Source: Ectopseudomonas khazarica (GTDB taxonomy: Bacteria; Pseudomonadota; Gammaproteobacteria; Pseudomonadales; Pseudomonadaceae). Taken from it: 64,000 bases of DNA. Below the pieces are notes generated by a model that saw only the letters and a list, made by a program, of their open reading frames with translations, was not told where the DNA came from and did not search any database. How positions within the stretch are numbered: position 1 is the stretch's first letter; the number at the start of each line of letters is the position of its first letter. A program made the position numbers and the translations under genes. The stretch lies in the NCBI RefSeq assembly GCF_004521985.1, contig NZ_SBHZ01000017.1, forward strand, positions 1-64,000, in the 5' to 3' direction. Below, in pieces: positions 1-64,000 of this stretch.

Positions 1-484
1 GCAGGGGAGTGGGCTCTTGGTAGGGGGGCGAAGATATTGCCCGCCGAGGGCGGGCGCCTACAGCTGCTGTGGCAAGCCCATTAGGTATTTTGACTCTGTT
101 GGCATGTGGCTTTCATTGCCTGCCTGGATCCACTCTCTCTTTCTTTACTCTTGCGGCGCTCTTATCAGTTCCCGGCCCAAGCCGTGCTACCCGTTATCCT
201 CGCTGGTGGCGACGGGCTCCATGTGTGCGCATCTGTCATTTCTCTCAATGCTCTGCTCTGCGATAGGAAGCGTTAGGCTCTGTCCACTGGTTGTTAGGTG
301 GAGGGTGCTTCGGTGAAATGTGTCCAGTATTCCGTTGCAATCGGTTGCAATGTGAAAATGACAGGGAGCGCTATGAGATTTGGCCGTAGCTGCATACCAT
401 AGGCGGCTATTCTGCGCATGCAGGGAAAAAGTCCTGTTGGCGTTGTCTCTTGGGTGGCGCGCCGGTCGTCAGAGGTCTATGCCG

Positions 485-514
485 TTGACTGAGGGGCTGA
501 TGTCAGGCGGTAAT
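485..514 (+). promoter_or_regulatory. Candidate sigma-70 promoter for the O-antigen operon
   Basis: TTGACT at 485-490 and GGTAAT at 509-514 are separated by 18 bases and lie about 80 bases before the wbpA start. The -10 box is a weak match. The overlapping GGCGGTA at 506-512 resembles the core of the RfaH-recruiting ops element; both readings cannot be right, since ops must be transcribed. Confidence 0.35.
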
Positions 515-519
515 TTGCA

Positions 520-560
520 AGGGCGCTGAAACGGTGCGATATCGCTTCCGGCAGCGCCCT
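520..560 (+). promoter_or_regulatory. Leader hairpin before wbpA
   Basis: AGGGCGCTG (520-528) and CAGCGCCCT (552-560) are a perfect 9-bp inverted repeat with a 23-base loop, between the candidate promoter and the wbpA start codon. If transcribed it would form a stable stem in the 5' leader. No T-run follows, so it is not a classical terminator. Confidence 0.45.
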
Positions 561-596
561 AAAACTAGTAGTTCCGTGAGTTTTGGATGGGGTGTG

Positions 597-2883
<2,287 letters not shown>

Positions 2884-3002
2884 CCTGGCTGTCATGTACG
2901 GGTGACCGGGTTTGTGGGTCACCCAGCTTCTAGCTGTCTGCTTTCAGAGCCTGAATCAACGTGTCAATCCCCCTCCCAACAAAATCGAACCTCGGCTCCT
3001 CG

Positions 3003-4853
3003 ATGCGTTCGCCGTCTCGCATCAGGCTGGATGTCCAGGGGTTGCGTGCTGTCGCCGTCCTGGCAGTACTTGTTTATCATGCCAATGCGGCCTGGCTTAA
3101 AGCTGGCTTTGTCGGCGTTGACGTGTTTTTCGTCATATCGGGTTTCATCATCACGGCACTGCTGACTGAGCGTAGTGCCAAGATTGAACTGTTCGCATTT
3201 TATGCGAGCCGCATCAAGCGTATCCTGCCGGCCTATCTGGTCATGTTGGCTATCGTATGCACAGCGTCTGCGATCTTGTTATTGCCTGCAGATTTTTCTT
3301 TGTTTTTCAAGAGCTTGAAGTCATCGGTGCTGTTTGCTAGCAACCGCTACTTCGCCGATTTTGGCAGCTACTTTGCCCCCTCGGCGGATGAGTTGCCCTT
3401 GCTGCATACATGGTCGCTGGCCATCGAGATGCAGTTCTATCTGTTCTTTCCAGTGTTGATTGCCTGCGTACCTGGGCGTCACCGGCTTGCAGTTTTTGCT
3501 GGATTGACTGCGGTGCTGTTTGCCTGGAGCGGTTACCGAGCTTTGTTTGGCGATGTTTCTGGGGCAGTTTATTTTTCATTGTCTGCGAGGGCTCCTGAGT
3601 TTTTGGTCGGGGCTCTGGTCGCGCTTACCCTGCATCAGGAGCTCCCATTACGTTTGGCGAACCTGGTTGGCTTGCTCGGGGCAGTACTACTTGCTTGCAG
3701 TTTCTGGTTGGTACAAAAGGCGCAATTCCCTGGCATCTGGTCGCTGATGCCGTGCTTCGGTACGGCGCTGCTGATCGCGGCCCGTCGTGGTATAGCGAGC
3801 AGCCTGCTGGCTTGTGGCCCGATGGTCTGGCTCGGTGGTATCTCCTACTCCCTGTATTTATGGCATTGGCCGGTTCTGGCGTTCATCCGTTACTACACAG
3901 GTCAATATGACCTGACAGTTTCTTGGCTGCTGGTGTTTCTATTGGCGTCCTTTCTGCTTGCATGGCTCTCGTATCGTTTTGTCGAGCAGCCAGTCCGTGG
4001 TTCTGGGCGTATCTCACTGCATTGGCGCAGCTGGGGTGTTGCAGTGTCGATCCTTGTGCTGCTGGCCGTGGGGGCTCGGTTTGTCAACAAGCACCTAGTG
4101 GACCCACTGCCGTTGGAAATGACGACCTATGCGCCAGATGAAGAGATCTGTCACGGTTCATTGGTCGGGGAGTGCAAGCGTGGGGTCTTGGACGCGCCAA
4201 TCTCGGCACTGGTGATTGGCGATAGCCATGCGGCTCAGCTCAATTTCTTTTTCGATGAGGTGGGGCGTGAGTTGGGGGCAGCGTACCGGCTGATCAGTGC
4301 CAGCAACTGCGTGCCGATACCGGGTTTTGATGTGGAACGGTTGGCCGACTGGGCGAGGCCTGGTTGCAAAGCGCAGATGCAGGTGGTTGCCGAGGAGTTA
4401 CCTCGTATGCACAACGTGGTAATCGCCGGCATGTGGCAGATGCAGGTGCAAAGCCCTGCGTTCGTTACCGCTCTGGAGCGTTTTCTGCGCGACAGTGCTG
4501 AGCAAGGCAAGCGCGTGGTGGTGTTGGCCCAGGTACCGATGTTGGTAGCCAATCCTGTGCGTATGCACCGCTTTGCTGCGGTTGGGATTCCGGTGCAAGT
4601 AGTGGAAAACGATAGCTGGCGAGCGGCCAATATGACCATCAGACAATTGGTCGATAGCGTACCAGGAGCCAGTTTCGTCGATATGTCCGGCTCTGTGTTG
4701 TTCAATGATGCGCCCTACTACAAGGGCGAGCTGATGTATCTGGACAGCCACCACCTCAACCAGCGGGGAGCACGTGCTTATGGCCACTTGGCAATAAGCA
4801 GGTTCAGGCATGTTTTCTCACAGTTACAAGCGGACAAGGGCTATCAGCCATGA
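3003..4853 (+). CDS. wbpC: Acyltransferase-3 / SGNH O-acetyltransferase, WbpC-like
   Basis: Membrane O-acyltransferase expected to acetylate the O-unit. The N-terminal half is an acyltransferase-3 domain with about ten hydrophobic segments, beginning [14 protein letters not shown] and carrying the [13 protein letters not shown] motif; the C-terminal third is a periplasmic SGNH domain (VIGDSHAAQ, and DSHHLNQRG near the end with the Asp-x-x-His pair). At 616 residues it matches P. aeruginosa WbpC (about 629) and occupies the same place between wbpB and wbpD. The start is uncertain: a GTG at 2961 would add 14 residues; neither start has a good ribosome site. The stop overlaps the wbpD start by 4 bases (ATGA). 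Confidence 0.85.
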
Positions 4854-5434
4854 ACCATTATCAGCATATCAGCGCTATCGTCGATGACGGTGCGCAAATC
4901 GGGAAGGGCACACGAATCTGGCACTTCGTGCACGTGTGTGCAGGTGCCAGGATCGGTGCTGGTGTCTCTCTGGGGCAGAACGTGTTCGTGGGGAACAAAG
5001 TGGTCATCGGCGACCACTGCAAGATCCAGAACAACGTGTCGGTCTACGACAACGTCACCCTCGAAGAGGGGGTGTTCTGTGGCCCGAGCATGGTCTTCAC
5101 CAATGTCTACAACCCCCGGTCGCTGATCGAACGCAAGAGTGAGTATCGCGACACACTGGTGCGGAGGGGGGCGAGTCTTGGTGCTAACTGCACCATCGTC
5201 TGTGGTGTCACCATAGGCGAGTATGCCTTTGTCGGTGCTGGCGCTGTGATCAATAAGGATGTGCCAGCGTACGCCTTGATGGTTGGTGTTCCTGCGCGTC
5301 AAATCGGTTGGATGAGTGAGTTCGGCGAGCAGTTGCAGCTTCCCTTGCAGGGTGAAGGGCAGGCGGTGTGCGCGCACAGCGGGGTAAAATACGTGTTGAA
5401 TGGCAAGGTGCTCGCCAAGGAGAGCGGACAATGA
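4850..5434 (+). CDS. wbpD: UDP-GlcNAc3NA N-acetyltransferase WbpD
   Basis: Acetylates the 3-amino group of UDP-2-acetamido-3-amino-2,3-dideoxyglucuronic acid to give UDP-GlcNAc3NAcA. The 194-residue protein is a left-handed beta-helix of hexapeptide repeats ([56 protein letters not shown]). It overlaps wbpC and wbpE by 4 bases on each side, so translation is probably coupled. Length and gene position match P. aeruginosa WbpD. Confidence 0.92.
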
Positions 5435-6522
5435 TCGAGTTCATCGATCTGAAGGCCCAGCAGGCCCTCATCAAAGAGAAGATCGACGCAGGCATCCAGG
5501 CGGTACTTGCTCACGGCCAGTATATTCTGGGGCCTGAAGTGGCTGATCTGGAAGAGAAGCTGGCCGCCTTCGTGGGGGCTAAGTACTGCATAAGTGTCGC
5601 CAATGGCACCGATGCACTGCAGATTGCGCAAATGGCTCTGGGCATCGGTCCGGGCGATGAGGTCATCACCCCTGGCTTCACTTATATAGCCACTGCTGAG
5701 ACAGTTGCCCTGTTAGGTGCCAAGCCTGTGTATGTGGATATTGATCCGCGTACCTACAACCTGGATCCGCAGTTACTCGAAGCAGCGATCACGCCGCGTA
5801 CCAAGGCGATAATCCCGGTTTCTCTGTATGGCCAGTGCGCCGACTTCGATGCGATCAATGCCATTGCGACTCGGCACGGTATCCCGGTAATTGAGGATGC
5901 TGCGCAGAGCTTCGGTGCCACGTACAAGGGCAAGCGCTCCTGCAACCTGACCACCATTGCCTGCACCAGCTTCTTCCCAAGTAAGCCCTTGGGTTGCTAT
6001 GGCGACGGTGGAGCAATCTTCACCAGCGATGACGAGTTGGCCAAGGTAATGCGCCAGATCGCCCGCCATGGTCAGGATCGTCGCTACCACCATGTCCGTG
6101 TAGGTGTGAACAGTCGCCTGGATACCCTGCAAGCGGCCATTCTGCTGCCCAAGCTGGAGATCTTCGAAGCCGAAGTGACGCAGCGTCAGCAGGTTGCCGC
6201 AGGTTACGCGCAACAGCTTGAGCAACAAGGCATTGCTGCGCCCTTTATAGCGGCAGGCAATACCAGTGCTTGGGCTCAATACACCGTACAGGTGGATGCC
6301 CGCGAGAGCGTGCAGGCTCAGCTCAAGGAGGGTGGTATTCCTACCGCCGTGCACTATCCGATTCCGCTCAATCAGCAACCGGCGGTCAAGGACGAACATG
6401 CAAGCCTGCCTGTCGGTGATGCGATCGCACGCAAGGTCATGAGTCTGCCGATGCATCCTTACCTCGGCGAAACCGAACAAAAAGCGATCTGCGCCAAACT
6501 GGCCGCCGCCATCCGCAATTAA
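5431..6522 (+). CDS. wbpE: UDP-GlcNAc3NA transaminase WbpE
   Basis: PLP-dependent aminotransferase that converts the 3-keto sugar made by WbpB into the 3-amino sugar with glutamate. DegT/DnrJ/EryC1/StrS family, 363 residues; the PLP lysine is Lys185 in [14 protein letters not shown], the position reported for P. aeruginosa WbpE. AAGGAGAG at 5416-5423 supports the ATG at 5431, which overlaps the wbpD stop. With wbpA, wbpB and wbpD it completes the route to UDP-GlcNAc3NAcA. Confidence 0.93.
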
Positions 6523-6535
6523 TGGAGTACCCAAC

Positions 6536-7510
6536 ATGAAAGTCCAAGGTTCCAAGATTCTCGTCATCGGCGGTGCCGGTTTCATTGGCAGCTTCGTGGT
6601 TTCCGAGCTGCTCAAGGAGGGCGCCGAACAGGTCGTCATCTACGACAACCTGGCCCGCGGCAAGCTCAGCAACATTGCCGAGCAACTCAAGGATCCGCGT
6701 TGCACCATGTACCCGCACGGTGGTGATATTCGCGAGATCGACCTGCTCAATGACGCCATGAAAGGTATGGATGGGGTGATCCACCTGGCTGCCATGTGGC
6801 TGTTGCACTGCAAGGATTTCCCGCGTACTGCGTTCCACGTGAACATCGAAGGCACCTTCAACGTGCTCGAGGCTTGCGTGAACAACAACATCAAGCGCCT
6901 TGTGTACTCCTCCTCCGCATCGGTTTACGGCGATGCGGTGCAGGTTCCGATGACCGAAGAGCACCCCTTCAACAACCGCAACTTCTACGGCGCTACCAAG
7001 ATCGCTGGCGAGGCCATGTGCCATGCCTACCATGATCGTTTCGGCCTCAGCTACGTCGGCCTGCGCTATATGAACGTCTACGGCCCGCACCAGGACCAGA
7101 CCGCTGCCTACACTGGCGTAATCCCGATCATGCTGAACAAGATCGACGCCAACGAAGGCCCGGTCATCAACGGCGACGGTACCCAGGCTTACGACTTCAT
7201 CTATGTTGAAGACGTCGCTCGCTGCAACGTCCGCGCCCTGGAATCGGAAGTCACCGACCAGTTCTACAACGTCGGTACCGGCGTGCAGACCAGCATCAAG
7301 GAGCTGTGCGACACCATCCTCGACCTCAAGCAGTCCGAACTGAAAGTGCAATACCGTCCTTACAGTGCCGATGATGCCCGCCGCATGGTGCAGAACCGCA
7401 TCGGCTGCCCGAAAAAGGCCACCAATGACCTGGGCTTCACCTACAAGTACGAACTGCGTGAAGGCCTGCAGAAACTGATCGACTGGCGCGCCGAGAATGG
7501 GGCGGAGTGA
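6536..7510 (+). CDS. NAD-dependent nucleotide-sugar epimerase/dehydratase (SDR)
   Basis: Extended short-chain dehydrogenase, 324 residues, cytoplasmic. Visible: NAD-binding GGAGFIGS near residues 12-19, the DNLARGK turn, the substrate-site SSSASVYG and catalytic Tyr-x3-Lys in FYGATKIAGE. The NxYGP motif (NVYGPHQDQ) is typical of UDP-glucose 4-epimerase-like enzymes. The substrate cannot be read from sequence. GGAG lies 8-9 bases before the ATG. It overlaps or abuts the aminotransferase gene, so the two probably act on the same nucleotide sugar. This is the first serotype-specific gene after the wbpA-E block. Confidence 0.8.
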   Translation: MKVQGSKILVIGGAGFIGSFVVSELLKEGAEQVVIYDNLARGKLSNIAEQLKDPRCTMYPHGGDIREIDLLNDAMKGMDGVIHLAAMWLLHCKDFPRTAFHVNIEGTFNVLEACVNNNIKRLVYSSSASVYGDAVQVPMTEEHPFNNRNFYGATKIAGEAMCHAYHDRFGLSYVGLRYMNVYGPHQDQTAAYTGVIPIMLNKIDANEGPVINGDGTQAYDFIYVEDVARCNVRALESEVTDQFYNVGTGVQTSIKELCDTILDLKQSELKVQYRPYSADDARRMVQNRIGCPKKATNDLGFTYKYELREGLQKLIDWRAENGAE

Positions 7511-7515
7511 GTTCG

Positions 7516-8661
7516 ATGGAGAAGCGTAATATCGCCATCTCGCTGCCTAGTACTGGCGAAGAAGAATGGCAGGCCACTCGCGAGCCGCTGATGAGTGGCT
7601 GGCTGACTCAAGGACCGAAGGTTGCAGCGTTCGAGAAAGCGTTCGCCGAGCGTCACCAGGTGCCCCACGCCTTGGCGGTCACCTCCTGCACCACCGGCCT
7701 GCACCTGGCGCTGGCCGGCCTGGGCATTGGCCCGGGTGACGAGGTGATTGTCCCGGCGTTCACCTGGGTCGCCACCGCCAACGTCGTGCTGTACTGTGGT
7801 GCTACCCCGGTATTCATCGACGTCGACCCGCGGACCTTCAACCTCGACCTCGAGCAGGTCAAGGCCAAGGTCACCGACAAGACCCGCGCGGTGATTGCCG
7901 TGCACCTGTTCGGCCGTTGCCTGGATATCGACACCCTGCGCGCCGCGTTGCCGCAGTCGGTGGCCATCGTCGAAGACGCCGCTTGTGCCGCTGGCGCCAG
8001 CTGGAATGGCCGCCCGGCAGGTAGCCTCGGGGATGTGGCCGCGTTTTCGTTCCATCCACGCAAGTCGGTGACCACCGGCGAGGGTGGCATGGTCACCACG
8101 GCCAACGCCGAACTGGCCGAGACCATGAACCAGCTGCGCAACCACGGTGCTTCCCTTTCCGAGGAGCAGCGCCATCACGGCCCACGGCCTTACCTGCTGC
8201 CTGAGTTCAACCTGCTTGGCTTCAACTACCGCATGACCGACCTGCAAGGAGCAGTGGGCCTGGTACAGCTGGCCAAGCTCGATGGGTTCATCGATGAGCG
8301 CGAGCAGTGGGCTCGCTACTACTGTGAGCAACTGGCCGATATCGAATGGCTGCGCCTGCCTTCCAGTCCAGAGGGTGGCCGTCACGGCTGGCAGGCTTTC
8401 GTGATGTACGTCGAACCAGGCAAGGCACCCATGCCGCGTAATCAGATGATGGAGATCCTTCAGGAAAAGGGCATTTCCACGCGTCCTGGTACTCACGCGG
8501 TGCATATGCTGGCTTACTATCGTGAGCGTTTCGGCCTCGCCCCGGACGATTTTCCGGCGGCGCGCGACTGCAACGACCACAGCATGGCGATTCCGCTGCA
8601 CAACCGCATGGTCGCTGAGGATTATGCGTACGTCGTCGAGGCGATTCGCCAGCTTCGTTGA
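7516..8661 (+). CDS. DegT/DnrJ/EryC1/StrS sugar aminotransferase
   Basis: PLP-dependent nucleotide-sugar aminotransferase, 381 residues from this start. PLP lysine is Lys183 in FHPRKSVTTGEGGM; VEDAACAAGA is the PLP-ring motif. It is more like the ArnB/perosamine-synthase/PglE branch than like WbpE, so a C4-keto sugar is the likely substrate (inference). The ATG at 7516 is preferred because GGAG at 7504-7507 is 8 bases before it; a GTG at 7507 overlapping the previous stop would add 3 residues. WbpM in this locus makes a 4-keto-6-deoxy sugar that could feed it, and two PglD-like acetyltransferases could acetylate its product. Confidence 0.85.
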   Translation: MEKRNIAISLPSTGEEEWQATREPLMSGWLTQGPKVAAFEKAFAERHQVPHALAVTSCTTGLHLALAGLGIGPGDEVIVPAFTWVATANVVLYCGATPVFIDVDPRTFNLDLEQVKAKVTDKTRAVIAVHLFGRCLDIDTLRAALPQSVAIVEDAACAAGASWNGRPAGSLGDVAAFSFHPRKSVTTGEGGMVTTANAELAETMNQLRNHGASLSEEQRHHGPRPYLLPEFNLLGFNYRMTDLQGAVGLVQLAKLDGFIDEREQWARYYCEQLADIEWLRLPSSPEGGRHGWQAFVMYVEPGKAPMPRNQMMEILQEKGISTRPGTHAVHMLAYYRERFGLAPDDFPAARDCNDHSMAIPLHNRMVAEDYAYVVEAIRQLR

Positions 8662-8710
8662 GTATCACGGCAGAACACACCTCCAGTATTCATGACTGGG
8701 GGCGCATCCG

Positions 8711-8759
8711 AGGTGATGGGGCGTGCGCATAGTGCTCGCGGCCCATCACCTTTCGATTT
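8711..8759 (+). terminator. Hairpin followed by T-run between aminotransferase and asnB genes
   Basis: AGGTGATGGG (8711-8720) and CCCATCACCT (8742-8751) pair perfectly over 10 bp, and the loop can pair further. TTCGATTTT follows. It looks like an intrinsic, possibly leaky, terminator inside the O-antigen locus, in the only sizeable gap (115 bases) between 6.5 and 29 kb. Confidence 0.5.
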
Positions 8760-8776
8760 TAGGAGCAGCAAAGCGC

Positions 8777-10660
8777 ATGTGTGGTATTACCGGCCTCATT
8801 CATCTGGACAGCAACCCGGTATCGCCTGTAGTTCTACAGCGCATGACCGATGGCATTGCCCATCGCGGCCCGGATGGCGAAGGCCACTGGATCGAAGGTA
8901 ACGTCGGCCTTGGGCATCGTCGTCTGGCGATCATTGACCTTTCGCCTGCAGGTCACCAACCCATGGCGTCGGTCTCCCAGCGTTACGTAATGGTTTACAA
9001 CGGCGAGGTCTACAACTTTCGTGAGCTGCGCACCGAACTGGAGGCTCTGGGCTACCAGTTTCGCTCGCGGACTGACAGTGAGGTCGTGCTCAACGCCCTG
9101 ATTGCTTGGGGGCCGAAAGCGCTCGAGCGTTTCAATGGCATGTTTGGCCTGGGTCTGTGGGATCGCCAGGAGCAGACCTTGCTGCTGGCTCGTGACCGTT
9201 ATGGCATCAAGCCGCTTTATTATGCACGCCAGGGTAATACCCTGGCGTTTGGCTCCGAGCAGAAGGCGATTCTGGCCCTCCCGGAGTTTAAGCGCAGTCT
9301 CGACAAGGAAGCGTTGCTGGAATACTTCACCTTCCAGAACATCTTCACCGACAAGACACTGCTCAACGACATCAAGATGTTCCCGGCTGGGCACTATGCC
9401 GTGCTGGACATGAAGCGCAAGTCGCCAGCACTGCAACTTATCGAGTACTGGGACTACGATTTCCGTGAGCCGGAGCACAAGGCCAGCGACGAAGAGTACC
9501 GGGAGGAGCTGGACCGCTTGTTTCGACAGGCCGTCAATCGCCAACTGGTGACGGATGTGGAGCTGGGCAGCTACCTGAGCGGCGGCATGGACTCAGGCTC
9601 GATCACCGCAATCGCGTCGCAGTCGTTGCCCTACATGAAGACCTTCACCTGCGGTTTCGACCTGAACTCTGCCTCAGGCATCGAGATGGGGTACGACGAG
9701 CGCAGCAAGGCCGAGTACATGTCCTACCATTTCAAGACCGAGCATTACGAAATGGTCTTGAAGGCTGGCGACATGGAGCGGGTCTTGCCCAAACTGGCCT
9801 GGCACCTAGAAGAGCCGCGGGTGGGACAGAGCTACCCGAATTACTATGCCGCACAACTGGCTTCCAAATTCGTCAAGGTGGTGATGTCGGGCGCCGGCGG
9901 CGATGAGTTGTTCGGCGGCTACCCATGGCGCTACTACCGCGCGGTGGTCAATGATGATTTTGAGCATTACATTGACAAGTATTACCAGTTCTGGCAGCGC
10001 TTGATCCCAAATAGCCAGCTCAAGAATGTTTTTGCGCCTATCTGGGATGACGTGAAGCATGTGTGGACGCGCGATATCTTCCGCGATGTGTTCAAGCACC
10101 ATGCCGACAATTTGTACACGCCAGAGGATTACATCAATCACTCGTTGTACTTCGAGGCGAAGACATTTCTTCATGGCCTGTTGGTGGTAGAGGACAAACT
10201 GAGCATGGCGCATGGTCTCGAAAGCCGGGTGCCGTTTCTCGACAATGACTTGGTCGATTTCGCCATGCGCTGTCCGGTACACCTCAAGCTGAATAACCTT
10301 GCCGATGTGGTTCGTCTTAACGAGAACGAGGCCGGTGGTAAGTCTGACAAGTACTTCCAGCGCACCAAGGATGGCAAGCAAATTTTGCGTGATGTCATGG
10401 GTAAATATATTCCTCAGGATATTGCCAAGGCAGAGAAACAAGGTTTCTCTGCGCCAGATGCCAGCTGGTTCAAGGGCGAAAGTATGGACTTCGTGAAGAA
10501 GGCTGTGCAAAACGAAAACTCGCCAATGTATGCGGTTCTGGATAGGGGGTGTATTAATAGTTTGATCGGCGAACATTTGGCTGGTGCCAGTAACAAGCGT
10601 CTTCTGATCTGGTCGGTGCTGAATTTCAATACTTGGCTGGGACAGCAGAATGTCAATTGA
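8777..10660 (+). CDS. AsnB-like glutamine-dependent amidotransferase (first copy)
   Basis: Asparagine-synthase family protein of 627 residues. The start is fixed by the glutaminase nucleophile Cys2 (MCGITGLIHLD), with AGGAG at 8761-8765 upstream. N-terminal class II glutaminase domain (HRGPDGEGHW, NGEVYNFREL) and C-terminal ATP-pyrophosphatase domain with SGGMDSGS at residues 268-275. In P. aeruginosa O6 the homologous WbpS amidates a uronic acid of the O-unit; here the diacetamido-uronic acid made by WbpA-E is a likely target (inference). A normal asparagine synthetase role is less likely in this setting. The next gene starts 11 bases inside its 3' end. Confidence 0.85.
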   Translation: MCGITGLIHLDSNPVSPVVLQRMTDGIAHRGPDGEGHWIEGNVGLGHRRLAIIDLSPAGHQPMASVSQRYVMVYNGEVYNFRELRTELEALGYQFRSRTDSEVVLNALIAWGPKALERFNGMFGLGLWDRQEQTLLLARDRYGIKPLYYARQGNTLAFGSEQKAILALPEFKRSLDKEALLEYFTFQNIFTDKTLLNDIKMFPAGHYAVLDMKRKSPALQLIEYWDYDFREPEHKASDEEYREELDRLFRQAVNRQLVTDVELGSYLSGGMDSGSITAIASQSLPYMKTFTCGFDLNSASGIEMGYDERSKAEYMSYHFKTEHYEMVLKAGDMERVLPKLAWHLEEPRVGQSYPNYYAAQLASKFVKVVMSGAGGDELFGGYPWRYYRAVVNDDFEHYIDKYYQFWQRLIPNSQLKNVFAPIWDDVKHVWTRDIFRDVFKHHADNLYTPEDYINHSLYFEAKTFLHGLLVVEDKLSMAHGLESRVPFLDNDLVDFAMRCPVHLKLNNLADVVRLNENEAGGKSDKYFQRTKDGKQILRDVMGKYIPQDIAKAEKQGFSAPDASWFKGESMDFVKKAVQNENSPMYAVLDRGCINSLIGEHLAGASNKRLLIWSVLNFNTWLGQQNVN

Positions 10661-11684
10661 GATAATTGCTAACGAACACGCTGATGATACATTGCAGATA
10701 TTCCTGAAGCGGTGTGATCGATCGTTCGTATATGCAACACCCGCATTCATGGCGATGATCGCAGCGCATCTGCGAGGCCGGGCGTACTGGTTAGTAATGC
10801 GCCGTTCTGGGGGAGTCGTAGGCCTTCTTCCTTTTATGGTGAAGGAGGGTGCGTTGGGTGCCGTTTATAACTCGCTTGCTTATTACGGCAGCAACGGAGG
10901 TGTGATTCAACTCACCTACGATAAGGACGATAAGAGGCAGTTGATCGAGTATTTCTATGAGGCGGCAGAGAAGGGGGGGGCTGTGACGGCAACTCTTATT
11001 TCCAACCCGCTCGAGGAGTGCGTCACCTATGAGCAGTTCTCAAAATACGACCTGCGTGATGAGCGCATCGGTCAAATAACTTGTCTGCCAGACAGTGAGA
11101 GTGGTGACTCGTTGATGAAGTTGTTTGATGACCCCCGCCCGCGCAATATCAGAAAAGCCCTTCGCGAAGGCGTAATTGTTACTGCTGAGACGGATAAGGG
11201 GGTTGTTGACTTTTTGTACGACACTCATCGGAAGAACATGGCGGCAATTGGTGGTTTGCCGAAACGAGAAAGTTTCTTTAGGGATATTTCTTGTTACATG
11301 GCGAATGATCAGTGGCAGATCTATGTGGGTCGGATTGGGCCGCAAGCTGTTGCGGCTTTATTGGTTTTTTACAACAACCAGACCGTAGAGTATTTTACCC
11401 CGGTAATTGTCGAGGAATATAGAGGCACGCAAGCGCTTGCCCTCGTAGTGTATGAGGCAATGCTCGACGCCGTGAGCAAGGGCTTTAAATACTGGAACTG
11501 GGGTGGTACCTGGCTTTCTCAGGGGGGGGTGTACGATTTCAAGAAAAAATGGGGTACCACGGATCATCCCTATTATTACTACACCCGAGTCTTCGATCCT
11601 AAGGTACGCAAGGCGCCGCGTGAGCAACTGCTCTCTGAGTACGAGGGTTTCTTTGTACTGCCATTCTCAGCTTTGGAGGTTTGA
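10650..11684 (+). CDS. FemAB-like (GNAT-superfamily) transferase
   Basis: 344 residues with no membrane segment. The middle and C-terminal parts resemble the FemAB / BioF2-like acetyltransferase domain: FLYDTHRKNMAAIGGLP, a GNAT-like core ending in YWNWGGTW, and YDFKKKWGT near the end, the typical FemAB-type finish. Family members transfer an amino acid from aminoacyl-tRNA, or an acyl group, to an amine. In an O-antigen locus this would fit acylation of an amino sugar with an amino acid or unusual acyl group (inference). It is translationally coupled to the asnB-like gene before it and to the acetyltransferase after it. Confidence 0.7.
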   Translation: MSIEIIANEHADDTLQIFLKRCDRSFVYATPAFMAMIAAHLRGRAYWLVMRRSGGVVGLLPFMVKEGALGAVYNSLAYYGSNGGVIQLTYDKDDKRQLIEYFYEAAEKGGAVTATLISNPLEECVTYEQFSKYDLRDERIGQITCLPDSESGDSLMKLFDDPRPRNIRKALREGVIVTAETDKGVVDFLYDTHRKNMAAIGGLPKRESFFRDISCYMANDQWQIYVGRIGPQAVAALLVFYNNQTVEYFTPVIVEEYRGTQALALVVYEAMLDAVSKGFKYWNWGGTWLSQGGVYDFKKKWGTTDHPYYYYTRVFDPKVRKAPREQLLSEYEGFFVLPFSALEV

Positions 11685-12352
11685 TGAGTAGTAACCGAGG
11701 TCTGATCATCGTTGGTACTGGGCTTTTTGCCGAAGTTGCAGGTGCCTATTTTTCAGAGTATACCGACTATCAGGTTACTGGCTACGCATGCCACCGCAAG
11801 TATATTGTCGGTAAGGAAATCTATGGATTGCCTTTGAGCGCCATCGAAGATCTCCTTGATTCGTATCCTCCAGGATGTTTCGATGTGTTTGTCGCTATTG
11901 GTTACGCGCAAATGAATCGTATGCGGCAAAAGGTGTATGAAGAAATTCGCGCGAAGGGCTATACGTGTGCGACGTTTGTTCATCCCAACGTAAAGATTTG
12001 GCCTTCAACCCTGCTGGGGGATAACGTGTTCATCTTCGAAGATAACACGATACAGCCGTTTACCAAGATAGGCTCCAATACGATGCTGTGGAGTGGGAAC
12101 CACATTGGTCACCATAGCAAGGTCGGCAATCACTGTTTCATCGCTTCTCACGTTGTCATTTCGGGTTCATGCAGCGTAGGTGATCGCGTTTTCATTGGTG
12201 TGAACGCTACCTTGAGAGACAGCATAGCAGTTGCCGATGAGACGCTGGTCGGTGCAGGAGCGCTGATCATGAAAGACACGAAGCCGCAGGAAGTTTATGT
12301 AGTCGAGCGTACACGTCCGCATAAACTCAATTCGGAAGAGGTTGGTTTTTGA
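11684..12352 (+). CDS. PglD/NeuD-like sugar acyltransferase
   Basis: 222 residues. An N-terminal Rossmann-like half (GLIIVGTGLFAEVAGAYF) and a C-terminal left-handed beta-helix (LLGDNVFIFEDNTIQPF, VGNHCFIASHVVISGSCSVG) match the NeuD/PglD family that acetylates amino sugars or sialic-acid-like sugars. ATG at 11684 with GGAGG about 5 bases upstream; it overlaps both neighbours by one base. Substrate unknown; the 4-amino sugar expected from the aminotransferase at 7516 is one candidate. Confidence 0.8.
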   Translation: MSSNRGLIIVGTGLFAEVAGAYFSEYTDYQVTGYACHRKYIVGKEIYGLPLSAIEDLLDSYPPGCFDVFVAIGYAQMNRMRQKVYEEIRAKGYTCATFVHPNVKIWPSTLLGDNVFIFEDNTIQPFTKIGSNTMLWSGNHIGHHSKVGNHCFIASHVVISGSCSVGDRVFIGVNATLRDSIAVADETLVGAGALIMKDTKPQEVYVVERTRPHKLNSEEVGF

Positions 12353-12981
12353 TGAAAGTCGATACGCAGTTAAAAAAAATCGAGTCGATGTACTCTGAGA
12401 ACTTAAAAAAGACAGGTGTCGACTCTCGGTCTGTGGGCTGGAATACCGAAGCTTGTCAGAAACTTAGATTTAGCAAGCTGGCCGCGGTATTAGACTGCTC
12501 TGGGCCTTTTTCGGTCAATGATTTGGGTTGTGGCTATGGGGCGCTGCTTGAATTTTTGCAGCAGGACCTCGGAGCCAAAGTTTCTAAATATTATGGCTAT
12601 GACATTAGCCAGGATATGCTGACGTTGGCGCGTGCGCGGTTGGCGAGTGCAGAGTGCGATGTTGTTGAGTTGTTGCAGGCGCCCAGCCTGGTAACTCGTG
12701 CGGATTATGCATTCGTTTCCGGTACTTTTAATGTGAAGTTTGATGCTGAACCGGAGGTCTGGAAGGAATATATTTCTTCTTGTTTGAAAAATCTGGATGA
12801 GTTTAGTGATAGGGGTTTCGCCTTCAATCTACTGACGTCCTATGTGGATTGGGAAGAGCCGCACCTCTTCTACGGTAATCCTGGTTACTGGTTTGATTAT
12901 TGCAAAAAGAACTTTTCCAAAAGGGTTTCCCTCCTTCACGATTATGATCTGTGGGAATGGACCATCGTGGTGAAAAAGTGA
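12352..12981 (+). CDS. SAM-dependent methyltransferase (class I)
   Basis: 209 residues. The SAM-binding motif I is DLGCGYG at residues 57-63, followed by GYDISQDMLTLARARL (motif around the acidic ribose-binding residue). Likely methylates a sugar hydroxyl, an amino-acid substituent or the end of the chain. It sits in a run of one-base-overlapping genes after the FemAB- and PglD-like transferases, so a joint role in decorating one residue is reasonable (inference). Base composition is visibly more AT-rich than in wbpA-E. Confidence 0.75.
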   Translation: MKVDTQLKKIESMYSENLKKTGVDSRSVGWNTEACQKLRFSKLAAVLDCSGPFSVNDLGCGYGALLEFLQQDLGAKVSKYYGYDISQDMLTLARARLASAECDVVELLQAPSLVTRADYAFVSGTFNVKFDAEPEVWKEYISSCLKNLDEFSDRGFAFNLLTSYVDWEEPHLFYGNPGYWFDYCKKNFSKRVSLLHDYDLWEWTIVVKK

Positions 12982-13904
12982 TGTGGGACAAGATTTTTTT
13001 CTTCCACACGCCATCTGGGTTGCCTGCCACTGCGGTTTCCCATGCTCAACTGCCCACGGTCCTGTGCTTTCAAGACTTTGTCAGGGTTTTTTTTGCTGTA
13101 CGTGATGACCGCCAGTACTCCAGCATTTATTCGATCGATCTGGGGCTGGAGGGGAGGGAGGTCAAAGTACTTAGCGAATCACCGGTCTTGTGCCTTGAGC
13201 CCGGTGCTTTGGGCGGGTTCGACGAGCATGGTGTGTTTCCAGCATCGATCATTTCGATCGAGGGTCGATACCATCTCTATTATATTGGCTGGAACAAAGG
13301 TGCGACCCCTCCGCTTTTTTATGCGGCAATTGGTTTGGCGGTCAGCGAGGACGGACTGAATTTCAAGCGTACCTCGGTAGCCCCAATCATGAGCCGTAGT
13401 GAATATGATCCCTGTCTCGTCACTTCACCTCATGTATACAAGGACGGTGAGTTGTACAGGATGACTTATGTCTCTGGGGTAAAGTGGACCCGTGAAGTAC
13501 ACGGGTTGCAATCCCATTATCATATCAAGCATGCGACCTCGTTGGATGGTGTGAGTTGGCAACGTGAAGGCAGAGTCGCCATTGACTTTGCACCTGGCGA
13601 AACCAATATTGCTCGCTCTGCTGTGATGAAAAACGGCGAAGGATGCTACGAAATGTGGTTCTCGTTCGTGGGGCCAGAGAGTGGAAAGTATCGCATGGGG
13701 TATGCATCCTCCACTGACGGTTGGCAGTGGGTGCGTAATGATCGTAAAGCGGGTATAGATGCGGACTGCGAAGAGTGCAGCGATATGATTTGTTATCCCT
13801 GTGTCTTCGATTTCAAGGGTGAGCGATATATGCTTTTCAATGGCGATGGATTCGGTCGCAACGGTTTTGGCTTGGCTGTTCTTGATCGGCAGAGAGTTGT
13901 TTGA
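12981..13904 (+). CDS. Five-bladed beta-propeller, glycoside-hydrolase-like protein
   Basis: 307 residues with no signal peptide. Repeated blade-like motifs (HGVFPASIISIEGRYHLYYI, TSPHVYKDGELYRMTYVSG, IARSAVMKNGEGCYEMWFSF, CYPCVFDFKGERYMLFNGDG) resemble the GH43/GH32/GH130-type propeller. Family members hydrolyse or phosphorolyse glycosides, but a cytoplasmic propeller inside an O-antigen operon could also be a transferase or a structural partner. I do not recognise a specific function. The ATG at 12981 shares one base with the upstream stop. Confidence 0.6.
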   Translation: MWDKIFFFHTPSGLPATAVSHAQLPTVLCFQDFVRVFFAVRDDRQYSSIYSIDLGLEGREVKVLSESPVLCLEPGALGGFDEHGVFPASIISIEGRYHLYYIGWNKGATPPLFYAAIGLAVSEDGLNFKRTSVAPIMSRSEYDPCLVTSPHVYKDGELYRMTYVSGVKWTREVHGLQSHYHIKHATSLDGVSWQREGRVAIDFAPGETNIARSAVMKNGEGCYEMWFSFVGPESGKYRMGYASSTDGWQWVRNDRKAGIDADCEECSDMICYPCVFDFKGERYMLFNGDGFGRNGFGLAVLDRQRVV

Positions 13905-15193
13905 TGAAGACCAGAGTTTATACGTTATTTTGTTGGGCTGCCTATCCGTTATTCTTCATCATTGCAATGCTTATAGCACTCTGTGCTCGCCTGTTCTGTC
14001 GGTCTGTACTGGATAGTCCGCGTTTGGTCTGGGGCGAAGCACCGATAATTAATAACTCTTATTGGGCGCGGGCCATGCGTGCGGCGGGCTGTAAGTCGCT
14101 GACATTCACCGATGGCTATTCCTACACGATCAATAAGCGGGAGGACTATGATCGAGTGGTTCAGGATCACTATGGACCTATTCCGGTTTTCCTGAAGTAC
14201 TACCTTGCTTTTTTTGAAAGCCTTTTCAGGTTCGATGTTTTTTTTATATCGTTTAATGGCTTCTTTCTTGGGAAGACTCCATTTTGGCGCATGGAAGCCC
14301 TGCTGTTGAAGTTGGCGCGGAAGAAGGTGGTAGTTCTTCCATTTGGACTGGACGCGTTTGTTTATAATAGGGTGAAGTCTACCTCTATGCTGCAGGGACT
14401 ATTGATGTCGGTCCCTGTTCCGTCACGGCAACAGCGGCGTATCGCTGCGCGCGTTGACTACTGGTGTGAGCATGCTGATGTGGTACTGCTTGGCTTTTTG
14501 GGTCCAGACGGGTTTGGTAGGTGGGACGTCATCATGCCGAATTTCCTGTTCATTGATTATGACGAGTGGGCTCAGTCGACCAGAGCTAGTGATGCAGATG
14601 GTGTCAGTGATGTGGTTTATATCGCACATGCGCCAAATCATCGTGGTTTCAAAGGGAGTGAATTTGTAATTGACGCAGTTGCCCAGCTAAAACATGAGGG
14701 TTTGAAAGTAGAGCTGGTTCTGGTCGAGGGTAAGCAAAATTCGGAAGTTAAGAGGATCTTCAAGGAAGATGTCGATATCCTGGTTGAGCAGCTTATAGCG
14801 GTTGGTCATGGGCTCAACGGTTTAGAGGGAATGGCGTCTGGTTTACCGGTCATCAGTAATCTCGAAGACGAAAACTATGTCGTGCCTCTTCGTCGATGGT
14901 CATATTTTTCTGAGTGTCCCATCGTGTCGGGGTCTCCAGAGAATCTTGTGGAGATTTTACGTAAGCTCGTTACTAGGCCTGGCTTACGCAGGGAGCTGGG
15001 GGCGGCCGGTAGAGCATATGTCGAGAAATACTATGGCTACGATTCGGCGCAATATCTGTTCGGTGAGATAATTCATTATCTTTACGGTCGTCGCGAACGC
15101 TTGATTGATTTGTATCATCCGCTTTTGAGCGATTACCCCAAGCGTGCCGCCAAGGTTATTAATCCTCTGAAAAACGGGCGGTTGCCTGATTGA
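13904..15193 (+). CDS. Glycosyltransferase (GT-B, GT4-like) with N-terminal membrane anchor
   Basis: 429 residues. A hydrophobic N-terminal segment (LFCWAAYPLFFIIAMLIALC) suggests a membrane anchor. The C-terminal half is a GT-B nucleotide-sugar domain: IAHAPNHRGFKGSEFVIDA, then LVEGKQNSEVKRIF and a late GLEGMASGLPVISNLED motif. It shares these features with the proteins at 16645-17862 and 18746-19903, so the three are related. Presumably adds one sugar to the lipid-linked O-unit on the cytoplasmic face. Confidence 0.78.
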   Translation: MKTRVYTLFCWAAYPLFFIIAMLIALCARLFCRSVLDSPRLVWGEAPIINNSYWARAMRAAGCKSLTFTDGYSYTINKREDYDRVVQDHYGPIPVFLKYYLAFFESLFRFDVFFISFNGFFLGKTPFWRMEALLLKLARKKVVVLPFGLDAFVYNRVKSTSMLQGLLMSVPVPSRQQRRIAARVDYWCEHADVVLLGFLGPDGFGRWDVIMPNFLFIDYDEWAQSTRASDADGVSDVVYIAHAPNHRGFKGSEFVIDAVAQLKHEGLKVELVLVEGKQNSEVKRIFKEDVDILVEQLIAVGHGLNGLEGMASGLPVISNLEDENYVVPLRRWSYFSECPIVSGSPENLVEILRKLVTRPGLRRELGAAGRAYVEKYYGYDSAQYLFGEIIHYLYGRRERLIDLYHPLLSDYPKRAAKVINPLKNGRLPD

Positions 15194-16623
15194 TGCTTTT
15201 ACGTAAATTGGCCCGTGATAGCGTCATTTATGGCGGCGGCGACTTCCTGCTGAAACTTCTCGCGTTCTTCACTTTTCCCTTGCTAGCTTCAGCTTTGTCG
15301 GCCGAGGGGTTTGGGGTTATGGAGCTGGGACTGACCATTGCGACGCTTGGCGCTGTTTTTGTTCGTTGTGGTTTGAATAATGCGGTACAGCGCTACTATT
15401 GGGATGCCGGTGTTTCTGAGGTTGAGCGACCGGTATTGGTCTCGACTGGTTTCTGGTTGACGTTCGGTATCGGTGTGGTATGCGGGGTATGTTCATTCTT
15501 CACCGTACCGTTGATTTTCAAAGCTAGCAGTGGCGGAGCGGAGCAGCTGGCTCCAATGGGCGTTCTGGCTATCGCCGCTCTTCTGCCGCTTCTCCAATGG
15601 AGCCAATACTTACAGGATGTCCTAAGGCTCCATTTTGCGCCTTGGAAGTTCTTGGCATACACCTTCAGTAGTCGTGCACTTGGGGCTCTGGTTGCGCTCT
15701 TCCTAGTTTTATATTTTGGTGCGGGCGTTGAGGGCGTGTTACTGGCTCAGGCATCAGTACTGCTGTTGGCATTGCCGCTTGGGATCTGGTTTGTCAAGAA
15801 GGACTTCGTTGTAAAAGTTGATAGGCCTTTGGCAGGACGGCTTTTAGCTTTCGGTGCCCCTTTCATTTTCACGGAGGTTGCCTACTGGTTGTTGGCATCA
15901 ATTGATCGATGGGTGTTGGCGGCAATGGCCGGAGTCTCCGAGGTTGGTATCTACTCAGTAGCATTCAGGTTCTCTACCTTGGCAGTCTTCGTCGCCACTG
16001 CATTTGGTATGGCCTGGAGTCCTTATGCGGTAAAAATCAGGGCGGATCATCCCCAGAGCTATAAGCACGTCTATGCTGAGGTGCTCTTGATTCTCTTGGT
16101 TGTGATGTTGTGTGTGGCCGGATTCATCGCTTTGTTTGCGGGCGAATTTATTGGGCAGATCATGTCACCCGACTATGCTGCCGCAGCTATTCCATTGACA
16201 GTACTATGTTTCACTGCAGTATTGCAGGCGAGCCAGCAAGTCACAGCCATCGGTATCTCTCTGGCAAATAGAACCAAGATTTTTGCTGGTCTTGTGTGGG
16301 TGGCGGCTATTCTGAATTTGGTCTTGAATTTTTGGTTGATTCCTCAGGCCGGTGCTGCTGGGGCTGCGATAGCTACATTAATATCCTATGTGTTTCTATC
16401 GGGTGCCTTCCTTTTCTTTACCCAGCGTCTCTATCCTTTGCCAATCAGCTGGGCACGCTTACTCTGGTTGTGCTTTCTAGGTGCGGTAATTCTGTTTTCA
16501 AGTATTCACTGGTCGTCACAAGAATTTGATTTGTCTACGTCAGCAGTGAAATTGTGCATTGCCTTGGTGTGCCTAGTGTTCGCCTTGCTGTCGCTTAATT
16601 TTAAAATTTTTCGTTCGCTTTAA
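15193..16623 (+). CDS. wzx: Wzx-type polysaccharide flippase
   Basis: 476 residues with about 12-14 hydrophobic segments, starting LARDSVIYGGGDFLLKLLAF, typical of the MOP/PST exporter family. Flips undecaprenyl-diphosphate-linked O-units across the inner membrane. The locus has a second MOP-type protein at 26706-28187, so which one flips the O-unit cannot be decided from sequence. The ATG at 15193 overlaps the preceding stop. Confidence 0.8.
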   Translation: MLLRKLARDSVIYGGGDFLLKLLAFFTFPLLASALSAEGFGVMELGLTIATLGAVFVRCGLNNAVQRYYWDAGVSEVERPVLVSTGFWLTFGIGVVCGVCSFFTVPLIFKASSGGAEQLAPMGVLAIAALLPLLQWSQYLQDVLRLHFAPWKFLAYTFSSRALGALVALFLVLYFGAGVEGVLLAQASVLLLALPLGIWFVKKDFVVKVDRPLAGRLLAFGAPFIFTEVAYWLLASIDRWVLAAMAGVSEVGIYSVAFRFSTLAVFVATAFGMAWSPYAVKIRADHPQSYKHVYAEVLLILLVVMLCVAGFIALFAGEFIGQIMSPDYAAAAIPLTVLCFTAVLQASQQVTAIGISLANRTKIFAGLVWVAAILNLVLNFWLIPQAGAAGAAIATLISYVFLSGAFLFFTQRLYPLPISWARLLWLCFLGAVILFSSIHWSSQEFDLSTSAVKLCIALVCLVFALLSLNFKIFRSL

Positions 16624-16644
16624 ATTAGACTGCCTGGGGGGGAG

Positions 16645-17862
16645 ATGAGAACGGCGTATTATTTGTTTCGTGTGGGTGTGGAGTTACTGGCGTTATTTTT
16701 TTTGCTGTTGTTTTCCTTATGCTGCAAGTCTTTCCGGCAGCGGAAATTTGATATCGGCCTGGGCCCCTTCCCGCTGATCAACAACATTTACCACAAGCGC
16801 GCCCTGGAGCTGGCCGGCTATTCGGCGGAGACCTTCGTCAGTCAGGTCTGGCATATCACCAGTAACTTTGATGTGCGCTTTGATCAGCATTGGCTGTCGA
16901 GGAACATTCTAACCCGCAAGCTGCTGCTCAACTTGTACATCTTCTGCTGGTCGGCCCGACGTTATCGTTCGGTGATCATCTATTTCGATGGCGGTGCGTT
17001 GGGGCAGGGTACGGCGTTCCTTTGGCGCCTGGAACCTTATCTCTATCGTCTGGCAGGAGTCAAAACTGTCGTCCTGCCCTACGGTTCTGATGTGCAGGTC
17101 ATGAGTCGTTCACCAAACCTGCAGTTCAAGCATTCCATGGCGGTCGACTACCCTCAGCACCGCACTCGGCATCGGCATATCCAGGCCATGGTCGATGTAT
17201 GGAGTTCAGCTGGCAGTCATATCGTCGGTGGTTGTGAATGGGTCGACTATATGCACCACTGGGATAGTCTGATGATCGCGCATTTCTCGATTCAGTTACC
17301 CGATGTAGCCTGTGCTGCCGTCGATCAGCCTGTTGCCCATGGGCCGTTGAAGTTGCTGCATGCCCCTAACCACCGCGAGATCAAGGGCACCCGGCATGTC
17401 GTCAAGGCTGTCGAAGAGCTTCGTCGGGAAGGGCTCGATATCGAGCTGGTCATGGTCGAGCGGGTACCTAACGAAGAAGTCAGGCGACTGATTCTCGAAG
17501 CGGACGCGGTAGTCGATCAACTGGTCATCGGCTGGTACGCGATGTTCGCCATCGAAGCGATGGCTTCGGGAAAACCGGTGATCTGCTACCTGCGCCAGGA
17601 TCTGGAGTCGCTATATGTGGCGACCGATTTGCTGCAGGACTTCGACGAGATCCCGATCATCCGTGCCGACGTCTTCAGTTTTAAAGAGGTCATACGCAAA
17701 CTGCACGCTGATCGTACGCTGCTATCCATTGCCGGCAACCGCGGTCGCGGCTATGTAGAGCGACATCACTCGATCGAGGCAATTTCGCTTGCGTTTTCCA
17801 AAATTTTCGCCAAATTGATCGGCCCTTCTAAGGGGTGCGGGCGAACGAGCGCAGATAAGTAA
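16645..17862 (+). CDS. Glycosyltransferase (GT-B), paralogue of the 13904 gene
   Basis: 405 residues. N-terminal hydrophobic stretch (VGVELLALFFLLLFSLCC) followed by PLINNIYHKRALELAGYSAE, alignable with PIINNSYWARAMRAAGCKSL of the protein at 13904. C-terminal motifs LLHAPNHREIKGTRHVVKA, VDQLVIGWYAMFAIEAMASGKP are those of GT4-like enzymes. Presumed cytoplasmic-face transferase. The ATG at 16645 directly follows a purine-rich GGGGGGAG, a short but usable ribosome-site spacing. GC content rises again from here compared with the previous genes. Confidence 0.78.
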   Translation: MRTAYYLFRVGVELLALFFLLLFSLCCKSFRQRKFDIGLGPFPLINNIYHKRALELAGYSAETFVSQVWHITSNFDVRFDQHWLSRNILTRKLLLNLYIFCWSARRYRSVIIYFDGGALGQGTAFLWRLEPYLYRLAGVKTVVLPYGSDVQVMSRSPNLQFKHSMAVDYPQHRTRHRHIQAMVDVWSSAGSHIVGGCEWVDYMHHWDSLMIAHFSIQLPDVACAAVDQPVAHGPLKLLHAPNHREIKGTRHVVKAVEELRREGLDIELVMVERVPNEEVRRLILEADAVVDQLVIGWYAMFAIEAMASGKPVICYLRQDLESLYVATDLLQDFDEIPIIRADVFSFKEVIRKLHADRTLLSIAGNRGRGYVERHHSIEAISLAFSKIFAKLIGPSKGCGRTSADK

Positions 17863-17882
17863 TAAAAAGTGGAGTTGTAACA

Positions 17883-18746
17883 GTGAATATTTTGATTACT
17901 GGCGCCAATGGATTGCTTGGCATCCACGCGGCATCCCGATTTGCGCGACAGCATCAAGTACATGCCGTGGTGCATTCCAAGCCGGCCCAGCCTGTTTCGG
18001 GGGTGACCTACCATGAGGTCGATCTTTCCAGCGACTGGGCTGTCACGGCACTGCCGGCCAGTATCGATGCAGTGATTCATCTTGCTCAGTCTTCACGCTT
18101 TCGGGAGTTCCCCGAGCAGGCGATGGATGTGTTTGGTGTCAATGTGGCCTCAACAGCGAGGTTGTTGGACTACGCCCGTAAAGCAGGTGCCAGTCATTTC
18201 ATTCTCGCCTCTTCCGGAGGGGTATACGGTGCTGGTGACGAGGCGTTCAGGGAAAACTCGGCAATCCCTCACCATGGGCAGCTGGGTTACTACCTCGGGA
18301 GCAAGCTGTGCGCCGAAGTCCTCGCGCAGAACTATTCCTCTTTGATGAACGTTGGCATCCTGCGATTCTTCTTCATGTACGGCAAAGGCCAGAAGCGCCA
18401 GATGCTGGTGCCGCGCTTGGTAGACAACGTGCTGGCAGGCAACGCCATCACTTTGCAGGGGGAGGATGGGATCAAGATCAACCCTATTCACGTCAGCGAT
18501 GCGGTCGCGGCATTGGAGGGTTGCCTCAAGCTTGAGGGCAGCCATACCTTCAACGTGGCCGGTACTCAGACCTTGTCGTTGCGCGAAATCTCCTGCGTCA
18601 TTGGCAAGGCCGTGGGGGTTGAGCCGGTGTTCAAGGTCGACGCCAGCGAGCCTCGGCACCTGATTGCCGATATCGGTGCACTCAGTGACACCCTCGTGGT
18701 ACCGAAGGTCACCTTCGAACAAGGGATCTTGGAACTCATTCCTTGA
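17883..18746 (+). CDS. NAD-dependent nucleotide-sugar epimerase/reductase (SDR)
   Basis: 287 residues, extended SDR. NAD-binding GANGLLG near the N-terminus, SSGGVYG and the catalytic Tyr-x3-Lys in YYLGSKLCAE. GTG start, with GTGGAG ending about 8 bases upstream. It lies between two glycosyltransferase genes, so it probably makes the sugar donor for one of them; substrate and reaction (epimerase, dehydratase or reductase) cannot be told. The distal part (LRFFFMYGKGQKRQ in place of NxYGP) is divergent from ordinary 4-epimerases. Confidence 0.75.
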   Translation: MNILITGANGLLGIHAASRFARQHQVHAVVHSKPAQPVSGVTYHEVDLSSDWAVTALPASIDAVIHLAQSSRFREFPEQAMDVFGVNVASTARLLDYARKAGASHFILASSGGVYGAGDEAFRENSAIPHHGQLGYYLGSKLCAEVLAQNYSSLMNVGILRFFFMYGKGQKRQMLVPRLVDNVLAGNAITLQGEDGIKINPIHVSDAVAALEGCLKLEGSHTFNVAGTQTLSLREISCVIGKAVGVEPVFKVDASEPRHLIADIGALSDTLVVPKVTFEQGILELIP

Positions 18747-19903
18747 TGAAAAGCTACAAAGTCTTGCATGCCCCCAGTTCGGTCGGGGGTAACCCTCAAG
18801 TGCTCAGTCGCGCACTGCAGGCGCTGGGGGTGGATAGCCGCTCGCTTGTGGTGTCCCAGAACTATCTAGCCTACAAGGCGGACAAGGTGCTGCAGCGCCC
18901 TGGTGAAAGCCTGGTAATGCGTGAGTTCAAGCGCATCTGGACCATTCTGTTCTACCTGCCACGTTTCGATGTCATTCATTACAACGCTGGGACTACATTG
19001 GCCAGCGCCTATGCATTTTCGCCACGACCTGGTCGGCGCGCGCACGATCTGGTGCGCTACTGCTATGCCGCGTATCTGCGCGCGCTGCAGCGCTTCGAAC
19101 TCGCGTATGTTCGGCGGTTGGGCAAGAAGATTTTCGTCACCTACCAGGGCGATGATGCGCGCCAGGGCGATTACAGTCTGGAACATTTTCCAATCAATAT
19201 CGCAAGTCAGGTCGACCAGGGCTATTACTGCGCGGCATCCGACGCTTTCAAGCGCCGCAGCATTAAGATGCTGTCCTCGGTGGCCAGCCAGCTCTACTCG
19301 GTGAATCCGGACTTGATGCACGTACTTCCGGCCAGCACGCGTTTTACGCCTTACTCCCATGTCTCCCTTGACGATTGGAAGCCTCTTTACAATCAATGCG
19401 AGAGTCGCCCGTTGCGCATTGTGCACGCGCCAAGCAATCGCAAGGTCAAGGGTTCCGAGTTGATCATTCGGGCACTGAATGCCTTGCGCGAACAAGGTTT
19501 CGAGTTCGAGCTCCTGCTGGTGGAGGGCATGAGCAATGCCGAGGCGCGAAAGGTCTACGAGTCCGCCGACGTGCTGGTGGACCAACTTTTCGCTGGCTGG
19601 TACGGCGGTTTGGCTGTGGAGCTCATGGCTCTCGGAAAACCGGTGTTGGTGTATATCCGTGATTGCGATTTGGACTTTATTCCTGAGCAGATGAAAATGG
19701 ATTTGCCCTTTCTACGGATCACTCCTCACACGGTGGAGCAAGCGCTACGTGACCTGTTGGTGATGCCACGCCAGGAGTTGTTGGAGCTGGGGCGACGTAG
19801 CAGGGCGTTCGTCGAACGTTGGCACGATCCGTTAGATATTGCTCGCAGTATTCAACGTGACTATGAGCGTGCAATGCAAATTGCGCGAGAGGATATGGAA
19901 TAG
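18746..19903 (+). CDS. Glycosyltransferase (GT-B, GT4-like)
   Basis: 385 residues without a clear membrane segment. N-terminal KVLHAPSSVGGNPQVLSRAL is the acceptor-domain start; the donor domain contains IVHAPSNRKVKGSELIIRA and DVLVDQLFAGWYGGLAVELM, shared with the proteins at 13904 and 16645. So this is the third member of a local transferase family, with a different N-terminal half. The stop overlaps the GTG of the next gene by one base. Confidence 0.8.
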   Translation: MKSYKVLHAPSSVGGNPQVLSRALQALGVDSRSLVVSQNYLAYKADKVLQRPGESLVMREFKRIWTILFYLPRFDVIHYNAGTTLASAYAFSPRPGRRAHDLVRYCYAAYLRALQRFELAYVRRLGKKIFVTYQGDDARQGDYSLEHFPINIASQVDQGYYCAASDAFKRRSIKMLSSVASQLYSVNPDLMHVLPASTRFTPYSHVSLDDWKPLYNQCESRPLRIVHAPSNRKVKGSELIIRALNALREQGFEFELLLVEGMSNAEARKVYESADVLVDQLFAGWYGGLAVELMALGKPVLVYIRDCDLDFIPEQMKMDLPFLRITPHTVEQALRDLLVMPRQELLELGRRSRAFVERWHDPLDIARSIQRDYERAMQIAREDME

Positions 19904-21786
19904 TGTGTGGTATTAGTGGCGGTTACTGGCGCTCGCCTCCAGTCCAGCTCAAGCAGCAGATGAACGAATCGCTATTGGCTATGCGTCGACGTGGCCCGGA
20001 TCATCGCAGCTTTGAACTTATTTCCCAAATCACTGGGACGGTAGTTCTTGGGCACACGCGTCTGTCGATTATCGATCTGACAGCATCTGCTCAACAGCCA
20101 ATGTACTCAGCCGATCTTCGTTATGCCTTGGTTTTTAATGGTGAGATATATAACTATCTGGAGTTACGTGAAGAGCTTGTGGGCATCGGAGCTATCTTTC
20201 GTACTAATTCCGATACGGAGGTGCTTCTGCAGGCCTGGCAACGGTGGGGGCTGCAAGCACTTAACCGGCTAAAAGGCATGTTCGCCTTCGTAGTGTATGA
20301 CCGTCAGGAGCAGACATTGACGTGTGTACGCGACGCCTTTGGAATCAAGCCATTTTTTTATGCTATCAAAGAGTCACACTTCTGTTTTGCCTCCGAGTTG
20401 GCTGCGATTACACCTCTAATGGCGGAACGAGCCAGCCTGAACTGGCAACGTGCGTATGACTATCTAGTGCACGGCGAATATGACTTTGGTGAGGATTGTT
20501 TCGTTGAGGGCGTACGTACGCTCATGCCGGGTCATTTGTTGACGGTCGATCTGAACTCCGGGCGTGCAAGTGAGCCAGAGGCGTGGTGGAGGCCTTCGAT
20601 TGTCCAGACCGCAGATATTTCGTTCGCGGAGGCCTCAGAGAGGCTGCGTGATCTGTTTTTGGATAGTGTGCGCTTACATTTGCGCAGCGACGTCCCGCTT
20701 GGTGCCGCATTGTCAGGTGGTGTGGACTCTTCGGCAATTGTCTGTGCCATGCGCTATCTGGAACCAGATGCCAATATTCATACGTTTAGCTACATCGCGC
20801 GCGGTAGCTTGGTCAGTGAAGAAGCATGGGTAGACAAGGTCAACGGCCATGTTGGTGCGTCGCCTAACAAGATTGTGGTTTCTGCGCAGGAGCTGCTCGC
20901 CGACTTGCCGGATCTCATCGCTGCGCAGGGTGAGCCGTTCGGTAGTACCAGCATCTACGCTCAGTACCGGGTCTTTCAGGAAGCAAAGGCTAAGGGCATT
21001 ACAGTCACCCTAGAAGGGCAGGGGGCGGATGAACTGCACGGCGGCTACATTGGATATCCTGGTCAACGTATGCGCTCGATGCTCGATGAAGCCAGTGTGT
21101 TGCAAGCGTGGCGTTTTCTCACCGAGTGGAGCCAATGGCCTGGCCGGAATCGGCTAGAGGGACTTAAGCGCTTAGTAGGGGAGTTCAGTCATGGACGCGT
21201 GCATGACATGCTCAGGGCAGCCAATGGTATGCAGAGCTCGCCTGACTGGATTCGCGCAGATGTGCTGCGTGAAGGTGGCGTTCGCCTCGGGTATCCTGGC
21301 ATACATGGGGCTTTAAACGTACGTGGTAGGCGCTTGATGTGTGCTTTGGCTTCATCGGTTAGCCAACGCGGCCTGCTCGGTCTGCTGCGCCATGGAGACC
21401 GTAACTCTATGCGGTTTTCTGTTGAGAGCCGAGTGCCTTTTCTGACCACGGATATGGCCGACTTTATGTTCTCTTTGCCTGAGCATTATTTGGTTTCTCC
21501 TTCTGGCGAGACTAAGCACCTGTTGCGTGCGTCGTTGCGTGGCATCGTGCCAGATGAAGTACTTTACAGGCGTGACAAGGTTGGTTTTGCCACGCCTGAG
21601 CAGCAATGGTTAGTGGGCATGGCTGACGTCGTGCGACCCTGGCTTAAGACTGACTTAGGGTTGCCGTTCCTTGATCAATCAAAGTTGCTGGCACAGTTCG
21701 AGGAGGTTGTTGCGGGTAGACGTCCTTACAGTTGGCAGGTGTGGCGATGGATCAATTTCGCCCTGTGGTACAGAAACCTGCTCTAG
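19903..21786 (+). CDS. AsnB-like glutamine-dependent amidotransferase (second copy)
   Basis: 627 residues. GTG start fixed by the catalytic Cys2 (MCGISGGYW) and overlapping the previous stop by one base. Class II glutaminase domain (RRGPDHRSF, NGEIYNYLEL) and synthetase domain with SGGVDSSA at residues 271-278. It is clearly diverged from the first copy at 8777-10660, so this is not a recent duplication. It may amidate a second uronic acid, or a carboxyl group introduced by another enzyme of the cluster (inference). Confidence 0.85.
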   Translation: MCGISGGYWRSPPVQLKQQMNESLLAMRRRGPDHRSFELISQITGTVVLGHTRLSIIDLTASAQQPMYSADLRYALVFNGEIYNYLELREELVGIGAIFRTNSDTEVLLQAWQRWGLQALNRLKGMFAFVVYDRQEQTLTCVRDAFGIKPFFYAIKESHFCFASELAAITPLMAERASLNWQRAYDYLVHGEYDFGEDCFVEGVRTLMPGHLLTVDLNSGRASEPEAWWRPSIVQTADISFAEASERLRDLFLDSVRLHLRSDVPLGAALSGGVDSSAIVCAMRYLEPDANIHTFSYIARGSLVSEEAWVDKVNGHVGASPNKIVVSAQELLADLPDLIAAQGEPFGSTSIYAQYRVFQEAKAKGITVTLEGQGADELHGGYIGYPGQRMRSMLDEASVLQAWRFLTEWSQWPGRNRLEGLKRLVGEFSHGRVHDMLRAANGMQSSPDWIRADVLREGGVRLGYPGIHGALNVRGRRLMCALASSVSQRGLLGLLRHGDRNSMRFSVESRVPFLTTDMADFMFSLPEHYLVSPSGETKHLLRASLRGIVPDEVLYRRDKVGFATPEQQWLVGMADVVRPWLKTDLGLPFLDQSKLLAQFEEVVAGRRPYSWQVWRWINFALWYRNLL

Positions 21787-21796
21787 GGTGTAGTGA

Positions 21797-22996
21797 ATGA
21801 ACGCAAAAGTTGTACGTGTGCTGTACTTACATCCGGCCGCCGCATTCGGCGGTGCCTCCAAAAGCCTTATTGAACTCTTTACTTACTTGAGACGCGAGGG
21901 GGTAAGCGGTACGGTGGTGACCCCGGCGGGTCCTGTTTGTAAGGCGTTCCGCGATGCCGGTATGACTGTCAGGCCGGTGCGCGGCCTCAGTCAGTTTGAT
22001 AACACTCGCTACGGCCACTACCGCGGCCTACGTTGGATCATTTTGCTGCGTGAAGTCCTACTGTTGCCATTTAGCATCTTGGCAATATGGCGCTTGCGTA
22101 AAGAGCATTTTGATGTGCTGCATGTGAATGAAATTACCTTGTTGCCACTTGGGTTGCTGGCCAAATCGCTGTTACGCGTTCCGATGGTGGTACATGTGCG
22201 TTCCTTACAGCGCAGCCCAGGCAGTGGGCTGCGTACGCGGCTGCTCAACCGTTGGCTGAGGACATACGCCGACGCGGTGGTGGCTATCGATCACACTGTT
22301 CGGCAGACGCTAGATGCACAGCTTGATGTGCACATTGTGCATAACGGTTTGGGTATCGATAACTCTCCGCTATGCCAGGCCAGTAGCCATCGGGGTGTGG
22401 TCAAGATTGGATTTCTGGGCGTGCTGATTGCGCTCAAGGGGGTCTATGAGTTAGTTGACGCGATGCGCATTCTCAAGGAGCGAGGTGTCTCGGTTCACTG
22501 TTTGATTGCCGGAGAAAACGCTCGGCAGTTATCGGGATTTAAGGCGTGGGTGCTAGCCCGGCTGGGCTTTGCACGCGACGTGCGAGCAGATCTTGAGACG
22601 TTTATTGCTGACCATGACCTGCATTCTCATGTCAGCATGCTAGGATTCGTCGGCGATGTGCGCACTTTGTATCCGCAGCTCGATATACTCTGCTTCCCGT
22701 CCCATCTGGACGCTGCCGGCCGACCTGTATTCGAGGCAGCGTTTTATGCCATTCCAAGCGTTGTAGCAGTTCAGGAGCCGGTGCCTGATGCGATCGTCCA
22801 TGAGGTAACCGGGCTTGCGATCCCTCGTCCCGATCCAGTGTTGATAGCCGATGCTCTGCAGCGTCTAGCCGAGGACCCAGCATTGCGCCGGCAATTGGGT
22901 TGCCAGGCGCAAACATGGGCTCATGAGAATTTCGCGATAAGCTCCAATGCCAGTTCGATGCATGGTGTATATCTCGCTCAGCTCGCCGACAAATAG
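21797..22996 (+). CDS. Glycosyltransferase family 4
   Basis: 399 residues. N-terminal LYLHPAAAFGGASKSLIELF is the glycine-rich acceptor-side loop of GT4 enzymes; the donor domain contains KIGFLGVLIALKGVYELVDA and CFPSHLDAAGRPVFEAAFYA, the latter carrying the E-x7-type motif region. Presumably adds a sugar to the O-unit. It does not share the HAPN/S-R-KG motif of the three related transferases upstream. Confidence 0.83.
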   Translation: MNAKVVRVLYLHPAAAFGGASKSLIELFTYLRREGVSGTVVTPAGPVCKAFRDAGMTVRPVRGLSQFDNTRYGHYRGLRWIILLREVLLLPFSILAIWRLRKEHFDVLHVNEITLLPLGLLAKSLLRVPMVVHVRSLQRSPGSGLRTRLLNRWLRTYADAVVAIDHTVRQTLDAQLDVHIVHNGLGIDNSPLCQASSHRGVVKIGFLGVLIALKGVYELVDAMRILKERGVSVHCLIAGENARQLSGFKAWVLARLGFARDVRADLETFIADHDLHSHVSMLGFVGDVRTLYPQLDILCFPSHLDAAGRPVFEAAFYAIPSVVAVQEPVPDAIVHEVTGLAIPRPDPVLIADALQRLAEDPALRRQLGCQAQTWAHENFAISSNASSMHGVYLAQLADK

Positions 22997-23010
22997 GGAA
23001 GCCCCGCACA

Positions 23011-24120
23011 ATGATGGATGTCGATTGCCTGGTGGTGGGCGCTGGAGTTATTGGTTTGGCGTGTGCTGCGCAAATGGCCCGGGCCGGGAGCAGCGTCATA
23101 CTGGTCGAGCAGGAGTGCCGGATTGGTGAGCACACCTCAAGCCGTAATTCCGAGGTTATACATGCTGGGATCTATTACCCGCCTGACTCGCTGAAAGCAC
23201 GGCTGTGCGTTGAGGGGCGCGAGTTGTTGTACCGCTGGTGTCAAATGCATGGTGTGAACCATCGGCGTATTGGCAAGCTTCTGGTGGCTGTCACAGATGC
23301 AGAGGTCCCCGCATTGGAGGCGATACAGGCTAATGCCCGTCAGTCGGGTGTGGAAAGTCTCGAAGTTGTTTCGCAGAAGCGTTTGTACGAATTGGAGCCT
23401 GCTGTTGTCGGTGTGGCGGGGCTGCTTTCCCCGCAGACCGGCATCATCGATAGCCATGCCTACATGGAGTCCTTGCTCGCCGAGGCGCAACGCTATGGTG
23501 CTGATCTGGCGCTTGATACGCGTGTTGATCATGTTTTTCTCACTGCGCAAGGTTGGCGTGTAGAAGGGCTTAGTTGTGGTGAGCGCTTCTGTATTCATGC
23601 CCGTTCTGTGATAAATGCATCAGGTTTGTTTGCTAGTCAGTTTGCTGAGAAGGTCGAGGGGCTTGATGCAGCGTATGTGCCTGCTACGTATTGGTGCCAA
23701 GGCAGGTATTTCGGGTATGCTGGGCGGCCACCCTTCAAGCATTTGGTCTATCCGATGCCGGAGGCCAACACTGCCGGGTTGGGTATCCACGCGACGTTAG
23801 ATCTGGGCGGGCAGGTGCGCTTTGGTCCGGATGTAGCCTGGACTGATGCGCTGGATTATCAAGTAGATGAGTCTCTTCGCGAATCTTTTGCGCGGGCTAT
23901 TTTCAGATACTTCCCTTCGCTTAACACCGCTAGGTTGATAGCTGGCTACAGCGGGATAAGGCCAAAGCTTTCTGCTCCAGGTCACCCGGCAGCAGATTTC
24001 AGTATTCAAGGTCCGCAAGTTCATGGGTTGCCAGGGTTGGTCAATCTCTTCGGCATTGAATCTCCAGGGCTGACTGCCAGTCTCGCGATTGCCCGATACG
24101 TTTCTCTGCTTCTTGATTGA
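23011..24120 (+). CDS. FAD-dependent oxidoreductase, LhgO/DAO-like
   Basis: 369 residues. FAD-binding motif VVGAGVIGLACAAQMARAG at the N-terminus, then HTSSRNSEVIHAGIYYP, a signature of the L-2-hydroxyglutarate oxidase (LhgO) branch of the DAO family, and a C-terminal GIESPGLTASLAIA. Expected to oxidise a 2-hydroxy acid or an amine with FAD. Such an enzyme is unusual in an O-antigen locus; it may make a substituent (keto or hydroxy acid) or be a passenger. Two ATG codons (23011, 23014) are possible. Confidence 0.75.
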   Translation: MMDVDCLVVGAGVIGLACAAQMARAGSSVILVEQECRIGEHTSSRNSEVIHAGIYYPPDSLKARLCVEGRELLYRWCQMHGVNHRRIGKLLVAVTDAEVPALEAIQANARQSGVESLEVVSQKRLYELEPAVVGVAGLLSPQTGIIDSHAYMESLLAEAQRYGADLALDTRVDHVFLTAQGWRVEGLSCGERFCIHARSVINASGLFASQFAEKVEGLDAAYVPATYWCQGRYFGYAGRPPFKHLVYPMPEANTAGLGIHATLDLGGQVRFGPDVAWTDALDYQVDESLRESFARAIFRYFPSLNTARLIAGYSGIRPKLSAPGHPAADFSIQGPQVHGLPGLVNLFGIESPGLTASLAIARYVSLLLD

Positions 24121-24135
24121 GTCATCTGATTTTCC

Positions 24136-25344
24136 ATGAAGATTCTCGTAGTTTCACAGTATTTCTGGCCCGAAAGCTTCATTATCAACGAGATTGTACG
24201 TACGTTGGATGAGCAAGGGCATGAGGTGGTTGTTGCCACTGGTAAACCCAACTATCCAGACGGAAACATCTTTGAAGGGTATCGTGCGTGGGGAACTCAG
24301 CGGGAGCTTTATCTTGACCGTATTGAGATAGTACGGGTTCCTCTATGGCCCAGAGGGGGCGGTGGAGCTCGAAATTTAGTGCTAAATTACCTATCTTTTA
24401 TTTTTTCAGGGCTGGTTTTTCTTCCTTGTTTGCTGCGTAAGCGACAGTTTGACTCGATACTGGTTTTCGCGCCATCGCCGATTTTGCAAGCAATACCTGC
24501 AATATTCCTGAAAATGCTCAAGCGTGCAAAGTTGACACTGTGGGTTCAGGATCTTTGGCCGGACAGTCTAGCTGCAACGGGATTTGTAAAGAATAGATTG
24601 GCGCTCCGTTTGGTTGGTCTTGTGGTTAAAGGTATCTATGCGTGCTGCGATACATTGCTTGTGCAGTCACGTGCTTTTTTTGAGCCCGTTTCCCGTTATG
24701 CCCCTGCAAGTAAGATTGTTTATTTCCCCAATTTAATGAGTTCTGATCCCGTGCCTGCTTTGCAGGAGGTTCCTAAAGAGTTGGGGGACTTGCTGAGGAA
24801 GTACTTCTGTGTGGTTTTTGCCGGTAATCTTGGCACTGTTCAGGCTCTTGATACTCTAATAGAGGCTGCCGTTGAATTGCAGGATGAGCCGAGCTTTCGC
24901 TTGGTCTTGATTGGTAGCGGAAGTCGTTTGGCGTGGCTAGAGGACCAGCGGCACTCTCGTGGCCTAGATAATGTGGTATTGCCAGGGCGTTTCCCTATGG
25001 ACGTAATGCCATCGATATTCGAGTGCTCATCTGCCTTGCTCGTCTCGCTCAATGATGACGAAATATTTTCCCAGACAGTACCTAGTAAGGTTCAAGCTTA
25101 TCTTGCGGCGGGTAAGCCTATTATCGCAAGCCTGAGTGGTGAGGGTGCTCGCGTGATACTTGAAGCTGGTGCAGGTCTTACTTCCGCCGCTGGGCAGGTG
25201 CAACCCTTGGTTGAAAATATCAGGCGGATGATGCACATGAGTCCAGATCAGCGAGAGGAAATCGGGGCGGCTGGTAGAATATTCTTCAATGAGAATTTCG
25301 AGATTCGTGAGCAAGTCTTAAAGCTTTCAGAGATTCTTTCCTGA
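24136..25344 (+). CDS. wbuB: WbuB-like glycosyltransferase (L-FucNAc/L-QuiNAc transferase)
   Basis: 402 residues, GT4 family. KILVVSQYFWPESFIINEIV, VVVATGKPNYPDG and LWVQDLWPDSLAATG are characteristic of WbuB, which transfers an N-acetyl-L-6-deoxyhexosamine in E. coli O26-type loci. The distal genes here (28211-31314) make just such a donor, so the assignment fits the context. The late motif is FSQTVPSKVQAYLAAGKPI. Base composition is AT-richer than that of the flanking conserved genes. Confidence 0.82.
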   Translation: MKILVVSQYFWPESFIINEIVRTLDEQGHEVVVATGKPNYPDGNIFEGYRAWGTQRELYLDRIEIVRVPLWPRGGGGARNLVLNYLSFIFSGLVFLPCLLRKRQFDSILVFAPSPILQAIPAIFLKMLKRAKLTLWVQDLWPDSLAATGFVKNRLALRLVGLVVKGIYACCDTLLVQSRAFFEPVSRYAPASKIVYFPNLMSSDPVPALQEVPKELGDLLRKYFCVVFAGNLGTVQALDTLIEAAVELQDEPSFRLVLIGSGSRLAWLEDQRHSRGLDNVVLPGRFPMDVMPSIFECSSALLVSLNDDEIFSQTVPSKVQAYLAAGKPIIASLSGEGARVILEAGAGLTSAAGQVQPLVENIRRMMHMSPDQREEIGAAGRIFFNENFEIREQVLKLSEILS

Positions 25345-25362
25345 TTTTGTGGATTTGCTTAT

Positions 25363-26709
25363 ATGCGTAGGGTGGGCTGCTTGGTGAATGATTCTTTGTG
25401 GGTAAGGGCTTATCCGGTCTGTTTGGTGTTGTTGGTTTATCTTCCCGCAGCCTTGTTAGGGGTGTTGCTGTTTAGAGATGTTAGTTCGCTTGAGTTTCTC
25501 GTGTTGTTGGTTGTGTTTTCCGGTGTCTATATTTATACGTTTGGTTTCTTTGCTAGGGTTTATGCGTGCCTGGTTTCTGTCCTGGGCAAGTTTTTCCATG
25601 TGTCTAGGCGTTTATGGGTTTCTTTGGCTGTCACTGCTCTCCTGATTTACATGGCTACTATGGTGGTTGCTATTTGGATCAGTGAGTCGATTCCTTTGCT
25701 GGTTGCCCTGCAGGGCGGTAGTGTCATGGAAATAGCGCATGCGCGCAGCCAGTTTCTCGCGGGCCTGGTTGGGTGGGAGAGCTTGCTGCGCTATTCGGCT
25801 TTTATCATGGGGCGCTCTGTGATGCCGCTTATTCTGGTCGCGGCATTTGTTTTGCAGCTTCGTGGTCGGTATTTGCTAATGGCTCTATTGCTAGGGTTGT
25901 CGGTGCTTGCTATGGAGAAAGCAGCGCCAATATTTGTATTGCTTCCGCTAGTATTTAATTACGCCATGAAGCGTAACTGGGTTGCGTTGACAAGCTCGCT
26001 GTCTTTGATGCTTGTGGGTGTTTTGATGGTTTCGTTTCTCGCGATGGGGGGGAATGCGAAGTCGACGGATATGAATGCTGTTAACCTGTCATCGTCTTCG
26101 GTTGCGCCTGCTATGAGTGTGCCTGAGGGGATGCCAATTCAAGAGGCAATGGGTGATCCTGCGCGCTATCTATTGCCTTATTACCTACATAACTATTTCA
26201 ATGACTCCCCGTATCACTTTAATCCTCATGTGCTCCCTGCTAAGGTCACGCTGTTGCTTAATCGAATTGGTTGGGTGCCTTACATAACCGCTTACGACTG
26301 GCTTGAGTTTCACCGTGTTGTTATGCACGGTAAATTAACAATGGGGCGATCAATTAGTTTTGTGCACTTGCTCTATGGGGAGCCAAAGATGCAGTTGGAG
26401 AAAATGGTTTATGTATATGAGTATGGCGCTTCTCCTGGTGGTGGGGGTGCCTCTAATACAATATTTTTTGTGGATGCAAAGTTGGCTTTCGGGTGGTTGG
26501 GGGTGGTTATTTATTGTTTGGTTTTTACATTCTGCGCGGCATGCATTTTCTCATCAGGTAGCCATGTTCTAGTTGTTTCGAGTGTCGTTTGCTTCTTTAT
26601 TGCCTCCGTGAGCTCCTTGACTGCTACGCTTTTGAGTGGGGGGTTATTCATCTACGTGGTTCTGTCATTGTTATTGGGCTGCACGGTTCGAGAGAATACC
26701 CCTATATGA
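25363..26709 (+). CDS. wzy: Candidate O-antigen polymerase Wzy
   Basis: 448 residues with about ten hydrophobic segments and one large periplasmic loop (roughly residues 230-360), the usual Wzy topology. Wzy proteins have little sequence conservation, so the call rests on topology, on position among transferase and flippase genes, and on there being no other candidate in the locus. Stop overlaps the next start by 4 bases (ATGA). A GTG at 25384 is an alternative start. Confidence 0.7.
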   Translation: MRRVGCLVNDSLWVRAYPVCLVLLVYLPAALLGVLLFRDVSSLEFLVLLVVFSGVYIYTFGFFARVYACLVSVLGKFFHVSRRLWVSLAVTALLIYMATMVVAIWISESIPLLVALQGGSVMEIAHARSQFLAGLVGWESLLRYSAFIMGRSVMPLILVAAFVLQLRGRYLLMALLLGLSVLAMEKAAPIFVLLPLVFNYAMKRNWVALTSSLSLMLVGVLMVSFLAMGGNAKSTDMNAVNLSSSSVAPAMSVPEGMPIQEAMGDPARYLLPYYLHNYFNDSPYHFNPHVLPAKVTLLLNRIGWVPYITAYDWLEFHRVVMHGKLTMGRSISFVHLLYGEPKMQLEKMVYVYEYGASPGGGGASNTIFFVDAKLAFGWLGVVIYCLVFTFCAACIFSSGSHVLVVSSVVCFFIASVSSLTATLLSGGLFIYVVLSLLLGCTVRENTPI

Positions 26710-28187
26710 AGCAGGGGATGGCATTGTCGACCTTCAAAACAGCCAGTGGGCAATTTCTTGGTTTATTGTTTGGTGCCGCGGCGATGAAGATTCTCGCCGT
26801 TCTTGCAGGTCCTGCGGGTGTTGGCCTGTATTCAGTTCTCCGTCAATTACAGCAAATACTATCTTCAGTGGCATCGCTGGGGGGGCAAAACGCTATTGTG
26901 CAGGGCTTGAGTACTCTCTCTGGGCGGGATAGGGAACGTTTTTTTGTTTCGACTCTTTATATGTTTTTGATGACGAGTCTGCTTGTGGGCGGGCTTGTCA
27001 TGATTTTTTCTGAAGTGATAGCAGGTTGGGTGCTCGCTGGTGAACACGTGGCGGCGATACGTTGGTTGGTGGTGCCTATTGTTCTAGGGGCGTTGTTGTT
27101 TTTCTTTCGAGGTGTTTTGACCTCTGATATGCAATACGGCGCTGTGGCGTTTATTAATATGCTTACAGGTCTAGGTGCTGCAGTTGTGGCGGTCCCTTCT
27201 GGTTTTGCATTTGTATACGGTTATCCTGAGTTTTTGGTGTTTATGTTGGGCGGGACTGTTATTCCGCCGTTGATGTTTGCATTTTTCTATGTGCGCCGCT
27301 TGGGATATCTCCGTAATCTGAGTTCGTTTGCTCCATCTGTGGTGAGTAGGTATTCGATTTCGAAATTTCTCGAGGTCGCACTGCCTCTATTGCTTTCGTT
27401 GGTGCTAACTCTAGGTTGTGTTTTGGTGGTCCGAGCTAAAGCTGTGCACCTGTACGGACTCGAGGGGGCGGGGTTGTTCGATGCTGCCTGGAGTGTCAGT
27501 GCCATGTACTTAGCTCTCTTTCTCGCTTCTTTGCAAAGCTATCTGCTACCCGAGCTTAGCAAGACTGAAAAGGGCCCTGCACTGCAGTCGGCCCTGTCAA
27601 GGGCGTTTCATTTTGCGTTGATTTTATCGTTGCCGCTTATTGTAGGTTTGGTTGTGCTCAAACCGTTGGTCATGAGCTTACTTTTCAGTGAGGCGTTTAG
27701 TCCTGCCCTCGATGTGCTGCGATGGGTGCTGCTAGGTGATTTCGTGCGTGTGCTCGGCTGGGTGATTTCTACTACGTTGATTGCGCGCGCTGATATGAAG
27801 GGTTTTGCTCTGGCCGAGGCATTATGGAGCATGATTTTTGTATCACTCGCTTGGGTGCTGTTGCCGTTGGGCATCGAATGGATTGGTGTTGCGTACCTTG
27901 TGGGGTATGTGGCTTACCTGGGCTTATTGAGTCATCGCTTGTGGCAGTTGCACGGCGTACGTTTGGAAGCGCGCCGTGTGGGGCAGTGGTTAGCCGGCTT
28001 GTCAATCGTTATCGTAACCTCTTGGTTGTGCTGGGATGGGCAGGCCGTCATGTCATGGACAATCATCCTGATCTTTCCTGCGTTCTTCTTTAGTTTCTAC
28101 ATCATGCAATCAGACGAGCGTCAGTTTGCGTTACACTTGGTTGGCCGCAGTTTTGGACTACTAAAACGGTATTTTGGCCAGCGCTGA
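26706..28187 (+). CDS. Second Wzx/MOP-type polysaccharide exporter
   Basis: 493 residues with about 12 hydrophobic segments; begins MALSTFKTASGQFLGLLFGA and resembles O-antigen translocases of the MOP family. The frame is open upstream to 26589, but the ATG at 26706 overlapping the wzy stop is chosen because the preceding residues are not membrane-protein-like and overlap wzy. Paired with wzy and next to wbuB, it is a serious alternative to the protein at 15193 as the true O-unit flippase. Confidence 0.78.
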   Translation: MKQGMALSTFKTASGQFLGLLFGAAAMKILAVLAGPAGVGLYSVLRQLQQILSSVASLGGQNAIVQGLSTLSGRDRERFFVSTLYMFLMTSLLVGGLVMIFSEVIAGWVLAGEHVAAIRWLVVPIVLGALLFFFRGVLTSDMQYGAVAFINMLTGLGAAVVAVPSGFAFVYGYPEFLVFMLGGTVIPPLMFAFFYVRRLGYLRNLSSFAPSVVSRYSISKFLEVALPLLLSLVLTLGCVLVVRAKAVHLYGLEGAGLFDAAWSVSAMYLALFLASLQSYLLPELSKTEKGPALQSALSRAFHFALILSLPLIVGLVVLKPLVMSLLFSEAFSPALDVLRWVLLGDFVRVLGWVISTTLIARADMKGFALAEALWSMIFVSLAWVLLPLGIEWIGVAYLVGYVAYLGLLSHRLWQLHGVRLEARRVGQWLAGLSIVIVTSWLCWDGQAVMSWTIILIFPAFFFSFYIMQSDERQFALHLVGRSFGLLKRYFGQR

Positions 28188-28210
28188 GTGGCCTAGGTTT
28201 GAGGGGTGTA

Positions 28211-29068
28211 ATGAGAATTTTGGTTCTGGGTGTCACGGGCATGCTGGGTAATGCGGTTTTTCGTGTGTTCAGCGCAGATCCTGCTTACGAGGCGTGGGGG
28301 ACATTACGTAGCCATAGTGGCTTGCAGTACTTTCCGCCAGATAGCCATGCTTTCCTCGTTACTGGTGTGGATGTGCTTGATCAGGATGCCCTGGTGTCTG
28401 TTTTGGGCAAGGTTCGCCCGGACGTGGTGATCAATTGTGTGGGGCTGATTAAGCAGCTGGCAGACGCCAAGGATCCACTCACCGCTCTGCCTATCAACGC
28501 CATGTTGCCGCATCGCCTTGCCCGTCTGTGTGTTCTGATTGGTGCCCGATTGATTCATGTGAGCACTGACTGCGTTTTCTCAGGCCGTAAAGGGGGGTAT
28601 AAGGAGAGCGACCTTTCCGATGCAGAGGATCTGTATGGTAAATCCAAGTACATCGGCGAAGTACATGATCTCGCCGGTACAATTACCTTGCGGACGTCGA
28701 TTATTGGTCGCGAACTGAGCTCCAGCCACGCATTGGTCGATTGGTTCTTGTCGCAGGAAGGGCCGGTTCGCGGTTTCAGCAAGGCAGTATTTTCCGGTCT
28801 GCCTACCGTGGAGCTGGCCCGGGTGATGAAAGATTTCGTAATTCCCAACCCCGCCCTCAACGGGCTATATCACGTCGCAGCAGCGCCGATTACCAAGCTG
28901 GAGCTGCTTCGACTGGTTGCTCGCCAGTATTGTAAGCAGATCGAAATCAGGCCGGATGATGCGTTGGTTATTGATCGGTCTCTGGATGGTTCACGTTTTC
29001 GCGAAGCTACAGGCTATATAGCACCTGACTGGCCGCAGCTGGTCCATGGCATGCATGCCGATCATTAG
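28211..29068 (+). CDS. wbvR: RmlD-like UDP-4-keto-6-deoxy-HexNAc reductase (WbvR type)
   Basis: 285 residues, RmlD-type SDR: RILVLGVTGMLGNAVFRVF at the start, STDCVFSGRKGGYKESD, and Tyr-x3-Lys in LYGKSKYIGE. Length and type fit WbvR, the 4-reductase of the UDP-L-QuiNAc pathway, rather than the longer WbjC/FnlB/CapF reductase of UDP-L-FucNAc, which carries an extra C-terminal cupin domain. ATG at 28211 with GAGGGG upstream. It acts between the WbjB-type dehydratase and WbjD-type epimerase encoded just after it. Confidence 0.75.
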   Translation: MRILVLGVTGMLGNAVFRVFSADPAYEAWGTLRSHSGLQYFPPDSHAFLVTGVDVLDQDALVSVLGKVRPDVVINCVGLIKQLADAKDPLTALPINAMLPHRLARLCVLIGARLIHVSTDCVFSGRKGGYKESDLSDAEDLYGKSKYIGEVHDLAGTITLRTSIIGRELSSSHALVDWFLSQEGPVRGFSKAVFSGLPTVELARVMKDFVIPNPALNGLYHVAAAPITKLELLRLVARQYCKQIEIRPDDALVIDRSLDGSRFREATGYIAPDWPQLVHGMHADH

Positions 29069-29183
29069 TCTGTAGCTTCTATTCAGAGCCATGCTGGTAG
29101 CTACTCTGAGTCAAGCTCTATTCACAGTGTTTTTTATATGTAAGTGCAGGGCAGTGGCCGGCATGTATCACCAGGAATTTGCT

Positions 29184-30194
29184 ATGTTTGATGACAAGGT
29201 ATTGATGATTACCGGTGGCACCGGTTCCTTTGGGCATACGGTGTTGCGGCGCTTCCTCGATACCAATGTGCGCGAGATTCGCATCTTCTCCCGCGACGAG
29301 AAGAAGCAAGAGGATATGCGCATCGCCCTCGCCAATGACAAGGTCAAGTTCTACATCGGCGATGTTCGTGATTACGACAGCCTCAAGCAGGCCATGGTCG
29401 GCGTCGACTACATCTTCCATGCGGCGGCACTCAAGCAGGTACCGTCCTGCGAGTTCTACCCGATGGAAGCGGTGCGTACCAACGTCAACGGTACCGAGAA
29501 CGTGCTCAATGCCGCTATCGTCAGCGGTGTGAGGCGCGTGGTGGTGCTTTCGACTGACAAGGCTGTGTACCCGATCAATGCCATGGGTATTTCAAAGGCT
29601 ATGGCAGAGAAGCTGATGGTCGCCAAGTCGCGGATGATTCCCGAGGGCGGTACCGTGGTCTGTGCTACCCGTTACGGCAACGTGATGGCTTCGCGCGGTT
29701 CGGTAATCCCTCTGTTCATCGATCAATTGCGCGGCGGTGAGCCGCTGACTGTGACCGACCCGCAGATGACGCGTTTCCTGATGTCGCTGGAAGACTCGGT
29801 CGACCTGGTGCTGCATGCCTTCGAGCATGGCGAGCAGGGCGACTTGTTCGTGCAGAAGGCGCCCGCCTCAACCGTCGGAGATTTGGCCCAGGCGCTCAAG
29901 GAGCTGTTCGGTCATGACAATCCGGTGCGAGTCATCGGTACTCGGCACGGCGAGAAGCTTTACGAGTCGCTGGTATCGCGCGAGGAAATGGCCAAGGCCG
30001 AGGACATGGGGCGCTACTACCGTATCCCAGCCGATAACCGCGATCTGAACTACAAGAAATACTTCGTCGAGGGCGAGGAGAAGATCTCCGAGCTGGACGA
30101 CTACACCTCGCACAATACCCATCGCCTGGACGTACCCGGCATCAAGGAGCTCCTGCTCAAGCTCGATTACATCAAGGAGCAGCTCGATGCTTAA
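29184..30194 (+). CDS. wbjB: UDP-GlcNAc 4,6-dehydratase / 5-epimerase (WbjB/FnlA/CapE type)
   Basis: Converts UDP-GlcNAc to a UDP-4-keto-6-deoxy-L-hexosamine. 336 residues; GGTGSFGHTVLRRFLD at the N-terminus and STDKAVYPINAMGISKAMAE, where Met replaces the usual catalytic Tyr of the Tyr-x3-Lys pair, as in the FlaA1/WbjB/CapE family. Start ATG at 29184 is preceded by AGGA about 8 bases upstream; the frame is open from 29091 but those residues are not family-like. GC content is again like the core genome. Overlaps the next gene by 8 bases. Confidence 0.9.
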   Translation: MFDDKVLMITGGTGSFGHTVLRRFLDTNVREIRIFSRDEKKQEDMRIALANDKVKFYIGDVRDYDSLKQAMVGVDYIFHAAALKQVPSCEFYPMEAVRTNVNGTENVLNAAIVSGVRRVVVLSTDKAVYPINAMGISKAMAEKLMVAKSRMIPEGGTVVCATRYGNVMASRGSVIPLFIDQLRGGEPLTVTDPQMTRFLMSLEDSVDLVLHAFEHGEQGDLFVQKAPASTVGDLAQALKELFGHDNPVRVIGTRHGEKLYESLVSREEMAKAEDMGRYYRIPADNRDLNYKKYFVEGEEKISELDDYTSHNTHRLDVPGIKELLLKLDYIKEQLDA

Positions 30195-31314
30195 GGTCAT
30201 GACGCTGGTCGGGACCCGCCCGGAACTGATCAAGATGAGCCGGGTGATCGCCGAGATGGATCGCCAAGTCAACCACGTGCTGGTGCACTCGGGGCAGAAT
30301 TACGACTACGAGCTCAATCAGGTCTTCTTTGACGATCTGGAGATCCGCAAGCCCGATCACTTTCTCGGTGCCGCTGGCGAGACCGCCGCGCAGACCATCG
30401 CCGAGGTGATTGCCAAGGCGGACGCCGTATTCGAACTGGAAAAGCCTGATGCGTTGCTTCTCTATGGTGATACCAATACCTGTCTGGCGGTAATCGCTGC
30501 CAAACGTCGTAAAATTCCGGTTTTCCACATGGAGGCGGGCAACCGCTGCTTCGATCAGCGGGTTCCGGAAGAGCTCAACCGCAAGGTGCTCGATCATCTC
30601 TCCGACATCAACCTGGTGCTTACCGAGCATGCCCGTCGCTATTTGATCGCCGAGGGCATTCGCCCTGAGACCATCATCAAGACTGGCTCGCATATGCACG
30701 AGGTGCTGGATTACTACCGTCCGAAGATCGAGGCCTCCGACGTGCTTGCCCGCGAGGGGCTTGAGGCCGGAAAGTTCTTCATCGTCAGCACTCATCGTGA
30801 AGAGAACGTCGACACGCCGGACAACCTGCGCGATCTGCTTGCCACCTTGCGAGCGCTGGCCGACGAGTATGGCTTCCCGCTGATTGTCTCGACCCATCCG
30901 CGTACACGTAAGCGACTGGAGGCGCTGGGAGAATCGCTGGATCACCCACTGATCCGCTTCTCCAAGCCATTCGGTCTGCTCGATTACATCAAGCTGCAGA
31001 TGAACGCCTTCTGCGTGCTTTCCGACAGCGGCACCATCACCGAGGAAGCCTCTCTGCTCAACCTGCCAGCGGTGACGCTGCGCAATGCTCATGAACGCCC
31101 TGAGGGTATGGATCAGGGCACGTTGATCATGAGCGGGTTGAAGAAGGATTCGGTGTTGGCTGCGGTCAGGGTCATCACCAGTCAGCATCAGGCCAGTGAG
31201 CGAATGATCCCGCTGGTGCCGGACTACGAGGGCGGTCCAGTATCGCTGCAGGTGGTGCGGGTGGTGCTCAGTTATACCGACTACGTAAACCGTACTGTCT
31301 GGCGCAAGGACTGA
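30187..31314 (+). CDS. wbjD: UDP-N-acetyl-L-hexosamine 2-epimerase (WbjD/FnlC/CapG type)
   Basis: 375 residues, non-hydrolysing UDP-GlcNAc 2-epimerase fold. The start VGTRPELIKMSRVIAEMD and VHSGQNYDYELNQVFF are typical of WbjD/FnlC/CapG, not of WbpI (which begins IGARPQFIK as I recall). HMEAGNRCFDQRVPEELNRK and LSDSGTITEEA are the conserved substrate and catalytic regions. Last step to UDP-L-QuiNAc (or L-FucNAc), after the dehydratase and RmlD-like reductase encoded directly upstream. Confidence 0.88.
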   Translation: MLKVMTLVGTRPELIKMSRVIAEMDRQVNHVLVHSGQNYDYELNQVFFDDLEIRKPDHFLGAAGETAAQTIAEVIAKADAVFELEKPDALLLYGDTNTCLAVIAAKRRKIPVFHMEAGNRCFDQRVPEELNRKVLDHLSDINLVLTEHARRYLIAEGIRPETIIKTGSHMHEVLDYYRPKIEASDVLAREGLEAGKFFIVSTHREENVDTPDNLRDLLATLRALADEYGFPLIVSTHPRTRKRLEALGESLDHPLIRFSKPFGLLDYIKLQMNAFCVLSDSGTITEEASLLNLPAVTLRNAHERPEGMDQGTLIMSGLKKDSVLAAVRVITSQHQASERMIPLVPDYEGGPVSLQVVRVVLSYTDYVNRTVWRKD

Positions 31315-31316
31315 GC

Positions 31317-32279
31317 ATGCGTGTTCTGCTGACTGGCGCCAGCGGCTTCGTTGGCCGTGCTGTACAGGCGCGTCTGCTGGCCGACGGTTTGCATCGATTG
31401 CGCTGCGCCCAGCGCAAGGCACCGGTTGCTCCACTTGCCGGGGTGGAGTACTGCCTGGCTCCCTCGCTGGAGGCTGAGGCCGACTGGTCGCAGGCACTCG
31501 CGGATGTGGATGCGGTCATTCACTGTGCGGCGCGGGTGCATGTGATGCATGAGCAGGTCGCCGATCCACTGGCGGAGTTTCGTCGAGCCAACGTCGAGGG
31601 CACGCTACGTCTGGCTCAGCAGGCTGTTGCTGCGGGCGTGCGACGTTTCGTCTTCGTCAGTTCGATCAAGGTCAATGGTGAGCAGACTCTGCCGGGGCAG
31701 GCTTACAGAGCTGACGATGTTTCGGACGCGACGGACCCTTACGGCATCTCAAAACGAGAGGCTGAGGATGAATTGCTGGCTCTTGCTGCTGAAACAGGGC
31801 TGGAGGTGGTCATCGTTCGTCCGCCCTTGATCTATGGCCCTGGGGTCAAGGCCAACTTCTTGAGCATGATGCGCTGGCTGCAGCGGGGTGTACCGTTGCC
31901 GTTCGGTGCTATAGGTAACCGCCGCAGTCTGGTTGCATTGGATAACCTGGTGGATTTGCTGGTTGTGTGCCTTACCCATCCGGCGGCCAGCGGGCAGCGT
32001 TTTCTGGTTTGCGACGGTGAGGATCTATCTACTACCGAGTTGCTGCGACGTCTGAGCGCCGCTCTCGGGCGCTCTGCACGGCTCTTGCCGGTGCCGCAGG
32101 CGTTGATTGAGTGGGCTGCGATCTTGCTGGGGCGTCGCCAGCTTAATCAGCGCCTGTGCGGCTCCTTGCAGATCAACATGGACAAGACCCGCGAACGACT
32201 GGGGTGGGCTCCACCTCTTTCCGTTGATCAGGCTTTGGCCAAGACTGCTGCGCATTACTTAAAAGAAATATCTAAATGA
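31317..32279 (+). CDS. wbpV: Nucleotide-sugar 4-reductase/epimerase WbpV
   Basis: 320 residues, extended SDR: GASGFVGRAV near the N-terminus, SSIKVNGEQT, and Tyr-x3-Lys in DPYGISKREAE. Close to WbpV/WbpK, which in P. aeruginosa reduce the 4-keto product of WbpM to UDP-D-QuiNAc (WbpV) or UDP-D-FucNAc (WbpK), the first sugar of the O-unit. Position immediately before wbpL supports this. WbpV and WbpK cannot be separated with certainty by eye. Confidence 0.82.
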   Translation: MRVLLTGASGFVGRAVQARLLADGLHRLRCAQRKAPVAPLAGVEYCLAPSLEAEADWSQALADVDAVIHCAARVHVMHEQVADPLAEFRRANVEGTLRLAQQAVAAGVRRFVFVSSIKVNGEQTLPGQAYRADDVSDATDPYGISKREAEDELLALAAETGLEVVIVRPPLIYGPGVKANFLSMMRWLQRGVPLPFGAIGNRRSLVALDNLVDLLVVCLTHPAASGQRFLVCDGEDLSTTELLRRLSAALGRSARLLPVPQALIEWAAILLGRRQLNQRLCGSLQINMDKTRERLGWAPPLSVDQALAKTAAHYLKEISK

Positions 32280-33292
32280 AAGTTATGGTTCTGATGCTGG
32301 TCATCGCTGTCTTGGCGTGGGGGCTGACAGCGTTGCTGCGACGCTATGCGCTGGCCCGCAGTCTGATGGATATACCCAACGCGCGTAGCTCGCATAGCCA
32401 ACCAACGCCTCGTGGAGGTGGAGTCGCCATTGTTGTGGCATTCCTCTTGGGGCTGTGCTCTGCGTCTGCTGCAGGTCTGGATCTACCCGTTGAGATTTAT
32501 TGCTCGCTGATAGTCGCGGGTGCGGCAATTGCATTGCTTGGATTCCTGGATGACCACGGGCACATAGCTGCTCGCTGGCGTTTGCTTGGACATTTCGCTG
32601 CTGCTGCTTGGGCACTTTTCTGGCTCGGTGGGCTGCCGCCGTTGACAATACTTGGGCTCTCAGTTGATTTTGGTTGGTTGGGTTATTTGCTGGCCTCTTT
32701 GTATCTGGTTTGGTTACTCAACCTTTACAACTTCATGGATGGAATCGATGGTATTGCCAGCATCGAGGCGATCTGTGTTTGTGTAGGGGGCGCTTTGTTA
32801 TATGTCCTCCAAGGGCATGCTGAGGCTGCAGTACTGCCGCTGTTGTTGTCATTTGCGGTGGCGGGATTTCTTTACTGGAATTTTCCCCCTGCAAAAATTT
32901 TCATGGGTGATGCGGGGAGTGGCTTTCTGGGTGTCGTGCTTGGCGTGCTTTCCTTACAGGCAGCGTGGATCGATCAGTCCCTGCTTTGGGGTTGGCTGAT
33001 CTTGTTGGGTGTTTTTGTTGTGGACGCGACCTTTACTCTACTTCGGCGTTTGCTGCGAGGAGACAAGGTGTATGAGGCTCATCGAAGCCACGCGTATCAA
33101 TACGCTGCGCGTCAGTTTGGTCGCCACCTGCCGGTTACTCTGGCGGTGGGCACGATCAATCTCTGCTGGTTATTGCCGGTAGCCATTTGGGTGGCTCAAG
33201 GCGGCGATGGTTTAGTCGGACTATTGTTGGCTTACGTACCTTTGATCGTGCTGGCTATCAAGTTCCGTGCTGGCGAACTGGAGCGCAGATGA
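32276..33292 (+). CDS. wbpL: Initiating sugar-phosphate transferase WbpL
   Basis: Transfers an N-acetylated 6-deoxyhexosamine-1-phosphate (or GlcNAc-1-P) to undecaprenyl phosphate, starting both O-antigen types in P. aeruginosa. 338 residues, about 10-11 membrane segments, WecA/MraY family motifs: RSSHSQPTPRGGG, NFMDGIDGIASIEA (the Asp-rich motif), FFPPAK-like region and IFMGDAGSGFLG, EAHRSHAYQ near the C-terminus. Overlaps neighbours by 4 bases on both sides. Confidence 0.92.
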   Translation: MKVMVLMLVIAVLAWGLTALLRRYALARSLMDIPNARSSHSQPTPRGGGVAIVVAFLLGLCSASAAGLDLPVEIYCSLIVAGAAIALLGFLDDHGHIAARWRLLGHFAAAAWALFWLGGLPPLTILGLSVDFGWLGYLLASLYLVWLLNLYNFMDGIDGIASIEAICVCVGGALLYVLQGHAEAAVLPLLLSFAVAGFLYWNFPPAKIFMGDAGSGFLGVVLGVLSLQAAWIDQSLLWGWLILLGVFVVDATFTLLRRLLRGDKVYEAHRSHAYQYAARQFGRHLPVTLAVGTINLCWLLPVAIWVAQGGDGLVGLLLAYVPLIVLAIKFRAGELERR

Positions 33293-33876
33293 GCCAGTTG
33301 CGTAAATTGCTTGTTCTTGGGGCCGGTGGTCACGGTAAGGCCGTCGCGGAGGCCGCGTTACTTTCTGGTGAGTGGCAGCAAGTAGTTTTCCTTGACGATA
33401 GATGGCCTGACCTGAAGATCGTTTGTGGGCTGCCTGTGGTTGGTGGTCTGCGCCACTTGGCTGAAAATGCAGGGACAACTGACGGAGCTATCGCGGCGGT
33501 TGGCAATAATGGCTTGCGTCGCACCTGGCAGCGAAAGATCACCGCTGCAGGTATCCCCTTGGTCAGCGTAGTTCACCCTCATGCTTGTGTAAGTCCTTCA
33601 GCTTCAATCGGCCCAGGTTCAGCCATCATGTCACTGGCAGTCGTGGGCACTGAGGCTCGCGTGGGGCAAGGGGTGATTGTCAACGCGGGAGCGGTGGTCG
33701 ACCATGACGTGACGTTGGACGACTATGCGCATCTTGGCGTAGGTGTCTGCTTGGCTGGCGGAGTTACGGTCGGCGAGGCTGCTTGGCTTCAGGCTGGTTG
33801 CAGTGCCGGATATGGTGTCGTAATCGAGCCGGGTTCAGTTATTGAGCCTGGCAGGGCTCTGATTGCCAAGGATTGA
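33289..33876 (+). CDS. PglD/NeuD-like sugar acetyltransferase (second)
   Basis: 195 residues. LLVLGAGGHGKAVAEAA at the start is the PglD/NeuD signature, followed by hexapeptide repeats (VSPSASIGPGSAIMS, GTEARVGQGVIVNAGAVVDHD, HLGVGVCLAGGVTVGEAAWL). His in VNAGAVVDHD corresponds to the catalytic base region of PglD. ATG at 33289 overlaps the wbpL stop. PglD acts on UDP-4-amino sugars; with WbpM (dehydratase) and the aminotransferase at 7516 it would complete a diNAcBac-like pathway (inference). Confidence 0.85.
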   Translation: MSQLRKLLVLGAGGHGKAVAEAALLSGEWQQVVFLDDRWPDLKIVCGLPVVGGLRHLAENAGTTDGAIAAVGNNGLRRTWQRKITAAGIPLVSVVHPHACVSPSASIGPGSAIMSLAVVGTEARVGQGVIVNAGAVVDHDVTLDDYAHLGVGVCLAGGVTVGEAAWLQAGCSAGYGVVIEPGSVIEPGRALIAKD

Positions 33877-33885
33877 GGTGTTGGG

Positions 33886-35886
33886 ATGATTCGTCGACGA
33901 ATAGAGTTGTTACGCCGATCTCTTCTGCATTTGTCCCGTCGGGAAAAGCGGGTTCTTCAGCTTGCTGTTGACGTAGTGCTTATTTGGCTCGCGCTGTGGT
34001 TGTCCTTTGCCGTTCGTATGGGAGATTGGGATGCTGCCAGACCTTTTTCTGGTCATGGCTGGCTGTTTCTGTTGGCGCCTGTTATAGCACTTCCCATTTT
34101 CATCAGGTTGGGTATGTATCGTGCGGTAATGCGTTATGTGGGCAATGATGCTCTTGTGACGATAGCCAAGGCAGTGACCTTGTCTGCATTGGTACTATCT
34201 CTGGCTGTTTATTGGTATCGCGGGCCGACAGCCCTCGTTCCAAGGTCCATGGTTTTCAATTACTGGTGGCTGAGCCTGCTGCTGCTGGGCGGTTTGCGCT
34301 TGACCATGCGCCAGTTCTTTATCGGTGATTGGTTTGAGCCGTTTACCCGCAGGCGCGATATTGAGTCCTGCACGTCCAAAGTGGCCGTATATGGGGCTGG
34401 GGCGGCCGGTAATCAACTCGTAGCAGCGTTGCGTTTGGGTAAAGCGATGCGTCCAGTTGCGTTCATTGATGATGATTCCAGTATTGCTACTCGCACGATT
34501 GCGGGGCTGCGTGTTTACTCGCCCAAACACATTCAGCAAATGATCGGCGAGACGGGGGTGACAGAGGTTTTGCTGGCAATGCCCTCGATTCCTCGAGCGC
34601 GTAGGCGAGAAATACTCGAGGCACTGGAGCCGCACGCGCTTCATGTGCGCAGTATCCCTGGTTTCATGGATCTCGCCAGTGGACGAGTAAAGGTCGAAGA
34701 TCTCCAGGAGGTCGACATCGCTGACCTTCTTGGTCGTGATGCGGTGCCGCCTCGCCAGGATCTGTTCGAGCGCTGCATCAAGGATCAGGTCGTGCTGGTA
34801 ACGGGGGCGGGTGGCTCCATCGGTTCCGAACTGTGCCGGCAGATACTGGCCAGTGGTGCGCGCACCTTGCTGCTTTTCGAGCACAGCGAGTTCAATCTCT
34901 ACAGTATTCACAGCGAGCTGCAGCAGCGGATCGAGCGGGAGTCGCTGTCTATCCGGCTGGTGCCGATTTTGGGGTCTATTCGTAACTTCGAGCGCTTGTT
35001 CGACATTCTGCAGACCTGGCGGGTGAACACCGTTTATCACGCTGCGGCTTACAAGCATGTGCCGATGGTCGAGCACAATGTTGCCGAGGGTGTGCTGAAC
35101 AATCTGGTGGGTACCACCAATGCTGCGCAGGCCTCGATCAAGGCGGGTGTCGCCAACTTCGTGCTGATCTCCACGGACAAGGCCGTGCGTCCCACCAATG
35201 TCATGGGCAGCACCAAGCGCCTGGCCGAGATGGTGCTGCAGGCGCTGAGTCGTGAGTCGGCGCCGTTGCTCTTTGGCCAGGAGCAGGGCGTCCACCAGGT
35301 TAACAAGACGCGCTTTACCATGGTGCGCTTCGGTAACGTGCTGGGTTCTTCCGGTTCGGTCATTCCGCTGTTCAGGGAGCAGATCAAGCAGGGCGGGCCG
35401 GTGACGGTGACGCATCCGAACATCACGCGCTATTTCATGACCATTCCCGAGGCGGCGCAGTTGGTGATCCAGGCGGGGTCGATGGGGCAGGGCGGCGACG
35501 TGTTCGTGCTCGACATGGGCTCGCCGGTGAAGATTGCCGATCTGGCGGAGAAGATGATTCGCCTCTCCGGACTTTCCGTTCGCGACGAGAGCACGCCGCA
35601 TGGCGACATCGCCATCGAGTTTACGGGCTTGCGTCCCGGCGAGAAGCTTTATGAGGAGCTGCTGATTGGCGAGGATGTGAAGCCGACCGAGCATCCGATG
35701 ATCATGCGTGCCGAGGAGGACATGCTGCCCTGGGAGGAGCTCAAGGTGCGTCTTCAGGCGCTGCTGGCAGCCGTCGACGAGGATGACTACGCGCGCGTGC
35801 GCATGTTGCTGCGCGAAACGGTGCATGGCTACGTGCCTGAGGGTGAGATCGTCGACTGGATCCACCTGCGGAACCGGGAGCGCTGA
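33886..35886 (+). CDS. wbpM: UDP-GlcNAc C4,6-dehydratase WbpM
   Basis: 666 residues. Four N-terminal membrane segments, a first Rossmann domain (VAVYGAGAAGNQLVAALRLG) and a catalytic second domain (VTGAGGSIGSELCRQIL). Catalytic STDKAVRPTNVMGSTK has Met in place of Tyr before the Lys, as known for WbpM. Converts UDP-GlcNAc to UDP-2-acetamido-2,6-dideoxy-4-keto-D-hexose for WbpV and possibly for the aminotransferase at 7516. As in P. aeruginosa, it is the conserved last gene of the O-antigen locus. GAGG lies 7-8 bases before the ATG. Confidence 0.95.
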   Translation: MIRRRIELLRRSLLHLSRREKRVLQLAVDVVLIWLALWLSFAVRMGDWDAARPFSGHGWLFLLAPVIALPIFIRLGMYRAVMRYVGNDALVTIAKAVTLSALVLSLAVYWYRGPTALVPRSMVFNYWWLSLLLLGGLRLTMRQFFIGDWFEPFTRRRDIESCTSKVAVYGAGAAGNQLVAALRLGKAMRPVAFIDDDSSIATRTIAGLRVYSPKHIQQMIGETGVTEVLLAMPSIPRARRREILEALEPHALHVRSIPGFMDLASGRVKVEDLQEVDIADLLGRDAVPPRQDLFERCIKDQVVLVTGAGGSIGSELCRQILASGARTLLLFEHSEFNLYSIHSELQQRIERESLSIRLVPILGSIRNFERLFDILQTWRVNTVYHAAAYKHVPMVEHNVAEGVLNNLVGTTNAAQASIKAGVANFVLISTDKAVRPTNVMGSTKRLAEMVLQALSRESAPLLFGQEQGVHQVNKTRFTMVRFGNVLGSSGSVIPLFREQIKQGGPVTVTHPNITRYFMTIPEAAQLVIQAGSMGQGGDVFVLDMGSPVKIADLAEKMIRLSGLSVRDESTPHGDIAIEFTGLRPGEKLYEELLIGEDVKPTEHPMIMRAEEDMLPWEELKVRLQALLAAVDEDDYARVRMLLRETVHGYVPEGEIVDWIHLRNRER

Positions 35887-35895
35887 GGCGAGGAT

Positions 35896-35923
35896 TTGAC
35901 AGCCGGGGGATAAGGTGTAGTTT
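35896..35923 (+). promoter_or_regulatory. Candidate promoter of the comEA-like gene
   Basis: TTGACA (35896-35901) and TAGTTT (35918-35923) with a 16-base spacer, just after the wbpM stop and about 50 bases before the ComEA-like start. It suggests the gene can be expressed apart from the O-antigen operon. Confidence 0.5.
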
Positions 35924-35975
35924 GGAGGGCGAGGCCAAGAAGGCTTCGCTTTTTCATTTACAAGGAGTGTTTCCC

Positions 35976-36299
35976 ATGTTGAAAGTCCGTCTTTCTTCAC
36001 TGCTTTTGGCTGTCCTCGTTTCCCTTCCCCTGGCTGCGACTGCAGCTGAAACCCCAAAGGCCGAGCCCGCGAAAGCGGCAGCCGCTCAGGTGGCGCAAAC
36101 CGGTCTGGTCAATCTGAATACCGCTGATGTGGCAACGCTGCAACGTGAGTTGGCCGGCATCGGTGCGACCAAGGCTCAGGCGATTGTCGCGTACCGTGAG
36201 GAGCACGGTGATTTCGCCACGGTCGATGAGTTGCTGGAGGTGAAGGGAATTGGCGAGGCGACGCTGGAGAAGAATCGCGACAAGCTGAGTGTGAAATGA
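35976..36299 (+). CDS. ComEA-family helix-hairpin-helix protein
   Basis: 107 residues: signal peptide (KVRLSSLLLAVLVSLPLAATAA), an Ala/Lys/Pro-rich linker, and a C-terminal HhH domain (VNLNTADVATLQRELAGIG, VDELLEVKGIGEATLEKN). ComEA proteins bind DNA in the periplasm during uptake; a role in natural transformation is possible here but not shown. AAGGAG at 35962-35967 fixes the start at 35976. The gene follows wbpM, as in P. aeruginosa. Confidence 0.9.
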   Translation: MLKVRLSSLLLAVLVSLPLAATAAETPKAEPAKAAAAQVAQTGLVNLNTADVATLQRELAGIGATKAQAIVAYREEHGDFATVDELLEVKGIGEATLEKNRDKLSVK

Positions 36300-36321
36300 C
36301 GCTTGCGGGCGTCCCTGCCCA

Positions 36322-36350
36322 GGCCGGTCCTTGACCGGCCTTTTGCGTTT
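36322..36350 (+). terminator. Terminator after the comEA-like gene
   Basis: GGCCGGTC (36322-36329) and GACCGGCC (36333-36340) form an 8-bp stem with a 3-base loop, followed by TTTTGCGTTTTT. Confidence 0.85.
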
Positions 36351-36455
36351 TTGTGGGTGCTGACCGGGGCCAGTTCTGGGGCAGGAAGCGGGAAGGCACC
36401 AACCAGGTGGCGATTCACGTGCCCCTCGAGGCTTTTGAACTTGGCTCAGCAGCTA

Positions 36456-36540
36456 AGCTGAACGCGCTTCAGCGCGGCCCCGAAGGGGTGAGCGAAGCGA
36501 ATAACCTGGGACGTAGTCCCTGGTGAGAGTCCGGCAGGCA
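36456..36540 (-). repeat. 85-bp repeat, copy 1 (tRNA-Asn spacer)
   Basis: Identical to 36604-36688 except for one base (T versus C in GGGACnTAGT/GGGACGCAGT). Contains several short palindromes. Offset between copies is 148 bases. Confidence 0.9.
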
Positions 36541-36541
36541 A

Positions 36542-36567
36542 TAAAAAACCCAGCGCTAGGCTGGGTT
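36542..36567 (-). terminator. Minus-strand terminator behind the tRNA-Asn remnant
   Basis: Read on the minus strand: AACCCAGC (36567-36560) pairs with GCTGGGTT (36554-36547), followed by a T-run. It follows a partial tRNA-Asn copy exactly as the next terminator follows the intact tRNA. Confidence 0.8.
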
Positions 36568-36577
36568 CTTGAATTTA

Positions 36578-36597
36578 GCTCCGCGACCTGGACTCGA
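36578..36597 (-). pseudogene. tRNA-Asn 3'-end remnant
   Basis: Twenty bases identical to the 3' part of the intact tRNA-Asn (36727-36746), flanked on the terminator side by the same TTGAATTT sequence. The rest of the tRNA body is missing. A weaker third trace (GCTTTTGAACTTGGCTC, 36431-36447) lies further along. Confidence 0.8.
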
Positions 36598-36603
36598 CAG
36601 CGT

Positions 36604-36688
36604 AGCTGAACGCGCTTCAGCGCGGCCCCGAAGGGGTGAGCGAAGCGAATAACCTGGGACGCAGTCCCTGGTGAGAGTCCGGCAGGCA
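36604..36688 (-). repeat. 85-bp repeat, copy 2 (tRNA-Asn spacer)
   Basis: Second copy of the element at 36456-36540, one base different. It lies between the terminator of the intact tRNA-Asn and the tRNA remnant. Confidence 0.9.
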
Positions 36689-36689
36689 C

Positions 36690-36715
36690 AAAAAAGCCCC
36701 GGATCAACCGAGGCT
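36690..36715 (-). terminator. tRNA-Asn terminator
   Basis: On the minus strand a GCCTCGG...CCGGGGC stem (one mismatch) is followed by six T, directly after the tRNA-Asn 3' end. Confidence 0.8.
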
Positions 36716-36723
36716 TTTGAATT

Positions 36724-36799
36724 TGGCTCCGCGACCTGGACTCGAACCAGGGACCCAATGATTAACAGTCATTTGCTCTACCGACTGAGCTATCGCGGA
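36724..36799 (-). tRNA. tRNA-Asn (anticodon GTT)
   Basis: 76 bases including the encoded CCA. On the minus strand it begins TCCGCGATAGCTCAGT, has the anticodon loop CTGTTAATC with GTT, the T-arm GGTTCGAGTCC, and ends CGCGGAGCCA; acceptor stem TCCGCGA/TCGCGGA pairs fully. Confidence 0.97.
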
Positions 36800-36811
36800 A
36801 CAACGGTGCGT

Positions 36812-36839
36812 ATGTTACTGATTAAAAAGGGGAAGTCAA
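36812..36839 (-). promoter_or_regulatory. tRNA-Asn promoter
   Basis: On the minus strand TTGACT (36839-36834) and TAACAT (36817-36812), 16-base spacer, ending 12 bases before the tRNA 5' end. The -10 box is the same as that of the tRNA-Ala array promoter. Confidence 0.7.
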
Positions 36840-36892
36840 CACTTTGCTCTGGCTTCGGCTTCACTGCGATGTAGCCTGTACCGCGCTGGTTC

Positions 36893-36949
36893 CGTGGGAG
36901 GGGCTTTAGCCGCGATGGCAGCCGATCGCGGCTGGAGCCGCTCCTGCAG
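36893..36949. repeat. REP-like palindrome pair
   Basis: GTGGGAGGGGCTTTAGCCGC (from 36894) and its inverted partner GCGGCTGGAGCCGCTCCTGC (to 36947) form an imperfect inverted pair, the usual arrangement of Pseudomonas REP elements. Confidence 0.75.
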
Positions 36950-36968
36950 ATGTGGCTGTGGTGCATAC

Positions 36969-36998
36969 AAAAACGCCGGCTTGCAAGCCGGCGTTTTT
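36969..36998 (-). terminator. Terminator of the aminotransferase gene
   Basis: Perfect 30-base palindrome: 15-base arms AAAAACGCCGGCTTG and CAAGCCGGCGTTTTT, 18 bases after the minus-strand stop. Has T-runs on both strands, so it can stop transcription from either side. Confidence 0.9.
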
Positions 36999-37016
36999 GC
37001 AGGTTACTGCCGAGGC

Positions 37017-38213
37017 TTAGAGTACGGCGTGAATCGCGCGGGTCACGCTGTCCAGGTTGCCGTGGTTCAGCGCAGCGACGCAGATGCGGCCGGTGCCGAC
37101 GGCGTAGATGCCGAACTCGTTCTTCAGGCGTTCTACCTGCTCCACGGTCAGGCCGGAGTAGGAGAACATGCCGCGCTGCTCGGCGACGAAGCCGAAGTCA
37201 CGTTTGGCGCCCAGCGCCGCCAGCTGCTCGACCATAGCCAGGCGCATGCTGCGGATGCGATCACGCATTTCGCCCAGTTCGGCTTCCCACATGGCGCGCA
37301 GCTCAGGGCTGTTGAGCACGTTGGCGACCACGGTGGCGCCGTGGGTCGGCGGGTTGGAGTAGTTGGTGCGGATCACGCGCTTGAGCTGCGACAGCACGCG
37401 AGTCGATTCTTCACGGCTGCTGGTGACCAGCGACAGGGCGCCGACGCGCTCGCCATACAGCGAGAACGACTTGGAGAAGGAGCTGGAGACGAAGAACTCC
37501 AGGCCCGACTCGGCGAACAGGCGCACGGCCTCGGCGTCCTGCTCGATACCGTCACCGAAGCCCTGGTAGGCGATATCGAGGAAGGGTACGTGCTCGCGCT
37601 CGCGCAGTACGTCCAGCACGGCTTTCCAGTCTTCCAGCTGCAGGTCGACGCCGGTCGGGTTGTGGCAGCAGGCGTGCAGTACGACGATGGAGCGGGCCGG
37701 CAGGTTGCGCAGGTCTTCGAGCATGCCGCCACGGTTCACGCCATTGCTGAACGGATCGTAGTAGCGGTAGTTCTGCACCGGGAACCCGGCGGACTCGAAC
37801 AGCGCGCGGTGGTTTTCCCAGCTCGGATCACTGATGGCAACGGTGGCGTCCGGCAGCAGACGCTTGAGGAAGTCGGCGCCGATCTTCAGTGCGCCGGTGC
37901 CGCCCAGGGCCTGGGTGGTGATGACGCGGCCGTCCTCGATCAGGGCTGCGCCCTTGCCGAACAGCAGTTCCTGTACCGCCTTGTCGTAGGCTGCGATGCC
38001 TTCGATCGGCAGGTAGCCACGCGGTGCGTGGGCCTCGATGCGCGCCTTTTCGGCTTCTGCGACGGCGCGCAGCAGCGGAATTCGCCCCTCCTCGTTGTAG
38101 TAGACGCCTACGCCAAGGTTGACCTTGGTGGTGCGGGTGTCTGCGTTGAATGCTTCGTTGAGGCCCAGGATGGGATCGCGCGGAGCCATTTCGACGGCGG
38201 AGAAGAGACTCAT
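37017..38213 (-). CDS. Class I aromatic/aspartate aminotransferase
   Basis: PLP-dependent transamination of aspartate and/or aromatic amino acids with 2-oxoglutarate; cytoplasmic. 398 residues, the AspC/TyrB length. Visible: MSLFSAVEMAPRDPILGLNE start, HACCHNPTGVDL (PLP contact Asn), DIAYQGFGDG (Asp), and the PLP lysine in SSSFSKSFSLYGERVGAL. Start ATG at 38213; an in-frame upstream ATG would add 16 unlikely residues. The same gene follows the wbpM/comEA-like pair in P. aeruginosa (a TyrB-type enzyme). AspC versus TyrB cannot be decided here. Confidence 0.93.
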   Translation of the reverse strand: MSLFSAVEMAPRDPILGLNEAFNADTRTTKVNLGVGVYYNEEGRIPLLRAVAEAEKARIEAHAPRGYLPIEGIAAYDKAVQELLFGKGAALIEDGRVITTQALGGTGALKIGADFLKRLLPDATVAISDPSWENHRALFESAGFPVQNYRYYDPFSNGVNRGGMLEDLRNLPARSIVVLHACCHNPTGVDLQLEDWKAVLDVLREREHVPFLDIAYQGFGDGIEQDAEAVRLFAESGLEFFVSSSFSKSFSLYGERVGALSLVTSSREESTRVLSQLKRVIRTNYSNPPTHGATVVANVLNSPELRAMWEAELGEMRDRIRSMRLAMVEQLAALGAKRDFGFVAEQRGMFSYSGLTVEQVERLKNEFGIYAVGTGRICVAALNHGNLDSVTRAIHAVL

Positions 38214-38459
38214 GATGGGTGCGGCAGCTCGAGTGAGGGGTGGGTGGCCAGGCGTCCCCAACGAAAGCGCTAGGGAGCGCGTAAACGGGGCGTTAGTATA
38301 ACGACCCTGAATCCAGGGGGCGACAGCGCAAAGCCCTGAATTAAGGCCTTTTGCCAGGTAATTCGACTCTACTTGGCGCTATTGCCAACTCGCCCCGCAA
38401 TTCATGGCTTTTGACGCCGTCCGACGGGATGCGTCACAGCTAATTTGTCGAGGTGCTGC

Positions 38460-40475
38460 ATGTCCGATTTTCAATTGGTGACCCGCTTCAAGCCGGCCGG
38501 TGATCAGCCCGAGGCGATTCGGCAGATGGTCGAGGGGCTGGAGGCCGGCCTGTCGCACCAGACGCTGCTGGGGGTGACCGGTTCGGGCAAGACCTTCTCC
38601 GTCGCCAACGTGATCGCCCAGGTGCAGCGGCCGACCCTGGTCCTGGCGCCGAACAAGACGCTGGCCGCGCAGCTCTATGGCGAGTTCAAGGCGTTCTTCC
38701 CGAACAATGCGGTGGAGTACTTCGTTTCCTATTACGACTACTACCAGCCGGAAGCCTATGTGCCGTCGTCGGACACCTTCATCGAGAAGGACGCCTCGAT
38801 CAACGACCATATCGAACAGATGCGCCTGTCGGCGACCAAGGCGCTGATCGAGCGCCAGGACGTCATCGTGGTCTGCACCGTGTCCTCGATCTACGGCCTG
38901 GGCAGCCCCGAGGAATACCTGAAGATGGTGCTGCACCTCGACCGGGGCGACAAGATGGACCAGCGCGCCCTGTTGCGCCGGCTGGCCGAGCTGCAGTACA
39001 CGCGCAACGACATGGATTTTGCCCGCGCCACCTTCCGGGTGCGTGGCGATGTGATCGACATCTTCCCGGCCGAATCGGATCTCGAGGCTATTCGCGTCGA
39101 GCTGTTCGACGATGAGGTGGAGAGCATCAGTGCCTTCGATCCGCTAACCGGCGAGGTGATCCAGAAGCTGCCGCGCTTCACCTTCTACCCCAAGAGCCAC
39201 TACGTCACCCCGCGCGAAACGCTGCTGGAGGCCGTGGAGCACATCAAGGTCGAGTTGCAGCAGCGCCTGGAGTACCTGCGCGGCGCGAACAAGCTGGTCG
39301 AGGCGCAGCGCCTGGAGCAGCGCACCCGCTTCGACCTGGAGATGATCCTGGAACTGGGCTACTGCAACGGCATCGAGAACTACTCGCGCTACCTGTCGGG
39401 GCGCCCGGCGGGTGCACCGCCGCCGACCCTGTACGACTACCTGCCGGACGAGGCGCTGCTGGTGATCGACGAATCCCACGTCTCGGTGCCGCAGGTCGGC
39501 GCCATGTACAAGGGCGACCGCTCGCGCAAGGAAACGCTGGTGGAGTACGGTTTCCGCCTGCCGTCGGCGCTGGACAACCGGCCGATGCGCTTCGAGGAGT
39601 GGGAGTCGGCCTGCCCGCAGACCATCTTCGTTTCCGCGACGCCCGGCCCCTACGAAGGCGAGCATGCCGGGCGCGTGGTGGAGCAGGTGGTGAGGCCGAC
39701 CGGGCTGGTCGACCCCGAAGTGGAAGTGCGGCCGGCGCGTACCCAGGTCGACGACCTGCTGTCGGAGATTCGTCTGCGTGTGGCGACGGGCGATCGTGTG
39801 CTGGTCACCACCCTGACCAAGCGCATGGCGGAAGACCTGACCGACTACCTGGGCGATCACGACGTCAAGGTGCGCTACCTGCACTCGGACATCGACACGG
39901 TGGAGCGGGTGGAGATCATCCGTGACCTGCGCCTGGGCACCTTCGACGTGCTGGTGGGCATCAACCTGCTGCGCGAGGGCCTGGACATGCCCGAGGTGTC
40001 GCTGGTGGCGATTCTCGATGCGGACAAGGAGGGCTTCCTGCGCAGCGAGCGCTCGCTGATCCAGACCATCGGCCGTGCGGCGCGTAACCTCAACGGCAAG
40101 GCCATTCTCTATGCCGACAACATGACGGGCTCGATGCAGCGCGCCATCGGCGAGACCGAGCGACGTCGCGCCAAGCAGATCGCCTTCAACGAGGCCAACG
40201 GCATCGTGCCCAGGGGCGTGCAGAAGGACGTCAAGGACATCCTCGAAGGCGCGGTGGTGCCGGGGGCGCGCAGCAACAAGCGCAAGGGCATGGCCAAGGC
40301 GGCGGAGGAGAGCGCGCGTTACGAGGCCGAGCTGCGCTCGCCGAGCGAGATCACCAAGCGCATTCGCCAGCTGGAAGAGAAGATGTACGCCCTGGCACGC
40401 GACCTGGAGTTCGAGGCCGCGGCGCAGCTGCGTGACGAGATTCAGAAGCTGCGGGATCGGCTGTTGCAGGTCTGA
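38460..40475 (+). CDS. uvrB: UvrABC excinuclease subunit B
   Basis: DNA-damage verification subunit of nucleotide excision repair; loads from UvrA and recruits UvrC. 671 residues. Walker A GVTGSGKT at 38-45, the beta-hairpin region [24 protein letters not shown] helicase motif, helicase motif VI region QTIGRAARN, and the C-terminal UVR domain ([19 protein letters not shown]). ATG at 38460 fits the family start ([17 protein letters not shown]). I see no CTG-N10-CAG LexA-type box in the upstream gap. Confidence 0.97.
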
Positions 40476-40490
40476 TCTCGGGCGGTCGCC

Positions 40491-40940
40491 CCCGGATTGC
40501 ATCCGGGCTACGCCTCTGCGTGTCCCGTAGGGTGGATGACGCTCCTCTCATCCACCGTTGCGTGCGCAGGCGGTGGACGGATGGAGCGTCGTCCACCCTA
40601 CGGCTGGGATTCGCGGCTGAAGCCGCTCCTACGGGTGAGGCGTCGGCGTAGGGTGGATCGCGCTTCATCGATCCACCGTCCCCTGGTGGATGCAAAAGGC
40701 GGCATCCACCCTACGGTTGGGTTCGCGGCTGAAGCCGCTCCTACGGGTGAGGCGTCTGCGTAGGGTGGATCGCGCTTCATCGATCCACCGTCCCCTGGTG
40801 GATGCAAAAGGCGGCATCCACCCTACGGTTGGGTTCGCGGCTGAAGCCGCTCCTACGGGCGAGGTGTTGGCGTAGGGTGGATCGCGCTTTATCGATCCAC
40901 CGTGCCTGGTGGATGCGGAAAGCGGCATCCACCCTACGAC
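40491..40940. repeat. 112-bp tandem repeat block with REP and GTAGGGTGGAT hairpins
   Basis: Between uvrB and the emrB-like gene there is no protein gene. Units begin TAGGGTGGAT at 40528 (diverged), 40649, 40761 and 40873; the last three are spaced exactly 112 bases and are nearly identical. Each unit has two GGTGGAT/ATCCACC hairpins and one GCGGCTGAAGCCGC REP palindrome. A CCCGGAT-TGC-ATCCGGG hairpin (40491-40507) opens the block and may end uvrB transcription. Short open frames inside are translations of the repeat. Confidence 0.92.
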
Positions 40941-40949
40941 GGGCGGGGC

Positions 40950-42503
40950 TCAATGTGCTGCGCCAGCGCCTGCCATGTTCTGCGGCAGTTTTCGGGTCAG
41001 CAGAATTGCCAGCATGCTCACGGCGAGGGCAATGCCGATGAAGTGGAAGGCGTCGTTGTAGGCCATGATCGTCGCCTGTTCGTGGACGATCTGACTCAGC
41101 CTGGCCAGCGCGGCCTGCTCGCTGCCCAGCGTCTGCGTCAGCAGTTGCAGGCGCTGTTCCACCTGCGGGTTGGTCGGCACGATGGATTCGCGCAGGTAAT
41201 CGAAGTAGACCTTGGCGCGTGCGTCGAGCAGGGTGGCGAGCAGGGCGATGCCGATGGCGCCGCCGAGGTTGCGCAGGATGTTGAACAGGCTCGAGGCCGA
41301 GCCGGCGTCCTGCGGCATGATGTAGGCCGTGGCGATCAGCGAGACGGTGACCATCACCAGTGGCTGGCCAAGCGCGCGCACGATCTGGATATGGTTGAAC
41401 TGCGGGCCGGCGAAGTCCGGGTTGAGCACGCCGGAAAAGAAGCTCGCCGCACCGAACAGGGCGAAGCCCAGGGCGCACAGCCATTTCGGCGAGATGATCT
41501 TCATCAGCTTGGGCACCAGCGGGATCAGGAACAGCTGCGGCACGCCCATCCACATGATCACTTCGCCGATCTGCATGGCGTTGTAGCCCTGGATCTGCGC
41601 CAGGTACAGCGGTAGCACGTAGATCGAACCATACAGCCCCACGCCAAGCCCCACGCTGGAGATGCTCGCCAGGCCGAAGTTGCGCTCGCGCAGGACGCCG
41701 AGGTTGATCAGCGGATTGGGGCGTGAGATCTGCAGGATGACGAACAGAATCAGGCTGACCAGCGCCACACTGCCGAGGCCGACGATCAGCTGCGATTCCA
41801 GCCAGTCCTTGCGATGACCTTCTTCGAGGAACACCTGCAGGCAGCCCAGGCCCATGCCCAGGGTGACGATGCCGGCGTAGTCCGTGGTCTTCAGCAGTTC
41901 CCAGTGCGGCGCCTTCTTCTCCAGGCCGTAGAGCAGGCCGGCGATCATGATCAGGCCGGGCGGCACGTTGATGTAGAAGATGTATTCCCAGCCCCAGTTC
42001 TCGGTCAGCCAGCCGCCAAGCGTGGGGCCGATGGAGGGCGCGAAGGTGGCGGTGATGGCGAACAGCGCCATGCCCTTGGCGCGGTGATGCTCGGGCAGCT
42101 TGATCAGCGTCATGGTGAACGCCAGCGGGATCAGTGCGCCACCGGTGAAGCCCTGCAGCGCGCGGAACACGATCATGCTCTCCAGGCTCCAGGCCATGGA
42201 GCAGAGCAGCGAGGCGATCAGGAATCCGACCGAGACCCAGACGGCCAGGCGTCGTGCCGACAGCAGCTGCACCAGCCAGGCCGTCAGCGGGATCATGATG
42301 ATCTCGGCCACCAGGTAGGAGGTGGAGATCCACGAGCCTTCCTCCAGGGTGGCGGACAGCGCGCCCTGGATGTCCTTCAGCGAGGAGTTGGTGATCTGGA
42401 TGTCCAGCACCGCCATGAAGGCGCCGAGCATCGCGCTCATCACCGCGATCCAGTCGCGGCGACTGGGCTCCTCGGTGGGGCGGATCAGTGCATCACCCGC
42501 CAT
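40950..42503 (-). CDS. emrB: EmrB/QacA-type MFS multidrug exporter (DHA2 family)
   Basis: 517 residues, about 14 membrane segments. Motif region AVLDIQITNSSLKDIQGAL in TM1, GFTGGALIPLAF, and motif C in PSIGPTLGGWLTENW are typical of DHA2 drug:H+ antiporters. Its 5' end overlaps the end of the EmrA-like gene by 11 bases, so the two form an operon for a tripartite pump. The same pair follows uvrB in P. aeruginosa. Substrates unknown. Confidence 0.88.
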   Translation of the reverse strand: MAGDALIRPTEEPSRRDWIAVMSAMLGAFMAVLDIQITNSSLKDIQGALSATLEEGSWISTSYLVAEIIMIPLTAWLVQLLSARRLAVWVSVGFLIASLLCSMAWSLESMIVFRALQGFTGGALIPLAFTMTLIKLPEHHRAKGMALFAITATFAPSIGPTLGGWLTENWGWEYIFYINVPPGLIMIAGLLYGLEKKAPHWELLKTTDYAGIVTLGMGLGCLQVFLEEGHRKDWLESQLIVGLGSVALVSLILFVILQISRPNPLINLGVLRERNFGLASISSVGLGVGLYGSIYVLPLYLAQIQGYNAMQIGEVIMWMGVPQLFLIPLVPKLMKIISPKWLCALGFALFGAASFFSGVLNPDFAGPQFNHIQIVRALGQPLVMVTVSLIATAYIMPQDAGSASSLFNILRNLGGAIGIALLATLLDARAKVYFDYLRESIVPTNPQVEQRLQLLTQTLGSEQAALARLSQIVHEQATIMAYNDAFHFIGIALAVSMLAILLTRKLPQNMAGAGAAH

Positions 42504-43542
42504 GGTGTTCGTCGCTGCGCAGGTCGATGGTGACTTCCACCGACATGCCGGGGCGGATCAGGCCGTGCAACGGGTTGTCGGCGGAGAAGGTCAGTTTGAC
42601 CGGGATGCGCTGCACCACCTTGGTGAAGTTGCCGGTGGCGTTGTCGGGCGGCAGCAGGCTGAACTGGGCGCCGGAGGCGGCGAACAGGCTGTCGATGTGG
42701 CCCTCGACGGGAGTGTCGGGATAGCTGTCGAACAGCAGCTCGGCCTTCTGCCCCGGACGCATGCGGCCGATCTGGGTTTCCTTGAAGTTGGCCTGCACCC
42801 AGATGTCCTGATCGGGTACCAGCGAGAGCAGGTAGGCACCGTTCTGTACCACCTGGCCTTCGCGGGCCGAGCGCTGGCCGACCATGCCGCTGATCGGCGC
42901 ATGGATCTGTGTACGCGAAAGGTTGAGGTCGGCCTGTTCCAGATCGGCCTGGGCGGAAAGGATCAGGGCATCCAGGCGCTTGAGTTCGGCTTCGAGGCTG
43001 GCCACCTGCTGGCGCTGGGCCTGCAGGTCCGCCTGGGCCTTGGCCAGTTGCGAGCGGGCCACGCGGTTGTCGGCGGCCAGCGTGGTCACGCGTTCTTCGG
43101 AGACGTAGCCCGGCTTGCGCAGCGTCTGGGCGCGGCCAAGGTCGATCTGTGCGCGTTCCAGGGTGGCCTGGCTGGCGGCGACGTCGGCCTGGCTGGCGGC
43201 GATCAGGCTGCCTTGCTGGTCGAGCTTGCTCTGTGCCTGGGCGCGTTCGGCCTGGTGGGTCTCCAGGGCGGCGAGGGCGCGCTGGCGGGCCAGGCGGAAA
43301 TCGCTGTTCTCCAGCTCGACCAGCAACTGGCCGGCCTCCACATGCTGGTTGTCGCGCACCAGCACCTTTTCGATGCGCGCATTGAGCTGGCTGGAGACGC
43401 GGGTGATCTCGCCCTGCACATAGGCGTTGTCAGTGCTTTCCTGGTAGCGGCCGATCAACAGCCACTGAATGAGCAGGGCGCCGGCGATCAGCACCAGCAG
43501 GGTCACGAAGACGAGAAGACGGCGTTGCAGTTTGGCGGGCAT
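42493..43542 (-). CDS. emrA: EmrA-like membrane fusion protein (HlyD family)
   Basis: 349 residues: one N-terminal membrane helix (LLVFVTLLVLIAGALLIQWL), a biotinyl-lipoyl-like half motif (TDNAYVQGEITRVSSQLNAR), a long alpha-helical hairpin (roughly residues 80-200), and the second lipoyl half (THAPISGMVGQ-like, TQIHAPISGMVGQRSAREGQ). Links the EmrB-like pump to an outer-membrane channel. First gene of the minus-strand pair; divergent from the LysR gene. Confidence 0.88.
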   Translation of the reverse strand: MPAKLQRRLLVFVTLLVLIAGALLIQWLLIGRYQESTDNAYVQGEITRVSSQLNARIEKVLVRDNQHVEAGQLLVELENSDFRLARQRALAALETHQAERAQAQSKLDQQGSLIAASQADVAASQATLERAQIDLGRAQTLRKPGYVSEERVTTLAADNRVARSQLAKAQADLQAQRQQVASLEAELKRLDALILSAQADLEQADLNLSRTQIHAPISGMVGQRSAREGQVVQNGAYLLSLVPDQDIWVQANFKETQIGRMRPGQKAELLFDSYPDTPVEGHIDSLFAASGAQFSLLPPDNATGNFTKVVQRIPVKLTFSADNPLHGLIRPGMSVEVTIDLRSDEHHGG

Positions 43543-43649
43543 GCGTGAGGCTCGGGAAGCGGTGGCGAATTGTAAGCGAATTTAACAGTGTTCCCTTTGC
43601 GCTAGTAGACTCTAGACTTGGCATGCTTTGTTGCTTATGAGGAACAATC
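43543..43649. promoter_or_regulatory. Divergent promoter region between emrA and LysR genes
   Basis: 107 bases separate the two divergent starts. TAGTAGACTCTAGACT near 43602-43617 contains an imperfect palindrome, a plausible but unproven LysR-type binding site. GAGGAAC before 43650 is the LysR-gene ribosome site. Confidence 0.4.
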
Positions 43650-44570
43650 ATGGGGCTTGATGACGCACTGATCTTTACCCGAGTGGTGGAGTGCCACAGT
43701 TTCACCCAGGCGGCGACCAGCCTGGGCATGCAGAAGTCCACCGTGAGCCGGCGCATCGCCTTGCTCGAGGAGCGCCTCGGTGTGCGCCTGCTCAATCGCA
43801 CTACGCGCAAGCTGCGCCTGACCGAGGTGGGACAGGCCTACTACGAGCGCTGCCGGCAGATCATGCTCGACTTCGCCGAGGCCGAGCAGGCCGTCATGCA
43901 GTTGCAGCGTGAGCCTTCCGGGCTGTTGCGTATCACCACGCCGATCGAGTTCGGCCAGTTGTTCCTCGGGCGAGTGCTGGGGGAGTTCATGCGCCAGTAC
44001 CCGCAGATCAACGCCGAGGTGGAGCTGACCTCGCGCCTGGTCGACCCGCTGGAGGAGGGCGTGGACATCGCCATCCAGGTTGGGCAGCCGCAGGATTCGA
44101 CCCTGATCGCGCGCAAACTGTTCGAGAGTGGCCGGCGCCTCTGTGCCAGTCCGTTCTATCTGGCCGCGCACGGTGTGCCGCGCGGCGTGGCCGAGCTGGA
44201 GGGGCATCGGGCGATCCTCCTGCAGCACGATGCGCCGCGCTACTGGCCACTGCTGGGCGAGAACCTGCCCTGCCAGCGGGTGATGACCTGCAACAACATC
44301 ACCTTCGCGCGTGAGGCGGCACTGGCCGGCGCCGGGATCTGCGGGTTGCCGGTCATGATCAGCGAGGAGGCGGTGCGCAGTGGGCGCCTGGTCGAGCTGC
44401 TGCCGGAGGCGCGCCTGCCGGTGGGCGAGGTCTACGCCATCTACCCGTCACGACGCTTCCAGGCCATGAAGGTCAAGACCTTCCTCGACTTCCTCATCGC
44501 CAGCTTGCCGATCACCCGTGGCGGGTCGCTGGAGCCGGGGGCGGCAGGCCTGATAACATCGCCCGCTTGA
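43650..44570 (+). CDS. LysR-family transcriptional regulator
   Basis: 306 residues. N-terminal winged helix-turn-helix ([39 protein letters not shown]) and a C-terminal substrate-binding domain ([20 protein letters not shown]) of the CrgA/AaeR-like branch. Divergent from emrA-emrB, so it probably controls that pump, as LysR regulators commonly do for adjacent divergent genes. Same position as in P. aeruginosa. Confidence 0.9.
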
Positions 44571-44605
44571 TCAATACACCTCGTGTCTTCCTTCCGAGAG
44601 CATTC

Positions 44606-46087
44606 ATGACCACCGTTCGTACCCGTATCGCGCCATCGCCGACCGGCGACCCCCATGTCGGCACCGCCTACATCGCACTGTTCAACCTGTGCTTCGCTCG
44701 CCAGCACGGTGGCCAGTTCATCCTGCGTATCGAAGACACCGACCAGCTGCGTTCGACCCGCGAGTCCGAGCAGCAGATCTTCGACGCACTGCGCTGGCTG
44801 GGTATCGAGTGGGACGAGGGCCCGGACGTCGGTGGTCCGCACGGCCCGTACCGGCAGAGCGAGCGTGGCGAGATCTACAAGAAATATTCCGACGAGCTGG
44901 TCAGCAAGGGGCATGCCTTCCCGTGCTTCTGTTCCGCCGAGCGCCTCGATGAAGTGCGCGCGCAGCAGATGGCCAACAAGGAAACCCCGCGTTACGACGG
45001 CCACTGCATGCATCTGCAGCCCGCCGAGGCGCAAGCACGCATCGCCGCCGGCGAGTCGCACGTGGTGCGCATGAAGGTGCCCAGCGAGGGTGTCTGCGTG
45101 GTGCCGGACATGCTGCGTGGCGATGTCGAGATCCCCTGGGATCGCATGGACATGCAGGTGCTGATGAAGGCCGATGGCCTGCCGACCTATTTCCTGGCCA
45201 ACGTGGTCGACGACCACCTGATGGGCATCACCCACGTGCTGCGTGGCGAGGAGTGGCTGCCGTCGGCGCCCAAGCTGATCAAGCTGTACGAATACTTCGG
45301 CTGGGAGCAGCCGGCGCTGTGCTACATGCCGCTGCTGCGCAATCCGGACAAGAGCAAGCTGTCCAAGCGCAAGAACCCCACCAGCATCACCTTCTACGAG
45401 CGCATGGGCTATCTGCCGCAGGCCATGCTCAACTACCTGGGGCGCATGGGCTGGTCGATGCCGGACGAGCGCGAGAAGTTCTCCCTGGCCGAGATGATCG
45501 AACATTTCGACATCAACCGGGTGTCGCTCGGCGGGCCGATCTTCGACCTGGAGAAGCTGTCCTGGCTCAACGGCCAGTGGCTGCGTGAGCTGCCGGTGGA
45601 AACCTTCGCCGCCGAAGTGCAGAAGTGGGCGCTCAATCCCGAGTACCTGATGAAGATCGCGCCGCACGTGCAGGGCAGGGTGGAAACCTTCAGCCAGATC
45701 GCACCGCTGGCCGGCTTCTTCTTCTCCGGTGGCCTGAACCTCGACGCCAAGCTGTTCGAGCACAAGAAGCTGTCGCCTGACCAGGTTCGCCAGCTGATGC
45801 AGCTGATCCTGTGGAAGCTGGAGTCGCTGCGGCAGTGGGAGAAGGAGCGCATCACCGGCTGCATCCAGGCCGTGGTCGAGCACCTCGAGCTGAAGCTGCG
45901 CGATGCCATGCCGTTGATGTTCGCCGCCATCACCGGCCAGGCCAGCTCGGTGTCGGTGCTCGACGCCATGGAGATTCTCGGCCCGGACCTGACCCGCTTC
46001 CGCCTGCGCCAGGCCCTGGAGCTGCTCGGTGGTACCTCGAAGAAAGAGACCAAGGAGTGGGAGAAGCTGCTGGCGGCCATCAACTGA
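44606..46087 (+). CDS. gltX: Glutamyl-tRNA synthetase
   Basis: Charges tRNA-Glu with glutamate. 493 residues, class I: HIGH-type motif [13 protein letters not shown] at the N-terminus and the KMSKS-type motif [10 protein letters not shown]. The ATG at 44606 gives the family start [13 protein letters not shown]; the frame is open upstream to 44567. Located directly before three tRNA-Glu genes, its own substrates, as in P. aeruginosa. Confidence 0.97.
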
Positions 46088-46211
46088 GTTGTGGCGCGAG
46101 CCTGCCTGCTGCTGCCGTCGCCAAAGCGCCTGTCACGCTCGGTTTTACCCTGCGTGGGCTCTAAGTAGTTGTTCTAGTGGCAAAAACTTTGGGCCGGAAG
46201 GAAAAATGTTG

Positions 46212-46240
46212 TTGACAGGCAATCGGGGCGCTCTTAACAT
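46212..46240 (+). promoter_or_regulatory. Promoter of the tRNA-Ala/Glu array
   Basis: TTGACA (46212-46217), 17-base spacer, TAACAT (46235-46240), followed by a GC-rich discriminator GCGCCCCGTC, the pattern of stringently controlled stable-RNA promoters. It is 18 bases upstream of the first tRNA and is the only good promoter in the array. Confidence 0.85.
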
Positions 46241-46258
46241 GCGCCCCGTCCTCGAGAT

Positions 46259-46334
<76 letters not shown>

Positions 46335-46394
46335 ATCTCGACTCCTTCGGGAGTGCCAGAATCGATGTGAGTCGATTCACGATCAGGGTCTTGC

Positions 46395-46470
46395 GTCCCC
46401 TTCGTCTAGTGGCCTAGGACACCGCCCTTTCACGGCGGTAACAGGGGTTCGAGTCCCCTAGGGGACGCCA
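46395..46470 (+). tRNA. tRNA-Glu (anticodon TTC), copy 1
   Basis: 76 bases with encoded CCA. GTCCCCT acceptor strand, anticodon loop CTTTCAC with TTC between CCGCC and GGCGG, T-arm GGGGTTCGAGTCCCC. Confidence 0.97.
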
Positions 46471-46519
46471 CTTATTCCAGCCGCAGCGCTCAGGCGTTGC
46501 AGCCAGACCGCAAGGTTTC

Positions 46520-46595
<76 letters not shown>

Positions 46596-46604
46596 AACAC
46601 ACGC

Positions 46605-46627
46605 AAGGCCAGCCAGGTGCTGGCCTT
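46605..46627 (+). repeat. Hairpin between tRNA-Ala 2 and tRNA-Glu 2
   Basis: AAGGCCAGC and GCTGGCCTT pair over 9 bp. The same hairpin recurs between Ala 3 and Glu 3 (about 46850-46875), but not in the first unit. No T-run, so a processing signal is more likely than a terminator. Confidence 0.7.
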
Positions 46628-46643
46628 GTCGTTCGAAGGTTTT

Positions 46644-46719
46644 GTCCCCTTCGTCTAGTGGCCTAGGACACCGCCCTTTCACGGCGGTAACAGGGGTTCG
46701 AGTCCCCTAGGGGACGCCA
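46644..46719 (+). tRNA. tRNA-Glu (anticodon TTC), copy 2
   Basis: Identical over the full 76 bases to copy 1 at 46395-46470. Confidence 0.97.
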
Positions 46720-46766
46720 TTTTCCAGTCGCAACGCGCAGGTGTTGCGAGCCGACCGCAAGGTTTC

Positions 46767-46842
<76 letters not shown>

Positions 46843-46890
46843 AACACACTCAAGGCCAGCCTAGTGCTGGCCTTGTCGTTCGAAGGTTTC

Positions 46891-46966
46891 GTCCCCTTCG
46901 TCTAGTGGCCTAGGACACCGCCCTTTCACGGCGGTAACAGGGGTTCGAGTCCCCTAGGGGACGCCA
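46891..46966 (+). tRNA. tRNA-Glu (anticodon TTC), copy 3
   Basis: Identical to copies 1 and 2; last tRNA of the array. Confidence 0.97.
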
Positions 46967-46991
46967 TTTTCTTGCCGCATTTGCGGAACCC

Positions 46992-47023
46992 AGGGGCTGC
47001 CTCTCACGAGGTGGCCCCTTTTT
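46992..47023 (+). terminator. Terminator of the tRNA array
   Basis: AGGGGCTGCCTC and GAGGTGGCCCCT pair with a small internal mismatch around a TCAC loop and are followed by TTTTTG, 25 bases after the last tRNA-Glu. Confidence 0.85.
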
Positions 47024-47137
47024 GTTTGCCTGCTCATTCCTGTCGCTGCCGCGAAGACGACCGATGGTCGTCGCGGCTGCTTGCAAGAAAAGATGATGAC
47101 TGTAATATTGCGATCGTCATATAAAGGAGCGGCAGCC

Positions 47138-47677
47138 ATGACCGAACGCAAGCACGAAACCCGCAAGCGCATTCTCGCGGCCGCTGGGCGAGTCCTTGCC
47201 GAGCGCGGCCCTGGCGACCCGGCCGTTGCCGAGGTGATGGCGGCGGCGGGGCTCACGGTGGGTGGCTTCTATGCGCATTTCAGCAGCAAGGATGCGCTGA
47301 TGCTGGAGGCGTTCAGGCAGTTGCTCGGTGTGCGCAGGGAGCGCCTGGCTGGCGTCGATCAGCGCCTGGACGGCAGGGAGCGCAGGGCGCTGCTGGCAGC
47401 CTTCTACCTGTCGCGTCGGCATCGCGACGAGCCCGCTGATCGCTGCCCGCTGCCCAGCACGCTGGCGGAGATCGAACGCCTGCCGGACGGCTTCCGTCTG
47501 GCCCTGGTCGAGCACGTGGAGCAGATGGTGGCGCAGATGAGCGCCACGCCGGAGGAGGCGGATACGGCGCTGGCTGACCTGGCGCTGATGGTAGGTGGTC
47601 TGGCGCTTGCCCGGGCATTGGGCGCCGGTGAGCTGTCCGACCGCTTGTTGCGTGCCGCCAAAGCGGCGGTGCTGTGA
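47138..47677 (+). CDS. TetR-family transcriptional regulator
   Basis: 179 residues. N-terminal helix-turn-helix (RKRILAAAGRVLAERG, VAEVMAAAGLTVGGFYAHFSSKDAL) and a TetR C-terminal ligand domain. AAGGAG at 47123-47128 fixes the start at 47138. ATGAC (47096-47100) and GTCAT (47116-47120), 15 bases apart and just upstream, could be an autoregulatory operator. The alpha/beta hydrolase gene follows after 23 bases, probably in the same operon and under its control. Confidence 0.88.
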   Translation: MTERKHETRKRILAAAGRVLAERGPGDPAVAEVMAAAGLTVGGFYAHFSSKDALMLEAFRQLLGVRRERLAGVDQRLDGRERRALLAAFYLSRRHRDEPADRCPLPSTLAEIERLPDGFRLALVEHVEQMVAQMSATPEEADTALADLALMVGGLALARALGAGELSDRLLRAAKAAVL

Positions 47678-47700
47678 GATCGGCTTTCGAGGAGACGATG

Positions 47701-48540
47701 ATGAACCAGATGACATGGGTACGTGGCGTCAATGCAGCTCTGGGGCGAGTGGCCCCGCAACTGCTCGCCAGCCGACTGCGCGAACGTTTCATGACACCGC
47801 GCAACCTGCCGCCGCGCGACTGGGAGCTGCCGTTGCTGAACAGCGCCGAGCGCATCACGCTGCGTTTCGGTCTCTCGGCCTTGCGCTGGGGCAGCGGGCC
47901 AACGGTGTTGCTGATGCATGGCTGGGAGGGGCGGCCGACCCAGTTCGCGCTGCTGATCCGTGGCCTGGTCGATGCCGGCTATGGTGTCGTGGCGCTGGAT
48001 GCGCCCGCCCATGGGCGCTCACCGGGGCGTGAGGCGAATGTCGTGCTGTTTGCCCGCGCCTTGCTCGAGGCGGCCAGCGAGCTGCCGCCGTTGCAGGCGG
48101 TCATCGGCCATTCGATGGGCGGGGCCAGCGCGCTGCTGGCCATCCAGATGGGCCTGCGCACCGACGCGCTGGTCAGCATCGCGGCGCCGAGCCGGATTCT
48201 CGGGGTGCTGCGGGGCTTCGCCCATTTCATGGGCTTGCCTGCGGCGGCTCGTGCGCATTTCGTGCGTCAGGTGGAAACCCATGCAGGCATTCCCGCTGCG
48301 CACCTCGACGTGCAGCGCTATCAGCTGAACGTTCCGGGGCTGGTCGTGCACGCCGAGGACGATGCCATGGTGCCGGTCAGCGAGGCCGAGTTGATCCACC
48401 AGGCCTGGTTCGACAGTCAGCTGCTGCGCTTGCCGGCGGGTGGGCACCAGCGGCTGCTGGGTGATCCGGCGATCGTGCGGGCCGTGCTCGACCTGCTCGG
48501 CGAGGTGCGTCAGGCGTCGCTGAAGGCCGTGGCGTCGTAG
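47701..48540 (+). CDS. Alpha/beta hydrolase
   Basis: 279 residues. Nucleophile elbow GHSMGGAS, acidic residue in HAEDDAMVPVS and catalytic His in GGHQRLL complete a serine-hydrolase triad; the oxyanion loop is HGWEGRP. Substrate unknown; esterase or lipase-like. No signal peptide. GGAG at 47691-47694 serves either of two adjacent ATG codons (47698, 47701). Its 3' end overlaps the convergent GGDEF gene by 31 bases. Same neighbour order as in P. aeruginosa (TetR then hydrolase). Confidence 0.88.
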   Translation: MNQMTWVRGVNAALGRVAPQLLASRLRERFMTPRNLPPRDWELPLLNSAERITLRFGLSALRWGSGPTVLLMHGWEGRPTQFALLIRGLVDAGYGVVALDAPAHGRSPGREANVVLFARALLEAASELPPLQAVIGHSMGGASALLAIQMGLRTDALVSIAAPSRILGVLRGFAHFMGLPAAARAHFVRQVETHAGIPAAHLDVQRYQLNVPGLVVHAEDDAMVPVSEAELIHQAWFDSQLLRLPAGGHQRLLGDPAIVRAVLDLLGEVRQASLKAVAS

Positions 48541-50408
48541 CTGACCACGCGATTGCGCCCGGCTGCCTTGGCGCGATACAGCGCGCGGTCGGCCAGGTCC
48601 AGCCAGTGTTCGGCGCAGCCCGGTTCGCTGGGCACGCCCGCGTAGAGGCCGATGCTCAGGCTCAGCGGGATGTCCTGCTGCTGGTAGGGGCAGGGGTGCT
48701 GGGCCAGGTCCTCGCGCAACTGCTCGGCCAGGTCCAGGGCGCCCGTCAGGTCGGTGTTGTCGAGCAGGGCGACGAACTCCTCGCCGCCGAAACGGGCCAG
48801 CAGGTCGCTGCTGCGCAGGCGCTGCTGGAAACGCTCGGCTGCATGACGCAGGCAGGCATCGCCGGCGAGATGGCCATAACGGTCATTGACCTGCTTGAAG
48901 TGATCCAGATCCAGCATCAACACGGCGATCGATTGCCGGCTGCGCTCGGCGCGGGCGTAGGCGCGCACCAGTTCTTCGTTCAGGGTCTGGCGATTGAACA
49001 GGCCGGTGAGGCCGTCGCGGCGATTCTGTTCGGCCAGGCGCAGGTTGGCCCTGGAGAGCTGCTGCAGGGTGTCCTGCAGGGTGGCGGTGCGCTCCTGCAC
49101 GTGCTGATCCAGGCTCTCGCTGATCTTCGTCTGCAGCTCAAGGTGCTTGGCCTGCTCGTTGCGCAGGCGACGTTCCTGGTCGATCAGCCTGGCCTGGGCT
49201 GCGCGCTCGGCCTCCTGGGCCTGGCGAATGCGTGCGGCGAGGGCGACGGAGAATACCGTCATCTCGATCAGGCCGCCGATCTGCTGGATGTGCAGGGTGA
49301 GCAAGGAGTAGGGCAGCAGGCCGGTGCCGGTCAGAATGCTGGCGAGGCTGGCGCTGATCAGCACGAACCAGCCCAGGGCGAACAGGCGCGCCGCGGCAAA
49401 GCCGGCACGCCAGCGCAGCAGGGTGATCACGAAGGCCGCTATCGCGCAGGCGGCCACTATGACGAAGCTGCCCATCAGGGCCGGGGTGTAGGGGCCGAAC
49501 AGGGCCATGCCCAGGACCAGCCAGGTGCAGGCCTTGAGGAGGCTGGTCGTCCGGCGATAGGCCTTTGGCGCCTTGTCCAGCTCCAGCACACCGTAGGTGA
49601 ACTGGATGCCGAACAGCGTCGCCAGCGCGGAGGCGAATGGAAAGCTCAGCTGGTGCCAGGTCAGGGCATTGGGCCAGAGCCACTGCAGTGCGAAGCCCAG
49701 CTGGATGAACTGGTAGAAGCCGAAACTGGCGACGAACAGGCTGTACCAGAGGTAGTTGCGATCACGGGTGATGCCGAAGATGCTCAGGTTGTAGATGAAC
49801 ATCGCGATCAGTGCGCCGAAGAACAGGCCCTGCAGCAGCAGGCTGCGCTGTTCCTGGTGGTCGAAGGCGTCGCGGGTCATCAGGCTGGCGCTGAGGTTGG
49901 CCGAGCCCGCAGTCTGCATGCGCAGCCAGATGCGGCGCTGTTCGCCGGGGCCGACCTGCAGCGGCAGCAGCAGTTGGCGATGCTCGACCCAGCGCCAGTC
50001 GAACGGGCGCTGGTCGCCGGCACGGTAGATACGCTTGCCGTCCAGGCCGTAGGCATCCAGCTGATCGAGCAGGGGGTTGCCGACCAGCAGCACCCAGCCG
50101 AGCGAGCGCGGGTGGGGGTTGTGAACGTCCAGGCGCAGCCAGTAGGCGCTGCCGCCGTAACCGAAGCTGGCGTCGCGCCGGCCGACCTCCTGCCAGGCCG
50201 AGTCGGGCAGGTTGCGCACGTCGGTGAAGTCGGCGCTGCCGCTCGGGTCCTTCCAGTACTGCATGTAGGGGCCGGGCAGGACCTGCGCCTGGCCGATCGG
50301 CAGCGGCAGGCTGCCCGCCCAGGACAGGGCTGGCAGCAGCAGAAGCATCAGTAGGCGCAGGGCGGCAGTCAATTGCTCGTTCTCGGCTCTCGGGCACTTG
50401 CGCGGCAT
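48510..50408 (-). CDS. 7TM-DISM diguanylate cyclase (GGDEF)
   Basis: Makes c-di-GMP in response to a periplasmic signal. 632 residues: signal peptide (LLMLLLLPALSWAGS), periplasmic 7TMR-DISM domain (about residues 35-180), seven membrane helices (about 190-400), a coiled-coil linker (QEAERAAQARLIDQERRLRN onward) and a GGDEF domain with ARFGGEEFVALL. The active site is GGEEF and an I-site RxxD (RSSD) lies 5 residues before it, so it should be active and product-inhibited. The ATG at 50408 precedes the signal peptide; the frame stays open upstream without good features. Confidence 0.9.
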   Translation of the reverse strand: MPRKCPRAENEQLTAALRLLMLLLLPALSWAGSLPLPIGQAQVLPGPYMQYWKDPSGSADFTDVRNLPDSAWQEVGRRDASFGYGGSAYWLRLDVHNPHPRSLGWVLLVGNPLLDQLDAYGLDGKRIYRAGDQRPFDWRWVEHRQLLLPLQVGPGEQRRIWLRMQTAGSANLSASLMTRDAFDHQEQRSLLLQGLFFGALIAMFIYNLSIFGITRDRNYLWYSLFVASFGFYQFIQLGFALQWLWPNALTWHQLSFPFASALATLFGIQFTYGVLELDKAPKAYRRTTSLLKACTWLVLGMALFGPYTPALMGSFVIVAACAIAAFVITLLRWRAGFAAARLFALGWFVLISASLASILTGTGLLPYSLLTLHIQQIGGLIEMTVFSVALAARIRQAQEAERAAQARLIDQERRLRNEQAKHLELQTKISESLDQHVQERTATLQDTLQQLSRANLRLAEQNRRDGLTGLFNRQTLNEELVRAYARAERSRQSIAVLMLDLDHFKQVNDRYGHLAGDACLRHAAERFQQRLRSSDLLARFGGEEFVALLDNTDLTGALDLAEQLREDLAQHPCPYQQQDIPLSLSIGLYAGVPSEPGCAEHWLDLADRALYRAKAAGRNRVVSYDATAFSDA

Positions 50409-50574
50409 TATGGCGCTTTGAGATGACGCGATGAAAGCTCGGCCCTGCACGGATCGGCGTTGCGGCGTATCATGCGGGCGTCGAGTCGCGGCTGATGGCG
50501 TCGCCAGGCGTGCGAGCCGGCGCTCGGCATCAATCCCCGTCCGCAGCCTCTGCGGCAAGCCTGGAGACAAGACC

Positions 50575-51024
50575 ATGACCTGGGACCTGCCCAGCCCCTT
50601 TCTGATCGATATCGATGTCACGGCTGACGATATCGATGGGCTCGGACATGCCAACAACGCGGTGTACGTCAGTTGGCTGGAGCGCTGTGCCTGGCGCCAC
50701 TCGCAGTTCCTCGGGCTGGACCTGGTGGAGTACCGGCGTCTGGACCGCGCCATGGCGGTCGTCCGGCACGAGATCGACTACCTGGCCAGCGCCTATGAGG
50801 GGCAGCGTCTGCAGATGGCGACCTGGATCGTCGAATCCGATCAGCGCCTGAAGATGGATCGGCGTTTCCAGCTGCTGCGTCCCGAGGACGGTACGACGCT
50901 GCTGCGGGCCAAGACCACCTTCGTCTGCATCGAGCTGTCCAGTGGCCGCCCCAAGCGCATGCCGGTGGAGTTCGTCGAGGGCTATGGCCAGGCGCTGTTG
51001 CAGCCGTATCCGCTGGAGCTGTGA
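50575..51024 (+). CDS. Acyl-CoA thioesterase, 4HBT (YbgC-like) family
   Basis: 149 residues, single hot-dog domain. The active-site region DDIDGLGHANNAVYVSWLER has the conserved D-x-x-G-H-x-N-N-x-x-Y pattern of the 4-hydroxybenzoyl-CoA thioesterase family. Hydrolyses acyl-CoA thioesters; substrate unknown. TGGAG about 10 bases before the ATG at 50575 supports this start. Divergent from the GGDEF gene and convergent with the small exported protein gene. Confidence 0.88.
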   Translation: MTWDLPSPFLIDIDVTADDIDGLGHANNAVYVSWLERCAWRHSQFLGLDLVEYRRLDRAMAVVRHEIDYLASAYEGQRLQMATWIVESDQRLKMDRRFQLLRPEDGTTLLRAKTTFVCIELSSGRPKRMPVEFVEGYGQALLQPYPLEL

Positions 51025-51031
51025 CTCGCCC

Positions 51032-51427
51032 TCAGTTGAACAGCGGGGCGAGAAACACCTGCTCCGCTTTCACCACGATGGCGAAATGCCGGGTTTCACC
51101 CGGGCCCAGCACTATCGACTGGGCCGCTCCGGGGCCACGGCCGCCGCAGTAGCCATCGGGTGACATGGCCACGGCGATGCTCAGTTCGCCGCTGGGCAGG
51201 TCCAGGCTGGTGCGCTCGTCCGGGCCGACCTTCGCCACCACTTGCTGATTGATGTACAGCTCCACATTGCAGGCGTTCGGTGCGTTGTTGTCGCGACTGA
51301 AGATCAGGCGGGCCGGCGCACCGACGGCAGGGGCCGGGGGGCGATGTTCGACGCCGCGTGGCAGGGTGTCGCTGGCATGGGCCCCCAGGCACAGCAGGCC
51401 GAGCAGAACGAGTGCGGTATGACGCAT
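51032..51427 (-). CDS. Small exported protein of unknown function
   Basis: 131 residues. N-terminal signal peptide ([17 protein letters not shown]) then a short Pro-rich stretch and a compact domain with two conserved-looking cysteines ([12 protein letters not shown] and SPDGYCGG). I do not recognise the family. Probably periplasmic. It is convergent with the thioesterase gene (7-base gap) and divergent from dusC. Confidence 0.7.
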
Positions 51428-51528
51428 GGCGGCAGCTCCGTGTGGCTATCCATGCAATTAGTGTCGCCCATCTTGCGCACGGCGCGCGACCCCTTAAACT
51501 GTGCGCCCCATTTTCCCCGGACAACTTC

Positions 51529-52494
51529 ATGCAAATCGCCCTGGCACCCATGGAGGGGCTGGTCGACGAGATCCTGCGCGACGTACTGACCCGCATCGGC
51601 GGCATCGACTGGTGCGTCACCGAGTTCATTCGCGTCAGCGAACGGCTGCTGCCCGCCGCCACCTACCACAAGCTGGCCCCCGAGCTGTTCGGCGGTGCGC
51701 GCACCCGGGCCGGCACGCCGATGCGCGTGCAGTTTCTCGGCTCCGATCCTCAGTGCCTGGCCGATAACGCGGCATTCGCCTGCACCCTGGGCGCGCCGGT
51801 GATCGATCTCAACTTCGGTTGCCCGGCCAAGACCGTGAACAAGTCGCGGGGTGGGGCGGTGCTGCTCAAGGAGCCGGAGCTGCTGCATGCCATCGTCCGT
51901 GAGGTGCGGCGCACGGTGCCGGCCGAGATTCCGGTCACGGCCAAGATGCGCCTGGGGTTCGAGGGCAAGGAAGGTGCGCTCGATTGCGCGCGGGCGCTGG
52001 CCGAAGGCGGGGCGAGCCAGATCGTGGTGCATGCGCGGACCAAGGTCGAGGGCTACAAGCCGCCGGCGCACTGGGAGTGGGTAGCGCGGGTGCAGGAGGT
52101 GGTCGGCGTTCCGGTGTTCGCCAACGGCGAGGTGTGGACCCTGGATGACTGGCGGCGCTGCCGTGAGATCAGCGGGGTGGACGACATCATGCTGGGTCGT
52201 GGGCTGGTATCGCGGCCGGGCCTGGCGCGGCAGATCGCGGCGCTCAGGGCTGGTGAGGAACCGCAGGAAATGGGCTGGGCCGAACTGCAGCCGCTGCTGC
52301 TGGATTTCTGGCAGCAGGCCCGGCGCAAGCTGGCACCGCGTTACGCGCCGGGGCGCCTGAAGCAGTGGCTGGCGATGCTGACCCGCACCTACCCCGAGGC
52401 CGTCGCGCTGTTCGCCGAGGTCCGCCGCGAGCAGGACTGCGAGCGCATCGATCGCCTGCTCGGGGCTGCAGCAGTGGATGCGAACAGGGCTTGA
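51529..52494 (+). CDS. dusC: tRNA-dihydrouridine(16) synthase DusC
   Basis: FMN enzyme reducing U16 in the D-loop of tRNAs. 321 residues, TIM barrel: [18 protein letters not shown] at the start, [19 protein letters not shown] with the catalytic cysteine at Cys98 (same number as E. coli DusC), and [17 protein letters not shown]. The DusC-specific start [10 protein letters not shown] supports the ATG at 51529; the frame is open upstream. Confidence 0.93.
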
Positions 52495-52503
52495 CAGGGA
52501 AAG

Positions 52504-52534
52504 CCTTGAAATTTTTCCGGGTGGCCTCAGATAA
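52504..52534 (+). promoter_or_regulatory. Sigma-32-like heat-shock promoter of ibpA
   Basis: CCTTGAAA (-35, 52504-52511) and CCTCAGATA (-10, 52525-52533, compare CCCCATnT) with a spacing of about 14 bases, 70 bases before the ibpA start. Confidence 0.65.
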
Positions 52535-52540
52535 GTGACT

Positions 52541-52593
52541 GCGGGATGCCGAAGTCGGGTCCCGCGCTATGACACTTGCTGAATCATCAGGAG
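52541..52593 (+). promoter_or_regulatory. ROSE-like RNA thermometer in the ibpA leader
   Basis: Two hairpins: GCGGGA (52541-52546)/TCCCGC (52560-52565), then CTTGCT (52575-52580) opposite the ribosome site AGGAG (52589-52593). The second pairing leaves one bulged G, the hallmark of ROSE elements. At low temperature it would hide the ribosome site; heat opens it. Confidence 0.7.
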
Positions 52594-52600
52594 AATACTC

Positions 52601-53050
52601 ATGAGCAACGTACTGTCCCTGGCCCCCCTGTTCCGCCAGTCCGTCGGTTTCGACCGTTTCAACGATCTTTTCGAATCTGCCCTGCGTAGCAACGACGCTG
52701 GCAGCTCCTACCCTCCCTACAACGTCGAGAAGCACGGCGAGGACCACTACCGCATCGTGGTCGCGGCTGCCGGTTTCGAGGAGGACGACCTGGAACTGCA
52801 GGTCGAGCGTGGCGTGCTGACCGTGGTTGGCAACAAGCGTGATCGCAGCGCGGAAAGCGTCAGCTATCTGCACCAGGGCATCGCCCAGCGCGCATTCAAG
52901 CTGTCGTTCCGCCTGGCCGATCATATAGAGGTCAAGGGCGCCAACCTGGTCAACGGCCTGCTCAACGTCGAGCTGGAGCGCATCGTGCCGGAAGAGGCCA
53001 AGGCCAAGCGCATCCCGATCGGCAGCCAGCGCCCGGCACTGGAAAGCTGA
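52601..53050 (+). CDS. ibpA: Small heat-shock protein (Hsp20/IbpA family)
   Basis: ATP-independent chaperone that binds aggregating proteins. 149 residues with an alpha-crystallin domain (PPYNVEKHGEDHYRIVVAAA to LLNVELERIVPEE), the GxLxV-type motif GVLTVVG and the N-terminal FDRFNDLF typical of IbpA. A C-terminal I-x-I (RIPIGS) is present. ATG at 52601 with AGGAG upstream. Expected to be controlled by both sigma-32 and an RNA thermometer (listed separately). Confidence 0.95.
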   Translation: MSNVLSLAPLFRQSVGFDRFNDLFESALRSNDAGSSYPPYNVEKHGEDHYRIVVAAAGFEEDDLELQVERGVLTVVGNKRDRSAESVSYLHQGIAQRAFKLSFRLADHIEVKGANLVNGLLNVELERIVPEEAKAKRIPIGSQRPALES

Positions 53051-53071
53051 TCCCCGTTCATGCTGCGAAAG

Positions 53072-53098
53072 GAAGGCGCCCACTGGGCGCCTTCTGCG
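53072..53098. terminator. Terminator between ibpA and the PAS-GGDEF-EAL gene
   Basis: GAAGGCGCCC (53072-53081) and GGGCGCCTTC (53085-53094) form a 10-bp stem with a 3-base loop, in the 57-base gap between the two convergent stops. Confidence 0.85.
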
Positions 53099-53107
53099 TT
53101 TCGGGGG

Positions 53108-56100
53108 TCAGCGACCCTGTGCCTGCAAGAGCTGACGAAAGGCGTCCTGGGGCAGTGGCTTGCTGAACAGGTAGCCCTGATAGAGGTGGCAACCGAGGGC
53201 CTGGAGGAAGTCCAGCTGTTCCTGCTGTTCGACGCCCTCGGCGATCAGTTCCAGGTCCAGGCTGCGGGCCATGGCGATGATGGCGCGGATGATCTCGGCA
53301 TCGTTGGGGTCGCTGGTGGCGTCGCGCACGAACGACTGGTCGATCTTCAGCATGTCCACCGGCAGGCGCTTGAGGTAGGTCAGCGAGCTGTAGCCGGTGC
53401 CGAAGTCGTCCATGGCGAAGCTGACGCCGTGCTTCTTCAGCCGCAGCATCTTGCCCACGGTATCGTCGATGTTCTGGATGACGATGCCCTCGGTCACCTC
53501 CAGCTTGAGCATGGCGTTCGGCAGCCGGCTGTCCTTCAGGCTCTTGGCGACCCGCTCGACGAACTCGTGCTGGCGGAACTGGCGCGGGCTGATGTTGACG
53601 CACAGGCTGAAGCGCTCGCTGTCGATCAGCCCGCCGACCAGCAGCTGGGAGCAGAAGTGGCAGGCCTCGGCGAGCACCCAGCTGCCGACCTCGATGATCA
53701 GGCCGCTCTCTTCCAGAACCTGGATGAACTGCGCCGGTGACTGCGGGCCCAGCTGCGGGTGCTGCCAGCGCAGCAGGGCTTCGGCGCCGACCACCTTGCC
53801 GTCGCGGGCATCGACCTGGGGCTGGAAGTGCAGCTCGAACTCCCCGCGCGCCAGGGCCAGGCGCAGATCGTTCTCCAGGCGCAGGCGGGCGCTGGCGGCT
53901 TCCTGCATGGTGGAGCGAAAGAGCTGGATGGCGTTGCGCCCGGAGTCCTTGGCGCGGTAGAGGGCGATGTCGGCGCGCTTGAGCAGGTCCGCCGGGGTGT
54001 TGCCATGGTCGGGAATCAGGGCGACGCCGATGCTCGGGGTCACCTGCAGGCGATGGCCGTCCAGCAGCATCGGCTCCGCCAGCAGTTGCCGCAGCTTTTC
54101 CGCGACCTGGCGCACCTGGCGGGTCACCTCCGAGCGTTTCCCTTCCAGACCCGAGAGCAGCACCACGAATTCGTCGCCGCCGAGCCGCGCCACGGTGTCT
54201 TCCAGGCGCACGCTGGCTTCCAGGCGCGCAGTGACCAGGCGCAGCACGGCGTCGCCCACCGGGTGGCCGAGCGAGTCGTTGATGTGCTTGAAGTGGTCGA
54301 GGTCGAGAAACAGCAGGGCACCGCGCAGATCGTGGCGCTTGAGCAGGGAAATCTGCTGGGTCAGGCGATCCATCAGCAGGGCGCGATTGGGCAGGTTGGT
54401 CAGCGCGTCGTGATACGCCAGGTGCTGGACCTGTGCCTGGGCCTGCTTGAGTTCGCTGATGTCGCGGGCGGTGAGCAGCAGGCAGGTCACGCCGTTGAGT
54501 TCGATGGTCTGCACGGACACGTCGACCAGGCGCACTTCGCCGTCGCGGTGGCGGCCATGCATTTCCATGTGCAGGACATGGCCATGCTGGGTCAGGTGCT
54601 CGATCATCCGCGCACGTTCATCGGGATAGGCCCAGATGTTCAGGTCGTGCGAGGTGCGGCCGATCACTTCCGCGTTCTGGTAGCCGGTGATGCGCGAGAA
54701 GCCCTCGTTGACCTCGATGTAGCGGCCGCTGTCGCGCTCGGTGATGGTGATGGCGTCCGGGCTGGAGTGGAAGGCCTTGGCGAACTTCTCCTCCGAGGCC
54801 CTGACGCGCTGCTCGTGCACGACCCGCTCGCTGATGTCCACCAGTGTGCCGACCATGCGCAGCGGCTGCCCTTGCTCGTCGAGTTGCAGCTTGGCCGTGC
54901 TCTCGAGGAAACGCAGGCCGCCATCTTTCAGTTGCACCCGGTAGGTGACCTGGTAGTGGTTGCGGCGTTCCTCGACCAGTTGCTGGTAGCTCTGCCGCAG
55001 GCTGTGCCGGTCGGCCATCGGTACCTGGCGGAAGAAGTCCAGGAAGGCGCCTTCGAACGGTGTCGCCGACAAGCCCTGCAGCTCCGCGGCCCTGGCGCTG
55101 GCGAACAGGCGGCTGCTGGGGATGTGCCAGTCCCAGGTGCCCAGATCGGCGGATTCCAGCGCCAGTTTCAGGCGCTGCTTGCTCTCCTGCAGCGCCTGCT
55201 CCTGGGCGCGCTGCCTGGTGATGTTGCGCACGGTGAGCACCAGGCATTCGACACCGTCCAGTTCGATGACGCCGCCGAACAGCAGGTTGATGCTGACGCT
55301 GCCGTCGCGGCTGAACAGGCGCACCTCCAGGTTGTTCAGGCTGCCGGCCTCGAGCGCTTCGAGCATCCGCAGGCGGTCACCGGGGTCGGCCCAGACACCC
55401 AGCTCCAGCGAGGTACGGCCCACCGCCTCGGTGCTGCTCCAGCCGAACTGCTGCTCGAAGCTGCGATTGACCTCGATGAAGCGGCCGGTCGCGCGCTCGG
55501 TGATGGCGACCGCGTCCGGCGTGTGCATGAAGGCCTTGGCGAATTTTTCCTCGCTGGCACGCAGGGCGTTCTCCGCGCGCTTGCGTTCGCTGGTGTCGAG
55601 GAAGGTGCAGAGCATCAGGCGCTCGCCCTGCAGTTCGATATACTGGCTCGAGAGGATGCCGTCGAGGATCTCGCCGCTGCGGGTACGCAGCTGCACTTCC
55701 TGGATCACGGGGTCCTGGCTGACAGGGGCCTGCTGGCGCAGGTGGTCGCGCTGTGCGTTATGCACCCAGATATCCAGGTCGGCGGTGGGGCGGCCGAGCA
55801 CCTCGCTCGCGCCCCAGCCAAAGGCCTGGGTGAAGTGCTGGTTGACCTCGACGATCTCGCTGTCGTCGTAGCGCACCAGCATCATGATGTCGGGACTCAG
55901 GCGGAACAGGCTGGCGAAGCGTTCTTCCGAGGCGCGCAGCGCTTCCGCGCGTTCCTGCTGGGCGCTGATGTCGCGGATCACGCCGAACATGCGCGGGCGG
56001 CCATCGGCCTCGTGTTGCAGGCTGCCGGTGATCTCCAGCCAGTGCAGGCTGCCATCGGGCCAGCGTATGCGGTGGCGCAGGGCCTTGCTGATCGGCTCGC

Positions 56101-56395
56101 CCTTGAGGATGTTGTGAAAGGTCGCCAGTACCTCGGCGCGCTCCTCCTCGGGGATCAGCTCGATGTAGCGCAGCTCGCGGGTGACCGGGCGGTTGGGGTC
56201 CAGGCCGAACAGGGCCTGTGCGCCACGCGACCAGTTCACCTGGCCGCTGCGGATGTCCCAGTACCAGGTGCCGAGGTGGGCGCCGTTCAACGCGGCCAGC
56301 AAGCGTTGCGCGTCCTGCCAGGCCTGCTCGAATTCGACGGGGTCCATCGCCGGAATGTGCGGCAGGGGCGGTGTCTGGTCAGTCGATCTGGCCAT
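53108..56395 (-). CDS. Multi-PAS GGDEF-EAL cyclic-di-GMP enzyme
   Basis: 1095 residues, no membrane segment visible. About five PAS/PAC modules (the PAC motifs RMFGVIRDISAQQ, LMLCTFLDTSERK, CLVLTVRNITRQ, RMVGTLVDISER, CLLLTARDISELK mark their ends), then a GGDEF domain (VARLGGDEFVVLLSG, with I-site RLED) and an EAL domain (GAEALLRWQHP, EVTEGI, DDFGTGYSSLTYLKR, AEGVEQQEQ). All usual active-site residues of both domains are present, so it may both make and break c-di-GMP. It probably senses a cytoplasmic or membrane-proximal signal. A shorter start at MDPVEFEQ is possible. Confidence 0.92.
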   Translation of the reverse strand: MARSTDQTPPLPHIPAMDPVEFEQAWQDAQRLLAALNGAHLGTWYWDIRSGQVNWSRGAQALFGLDPNRPVTRELRYIELIPEEERAEVLATFHNILKGEPISKALRHRIRWPDGSLHWLEITGSLQHEADGRPRMFGVIRDISAQQERAEALRASEERFASLFRLSPDIMMLVRYDDSEIVEVNQHFTQAFGWGASEVLGRPTADLDIWVHNAQRDHLRQQAPVSQDPVIQEVQLRTRSGEILDGILSSQYIELQGERLMLCTFLDTSERKRAENALRASEEKFAKAFMHTPDAVAITERATGRFIEVNRSFEQQFGWSSTEAVGRTSLELGVWADPGDRLRMLEALEAGSLNNLEVRLFSRDGSVSINLLFGGVIELDGVECLVLTVRNITRQRAQEQALQESKQRLKLALESADLGTWDWHIPSSRLFASARAAELQGLSATPFEGAFLDFFRQVPMADRHSLRQSYQQLVEERRNHYQVTYRVQLKDGGLRFLESTAKLQLDEQGQPLRMVGTLVDISERVVHEQRVRASEEKFAKAFHSSPDAITITERDSGRYIEVNEGFSRITGYQNAEVIGRTSHDLNIWAYPDERARMIEHLTQHGHVLHMEMHGRHRDGEVRLVDVSVQTIELNGVTCLLLTARDISELKQAQAQVQHLAYHDALTNLPNRALLMDRLTQQISLLKRHDLRGALLFLDLDHFKHINDSLGHPVGDAVLRLVTARLEASVRLEDTVARLGGDEFVVLLSGLEGKRSEVTRQVRQVAEKLRQLLAEPMLLDGHRLQVTPSIGVALIPDHGNTPADLLKRADIALYRAKDSGRNAIQLFRSTMQEAASARLRLENDLRLALARGEFELHFQPQVDARDGKVVGAEALLRWQHPQLGPQSPAQFIQVLEESGLIIEVGSWVLAEACHFCSQLLVGGLIDSERFSLCVNISPRQFRQHEFVERVAKSLKDSRLPNAMLKLEVTEGIVIQNIDDTVGKMLRLKKHGVSFAMDDFGTGYSSLTYLKRLPVDMLKIDQSFVRDATSDPNDAEIIRAIIAMARSLDLELIAEGVEQQEQLDFLQALGCHLYQGYLFSKPLPQDAFRQLLQAQGR

Positions 56396-56497
56396 GGCCG
56401 AACCCTCCTCTGGTGCGCGTGAGAAGCATGGCGGGCGTCGAAGGCATTTGGCTTCCTGCGTAGGGGTCTATCGCCACGTTAGTCGCAGGTTGGCTGC

Positions 56498-57379
56498 CTA
56501 TGCAAGGTCGTCGCGCTGACTGTCGAGCAGCGCCATGAAGGCCCTGGCCGCGTTCGACAGCGTGCGCTCGGTGTGCAGGATGTAGCCCAGCTGCCGCGTG
56601 AGCTGGATGCCGGGCAGCGGCAGGCGAGCGACCTGGTCGTCGAGCATGGTGCGCGGCAGCACGCTCCAGGCCAGGCCGATGGAGACCATCATCTTGATGG
56701 TTTCCAGGTAGTTGGTGCTCATGGCGATGTTGGGCGTCAGCCCCTGCGCTTCGAACAGGCGCTGGACGATGTGGTGGGTGAAGGTGTTGCCGCCGGGGAA
56801 CACCGCAGGGTGCTGCGCGACGTCCGCCAGGCTGACGGCCTGGCTGCGTGCCAGCGGGTGTTCGGGTGCGGCGACGAAGTCGAGCGGGTCGTCCCAGACG
56901 GCCACGGCGCGGATGGGTTCGCGGGTTTCCGGGGCGAGGGTGATCACCGCCAGCTCGGCGCGGCCATGCAGCACTTCTTCATAGGCCACTTCCGAGTCGA
57001 GGAACTGGATGTCCAGCGCGACCTGCGGGTGCGCGCGGGTGAAGGCGCGCAGCAGGGCAGGGAGGCGGTGCAGGCCGATGTGGTGACTGGTGGCCAGGGT
57101 CAGGCGACCGCTGACTTCGCCCGACAGGTTGGTCAGGGCGCGGCGGGTGTCGTCCAGCACATTGAGGATCTGGTACGCGCGTGGCAGCAGGGCGCGACCG
57201 GCCTGGGTCAGGCCGATCTCGCGACCCAGGCGATCGAACAGGCGCACGCCCAGCTGTTGCTCCAGCCCGGCGATGCGCTTGCTGACCGCAGGCTGGGTCA
57301 GGTGCAGGCGCTCGCCGGCTTCGGAAAAGCTGCCGGTTTCGGCGATGGCGATGAAGGCGTTGAGGTTGGCCAGATCCAT
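56498..57379 (-). CDS. LysR-family transcriptional regulator
   Basis: 293 residues. Helix-turn-helix FSEAGERLHLTQPAVSKRIA and LGVRLFDRLGREIGLTQAG, then a substrate-binding domain (GRLTLATSHHIGLHRLPALL). ATG at 57379 has GGAGC upstream; the frame stays open farther but without homology. Divergent from leuC, so it may control the leucine operon, as suggested for the homologous neighbour of leuC in P. aeruginosa. Confidence 0.9.
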   Translation of the reverse strand: MDLANLNAFIAIAETGSFSEAGERLHLTQPAVSKRIAGLEQQLGVRLFDRLGREIGLTQAGRALLPRAYQILNVLDDTRRALTNLSGEVSGRLTLATSHHIGLHRLPALLRAFTRAHPQVALDIQFLDSEVAYEEVLHGRAELAVITLAPETREPIRAVAVWDDPLDFVAAPEHPLARSQAVSLADVAQHPAVFPGGNTFTHHIVQRLFEAQGLTPNIAMSTNYLETIKMMVSIGLAWSVLPRTMLDDQVARLPLPGIQLTRQLGYILHTERTLSNAARAFMALLDSQRDDLA

Positions 57380-57389
57380 AACGGCAGCT

Positions 57390-57466
57390 CCTAGCGGCAG
57401 GCTGCAAGCGGCAGGTCGAGTCGCGCGGTATTGCTTGCGGCTTGTCGCTTGCAGCGTGCGGCGTGG
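57390..57466. repeat. Imperfect palindromic element (CTTGCAGC family)
   Basis: GCGGCAGGCTGCAAGCGGCA (57395-57414) is imperfectly inverted in GCTTGCGG...CGCTTGCAGC (57433-57454). It lies in the 221-base region between the LysR start and leuC, right before the promoter zone. The same family occurs in the leuD-leuB gap. Confidence 0.65.
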
Positions 57467-57600
57467 ACAGATTCCTTTGGGGAATCTCCTAGATGAAAAA
57501 TATGAATTTGAGTTATTCGTGCCGCGATCATAGCATTTCACCCCATAAGCCAAAGGGCCTTTTCGCCCTGGCATAGAAACACGCTGATGAGGTAACGCTG

Positions 57601-59028
57601 ATGGCCGGCAAGACGCTCTACGACAAGCTCTGGGAAATGCACGAAGTGAAACGTCGCGATGACGGTTCCTCGCTGATCTACATCGATCGTCACATCCTTC
57701 ACGAAGTGACGTCGCCACAGGCTTTCGAGGGGCTGCGTCTGGCCGGGCGCAAGCCGTGGCGCATAGACGCCAACATCGCCACCCCGGATCACAACGTGCC
57801 GACCACCCGGGCCGAGCGCCAGGGCGGCCTCGACGCCATCGCCGACGAAGTGTCGCGCATCCAGGTACAGACCCTGGACGAGAACTGCGATGACTTCGGC
57901 ATCCTCGAGTTCAAGATGAACGACGTGCGCCAGGGCATCGTCCACGTCGTCGGTCCGGAGCAGGGCGCTACCCTGCCGGGCATGACCGTGGTCTGCGGCG
58001 ACTCGCACACCTCCACCCATGGCGCCTTCGGTGCGCTGGCGCACGGTATCGGCACCTCCGAGGTCGAGCACGTGCTCGCCACTCAGTGCCTGGTGGCCAA
58101 GAAGATGAAGAACATGCAGGTGCGCGTCGAGGGCAAGCTGCCGTTCGGCGTCACTGCCAAGGACATCGTGCTGGCCGTGATCGGCAAGATCGGCACCGCC
58201 GGTGGCAATGGCCATGCCCTGGAATTCGCCGGCAGCGCCATCCGCGACCTGTCGCTGGAAGGCCGCATGACCATCTGCAACATGTCCATCGAGGCCGGTG
58301 CCCGTGTCGGCCTAGTGGCGGTGGACGAGAAGACCATCGCCTACGTCAAGGATCGTCCGTTCGCGCCCAAGGGCAGCGACTGGGACAAGGCCGTGGCGCA
58401 GTGGCAGAACCTGGTCTCCGACGCCGATGCGGTGTTCGACACCGTGGTCGAGCTTGCCGCCTCCGAGATCAAGCCGCAGGTCAGCTGGGGCACCTCGCCG
58501 GAAATGGTCCTGGCCGTCGACCAGAACGTGCCGGACCCGGCTGTCGAGGCCGACCCGGTGAAGAAGGACTCGATCACCCGTGCGCTGAAGTACATGGGCC
58601 TGGCTGCCAACCAGCCGATCACCGCGATCCAGCTCGACCGCGTGTTCATCGGCTCCTGCACCAACTCGCGCATCGAAGACCTGCGTGCCGCCGCCGAAGT
58701 GGCCAAGGGGCGCAAGGTCGCGGCGACCGTCAAGCAGGCGCTGGTGGTGCCGGGCTCCGGCCTGGTCAAGGCGCAGGCCGAGGCCGAGGGGCTGGACAAG
58801 ATCTTCATCGAGGCCGGTTTCGAATGGCGTGAGCCGGGCTGCTCCATGTGCCTGGCGATGAACCCGGACAAGCTGGGCAGTGGCGAGCATTGCGCGTCCA
58901 CCTCCAACCGCAACTTCGAAGGCCGTCAGGGCGCGGGTGGTCGTACCCACCTGGTGAGCCCGGCCATGGCTGCCGCTGCGGCGGTGACCGGTCGCTTCAT
59001 CGACGTTCGTGAACTGATCCAGGCCTGA
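57601..59028 (+). CDS. leuC: 3-isopropylmalate dehydratase, large subunit
   Basis: Isomerises 2-isopropylmalate to 3-isopropylmalate with LeuD. 475 residues, aconitase fold. [4Fe-4S] ligands in [28 protein letters not shown] and [14 protein letters not shown] at 57601 preceded by GAGG. First gene of leuC-leuD-leuB; leuD follows 11 bases later. Confidence 0.97.
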
Positions 59029-59039
59029 GGAGCTAGAAG

Positions 59040-59687
59040 ATGAAAGCCTTTACCCAACACACCGGCCTGGTCTGCCCGCTCGATCGGGCCAACGTCGACA
59101 CCGATCAGATCATTCCCAAGCAGTTCCTGAAGTCGATCAAGCGCACCGGTTTCGGTCCGAACCTGTTCGACGAGTGGCGCTACCTGGATGTCGGTCAGCC
59201 GAACCAGGACAACTCCAAGCGCCCGGTCAACCAGGAGTTCGTGCTCAACTTCCCGCGTTACCAGGGGGCCAGCGTGCTGCTGGCACGCGAGAACTTCGGC
59301 TGCGGCTCGTCGCGTGAACACGCGCCCTGGGCGCTGGACGAGTACGGTTTCCGCACGGTGATCGCGCCGAGCTTCGCCGACATCTTCTTCAACAACAGCT
59401 TCAAGAACGGCCTGCTGCCGATCATCCTCAAGGATGCAGAGGTCGATGCACTGTTCGAGCAGGCCGAGGCCACCGAGGGTTACCAGTTGACGGTCGACCT
59501 CGAGACGCAGACCGTGACCCGTCCCGATGGCGTGCAGTACAGCTTCGAGGTCGATGCCTTCCGCAAGCATTGCCTGCTCAACGGCCTGGACGACATCGGC
59601 CTGACCCTGCAGGATCAGGACGCGATCAAGGCCTTCGAGGCCAGCTACCAGCAGGGCAGTCCCTGGCTGTTCGGCGCGATCAAATAA
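59040..59687 (+). CDS. leuD: 3-isopropylmalate dehydratase, small subunit
   Basis: 215 residues; partner of LeuC. Swivel-domain motifs [20 protein letters not shown] and [13 protein letters not shown] are clear. AGGAG lies 6-7 bases before the ATG. Followed by a 100-base gap with a palindromic repeat before leuB. Confidence 0.97.
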
Positions 59688-59690
59688 CAG

Positions 59691-59766
59691 GAGCTGCAAG
59701 GCGCAAGCTTCAGGCTGCACGTGAAAGCGGCTTGCGCTTGTGGCTTGCAGCTTGAAGCTTGTAGCT
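59691..59766. repeat. Imperfect palindromic element inside the leu operon
   Basis: AGCTGCAAGGCGCAAGCTTC (59692-59711) is imperfectly inverted in GCTTGCAGCTTGAAGCTTGT (59743-59762). It fills most of the leuD-leuB gap and is related to the element at 57390-57466. Confidence 0.7.
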
Positions 59767-59787
59767 ATTTCCGAAGGAAGTCTTTTT

Positions 59788-60867
<1,080 letters not shown>

Positions 60868-60874
60868 TCTTTCC

Positions 60875-60906
60875 AGCCCCGCCGGGGTGGTTCCGGCGGG
60901 CTGTTT
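60875..60906 (+). terminator. Terminator after leuB
   Basis: AGCCCCGCCGG (60875-60885) and CCGGCGGGCT (60893-60902) pair with one bulge, followed by GTTTAT, in the 56-base gap before asd. Confidence 0.75.
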
Positions 60907-60923
60907 ATATAGGTGTAGTCGTT

Positions 60924-62036
60924 ATGAAACGTGTAGGTCTGATCGGTTGGCGTGGCATGGTCGGTTCCGTGCTCATGCAGCGCATGCTGGAGGAGCGGGA
61001 TTTCGACCTGATCGAGCCGGTGTTCTTCACCACTTCCAACGTTGGCGGCCAAGGGCCGGCGATTGGCAAGGACATTGCGCCGCTGAAGGACGCCTACAAC
61101 ATTGACGACCTGAAAGGCCTGGACGTGATCCTGACCTGCCAGGGCGGTGACTACACCAACGAAGTCTTCCCCAAGCTGCGTGAAGCCGGCTGGCAGGGTT
61201 ACTGGATCGATGCCGCCTCCAGCCTGCGCATGGACGACAGCGCGGTGATCGTGCTCGACCCGGTCAACCGCAAGGTGATCGACCAGGCGCTGGATGCCGG
61301 CAGCAAGAACTACATCGGCGGCAACTGCACCGTCAGCCTGATGCTGATGGCGCTCGGTGGCCTGTATGAAGCCGGCCTGGTCGAGTGGATGAGCGCCATG
61401 ACCTATCAGGCCGCCTCCGGTGCCGGTGCGCAGAACATGCGTGAGCTGATCAAGCAGATGGGTGCGATCAACGCCGCTGTCGCGGACGACCTGGCCGACC
61501 CGGCCAGCGCCATCCTCGACATCGACCGCAAGGTCGCCGAGGCCATGCGTGGCGAAGACTTCCCGGTCGACAACTTCGGCATGCCGCTGGCCGGCAGCCT
61601 GATCCCCTACATCGACAAGGAACTGCCTAACGGCCAGAGCCGTGAAGAGTGGAAGGCGCAGGCCGAGACCAACAAGATCCTCGGCCGCTTCAAGAGCCCG
61701 ATCCCGGTCGACGGCATCTGCGTGCGTATCGGTGCCATGCGTTGCCACAGCCAGGCGCTGACCATCAAGCTGAACAAGGATGTGCCGATGGCCGACATCG
61801 AAGGCCTGATCAGTCAGCACAACCCCTGGGTCAAGCTGGTGCCGAACCATCGCGAAGACTCCATCCGCGACCTCGGCCCGACTGCCGTGACCGGTACCCT
61901 GAGCGTACCGGTCGGCCGCCTGCGCAAGCTCAACATGGGCTCGCAGTACCTGGGCGCCTTCACCGTGGGTGACCAGCTGCTGTGGGGCGCGGCCGAGCCG
62001 CTGCGGCGCATGCTGCGAATCCTGCTGGAGCGCTGA
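60924..62036 (+). CDS. asd: Aspartate-semialdehyde dehydrogenase
   Basis: Reduces aspartyl phosphate to the semialdehyde for lysine/DAP, threonine and methionine synthesis. 370 residues. NADP site [14 protein letters not shown], catalytic cysteine in [13 protein letters not shown], and [16 protein letters not shown] with the catalytic His. This is the intact enzyme, unlike its homologue downstream. Confidence 0.97.
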
Positions 62037-62060
62037 GGCGCACCGCAGACGCGTGATGCA

Positions 62061-62100
62061 GACGAAGCCCCGCTACCTCGGTAGCGGGGCTTCGTCGTTT
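62061..62100 (+). terminator. Terminator after asd
   Basis: 16-base arms GACGAAGCCCCGCTAC (62061-62076) and GTAGCGGGGCTTCGTC (62081-62096) with a CTCG tetraloop, followed by GTTTCC. Confidence 0.9.
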
Positions 62101-62171
62101 CCGGGCTTGCAGTTGCGGTGGCAAGAAGGGCGCGGTTACAGTGCCGCTCCTTTTGTGCGGCAGATCGAAGC

Positions 62172-63182
62172 ATGAGCAAAACCATCAATATCGCCCTGGT
62201 CGGCGCCACCGGTCATGTCGGTGAGGCGCTGGTCGAACTGCTCGAGGAGCGCGACTTCCCGGTCAAGGACCTGCATCTCCTGGCCAGTAGCGAGTCCGCC
62301 GGGCAGAGCCTCTCCTTCCGCGGGCGTCAGCTGCGGGTCAGGTCGCTCGAGGCGTTCGATTTCACGCAGGTCCAGCTGGCATTCTTTGCCGCGGGCGTGG
62401 AGGTGACGCGGGCTTTTCACGAGGCCGTGCGTGCTGCCGGCTGTTCGCTGATCGATCTCAGTGCCGCCTTGCCGCTGGATCTGGCGCCGTGCGTTCTGCC
62501 CGAACTGGGCGAGGGCGCAACGCCAGACCTGACTGCGCCGTGGCAGGTGAGCGTGCCGACGCCTTCGGCGACTGCCTGCGCGGTGGTGCTGGCAGCGCTG
62601 AAGCCGCTGTTGCAGCCACGCCAGGTGCAGCTGAATGCCATGCTGTCGATTTCCACGCTGGGTCGCAGTGGCGTGCAGGAGCTGGCGCGGCAGACGGCCG
62701 AGCTGCTCAATGCCCGCCCGCTGGAAACCCAGGCGGTGGATCGCCAGGTCGCCTTCAATGTGCTGGCGCAGGTCGGTGCGGTGGACGAGCAGGGGCACGC
62801 CGAACTGGAGAAGCGTCTGGCCGCCGAGCTGCAGCAACTGTCGGGTTTGCCCGGGCTGGCGGTGGGGGCGACCTGCGCCCTGGTGCCGGTATTCTTCGGT
62901 GACAGCCTGGCACTCGCCATGCAGAGTGACGTGGATATCGATATCGCGGCGGTGCAGCGTCTGCTGGAAACGGCAGCGGGAATCGAACTGGTCGAGGCGG
63001 GCGATTATCCGACGGCGGTGGGTGACGCGGTCGGTCAGGATCTGGTCTATGTCGGGCGCGTTCGTCGTGGTGTGAGCGATCCACGGCAACTCAATTTGTG
63101 GATTGCGTCTGATAATGTGAGAAAAGGCGCCGCCCTGAATGCTGTGCAAATAGCCGAGTTATTGATAAAACACTATCTGTAA
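62172..63182 (+). CDS. Asd homologue lacking catalytic residues (Usg-like)
   Basis: 336 residues, aspartate-semialdehyde dehydrogenase fold with an intact NAD(P) loop (VGATGHVGEALVELLEER). At the active-site loop, where the family has PNCST, it has PTPSATA, with no cysteine; the RVPVxxGHS region of the family reads LVPVFFGDS, with Arg and His replaced by Leu and Asp. It therefore should not act as a dehydrogenase. Usg-type proteins are known next to truA/fimV in other proteobacteria, with no known function. ATG at 62172. Confidence 0.85.
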   Translation: MSKTINIALVGATGHVGEALVELLEERDFPVKDLHLLASSESAGQSLSFRGRQLRVRSLEAFDFTQVQLAFFAAGVEVTRAFHEAVRAAGCSLIDLSAALPLDLAPCVLPELGEGATPDLTAPWQVSVPTPSATACAVVLAALKPLLQPRQVQLNAMLSISTLGRSGVQELARQTAELLNARPLETQAVDRQVAFNVLAQVGAVDEQGHAELEKRLAAELQQLSGLPGLAVGATCALVPVFFGDSLALAMQSDVDIDIAAVQRLLETAAGIELVEAGDYPTAVGDAVGQDLVYVGRVRRGVSDPRQLNLWIASDNVRKGAALNAVQIAELLIKHYL

Positions 63183-63336
63183 AAGATACTTACCTAGAAA
63201 TTTGAAGAATCTTTCTAGCTTGGCAATACTGGCTGAGTTGATTGCTGAATGGGGAGCCGCTCTAGGAGCGGAGGCAGGCAGCAATTACCAAGACCTTCTC
63301 GCAAGCCGAGAAAAAGATAAAACAAGGGATAACGCT

Positions 63337-64000
63337 ATGGTTCGGGTTCGCAAACTAGTGCTGGCAATCGCAGCGGCTTCTGCGCTGTCTTCCGGTATGG
63401 CGCATGCGCTGGGGTTGGGTGAAGTTACCCTGCAATCCTCGTTGAATCAGCCGTTGGTAGCGGAAATCGAATTGCTGGAGGTCCGTGATCTGGCCTCCAA
63501 CGAAGTCATTCCCAGCCTCGCTTCTCCCGAAGACTTCGTGAAGGCGGGTGTCGATCGTCAGTACTTCCTGACCGATCTGAAATTCACCCCTGTGCTGAAG
63601 CCGAACGGCAAGAGCGTGATTCGTGTCACCTCCAGCAAGGTGGTGCGCGAGCCCTATCTCAACTTCCTGGTGGAAGTGCTCTGGCCGAACGGTCGATTGC
63701 TGCGTGAATACACGCTGCTGCTGGACCCGCCGCTGTACTCCCCGCAGACAACCGTAGCGGCCGCGCCCAAGTTGCCGGCAGCAGCCCCGGCGCCGCGCCC
63801 GGCAGCAACGCCCACTGCCAGCAGCAAGCCGGCCGCCGCGCCGCGTCCGACTGCCCCGGCGCCCGCTTCGCGCGCCATCAGCGGCAACGAATACAAGACC
63901 ACGGCCAACGACACCCTCTGGGAAATCGCCCAGCGCGTCGACGGTGGCTCGGTCAATCAGACCATGCTGGCCATTCAGGACCTGAATCCCGACGCCTTCA
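63337..64000 (+). CDS. fimV: FimV-type peptidoglycan-binding motility hub protein, 5' part
   Basis: Open to the window end; 221 codons visible. Signal peptide (KLVLAIAAASALSSGMAHA, cut after AHA), the FimV N-terminal domain (LGLGEVTLQSSLNQPLVAEI, FLVEVLWPNGRLLREYTLLL), a Pro/Ala-rich linker and the start of a LysM domain (YKTTANDTLWEIAQRV). FimV binds peptidoglycan and assembles the type IV pilus and polar regulators. ATG at 63337 with AAGGGAT upstream. The 154-base gap before it shows no gene. Confidence 0.92.
   Translation, partial: MVRVRKLVLAIAAASALSSGMAHALGLGEVTLQSSLNQPLVAEIELLEVRDLASNEVIPSLASPEDFVKAGVDRQYFLTDLKFTPVLKPNGKSVIRVTSSKVVREPYLNFLVEVLWPNGRLLREYTLLLDPPLYSPQTTVAAAPKLPAAAPAPRPAATPTASSKPAAAPRPTAPAPASRAISGNEYKTTANDTLWEIAQRVDGGSVNQTMLAIQDLNPDAF

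Follow-up and report, generated by a model that had tools for sequence, protein, structure and literature searches.

Side groups of the amino-acid kind on O-antigens are held to be immune determinants. The terminal sugar of the Bordetella bronchiseptica/parapertussis O-chain is a 2,3,4-triamino-galacturonamide with N-acyl and methyl variants, and the O-antigen locus of Pseudomonas aeruginosa O5 has the gene order wbpABCDE. N-acyl-aminoacyl amino sugars are known O-antigen parts in S. dysenteriae 7, E. coli O114, V. cholerae O43 and A. salmonicida, where the amino sugar bears an N-acetylated amino acid as its acyl group and in some cases has a uronamide as a neighbor; the available sections of the sources name no enzyme that attaches these amino acids (PMC10609480, PMC3210612). 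In antibiotic biosynthesis, Orf11 of BD-12 and Sbb17/Sba18 combine a tandem-GNAT fold, a catalytic lysine and an amino sugar acceptor. The pathway to gougerotin, a secreted nucleoside antibiotic, joins a 4-amino-uronic core, an amidated carboxyl, N-methylation and an amino-acid condensation ascribed to CoA-type enzymes (PMC12835213).

The locus analyzed here, in a 64,000-nucleotide stretch of Ectopseudomonas khazarica DNA (hereafter, the window), resembles each of these systems in part. The wbpABCDE-like order of O5 recurs, by family matches, at the start of the window locus, where it is followed by an SDR-DegT-AsnB extension. The predicted product shares the acylated amino acid with the O-antigens listed above, but those are built on 6-deoxy sugars (Qui4N, Qui3N), whereas a triamino-uronamide, methylation and a Fem-type enzyme are predicted in the window. 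Its FemAB-like protein is like Orf11 and Sbb17/Sba18 in fold, lysine and predicted acceptor, yet has ~15% identity to them and lies in a surface polysaccharide locus rather than an antibiotic pathway. Gougerotin is likened by pathway logic, not gene homology. Relatives of the Bordetella wbm protein WbmS adjoin the module in two other loci, L111 (PDB 3hft, 1.9e-40) and L113, whereas none was found in the window. Judged by title and start of abstract, none of the matches listed in a literature search describes this gene set.

Six consecutive forward-strand genes occupy positions 7516-13904 in the order given by an initial annotation of the sequence. They encode a DegT aminotransferase (7516-8661; DegT_DnrJ_EryC1, 2.1e-115), an AsnB-type glutamine amidotransferase (8777-10660; asn_synth_AEB, 459.5 bits against a cut-off of 267.1), a FemAB-like transferase (10650-11684; Acetyltransf_6, 3.6e-11; FemAB, 1.2e-07), a PglD-like acetyltransferase (11684-12352; NeuD/PglB/VioB sugar acetyltransferase, TIGR03570, 171.3 bits against a cut-off of 160.8), a SAM methyltransferase (12352-12981; Methyltransf_12, 7.7e-09) and a five-bladed propeller of the GH32/43/117/130 fold (12981-13904). 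AsnB is separated from DegT by 115 bases and starts at the ATG just 5' of its N-terminal cysteine, the GTG open reading frame listed at 8723 being a longer frame. Overlaps of 11, 1, 1 and 1 bases then chain five genes from AsnB to the propeller, leaving DegT outside the chain, which bears out the annotated overlap of five genes by 1-11 bases. That no glycosyltransferase is among the six likewise agrees with Pfam and NCBIfam searches, which returned no glycosyltransferase family match for any of them. Because the 1-base overlaps run on through a forward-strand glycosyltransferase-like gene (13904-15193; weak family match, below cut-off) into Wzx (15193-16623, also forward), position 13904 is no natural boundary. 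The GC content is 58-63% in SDR and DegT but 46-51% from FemAB to Wzx, the drop occurring within AsnB.

Upstream on the same strand lie genes to which we give wbp names by analogy with P. aeruginosa O5. Pfam and NCBIfam matches identify a WbpA-like UDP-sugar dehydrogenase (534-1916) and a WbpB-like oxidoreductase (1849-2883) for the first precursor steps, and a WbpD-like N-acetyltransferase (4850-5434) and a WbpE-like aminotransferase (5431-6522) for the precursor UDP-GlcNAc3NAcA, so that all four enzyme families of this pathway, with their predicted activities, are present together (534-6522). An SDR of the 4-epimerase type (6536-7510, forward) follows, predicted to catalyze oxidation or epimerization at C4. 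Its best PDB relatives are mostly 4-epimerases, and its motif, SSSASVYG...YGATK, lacks the dehydratase acid pair; with no STDE/SEVYG-type motif, a role as 4,6-dehydratase or decarboxylase was rejected. The best PDB relatives of DegT are perosamine synthase and ArnB, which act at C4, and DegT is predicted to be a C4-type sugar aminotransferase adding a 4-amino group. AsnB has the N-terminal cysteine (MCGITG), an SGGMDS ATP loop and a score above its family cut-off, and is predicted to form a uronamide.

The initial annotation had proposed a gene-neighborhood search for the six families together, and this recovered the complete set, with gene order preserved, in two Bacteroidota genomes (loci L111 and L112; genomes G767 and G768) at 43-65% identity, while three further genomes carry parts of the set. 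Since both loci keep the same six genes in the same order, the set is not a chance assembly; it is a real mobile cassette that also occurs whole in distant bacteria. DegT identity is 61-65% in L110-L112 and 71% in L155, a locus from a genome of the window's taxonomic order; AsnB identity is 76% in L155, 68% in L110 and 48% in L111/L112, and methyltransferase identity 49-53% in L111/L112. SDR orthologs reach 71-75% in L111/L112 and 79% in L155, the next best SDR in the L111/L112 genomes standing at 34-35%. In L155, wbpB-wbpD-wbpE-SDR-DegT-AsnB are contiguous (wbpD 75%, wbpE 47%), with a formyltransferase and with no FemAB or PglD match, which ties SDR, DegT and AsnB to the diacetamido-uronic acid pathway. 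As both transferases are missing from L155, its formyl group is presumably attached directly, a point against the single decorated sugar proposed below. Genes resembling wbpD (51-57%) occur in all five FemAB-bearing genomes, on the module's contig in two, and SDR and wbpABDE belong to the same unit as the six genes. The Bacteroidota precursor may differ, which also counts against that proposal: wbpB is weak (26%) in G767 and was not found in G768, and in the fetched flanks of L111 and L112 none of wbpB, wbpD and wbpE has a full-length match, the one trace being a 44-residue wbpD-like fragment in L111. In the five FemAB loci, the gene after FemAB encodes PglD in three and a formyltransferase in two (L110, L113). 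The six genes thus form two exchangeable parts, one for sugar and amide (SDR, DegT, AsnB) and one for decoration (FemAB, PglD, methyltransferase, propeller). Against plasmids, the window FemAB gave one weak match and a 3.3 kb DNA query matched only short pieces of two acetyltransferase genes.

The AlphaFold model of the FemAB-like protein (pLDDT 89.4) has the tandem-GNAT Fem fold, superposing on FemX (6snr) with Z 28.6 and an rmsd of 3.1 over 310 residues. Its next relatives are Sbb17/Sba18 (Z 25.9-26.2), which are aminoacyl-tRNA-dependent and were solved with the amino sugar intermediate streptothrisamine, placing the FemAB-like protein close in structure to enzymes that attach glycine to an amino sugar. 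Lys298 aligns with residue 305 of 1ne9 (FemXWv Lys305), described as the catalytic lysine of FemX (PMC12945691), and is invariant in all six sequences compared. The protein is predicted to carry out aminoacyl-tRNA-dependent aminoacylation of an amino sugar. Assignment to the XrtA/PEP-CTERM FemAB family (TIGR03019) was rejected at 74.5 bits against a cut-off of 260.35.

The PglD-like protein scores above the NeuD/PglD/VioB family cut-off, its best PDB relatives include perosamine N-acetyltransferase, PglD-type enzymes and VioB, and at least 95% of 38 sequences retain its His143; it is predicted to be a hexapeptide N-acyltransferase capping the aminoacyl nitrogen. The methyltransferase is predicted to N- (or O-) methylate the acyl part. 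The propeller gave no Pfam family match at 0.001, and its matches to beta-1,2-mannobiose phosphorylase (4.8e-13) and beta-fructosidase (4.2e-06) fall far below cut-offs, yet its model (pLDDT 81.9) has the five-bladed fold (BT_0996, Z 27.2; 1,2-beta-oligomannan phosphorylase, Z 26.6). No acidic column is invariant across 48 sequences, taken as alignment columns rather than superposed active sites: Asp81 is acidic in 36 of them, and the best acidic column (46/48) is a gap in the window protein. A glycosidase was accordingly set aside as the default role of the propeller, whose glycosidase activity is putative.

On balance, the six genes, together with SDR and wbpABDE, probably build one nucleotide-activated sugar, a triamino-hexuronamide carrying a capped, methylated amino acid. 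From the observed co-inheritance, families, folds and lysine, we infer a series of steps in which both the substrates and the order are predicted. WbpA/B/D/E would yield UDP-2,3-diacetamido-2,3-dideoxy-glucuronic acid; SDR would open C4 by oxidation, perhaps with epimerization, DegT would place an amine on C4 and AsnB would convert the C6 carboxylate to an amide. The FemAB-like protein would then transfer an amino acid from aminoacyl-tRNA to the 4-amine; PglD, putatively aided by the propeller, would add a presumed acyl group to its free amine, and the methyltransferase would methylate the amino-acid decoration. The product, a 2,3-diacetamido-4-(N-acyl, methyl-aminoacyl)amino-2,3,4-trideoxy-hexuronamide, would serve the adjoining glycosyltransferase as its substrate, with Wzx as exporter. 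Against this reading, the SDR resembles a 4-epimerase, for which a net 4-keto product is not the usual outcome. The 4-amine might also be acylated by PglD instead of FemAB, since the nearest solved PglD relatives act directly on 4-amino sugars. The single assembly line for an amino sugar with amino acid, amide and methyl groups, as first annotated, is supported insofar as the six genes travel together between phyla, but the unit is larger, including SDR and wbpABDE. Amidation of the amino acid itself did not hold up as well: C6 of the uronic acid is the more probable site of the amide, because AsnB accompanies the sugar genes in L155, where FemAB is missing, and was not found in L114, where FemAB adjoins another DegT.

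The genes might instead serve two sugars, with DegT and PglD, fed by WbpM, making an N-acylated 4-amino-4,6-dideoxy sugar of the bacillosamine/perosamine type, SDR and AsnB making a GalNAc(3NAc)A amide, and FemAB, methyltransferase and propeller modifying one of them. We regard this as rather unlikely, although DegT and PglD are nearest to perosamine synthase and perosamine N-acetyltransferase, respectively, and known O-antigens have uronamides beside N-acylated 4-amino-6-deoxy sugars (PMC10609480). WbpM (33886-35886) lies in the same cluster as the six genes in the window, and WbpM-like genes are found ~7 kb upstream of SDR in L155 and again in L156. However, DegT adjoins AsnB in L110, L112 and L155 and is one gene away in L111, L155 keeps wbpBDE-SDR-DegT-AsnB without PglD, and the fetched stretches of L110-L112 contain no WbpM match. 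In G767 and G768 the WbpM-like genes sit on contigs other than that of the module, on which ground a 4,6-dehydratase was rejected as a partner belonging to the cassette; G766 has one on the same contig as the module, ~50 kb away.

It appears less probable still that FemAB works as an N-acyltransferase with acyl-CoA (or another non-tRNA donor), the decoration being two simple acyl groups with no amino acid. Among Pfam families it matches Acetyltransf_6 best, its model can also be aligned with acyl-CoA-binding tandem GNATs (Z 14-16), and the gougerotin condensation was ascribed to CoA-type enzymes (PMC12835213), but all 11 structural matches above Z 25 are Fem-type aminoacyl transferases and the FemX lysine is retained throughout. 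A chance collection of modification genes, each acting on a different residue, at an O-antigen locus subject to recombination would accommodate the GC step inside AsnB and the rarity of FemAB in the genus (1 of 249 genomes); conserved order in two Bacteroidota opposes it strongly and makes it very improbable.

The propeller is a widespread conserved partner of PglD. Among 19 other genomes with propeller matches, 13 were opened (14 loci), leaving out the six weakest (E 3.2e-14 to 1.1e-4), together with 4 of 32 plasmid records, in which the propeller is annotated as 'hypothetical protein' or 'glycosylase'; phage carriage was discarded, no propeller match occurring among 50,697 phage records. PglD is present in 42 of the 47 other propeller loci opened, and in 42 of 47 a single member of the trio WbqC, FemAB-like protein and window-type FemAB is found, the FemAB counts of L111, L112 and L114 reflecting their selection via FemAB rather than propeller. 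This mutual replacement predicts that WbqC does the job of FemAB. The WbqC gene of L061 and a stretch of L063 had no match in a DNA search of ecoli_genomes. WbqC is 'functionally uncharacterized' in a study of an EPS locus that combines it with a WecE-type DegT (PMC5532660). The gene table of that locus lists no PglD-like acetyltransferase beside the two; on that table, WbqC is not always accompanied by the PglD-propeller pair.

More tentatively than for the single sugar, the window may represent one form of a general exchangeable toolkit hanging capped amino acids on surface amino sugars, in which an aminoacyl transferase (FemAB type, or an unrelated WbqC substitute) would load a 3- or 4-amino sugar with an amino acid for the PglD-propeller pair to cap, with an optional methyltransferase or PhyH-type oxygenase. 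The most likely cassette product, as predicted from sequence, is a rare sugar amide bearing a capped, methylated amino acid. The cassette offers a small testable set, comprising one Fem-type enzyme, one capping enzyme, one methyltransferase and one propeller, and predicts functions for two families with none assigned in the records examined, WbqC and the propeller. If the toolkit exists, WbqC (PF08889) would be a new aminoacyl transferase family, and the propeller would be a glycosidase fold that has become a non-hydrolytic acyltransferase partner; if our reading of the cassette is right, it points to the enzymes through which bacterial surface sugars acquire amino acids.

The window lies at the beginning of its contig in a 5.2 Mb genome and contains an O-antigen locus spanning positions 534-35886. 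The first part of this locus comprises, in order, wbpA, wbpB, a wbpC-like acyltransferase gene, wbpD, wbpE, an SDR gene (6536-7510), six genes encoding a DegT aminotransferase (7516-8661), AsnB (8777-10660), a FemAB-like protein (10650-11684), a PglD-like protein (11684-12352), a SAM methyltransferase (12352-12981) and a propeller protein (12981-13904), followed by a glycosyltransferase-like gene and Wzx; we take the wbp names by analogy. The remainder holds further glycosyltransferase and sugar genes, a second AsnB, a second Wzx-like gene, SDR/epimerase genes, and WbpL- and WbpM-like genes. Determination of gene starts and junctions confirmed the six genes as described in the initial annotation, which had read them as one assembly line for a heavily modified amino sugar; that outline is supported, and its details are refined below. 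The six genes are part of a longer chain, with 1-base overlaps continuing into the glycosyltransferase-like gene and then Wzx. The AsnB genes at 8777-10660 and 19903-21786 are just 30% identical, and two Wzx-like genes are present (15193-16623 and 26589-28187), so that this one locus perhaps serves two uronamides with two flippases. 2-Hydroxyglutarate is a side product of WbpB-type enzymes, and may be recycled by an FAD enzyme resembling L-2-hydroxyglutarate oxidase (23011-24120; 216.6 bits versus a cut-off of 299), a 45% identical relative of which adjoins wbpE in a Nitrospirae locus (L110, 2545-3672).

Within the genus, as grouped by the search database, the FemAB-like protein was found in 1 of 249 genomes, that of the window itself. 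Matches at E 1e-3 occur in 81/369 genomes of the class, own included, and are regarded as superfamily matches because the best of the others is only 30% identical. A scan of genome_contigs (one genome per species, 84,980 species) identified five loci encoding FemAB-like proteins. The six families do co-occur, as two Bacteroidota loci (L111 and L112) carry all six genes in the order of the window (DegT 62-65%, AsnB 48%, FemAB 43-44%, PglD 44-46%, methyltransferase 49-53% and propeller 43-52% identity), neighbouring genes being separated or overlapping by no more than 8 bases, with an additional methyltransferase between DegT and AsnB in L111, and an upstream SDR (71-75%). Partial sets are found in L110 (DegT 61%, AsnB 68%, methyltransferase, FemAB 46%, formyltransferase), in the Lachnospiraceae locus L113 (AsnB 57%, FemAB 38%, formyltransferases, DegT 40%) and in the Bacteroidetes locus L114 (a different DegT, 34%; SDR 31%, FemAB 34%, PglD 48%, propeller 30%), where neither AsnB nor the methyltransferase was matched. 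The six-gene set is therefore a mobile cassette, one end of which can be exchanged. GC content is 58% in SDR, 63% in DegT and 57.8% in AsnB up to 9976, falling to 49.1% beyond and remaining at 46-51% through Wzx; this drop from ~58% to 49% within AsnB (about 9977-10300) likely marks a recombination seam.

A 7.4 kb DNA query searched against 115 relatives returned many short matches and a single long one, in a genome of the same order but another family (G790), where the wbpB-to-AsnB genes are contiguous and arranged as in the window (wbpB 55%, wbpD 75%, wbpE 47%, SDR 79%, DegT 71%, AsnB 76%). A formyltransferase lies two genes further on, and no FemAB or PglD was found within the fetched 40 kb. 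In L110, a fused wbpB/wbpD-like gene and wbpE lie upstream of DegT-AsnB. The best solved relatives of SDR are mostly 4-epimerases, and those nearest to DegT, which is only 33% identical to the WbpE of its own locus, are perosamine synthase and ArnB, both C4 enzymes. On this combined evidence we interpret SDR-DegT-AsnB as extending the wbpABDE pathway; the three enzymes would introduce a C4 amine first and a C6 amide next. The weakest step is the provision by SDR of the predicted 4-keto substrate. Among the five genomes with FemAB loci, wbpD-like genes (51-57%) occur in all five, on the same contig as the module in two (G766, G769); wbpB matches are partial and weak (25-35%) in four, and wbpB was not found in the fifth, G768. 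Counting against the proposed route, no full-length wbp genes were found near the module in G767 or G768, the genomes of L111 and L112.

The predicted FemAB model (pLDDT 89.4, pTM 0.88, from six sequences) is closest to FemX (Z 28.6, 310 residues, rmsd 3.1), followed by FemA and then by Sbb17 and Sba18 (Z 25.9-26.2), two peptide synthases that are described as dependent on aminoacyl-tRNA and whose structures contain streptothrisamine. Lower in the ranking come MprF-type domains (Z 18-20) and tandem GNATs of the acyl-CoA type (14-16). K298, which aligns with the catalytic lysine of FemX at residue 305, is invariant in 6/6 sequences. The gene after FemAB in the five loci encodes PglD in three and a formyltransferase in two, a pattern that capping of the free amine on a newly added aminoacyl group would explain. 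Alternatively, the module may make two separate sugars, with PglD taking the 4-amine produced by DegT directly; its nearest solved relatives do act directly on 4-amino sugars. In the reading that we favour, FemAB probably adds an amino acid to the 4-amine, which PglD would cap and the methyltransferase would methylate; a search for solved relatives of the methyltransferase gave none at E 0.01, and the choice of N- over O-methylation is a guess.

The propeller adopts the five-bladed fold of GH32/43/117/130 (predicted model pLDDT 81.9; fold match Z 27.2), with a profile match to 1,2-beta-oligomannan phosphorylase (7.7e-18), and an alignment of 48 family members contains no invariant acidic column. 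It occurs in 27/398 genus and 20/369 class genomes, own included in both. We opened 47 other propeller loci (26 genus, 14 class, 3 FemAB-selected, 4 plasmid). Of these, 42 contain PglD, which is at most 300 bases away in 37; all 26 genus loci have it (25 within that distance). The methyltransferase occurs in 18 of the 47. Tandem propeller genes adjoin WbqC in L054 (8872-10775), L055 (1572-3491) and L141 (11021-12957); no PglD match was found in these three loci, and PglD is therefore not required everywhere. In L141, from R. leguminosarum, a GNAT acetyltransferase and a methyltransferase come next. Downstream of the PglD-propeller pair, L085-L087, L099, L101, L103, L104 and L107 carry a gene for a GtrA-type membrane protein, with a family 2 glycosyltransferase nearby, a context that suggests Gtr-type side-chain modification.

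Exactly one of WbqC (31), FemAB (3) and a FemAB-like protein here named GNAT7 (8) is present in 42 of the 47 propeller loci, and never two together; of the five loci with none, three are on contigs of at most 5.6 kb, while L053 and L059 are long enough. GNAT7 is distantly related to FemAB (hhalign 97.8%, 281 columns), whereas homology between WbqC and FemAB was not detectable (hhalign probability 0.1). FdtA accompanies GNAT7 in 7/8 loci, which we take to be of Fuc3N/Qui3N type, and a WecE-type aminotransferase often accompanies WbqC. This co-occurrence indicates that PglD, the propeller and one interchangeable transferase serve three aminotransferase settings. WbqC is found in 21/27 propeller-positive versus 83/371 propeller-negative genus genomes (Fisher p 8e-9), counting as positive the own genome, although its WbqC sits on another contig, and in 20/26 without it (p 2e-8). 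The closest WbqC proteins come from propeller-positive genomes in 13 of 14 cases (G634 being the exception), a result favoured by the query's origin in a propeller locus. In G014 (L084, 5507-17537), WecE-type DegT, propeller, PglD, methyltransferase, GT2 and WbqC genes lie between wbpB and wbpD, the interval occupied by the wbpC-like gene in the window. PMC5532660 terms WbqC functionally uncharacterised, citing the S. dysenteriae 7 O-antigen cluster for it, and its gene table lists no PglD-like gene for the EPS273 locus of P. stutzeri, which has WbqC and a WecE-type DegT and so may be another setting that does without PglD. According to PMC10609480/PMC3210612, the S. dysenteriae 7 O-antigen carries N-acetylglycyl on Qui4N, with a uronamide alongside, which fits WbqC as a predicted glycyl transferase.

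The O-chain of B. bronchiseptica terminates in a 2,3,4-triamino-galacturonamide whose N-acyl and methyl groups vary. According to PMC3849452, the middle genes of the Bordetella locus are predicted to modify the terminal sugar, and the block wbmZ-wbmO, which by the gene list includes wbmS, correlates with serotypes O1 and O2. A WbmS relative immediately follows the propeller in L111 (13210-13953; Pfam WbmS-like 8.1e-57; PDB 3hft 1.9e-40), and weaker WbmS pieces follow AsnB in L113 (6280-6863; 30-38%); these genes are polysaccharide deacetylase relatives. No WbmS relative was found in the window, and the WbmS neighbours offer a lead towards a possible Bordetella-type product. After the module in L112 (13150-15668) lies a gene without a Pfam match that resembles WbpG by eye; genes for a class-I glutamine amidotransferase and a HisF-like protein come next, and the three may form an amidine. 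The predicted product of the cassette would be a variant of the already known N-acyl-aminoacyl amino sugars. More broadly, WbqC is predicted to take the place of FemAB, and the propeller family to act as a partner of PglD.
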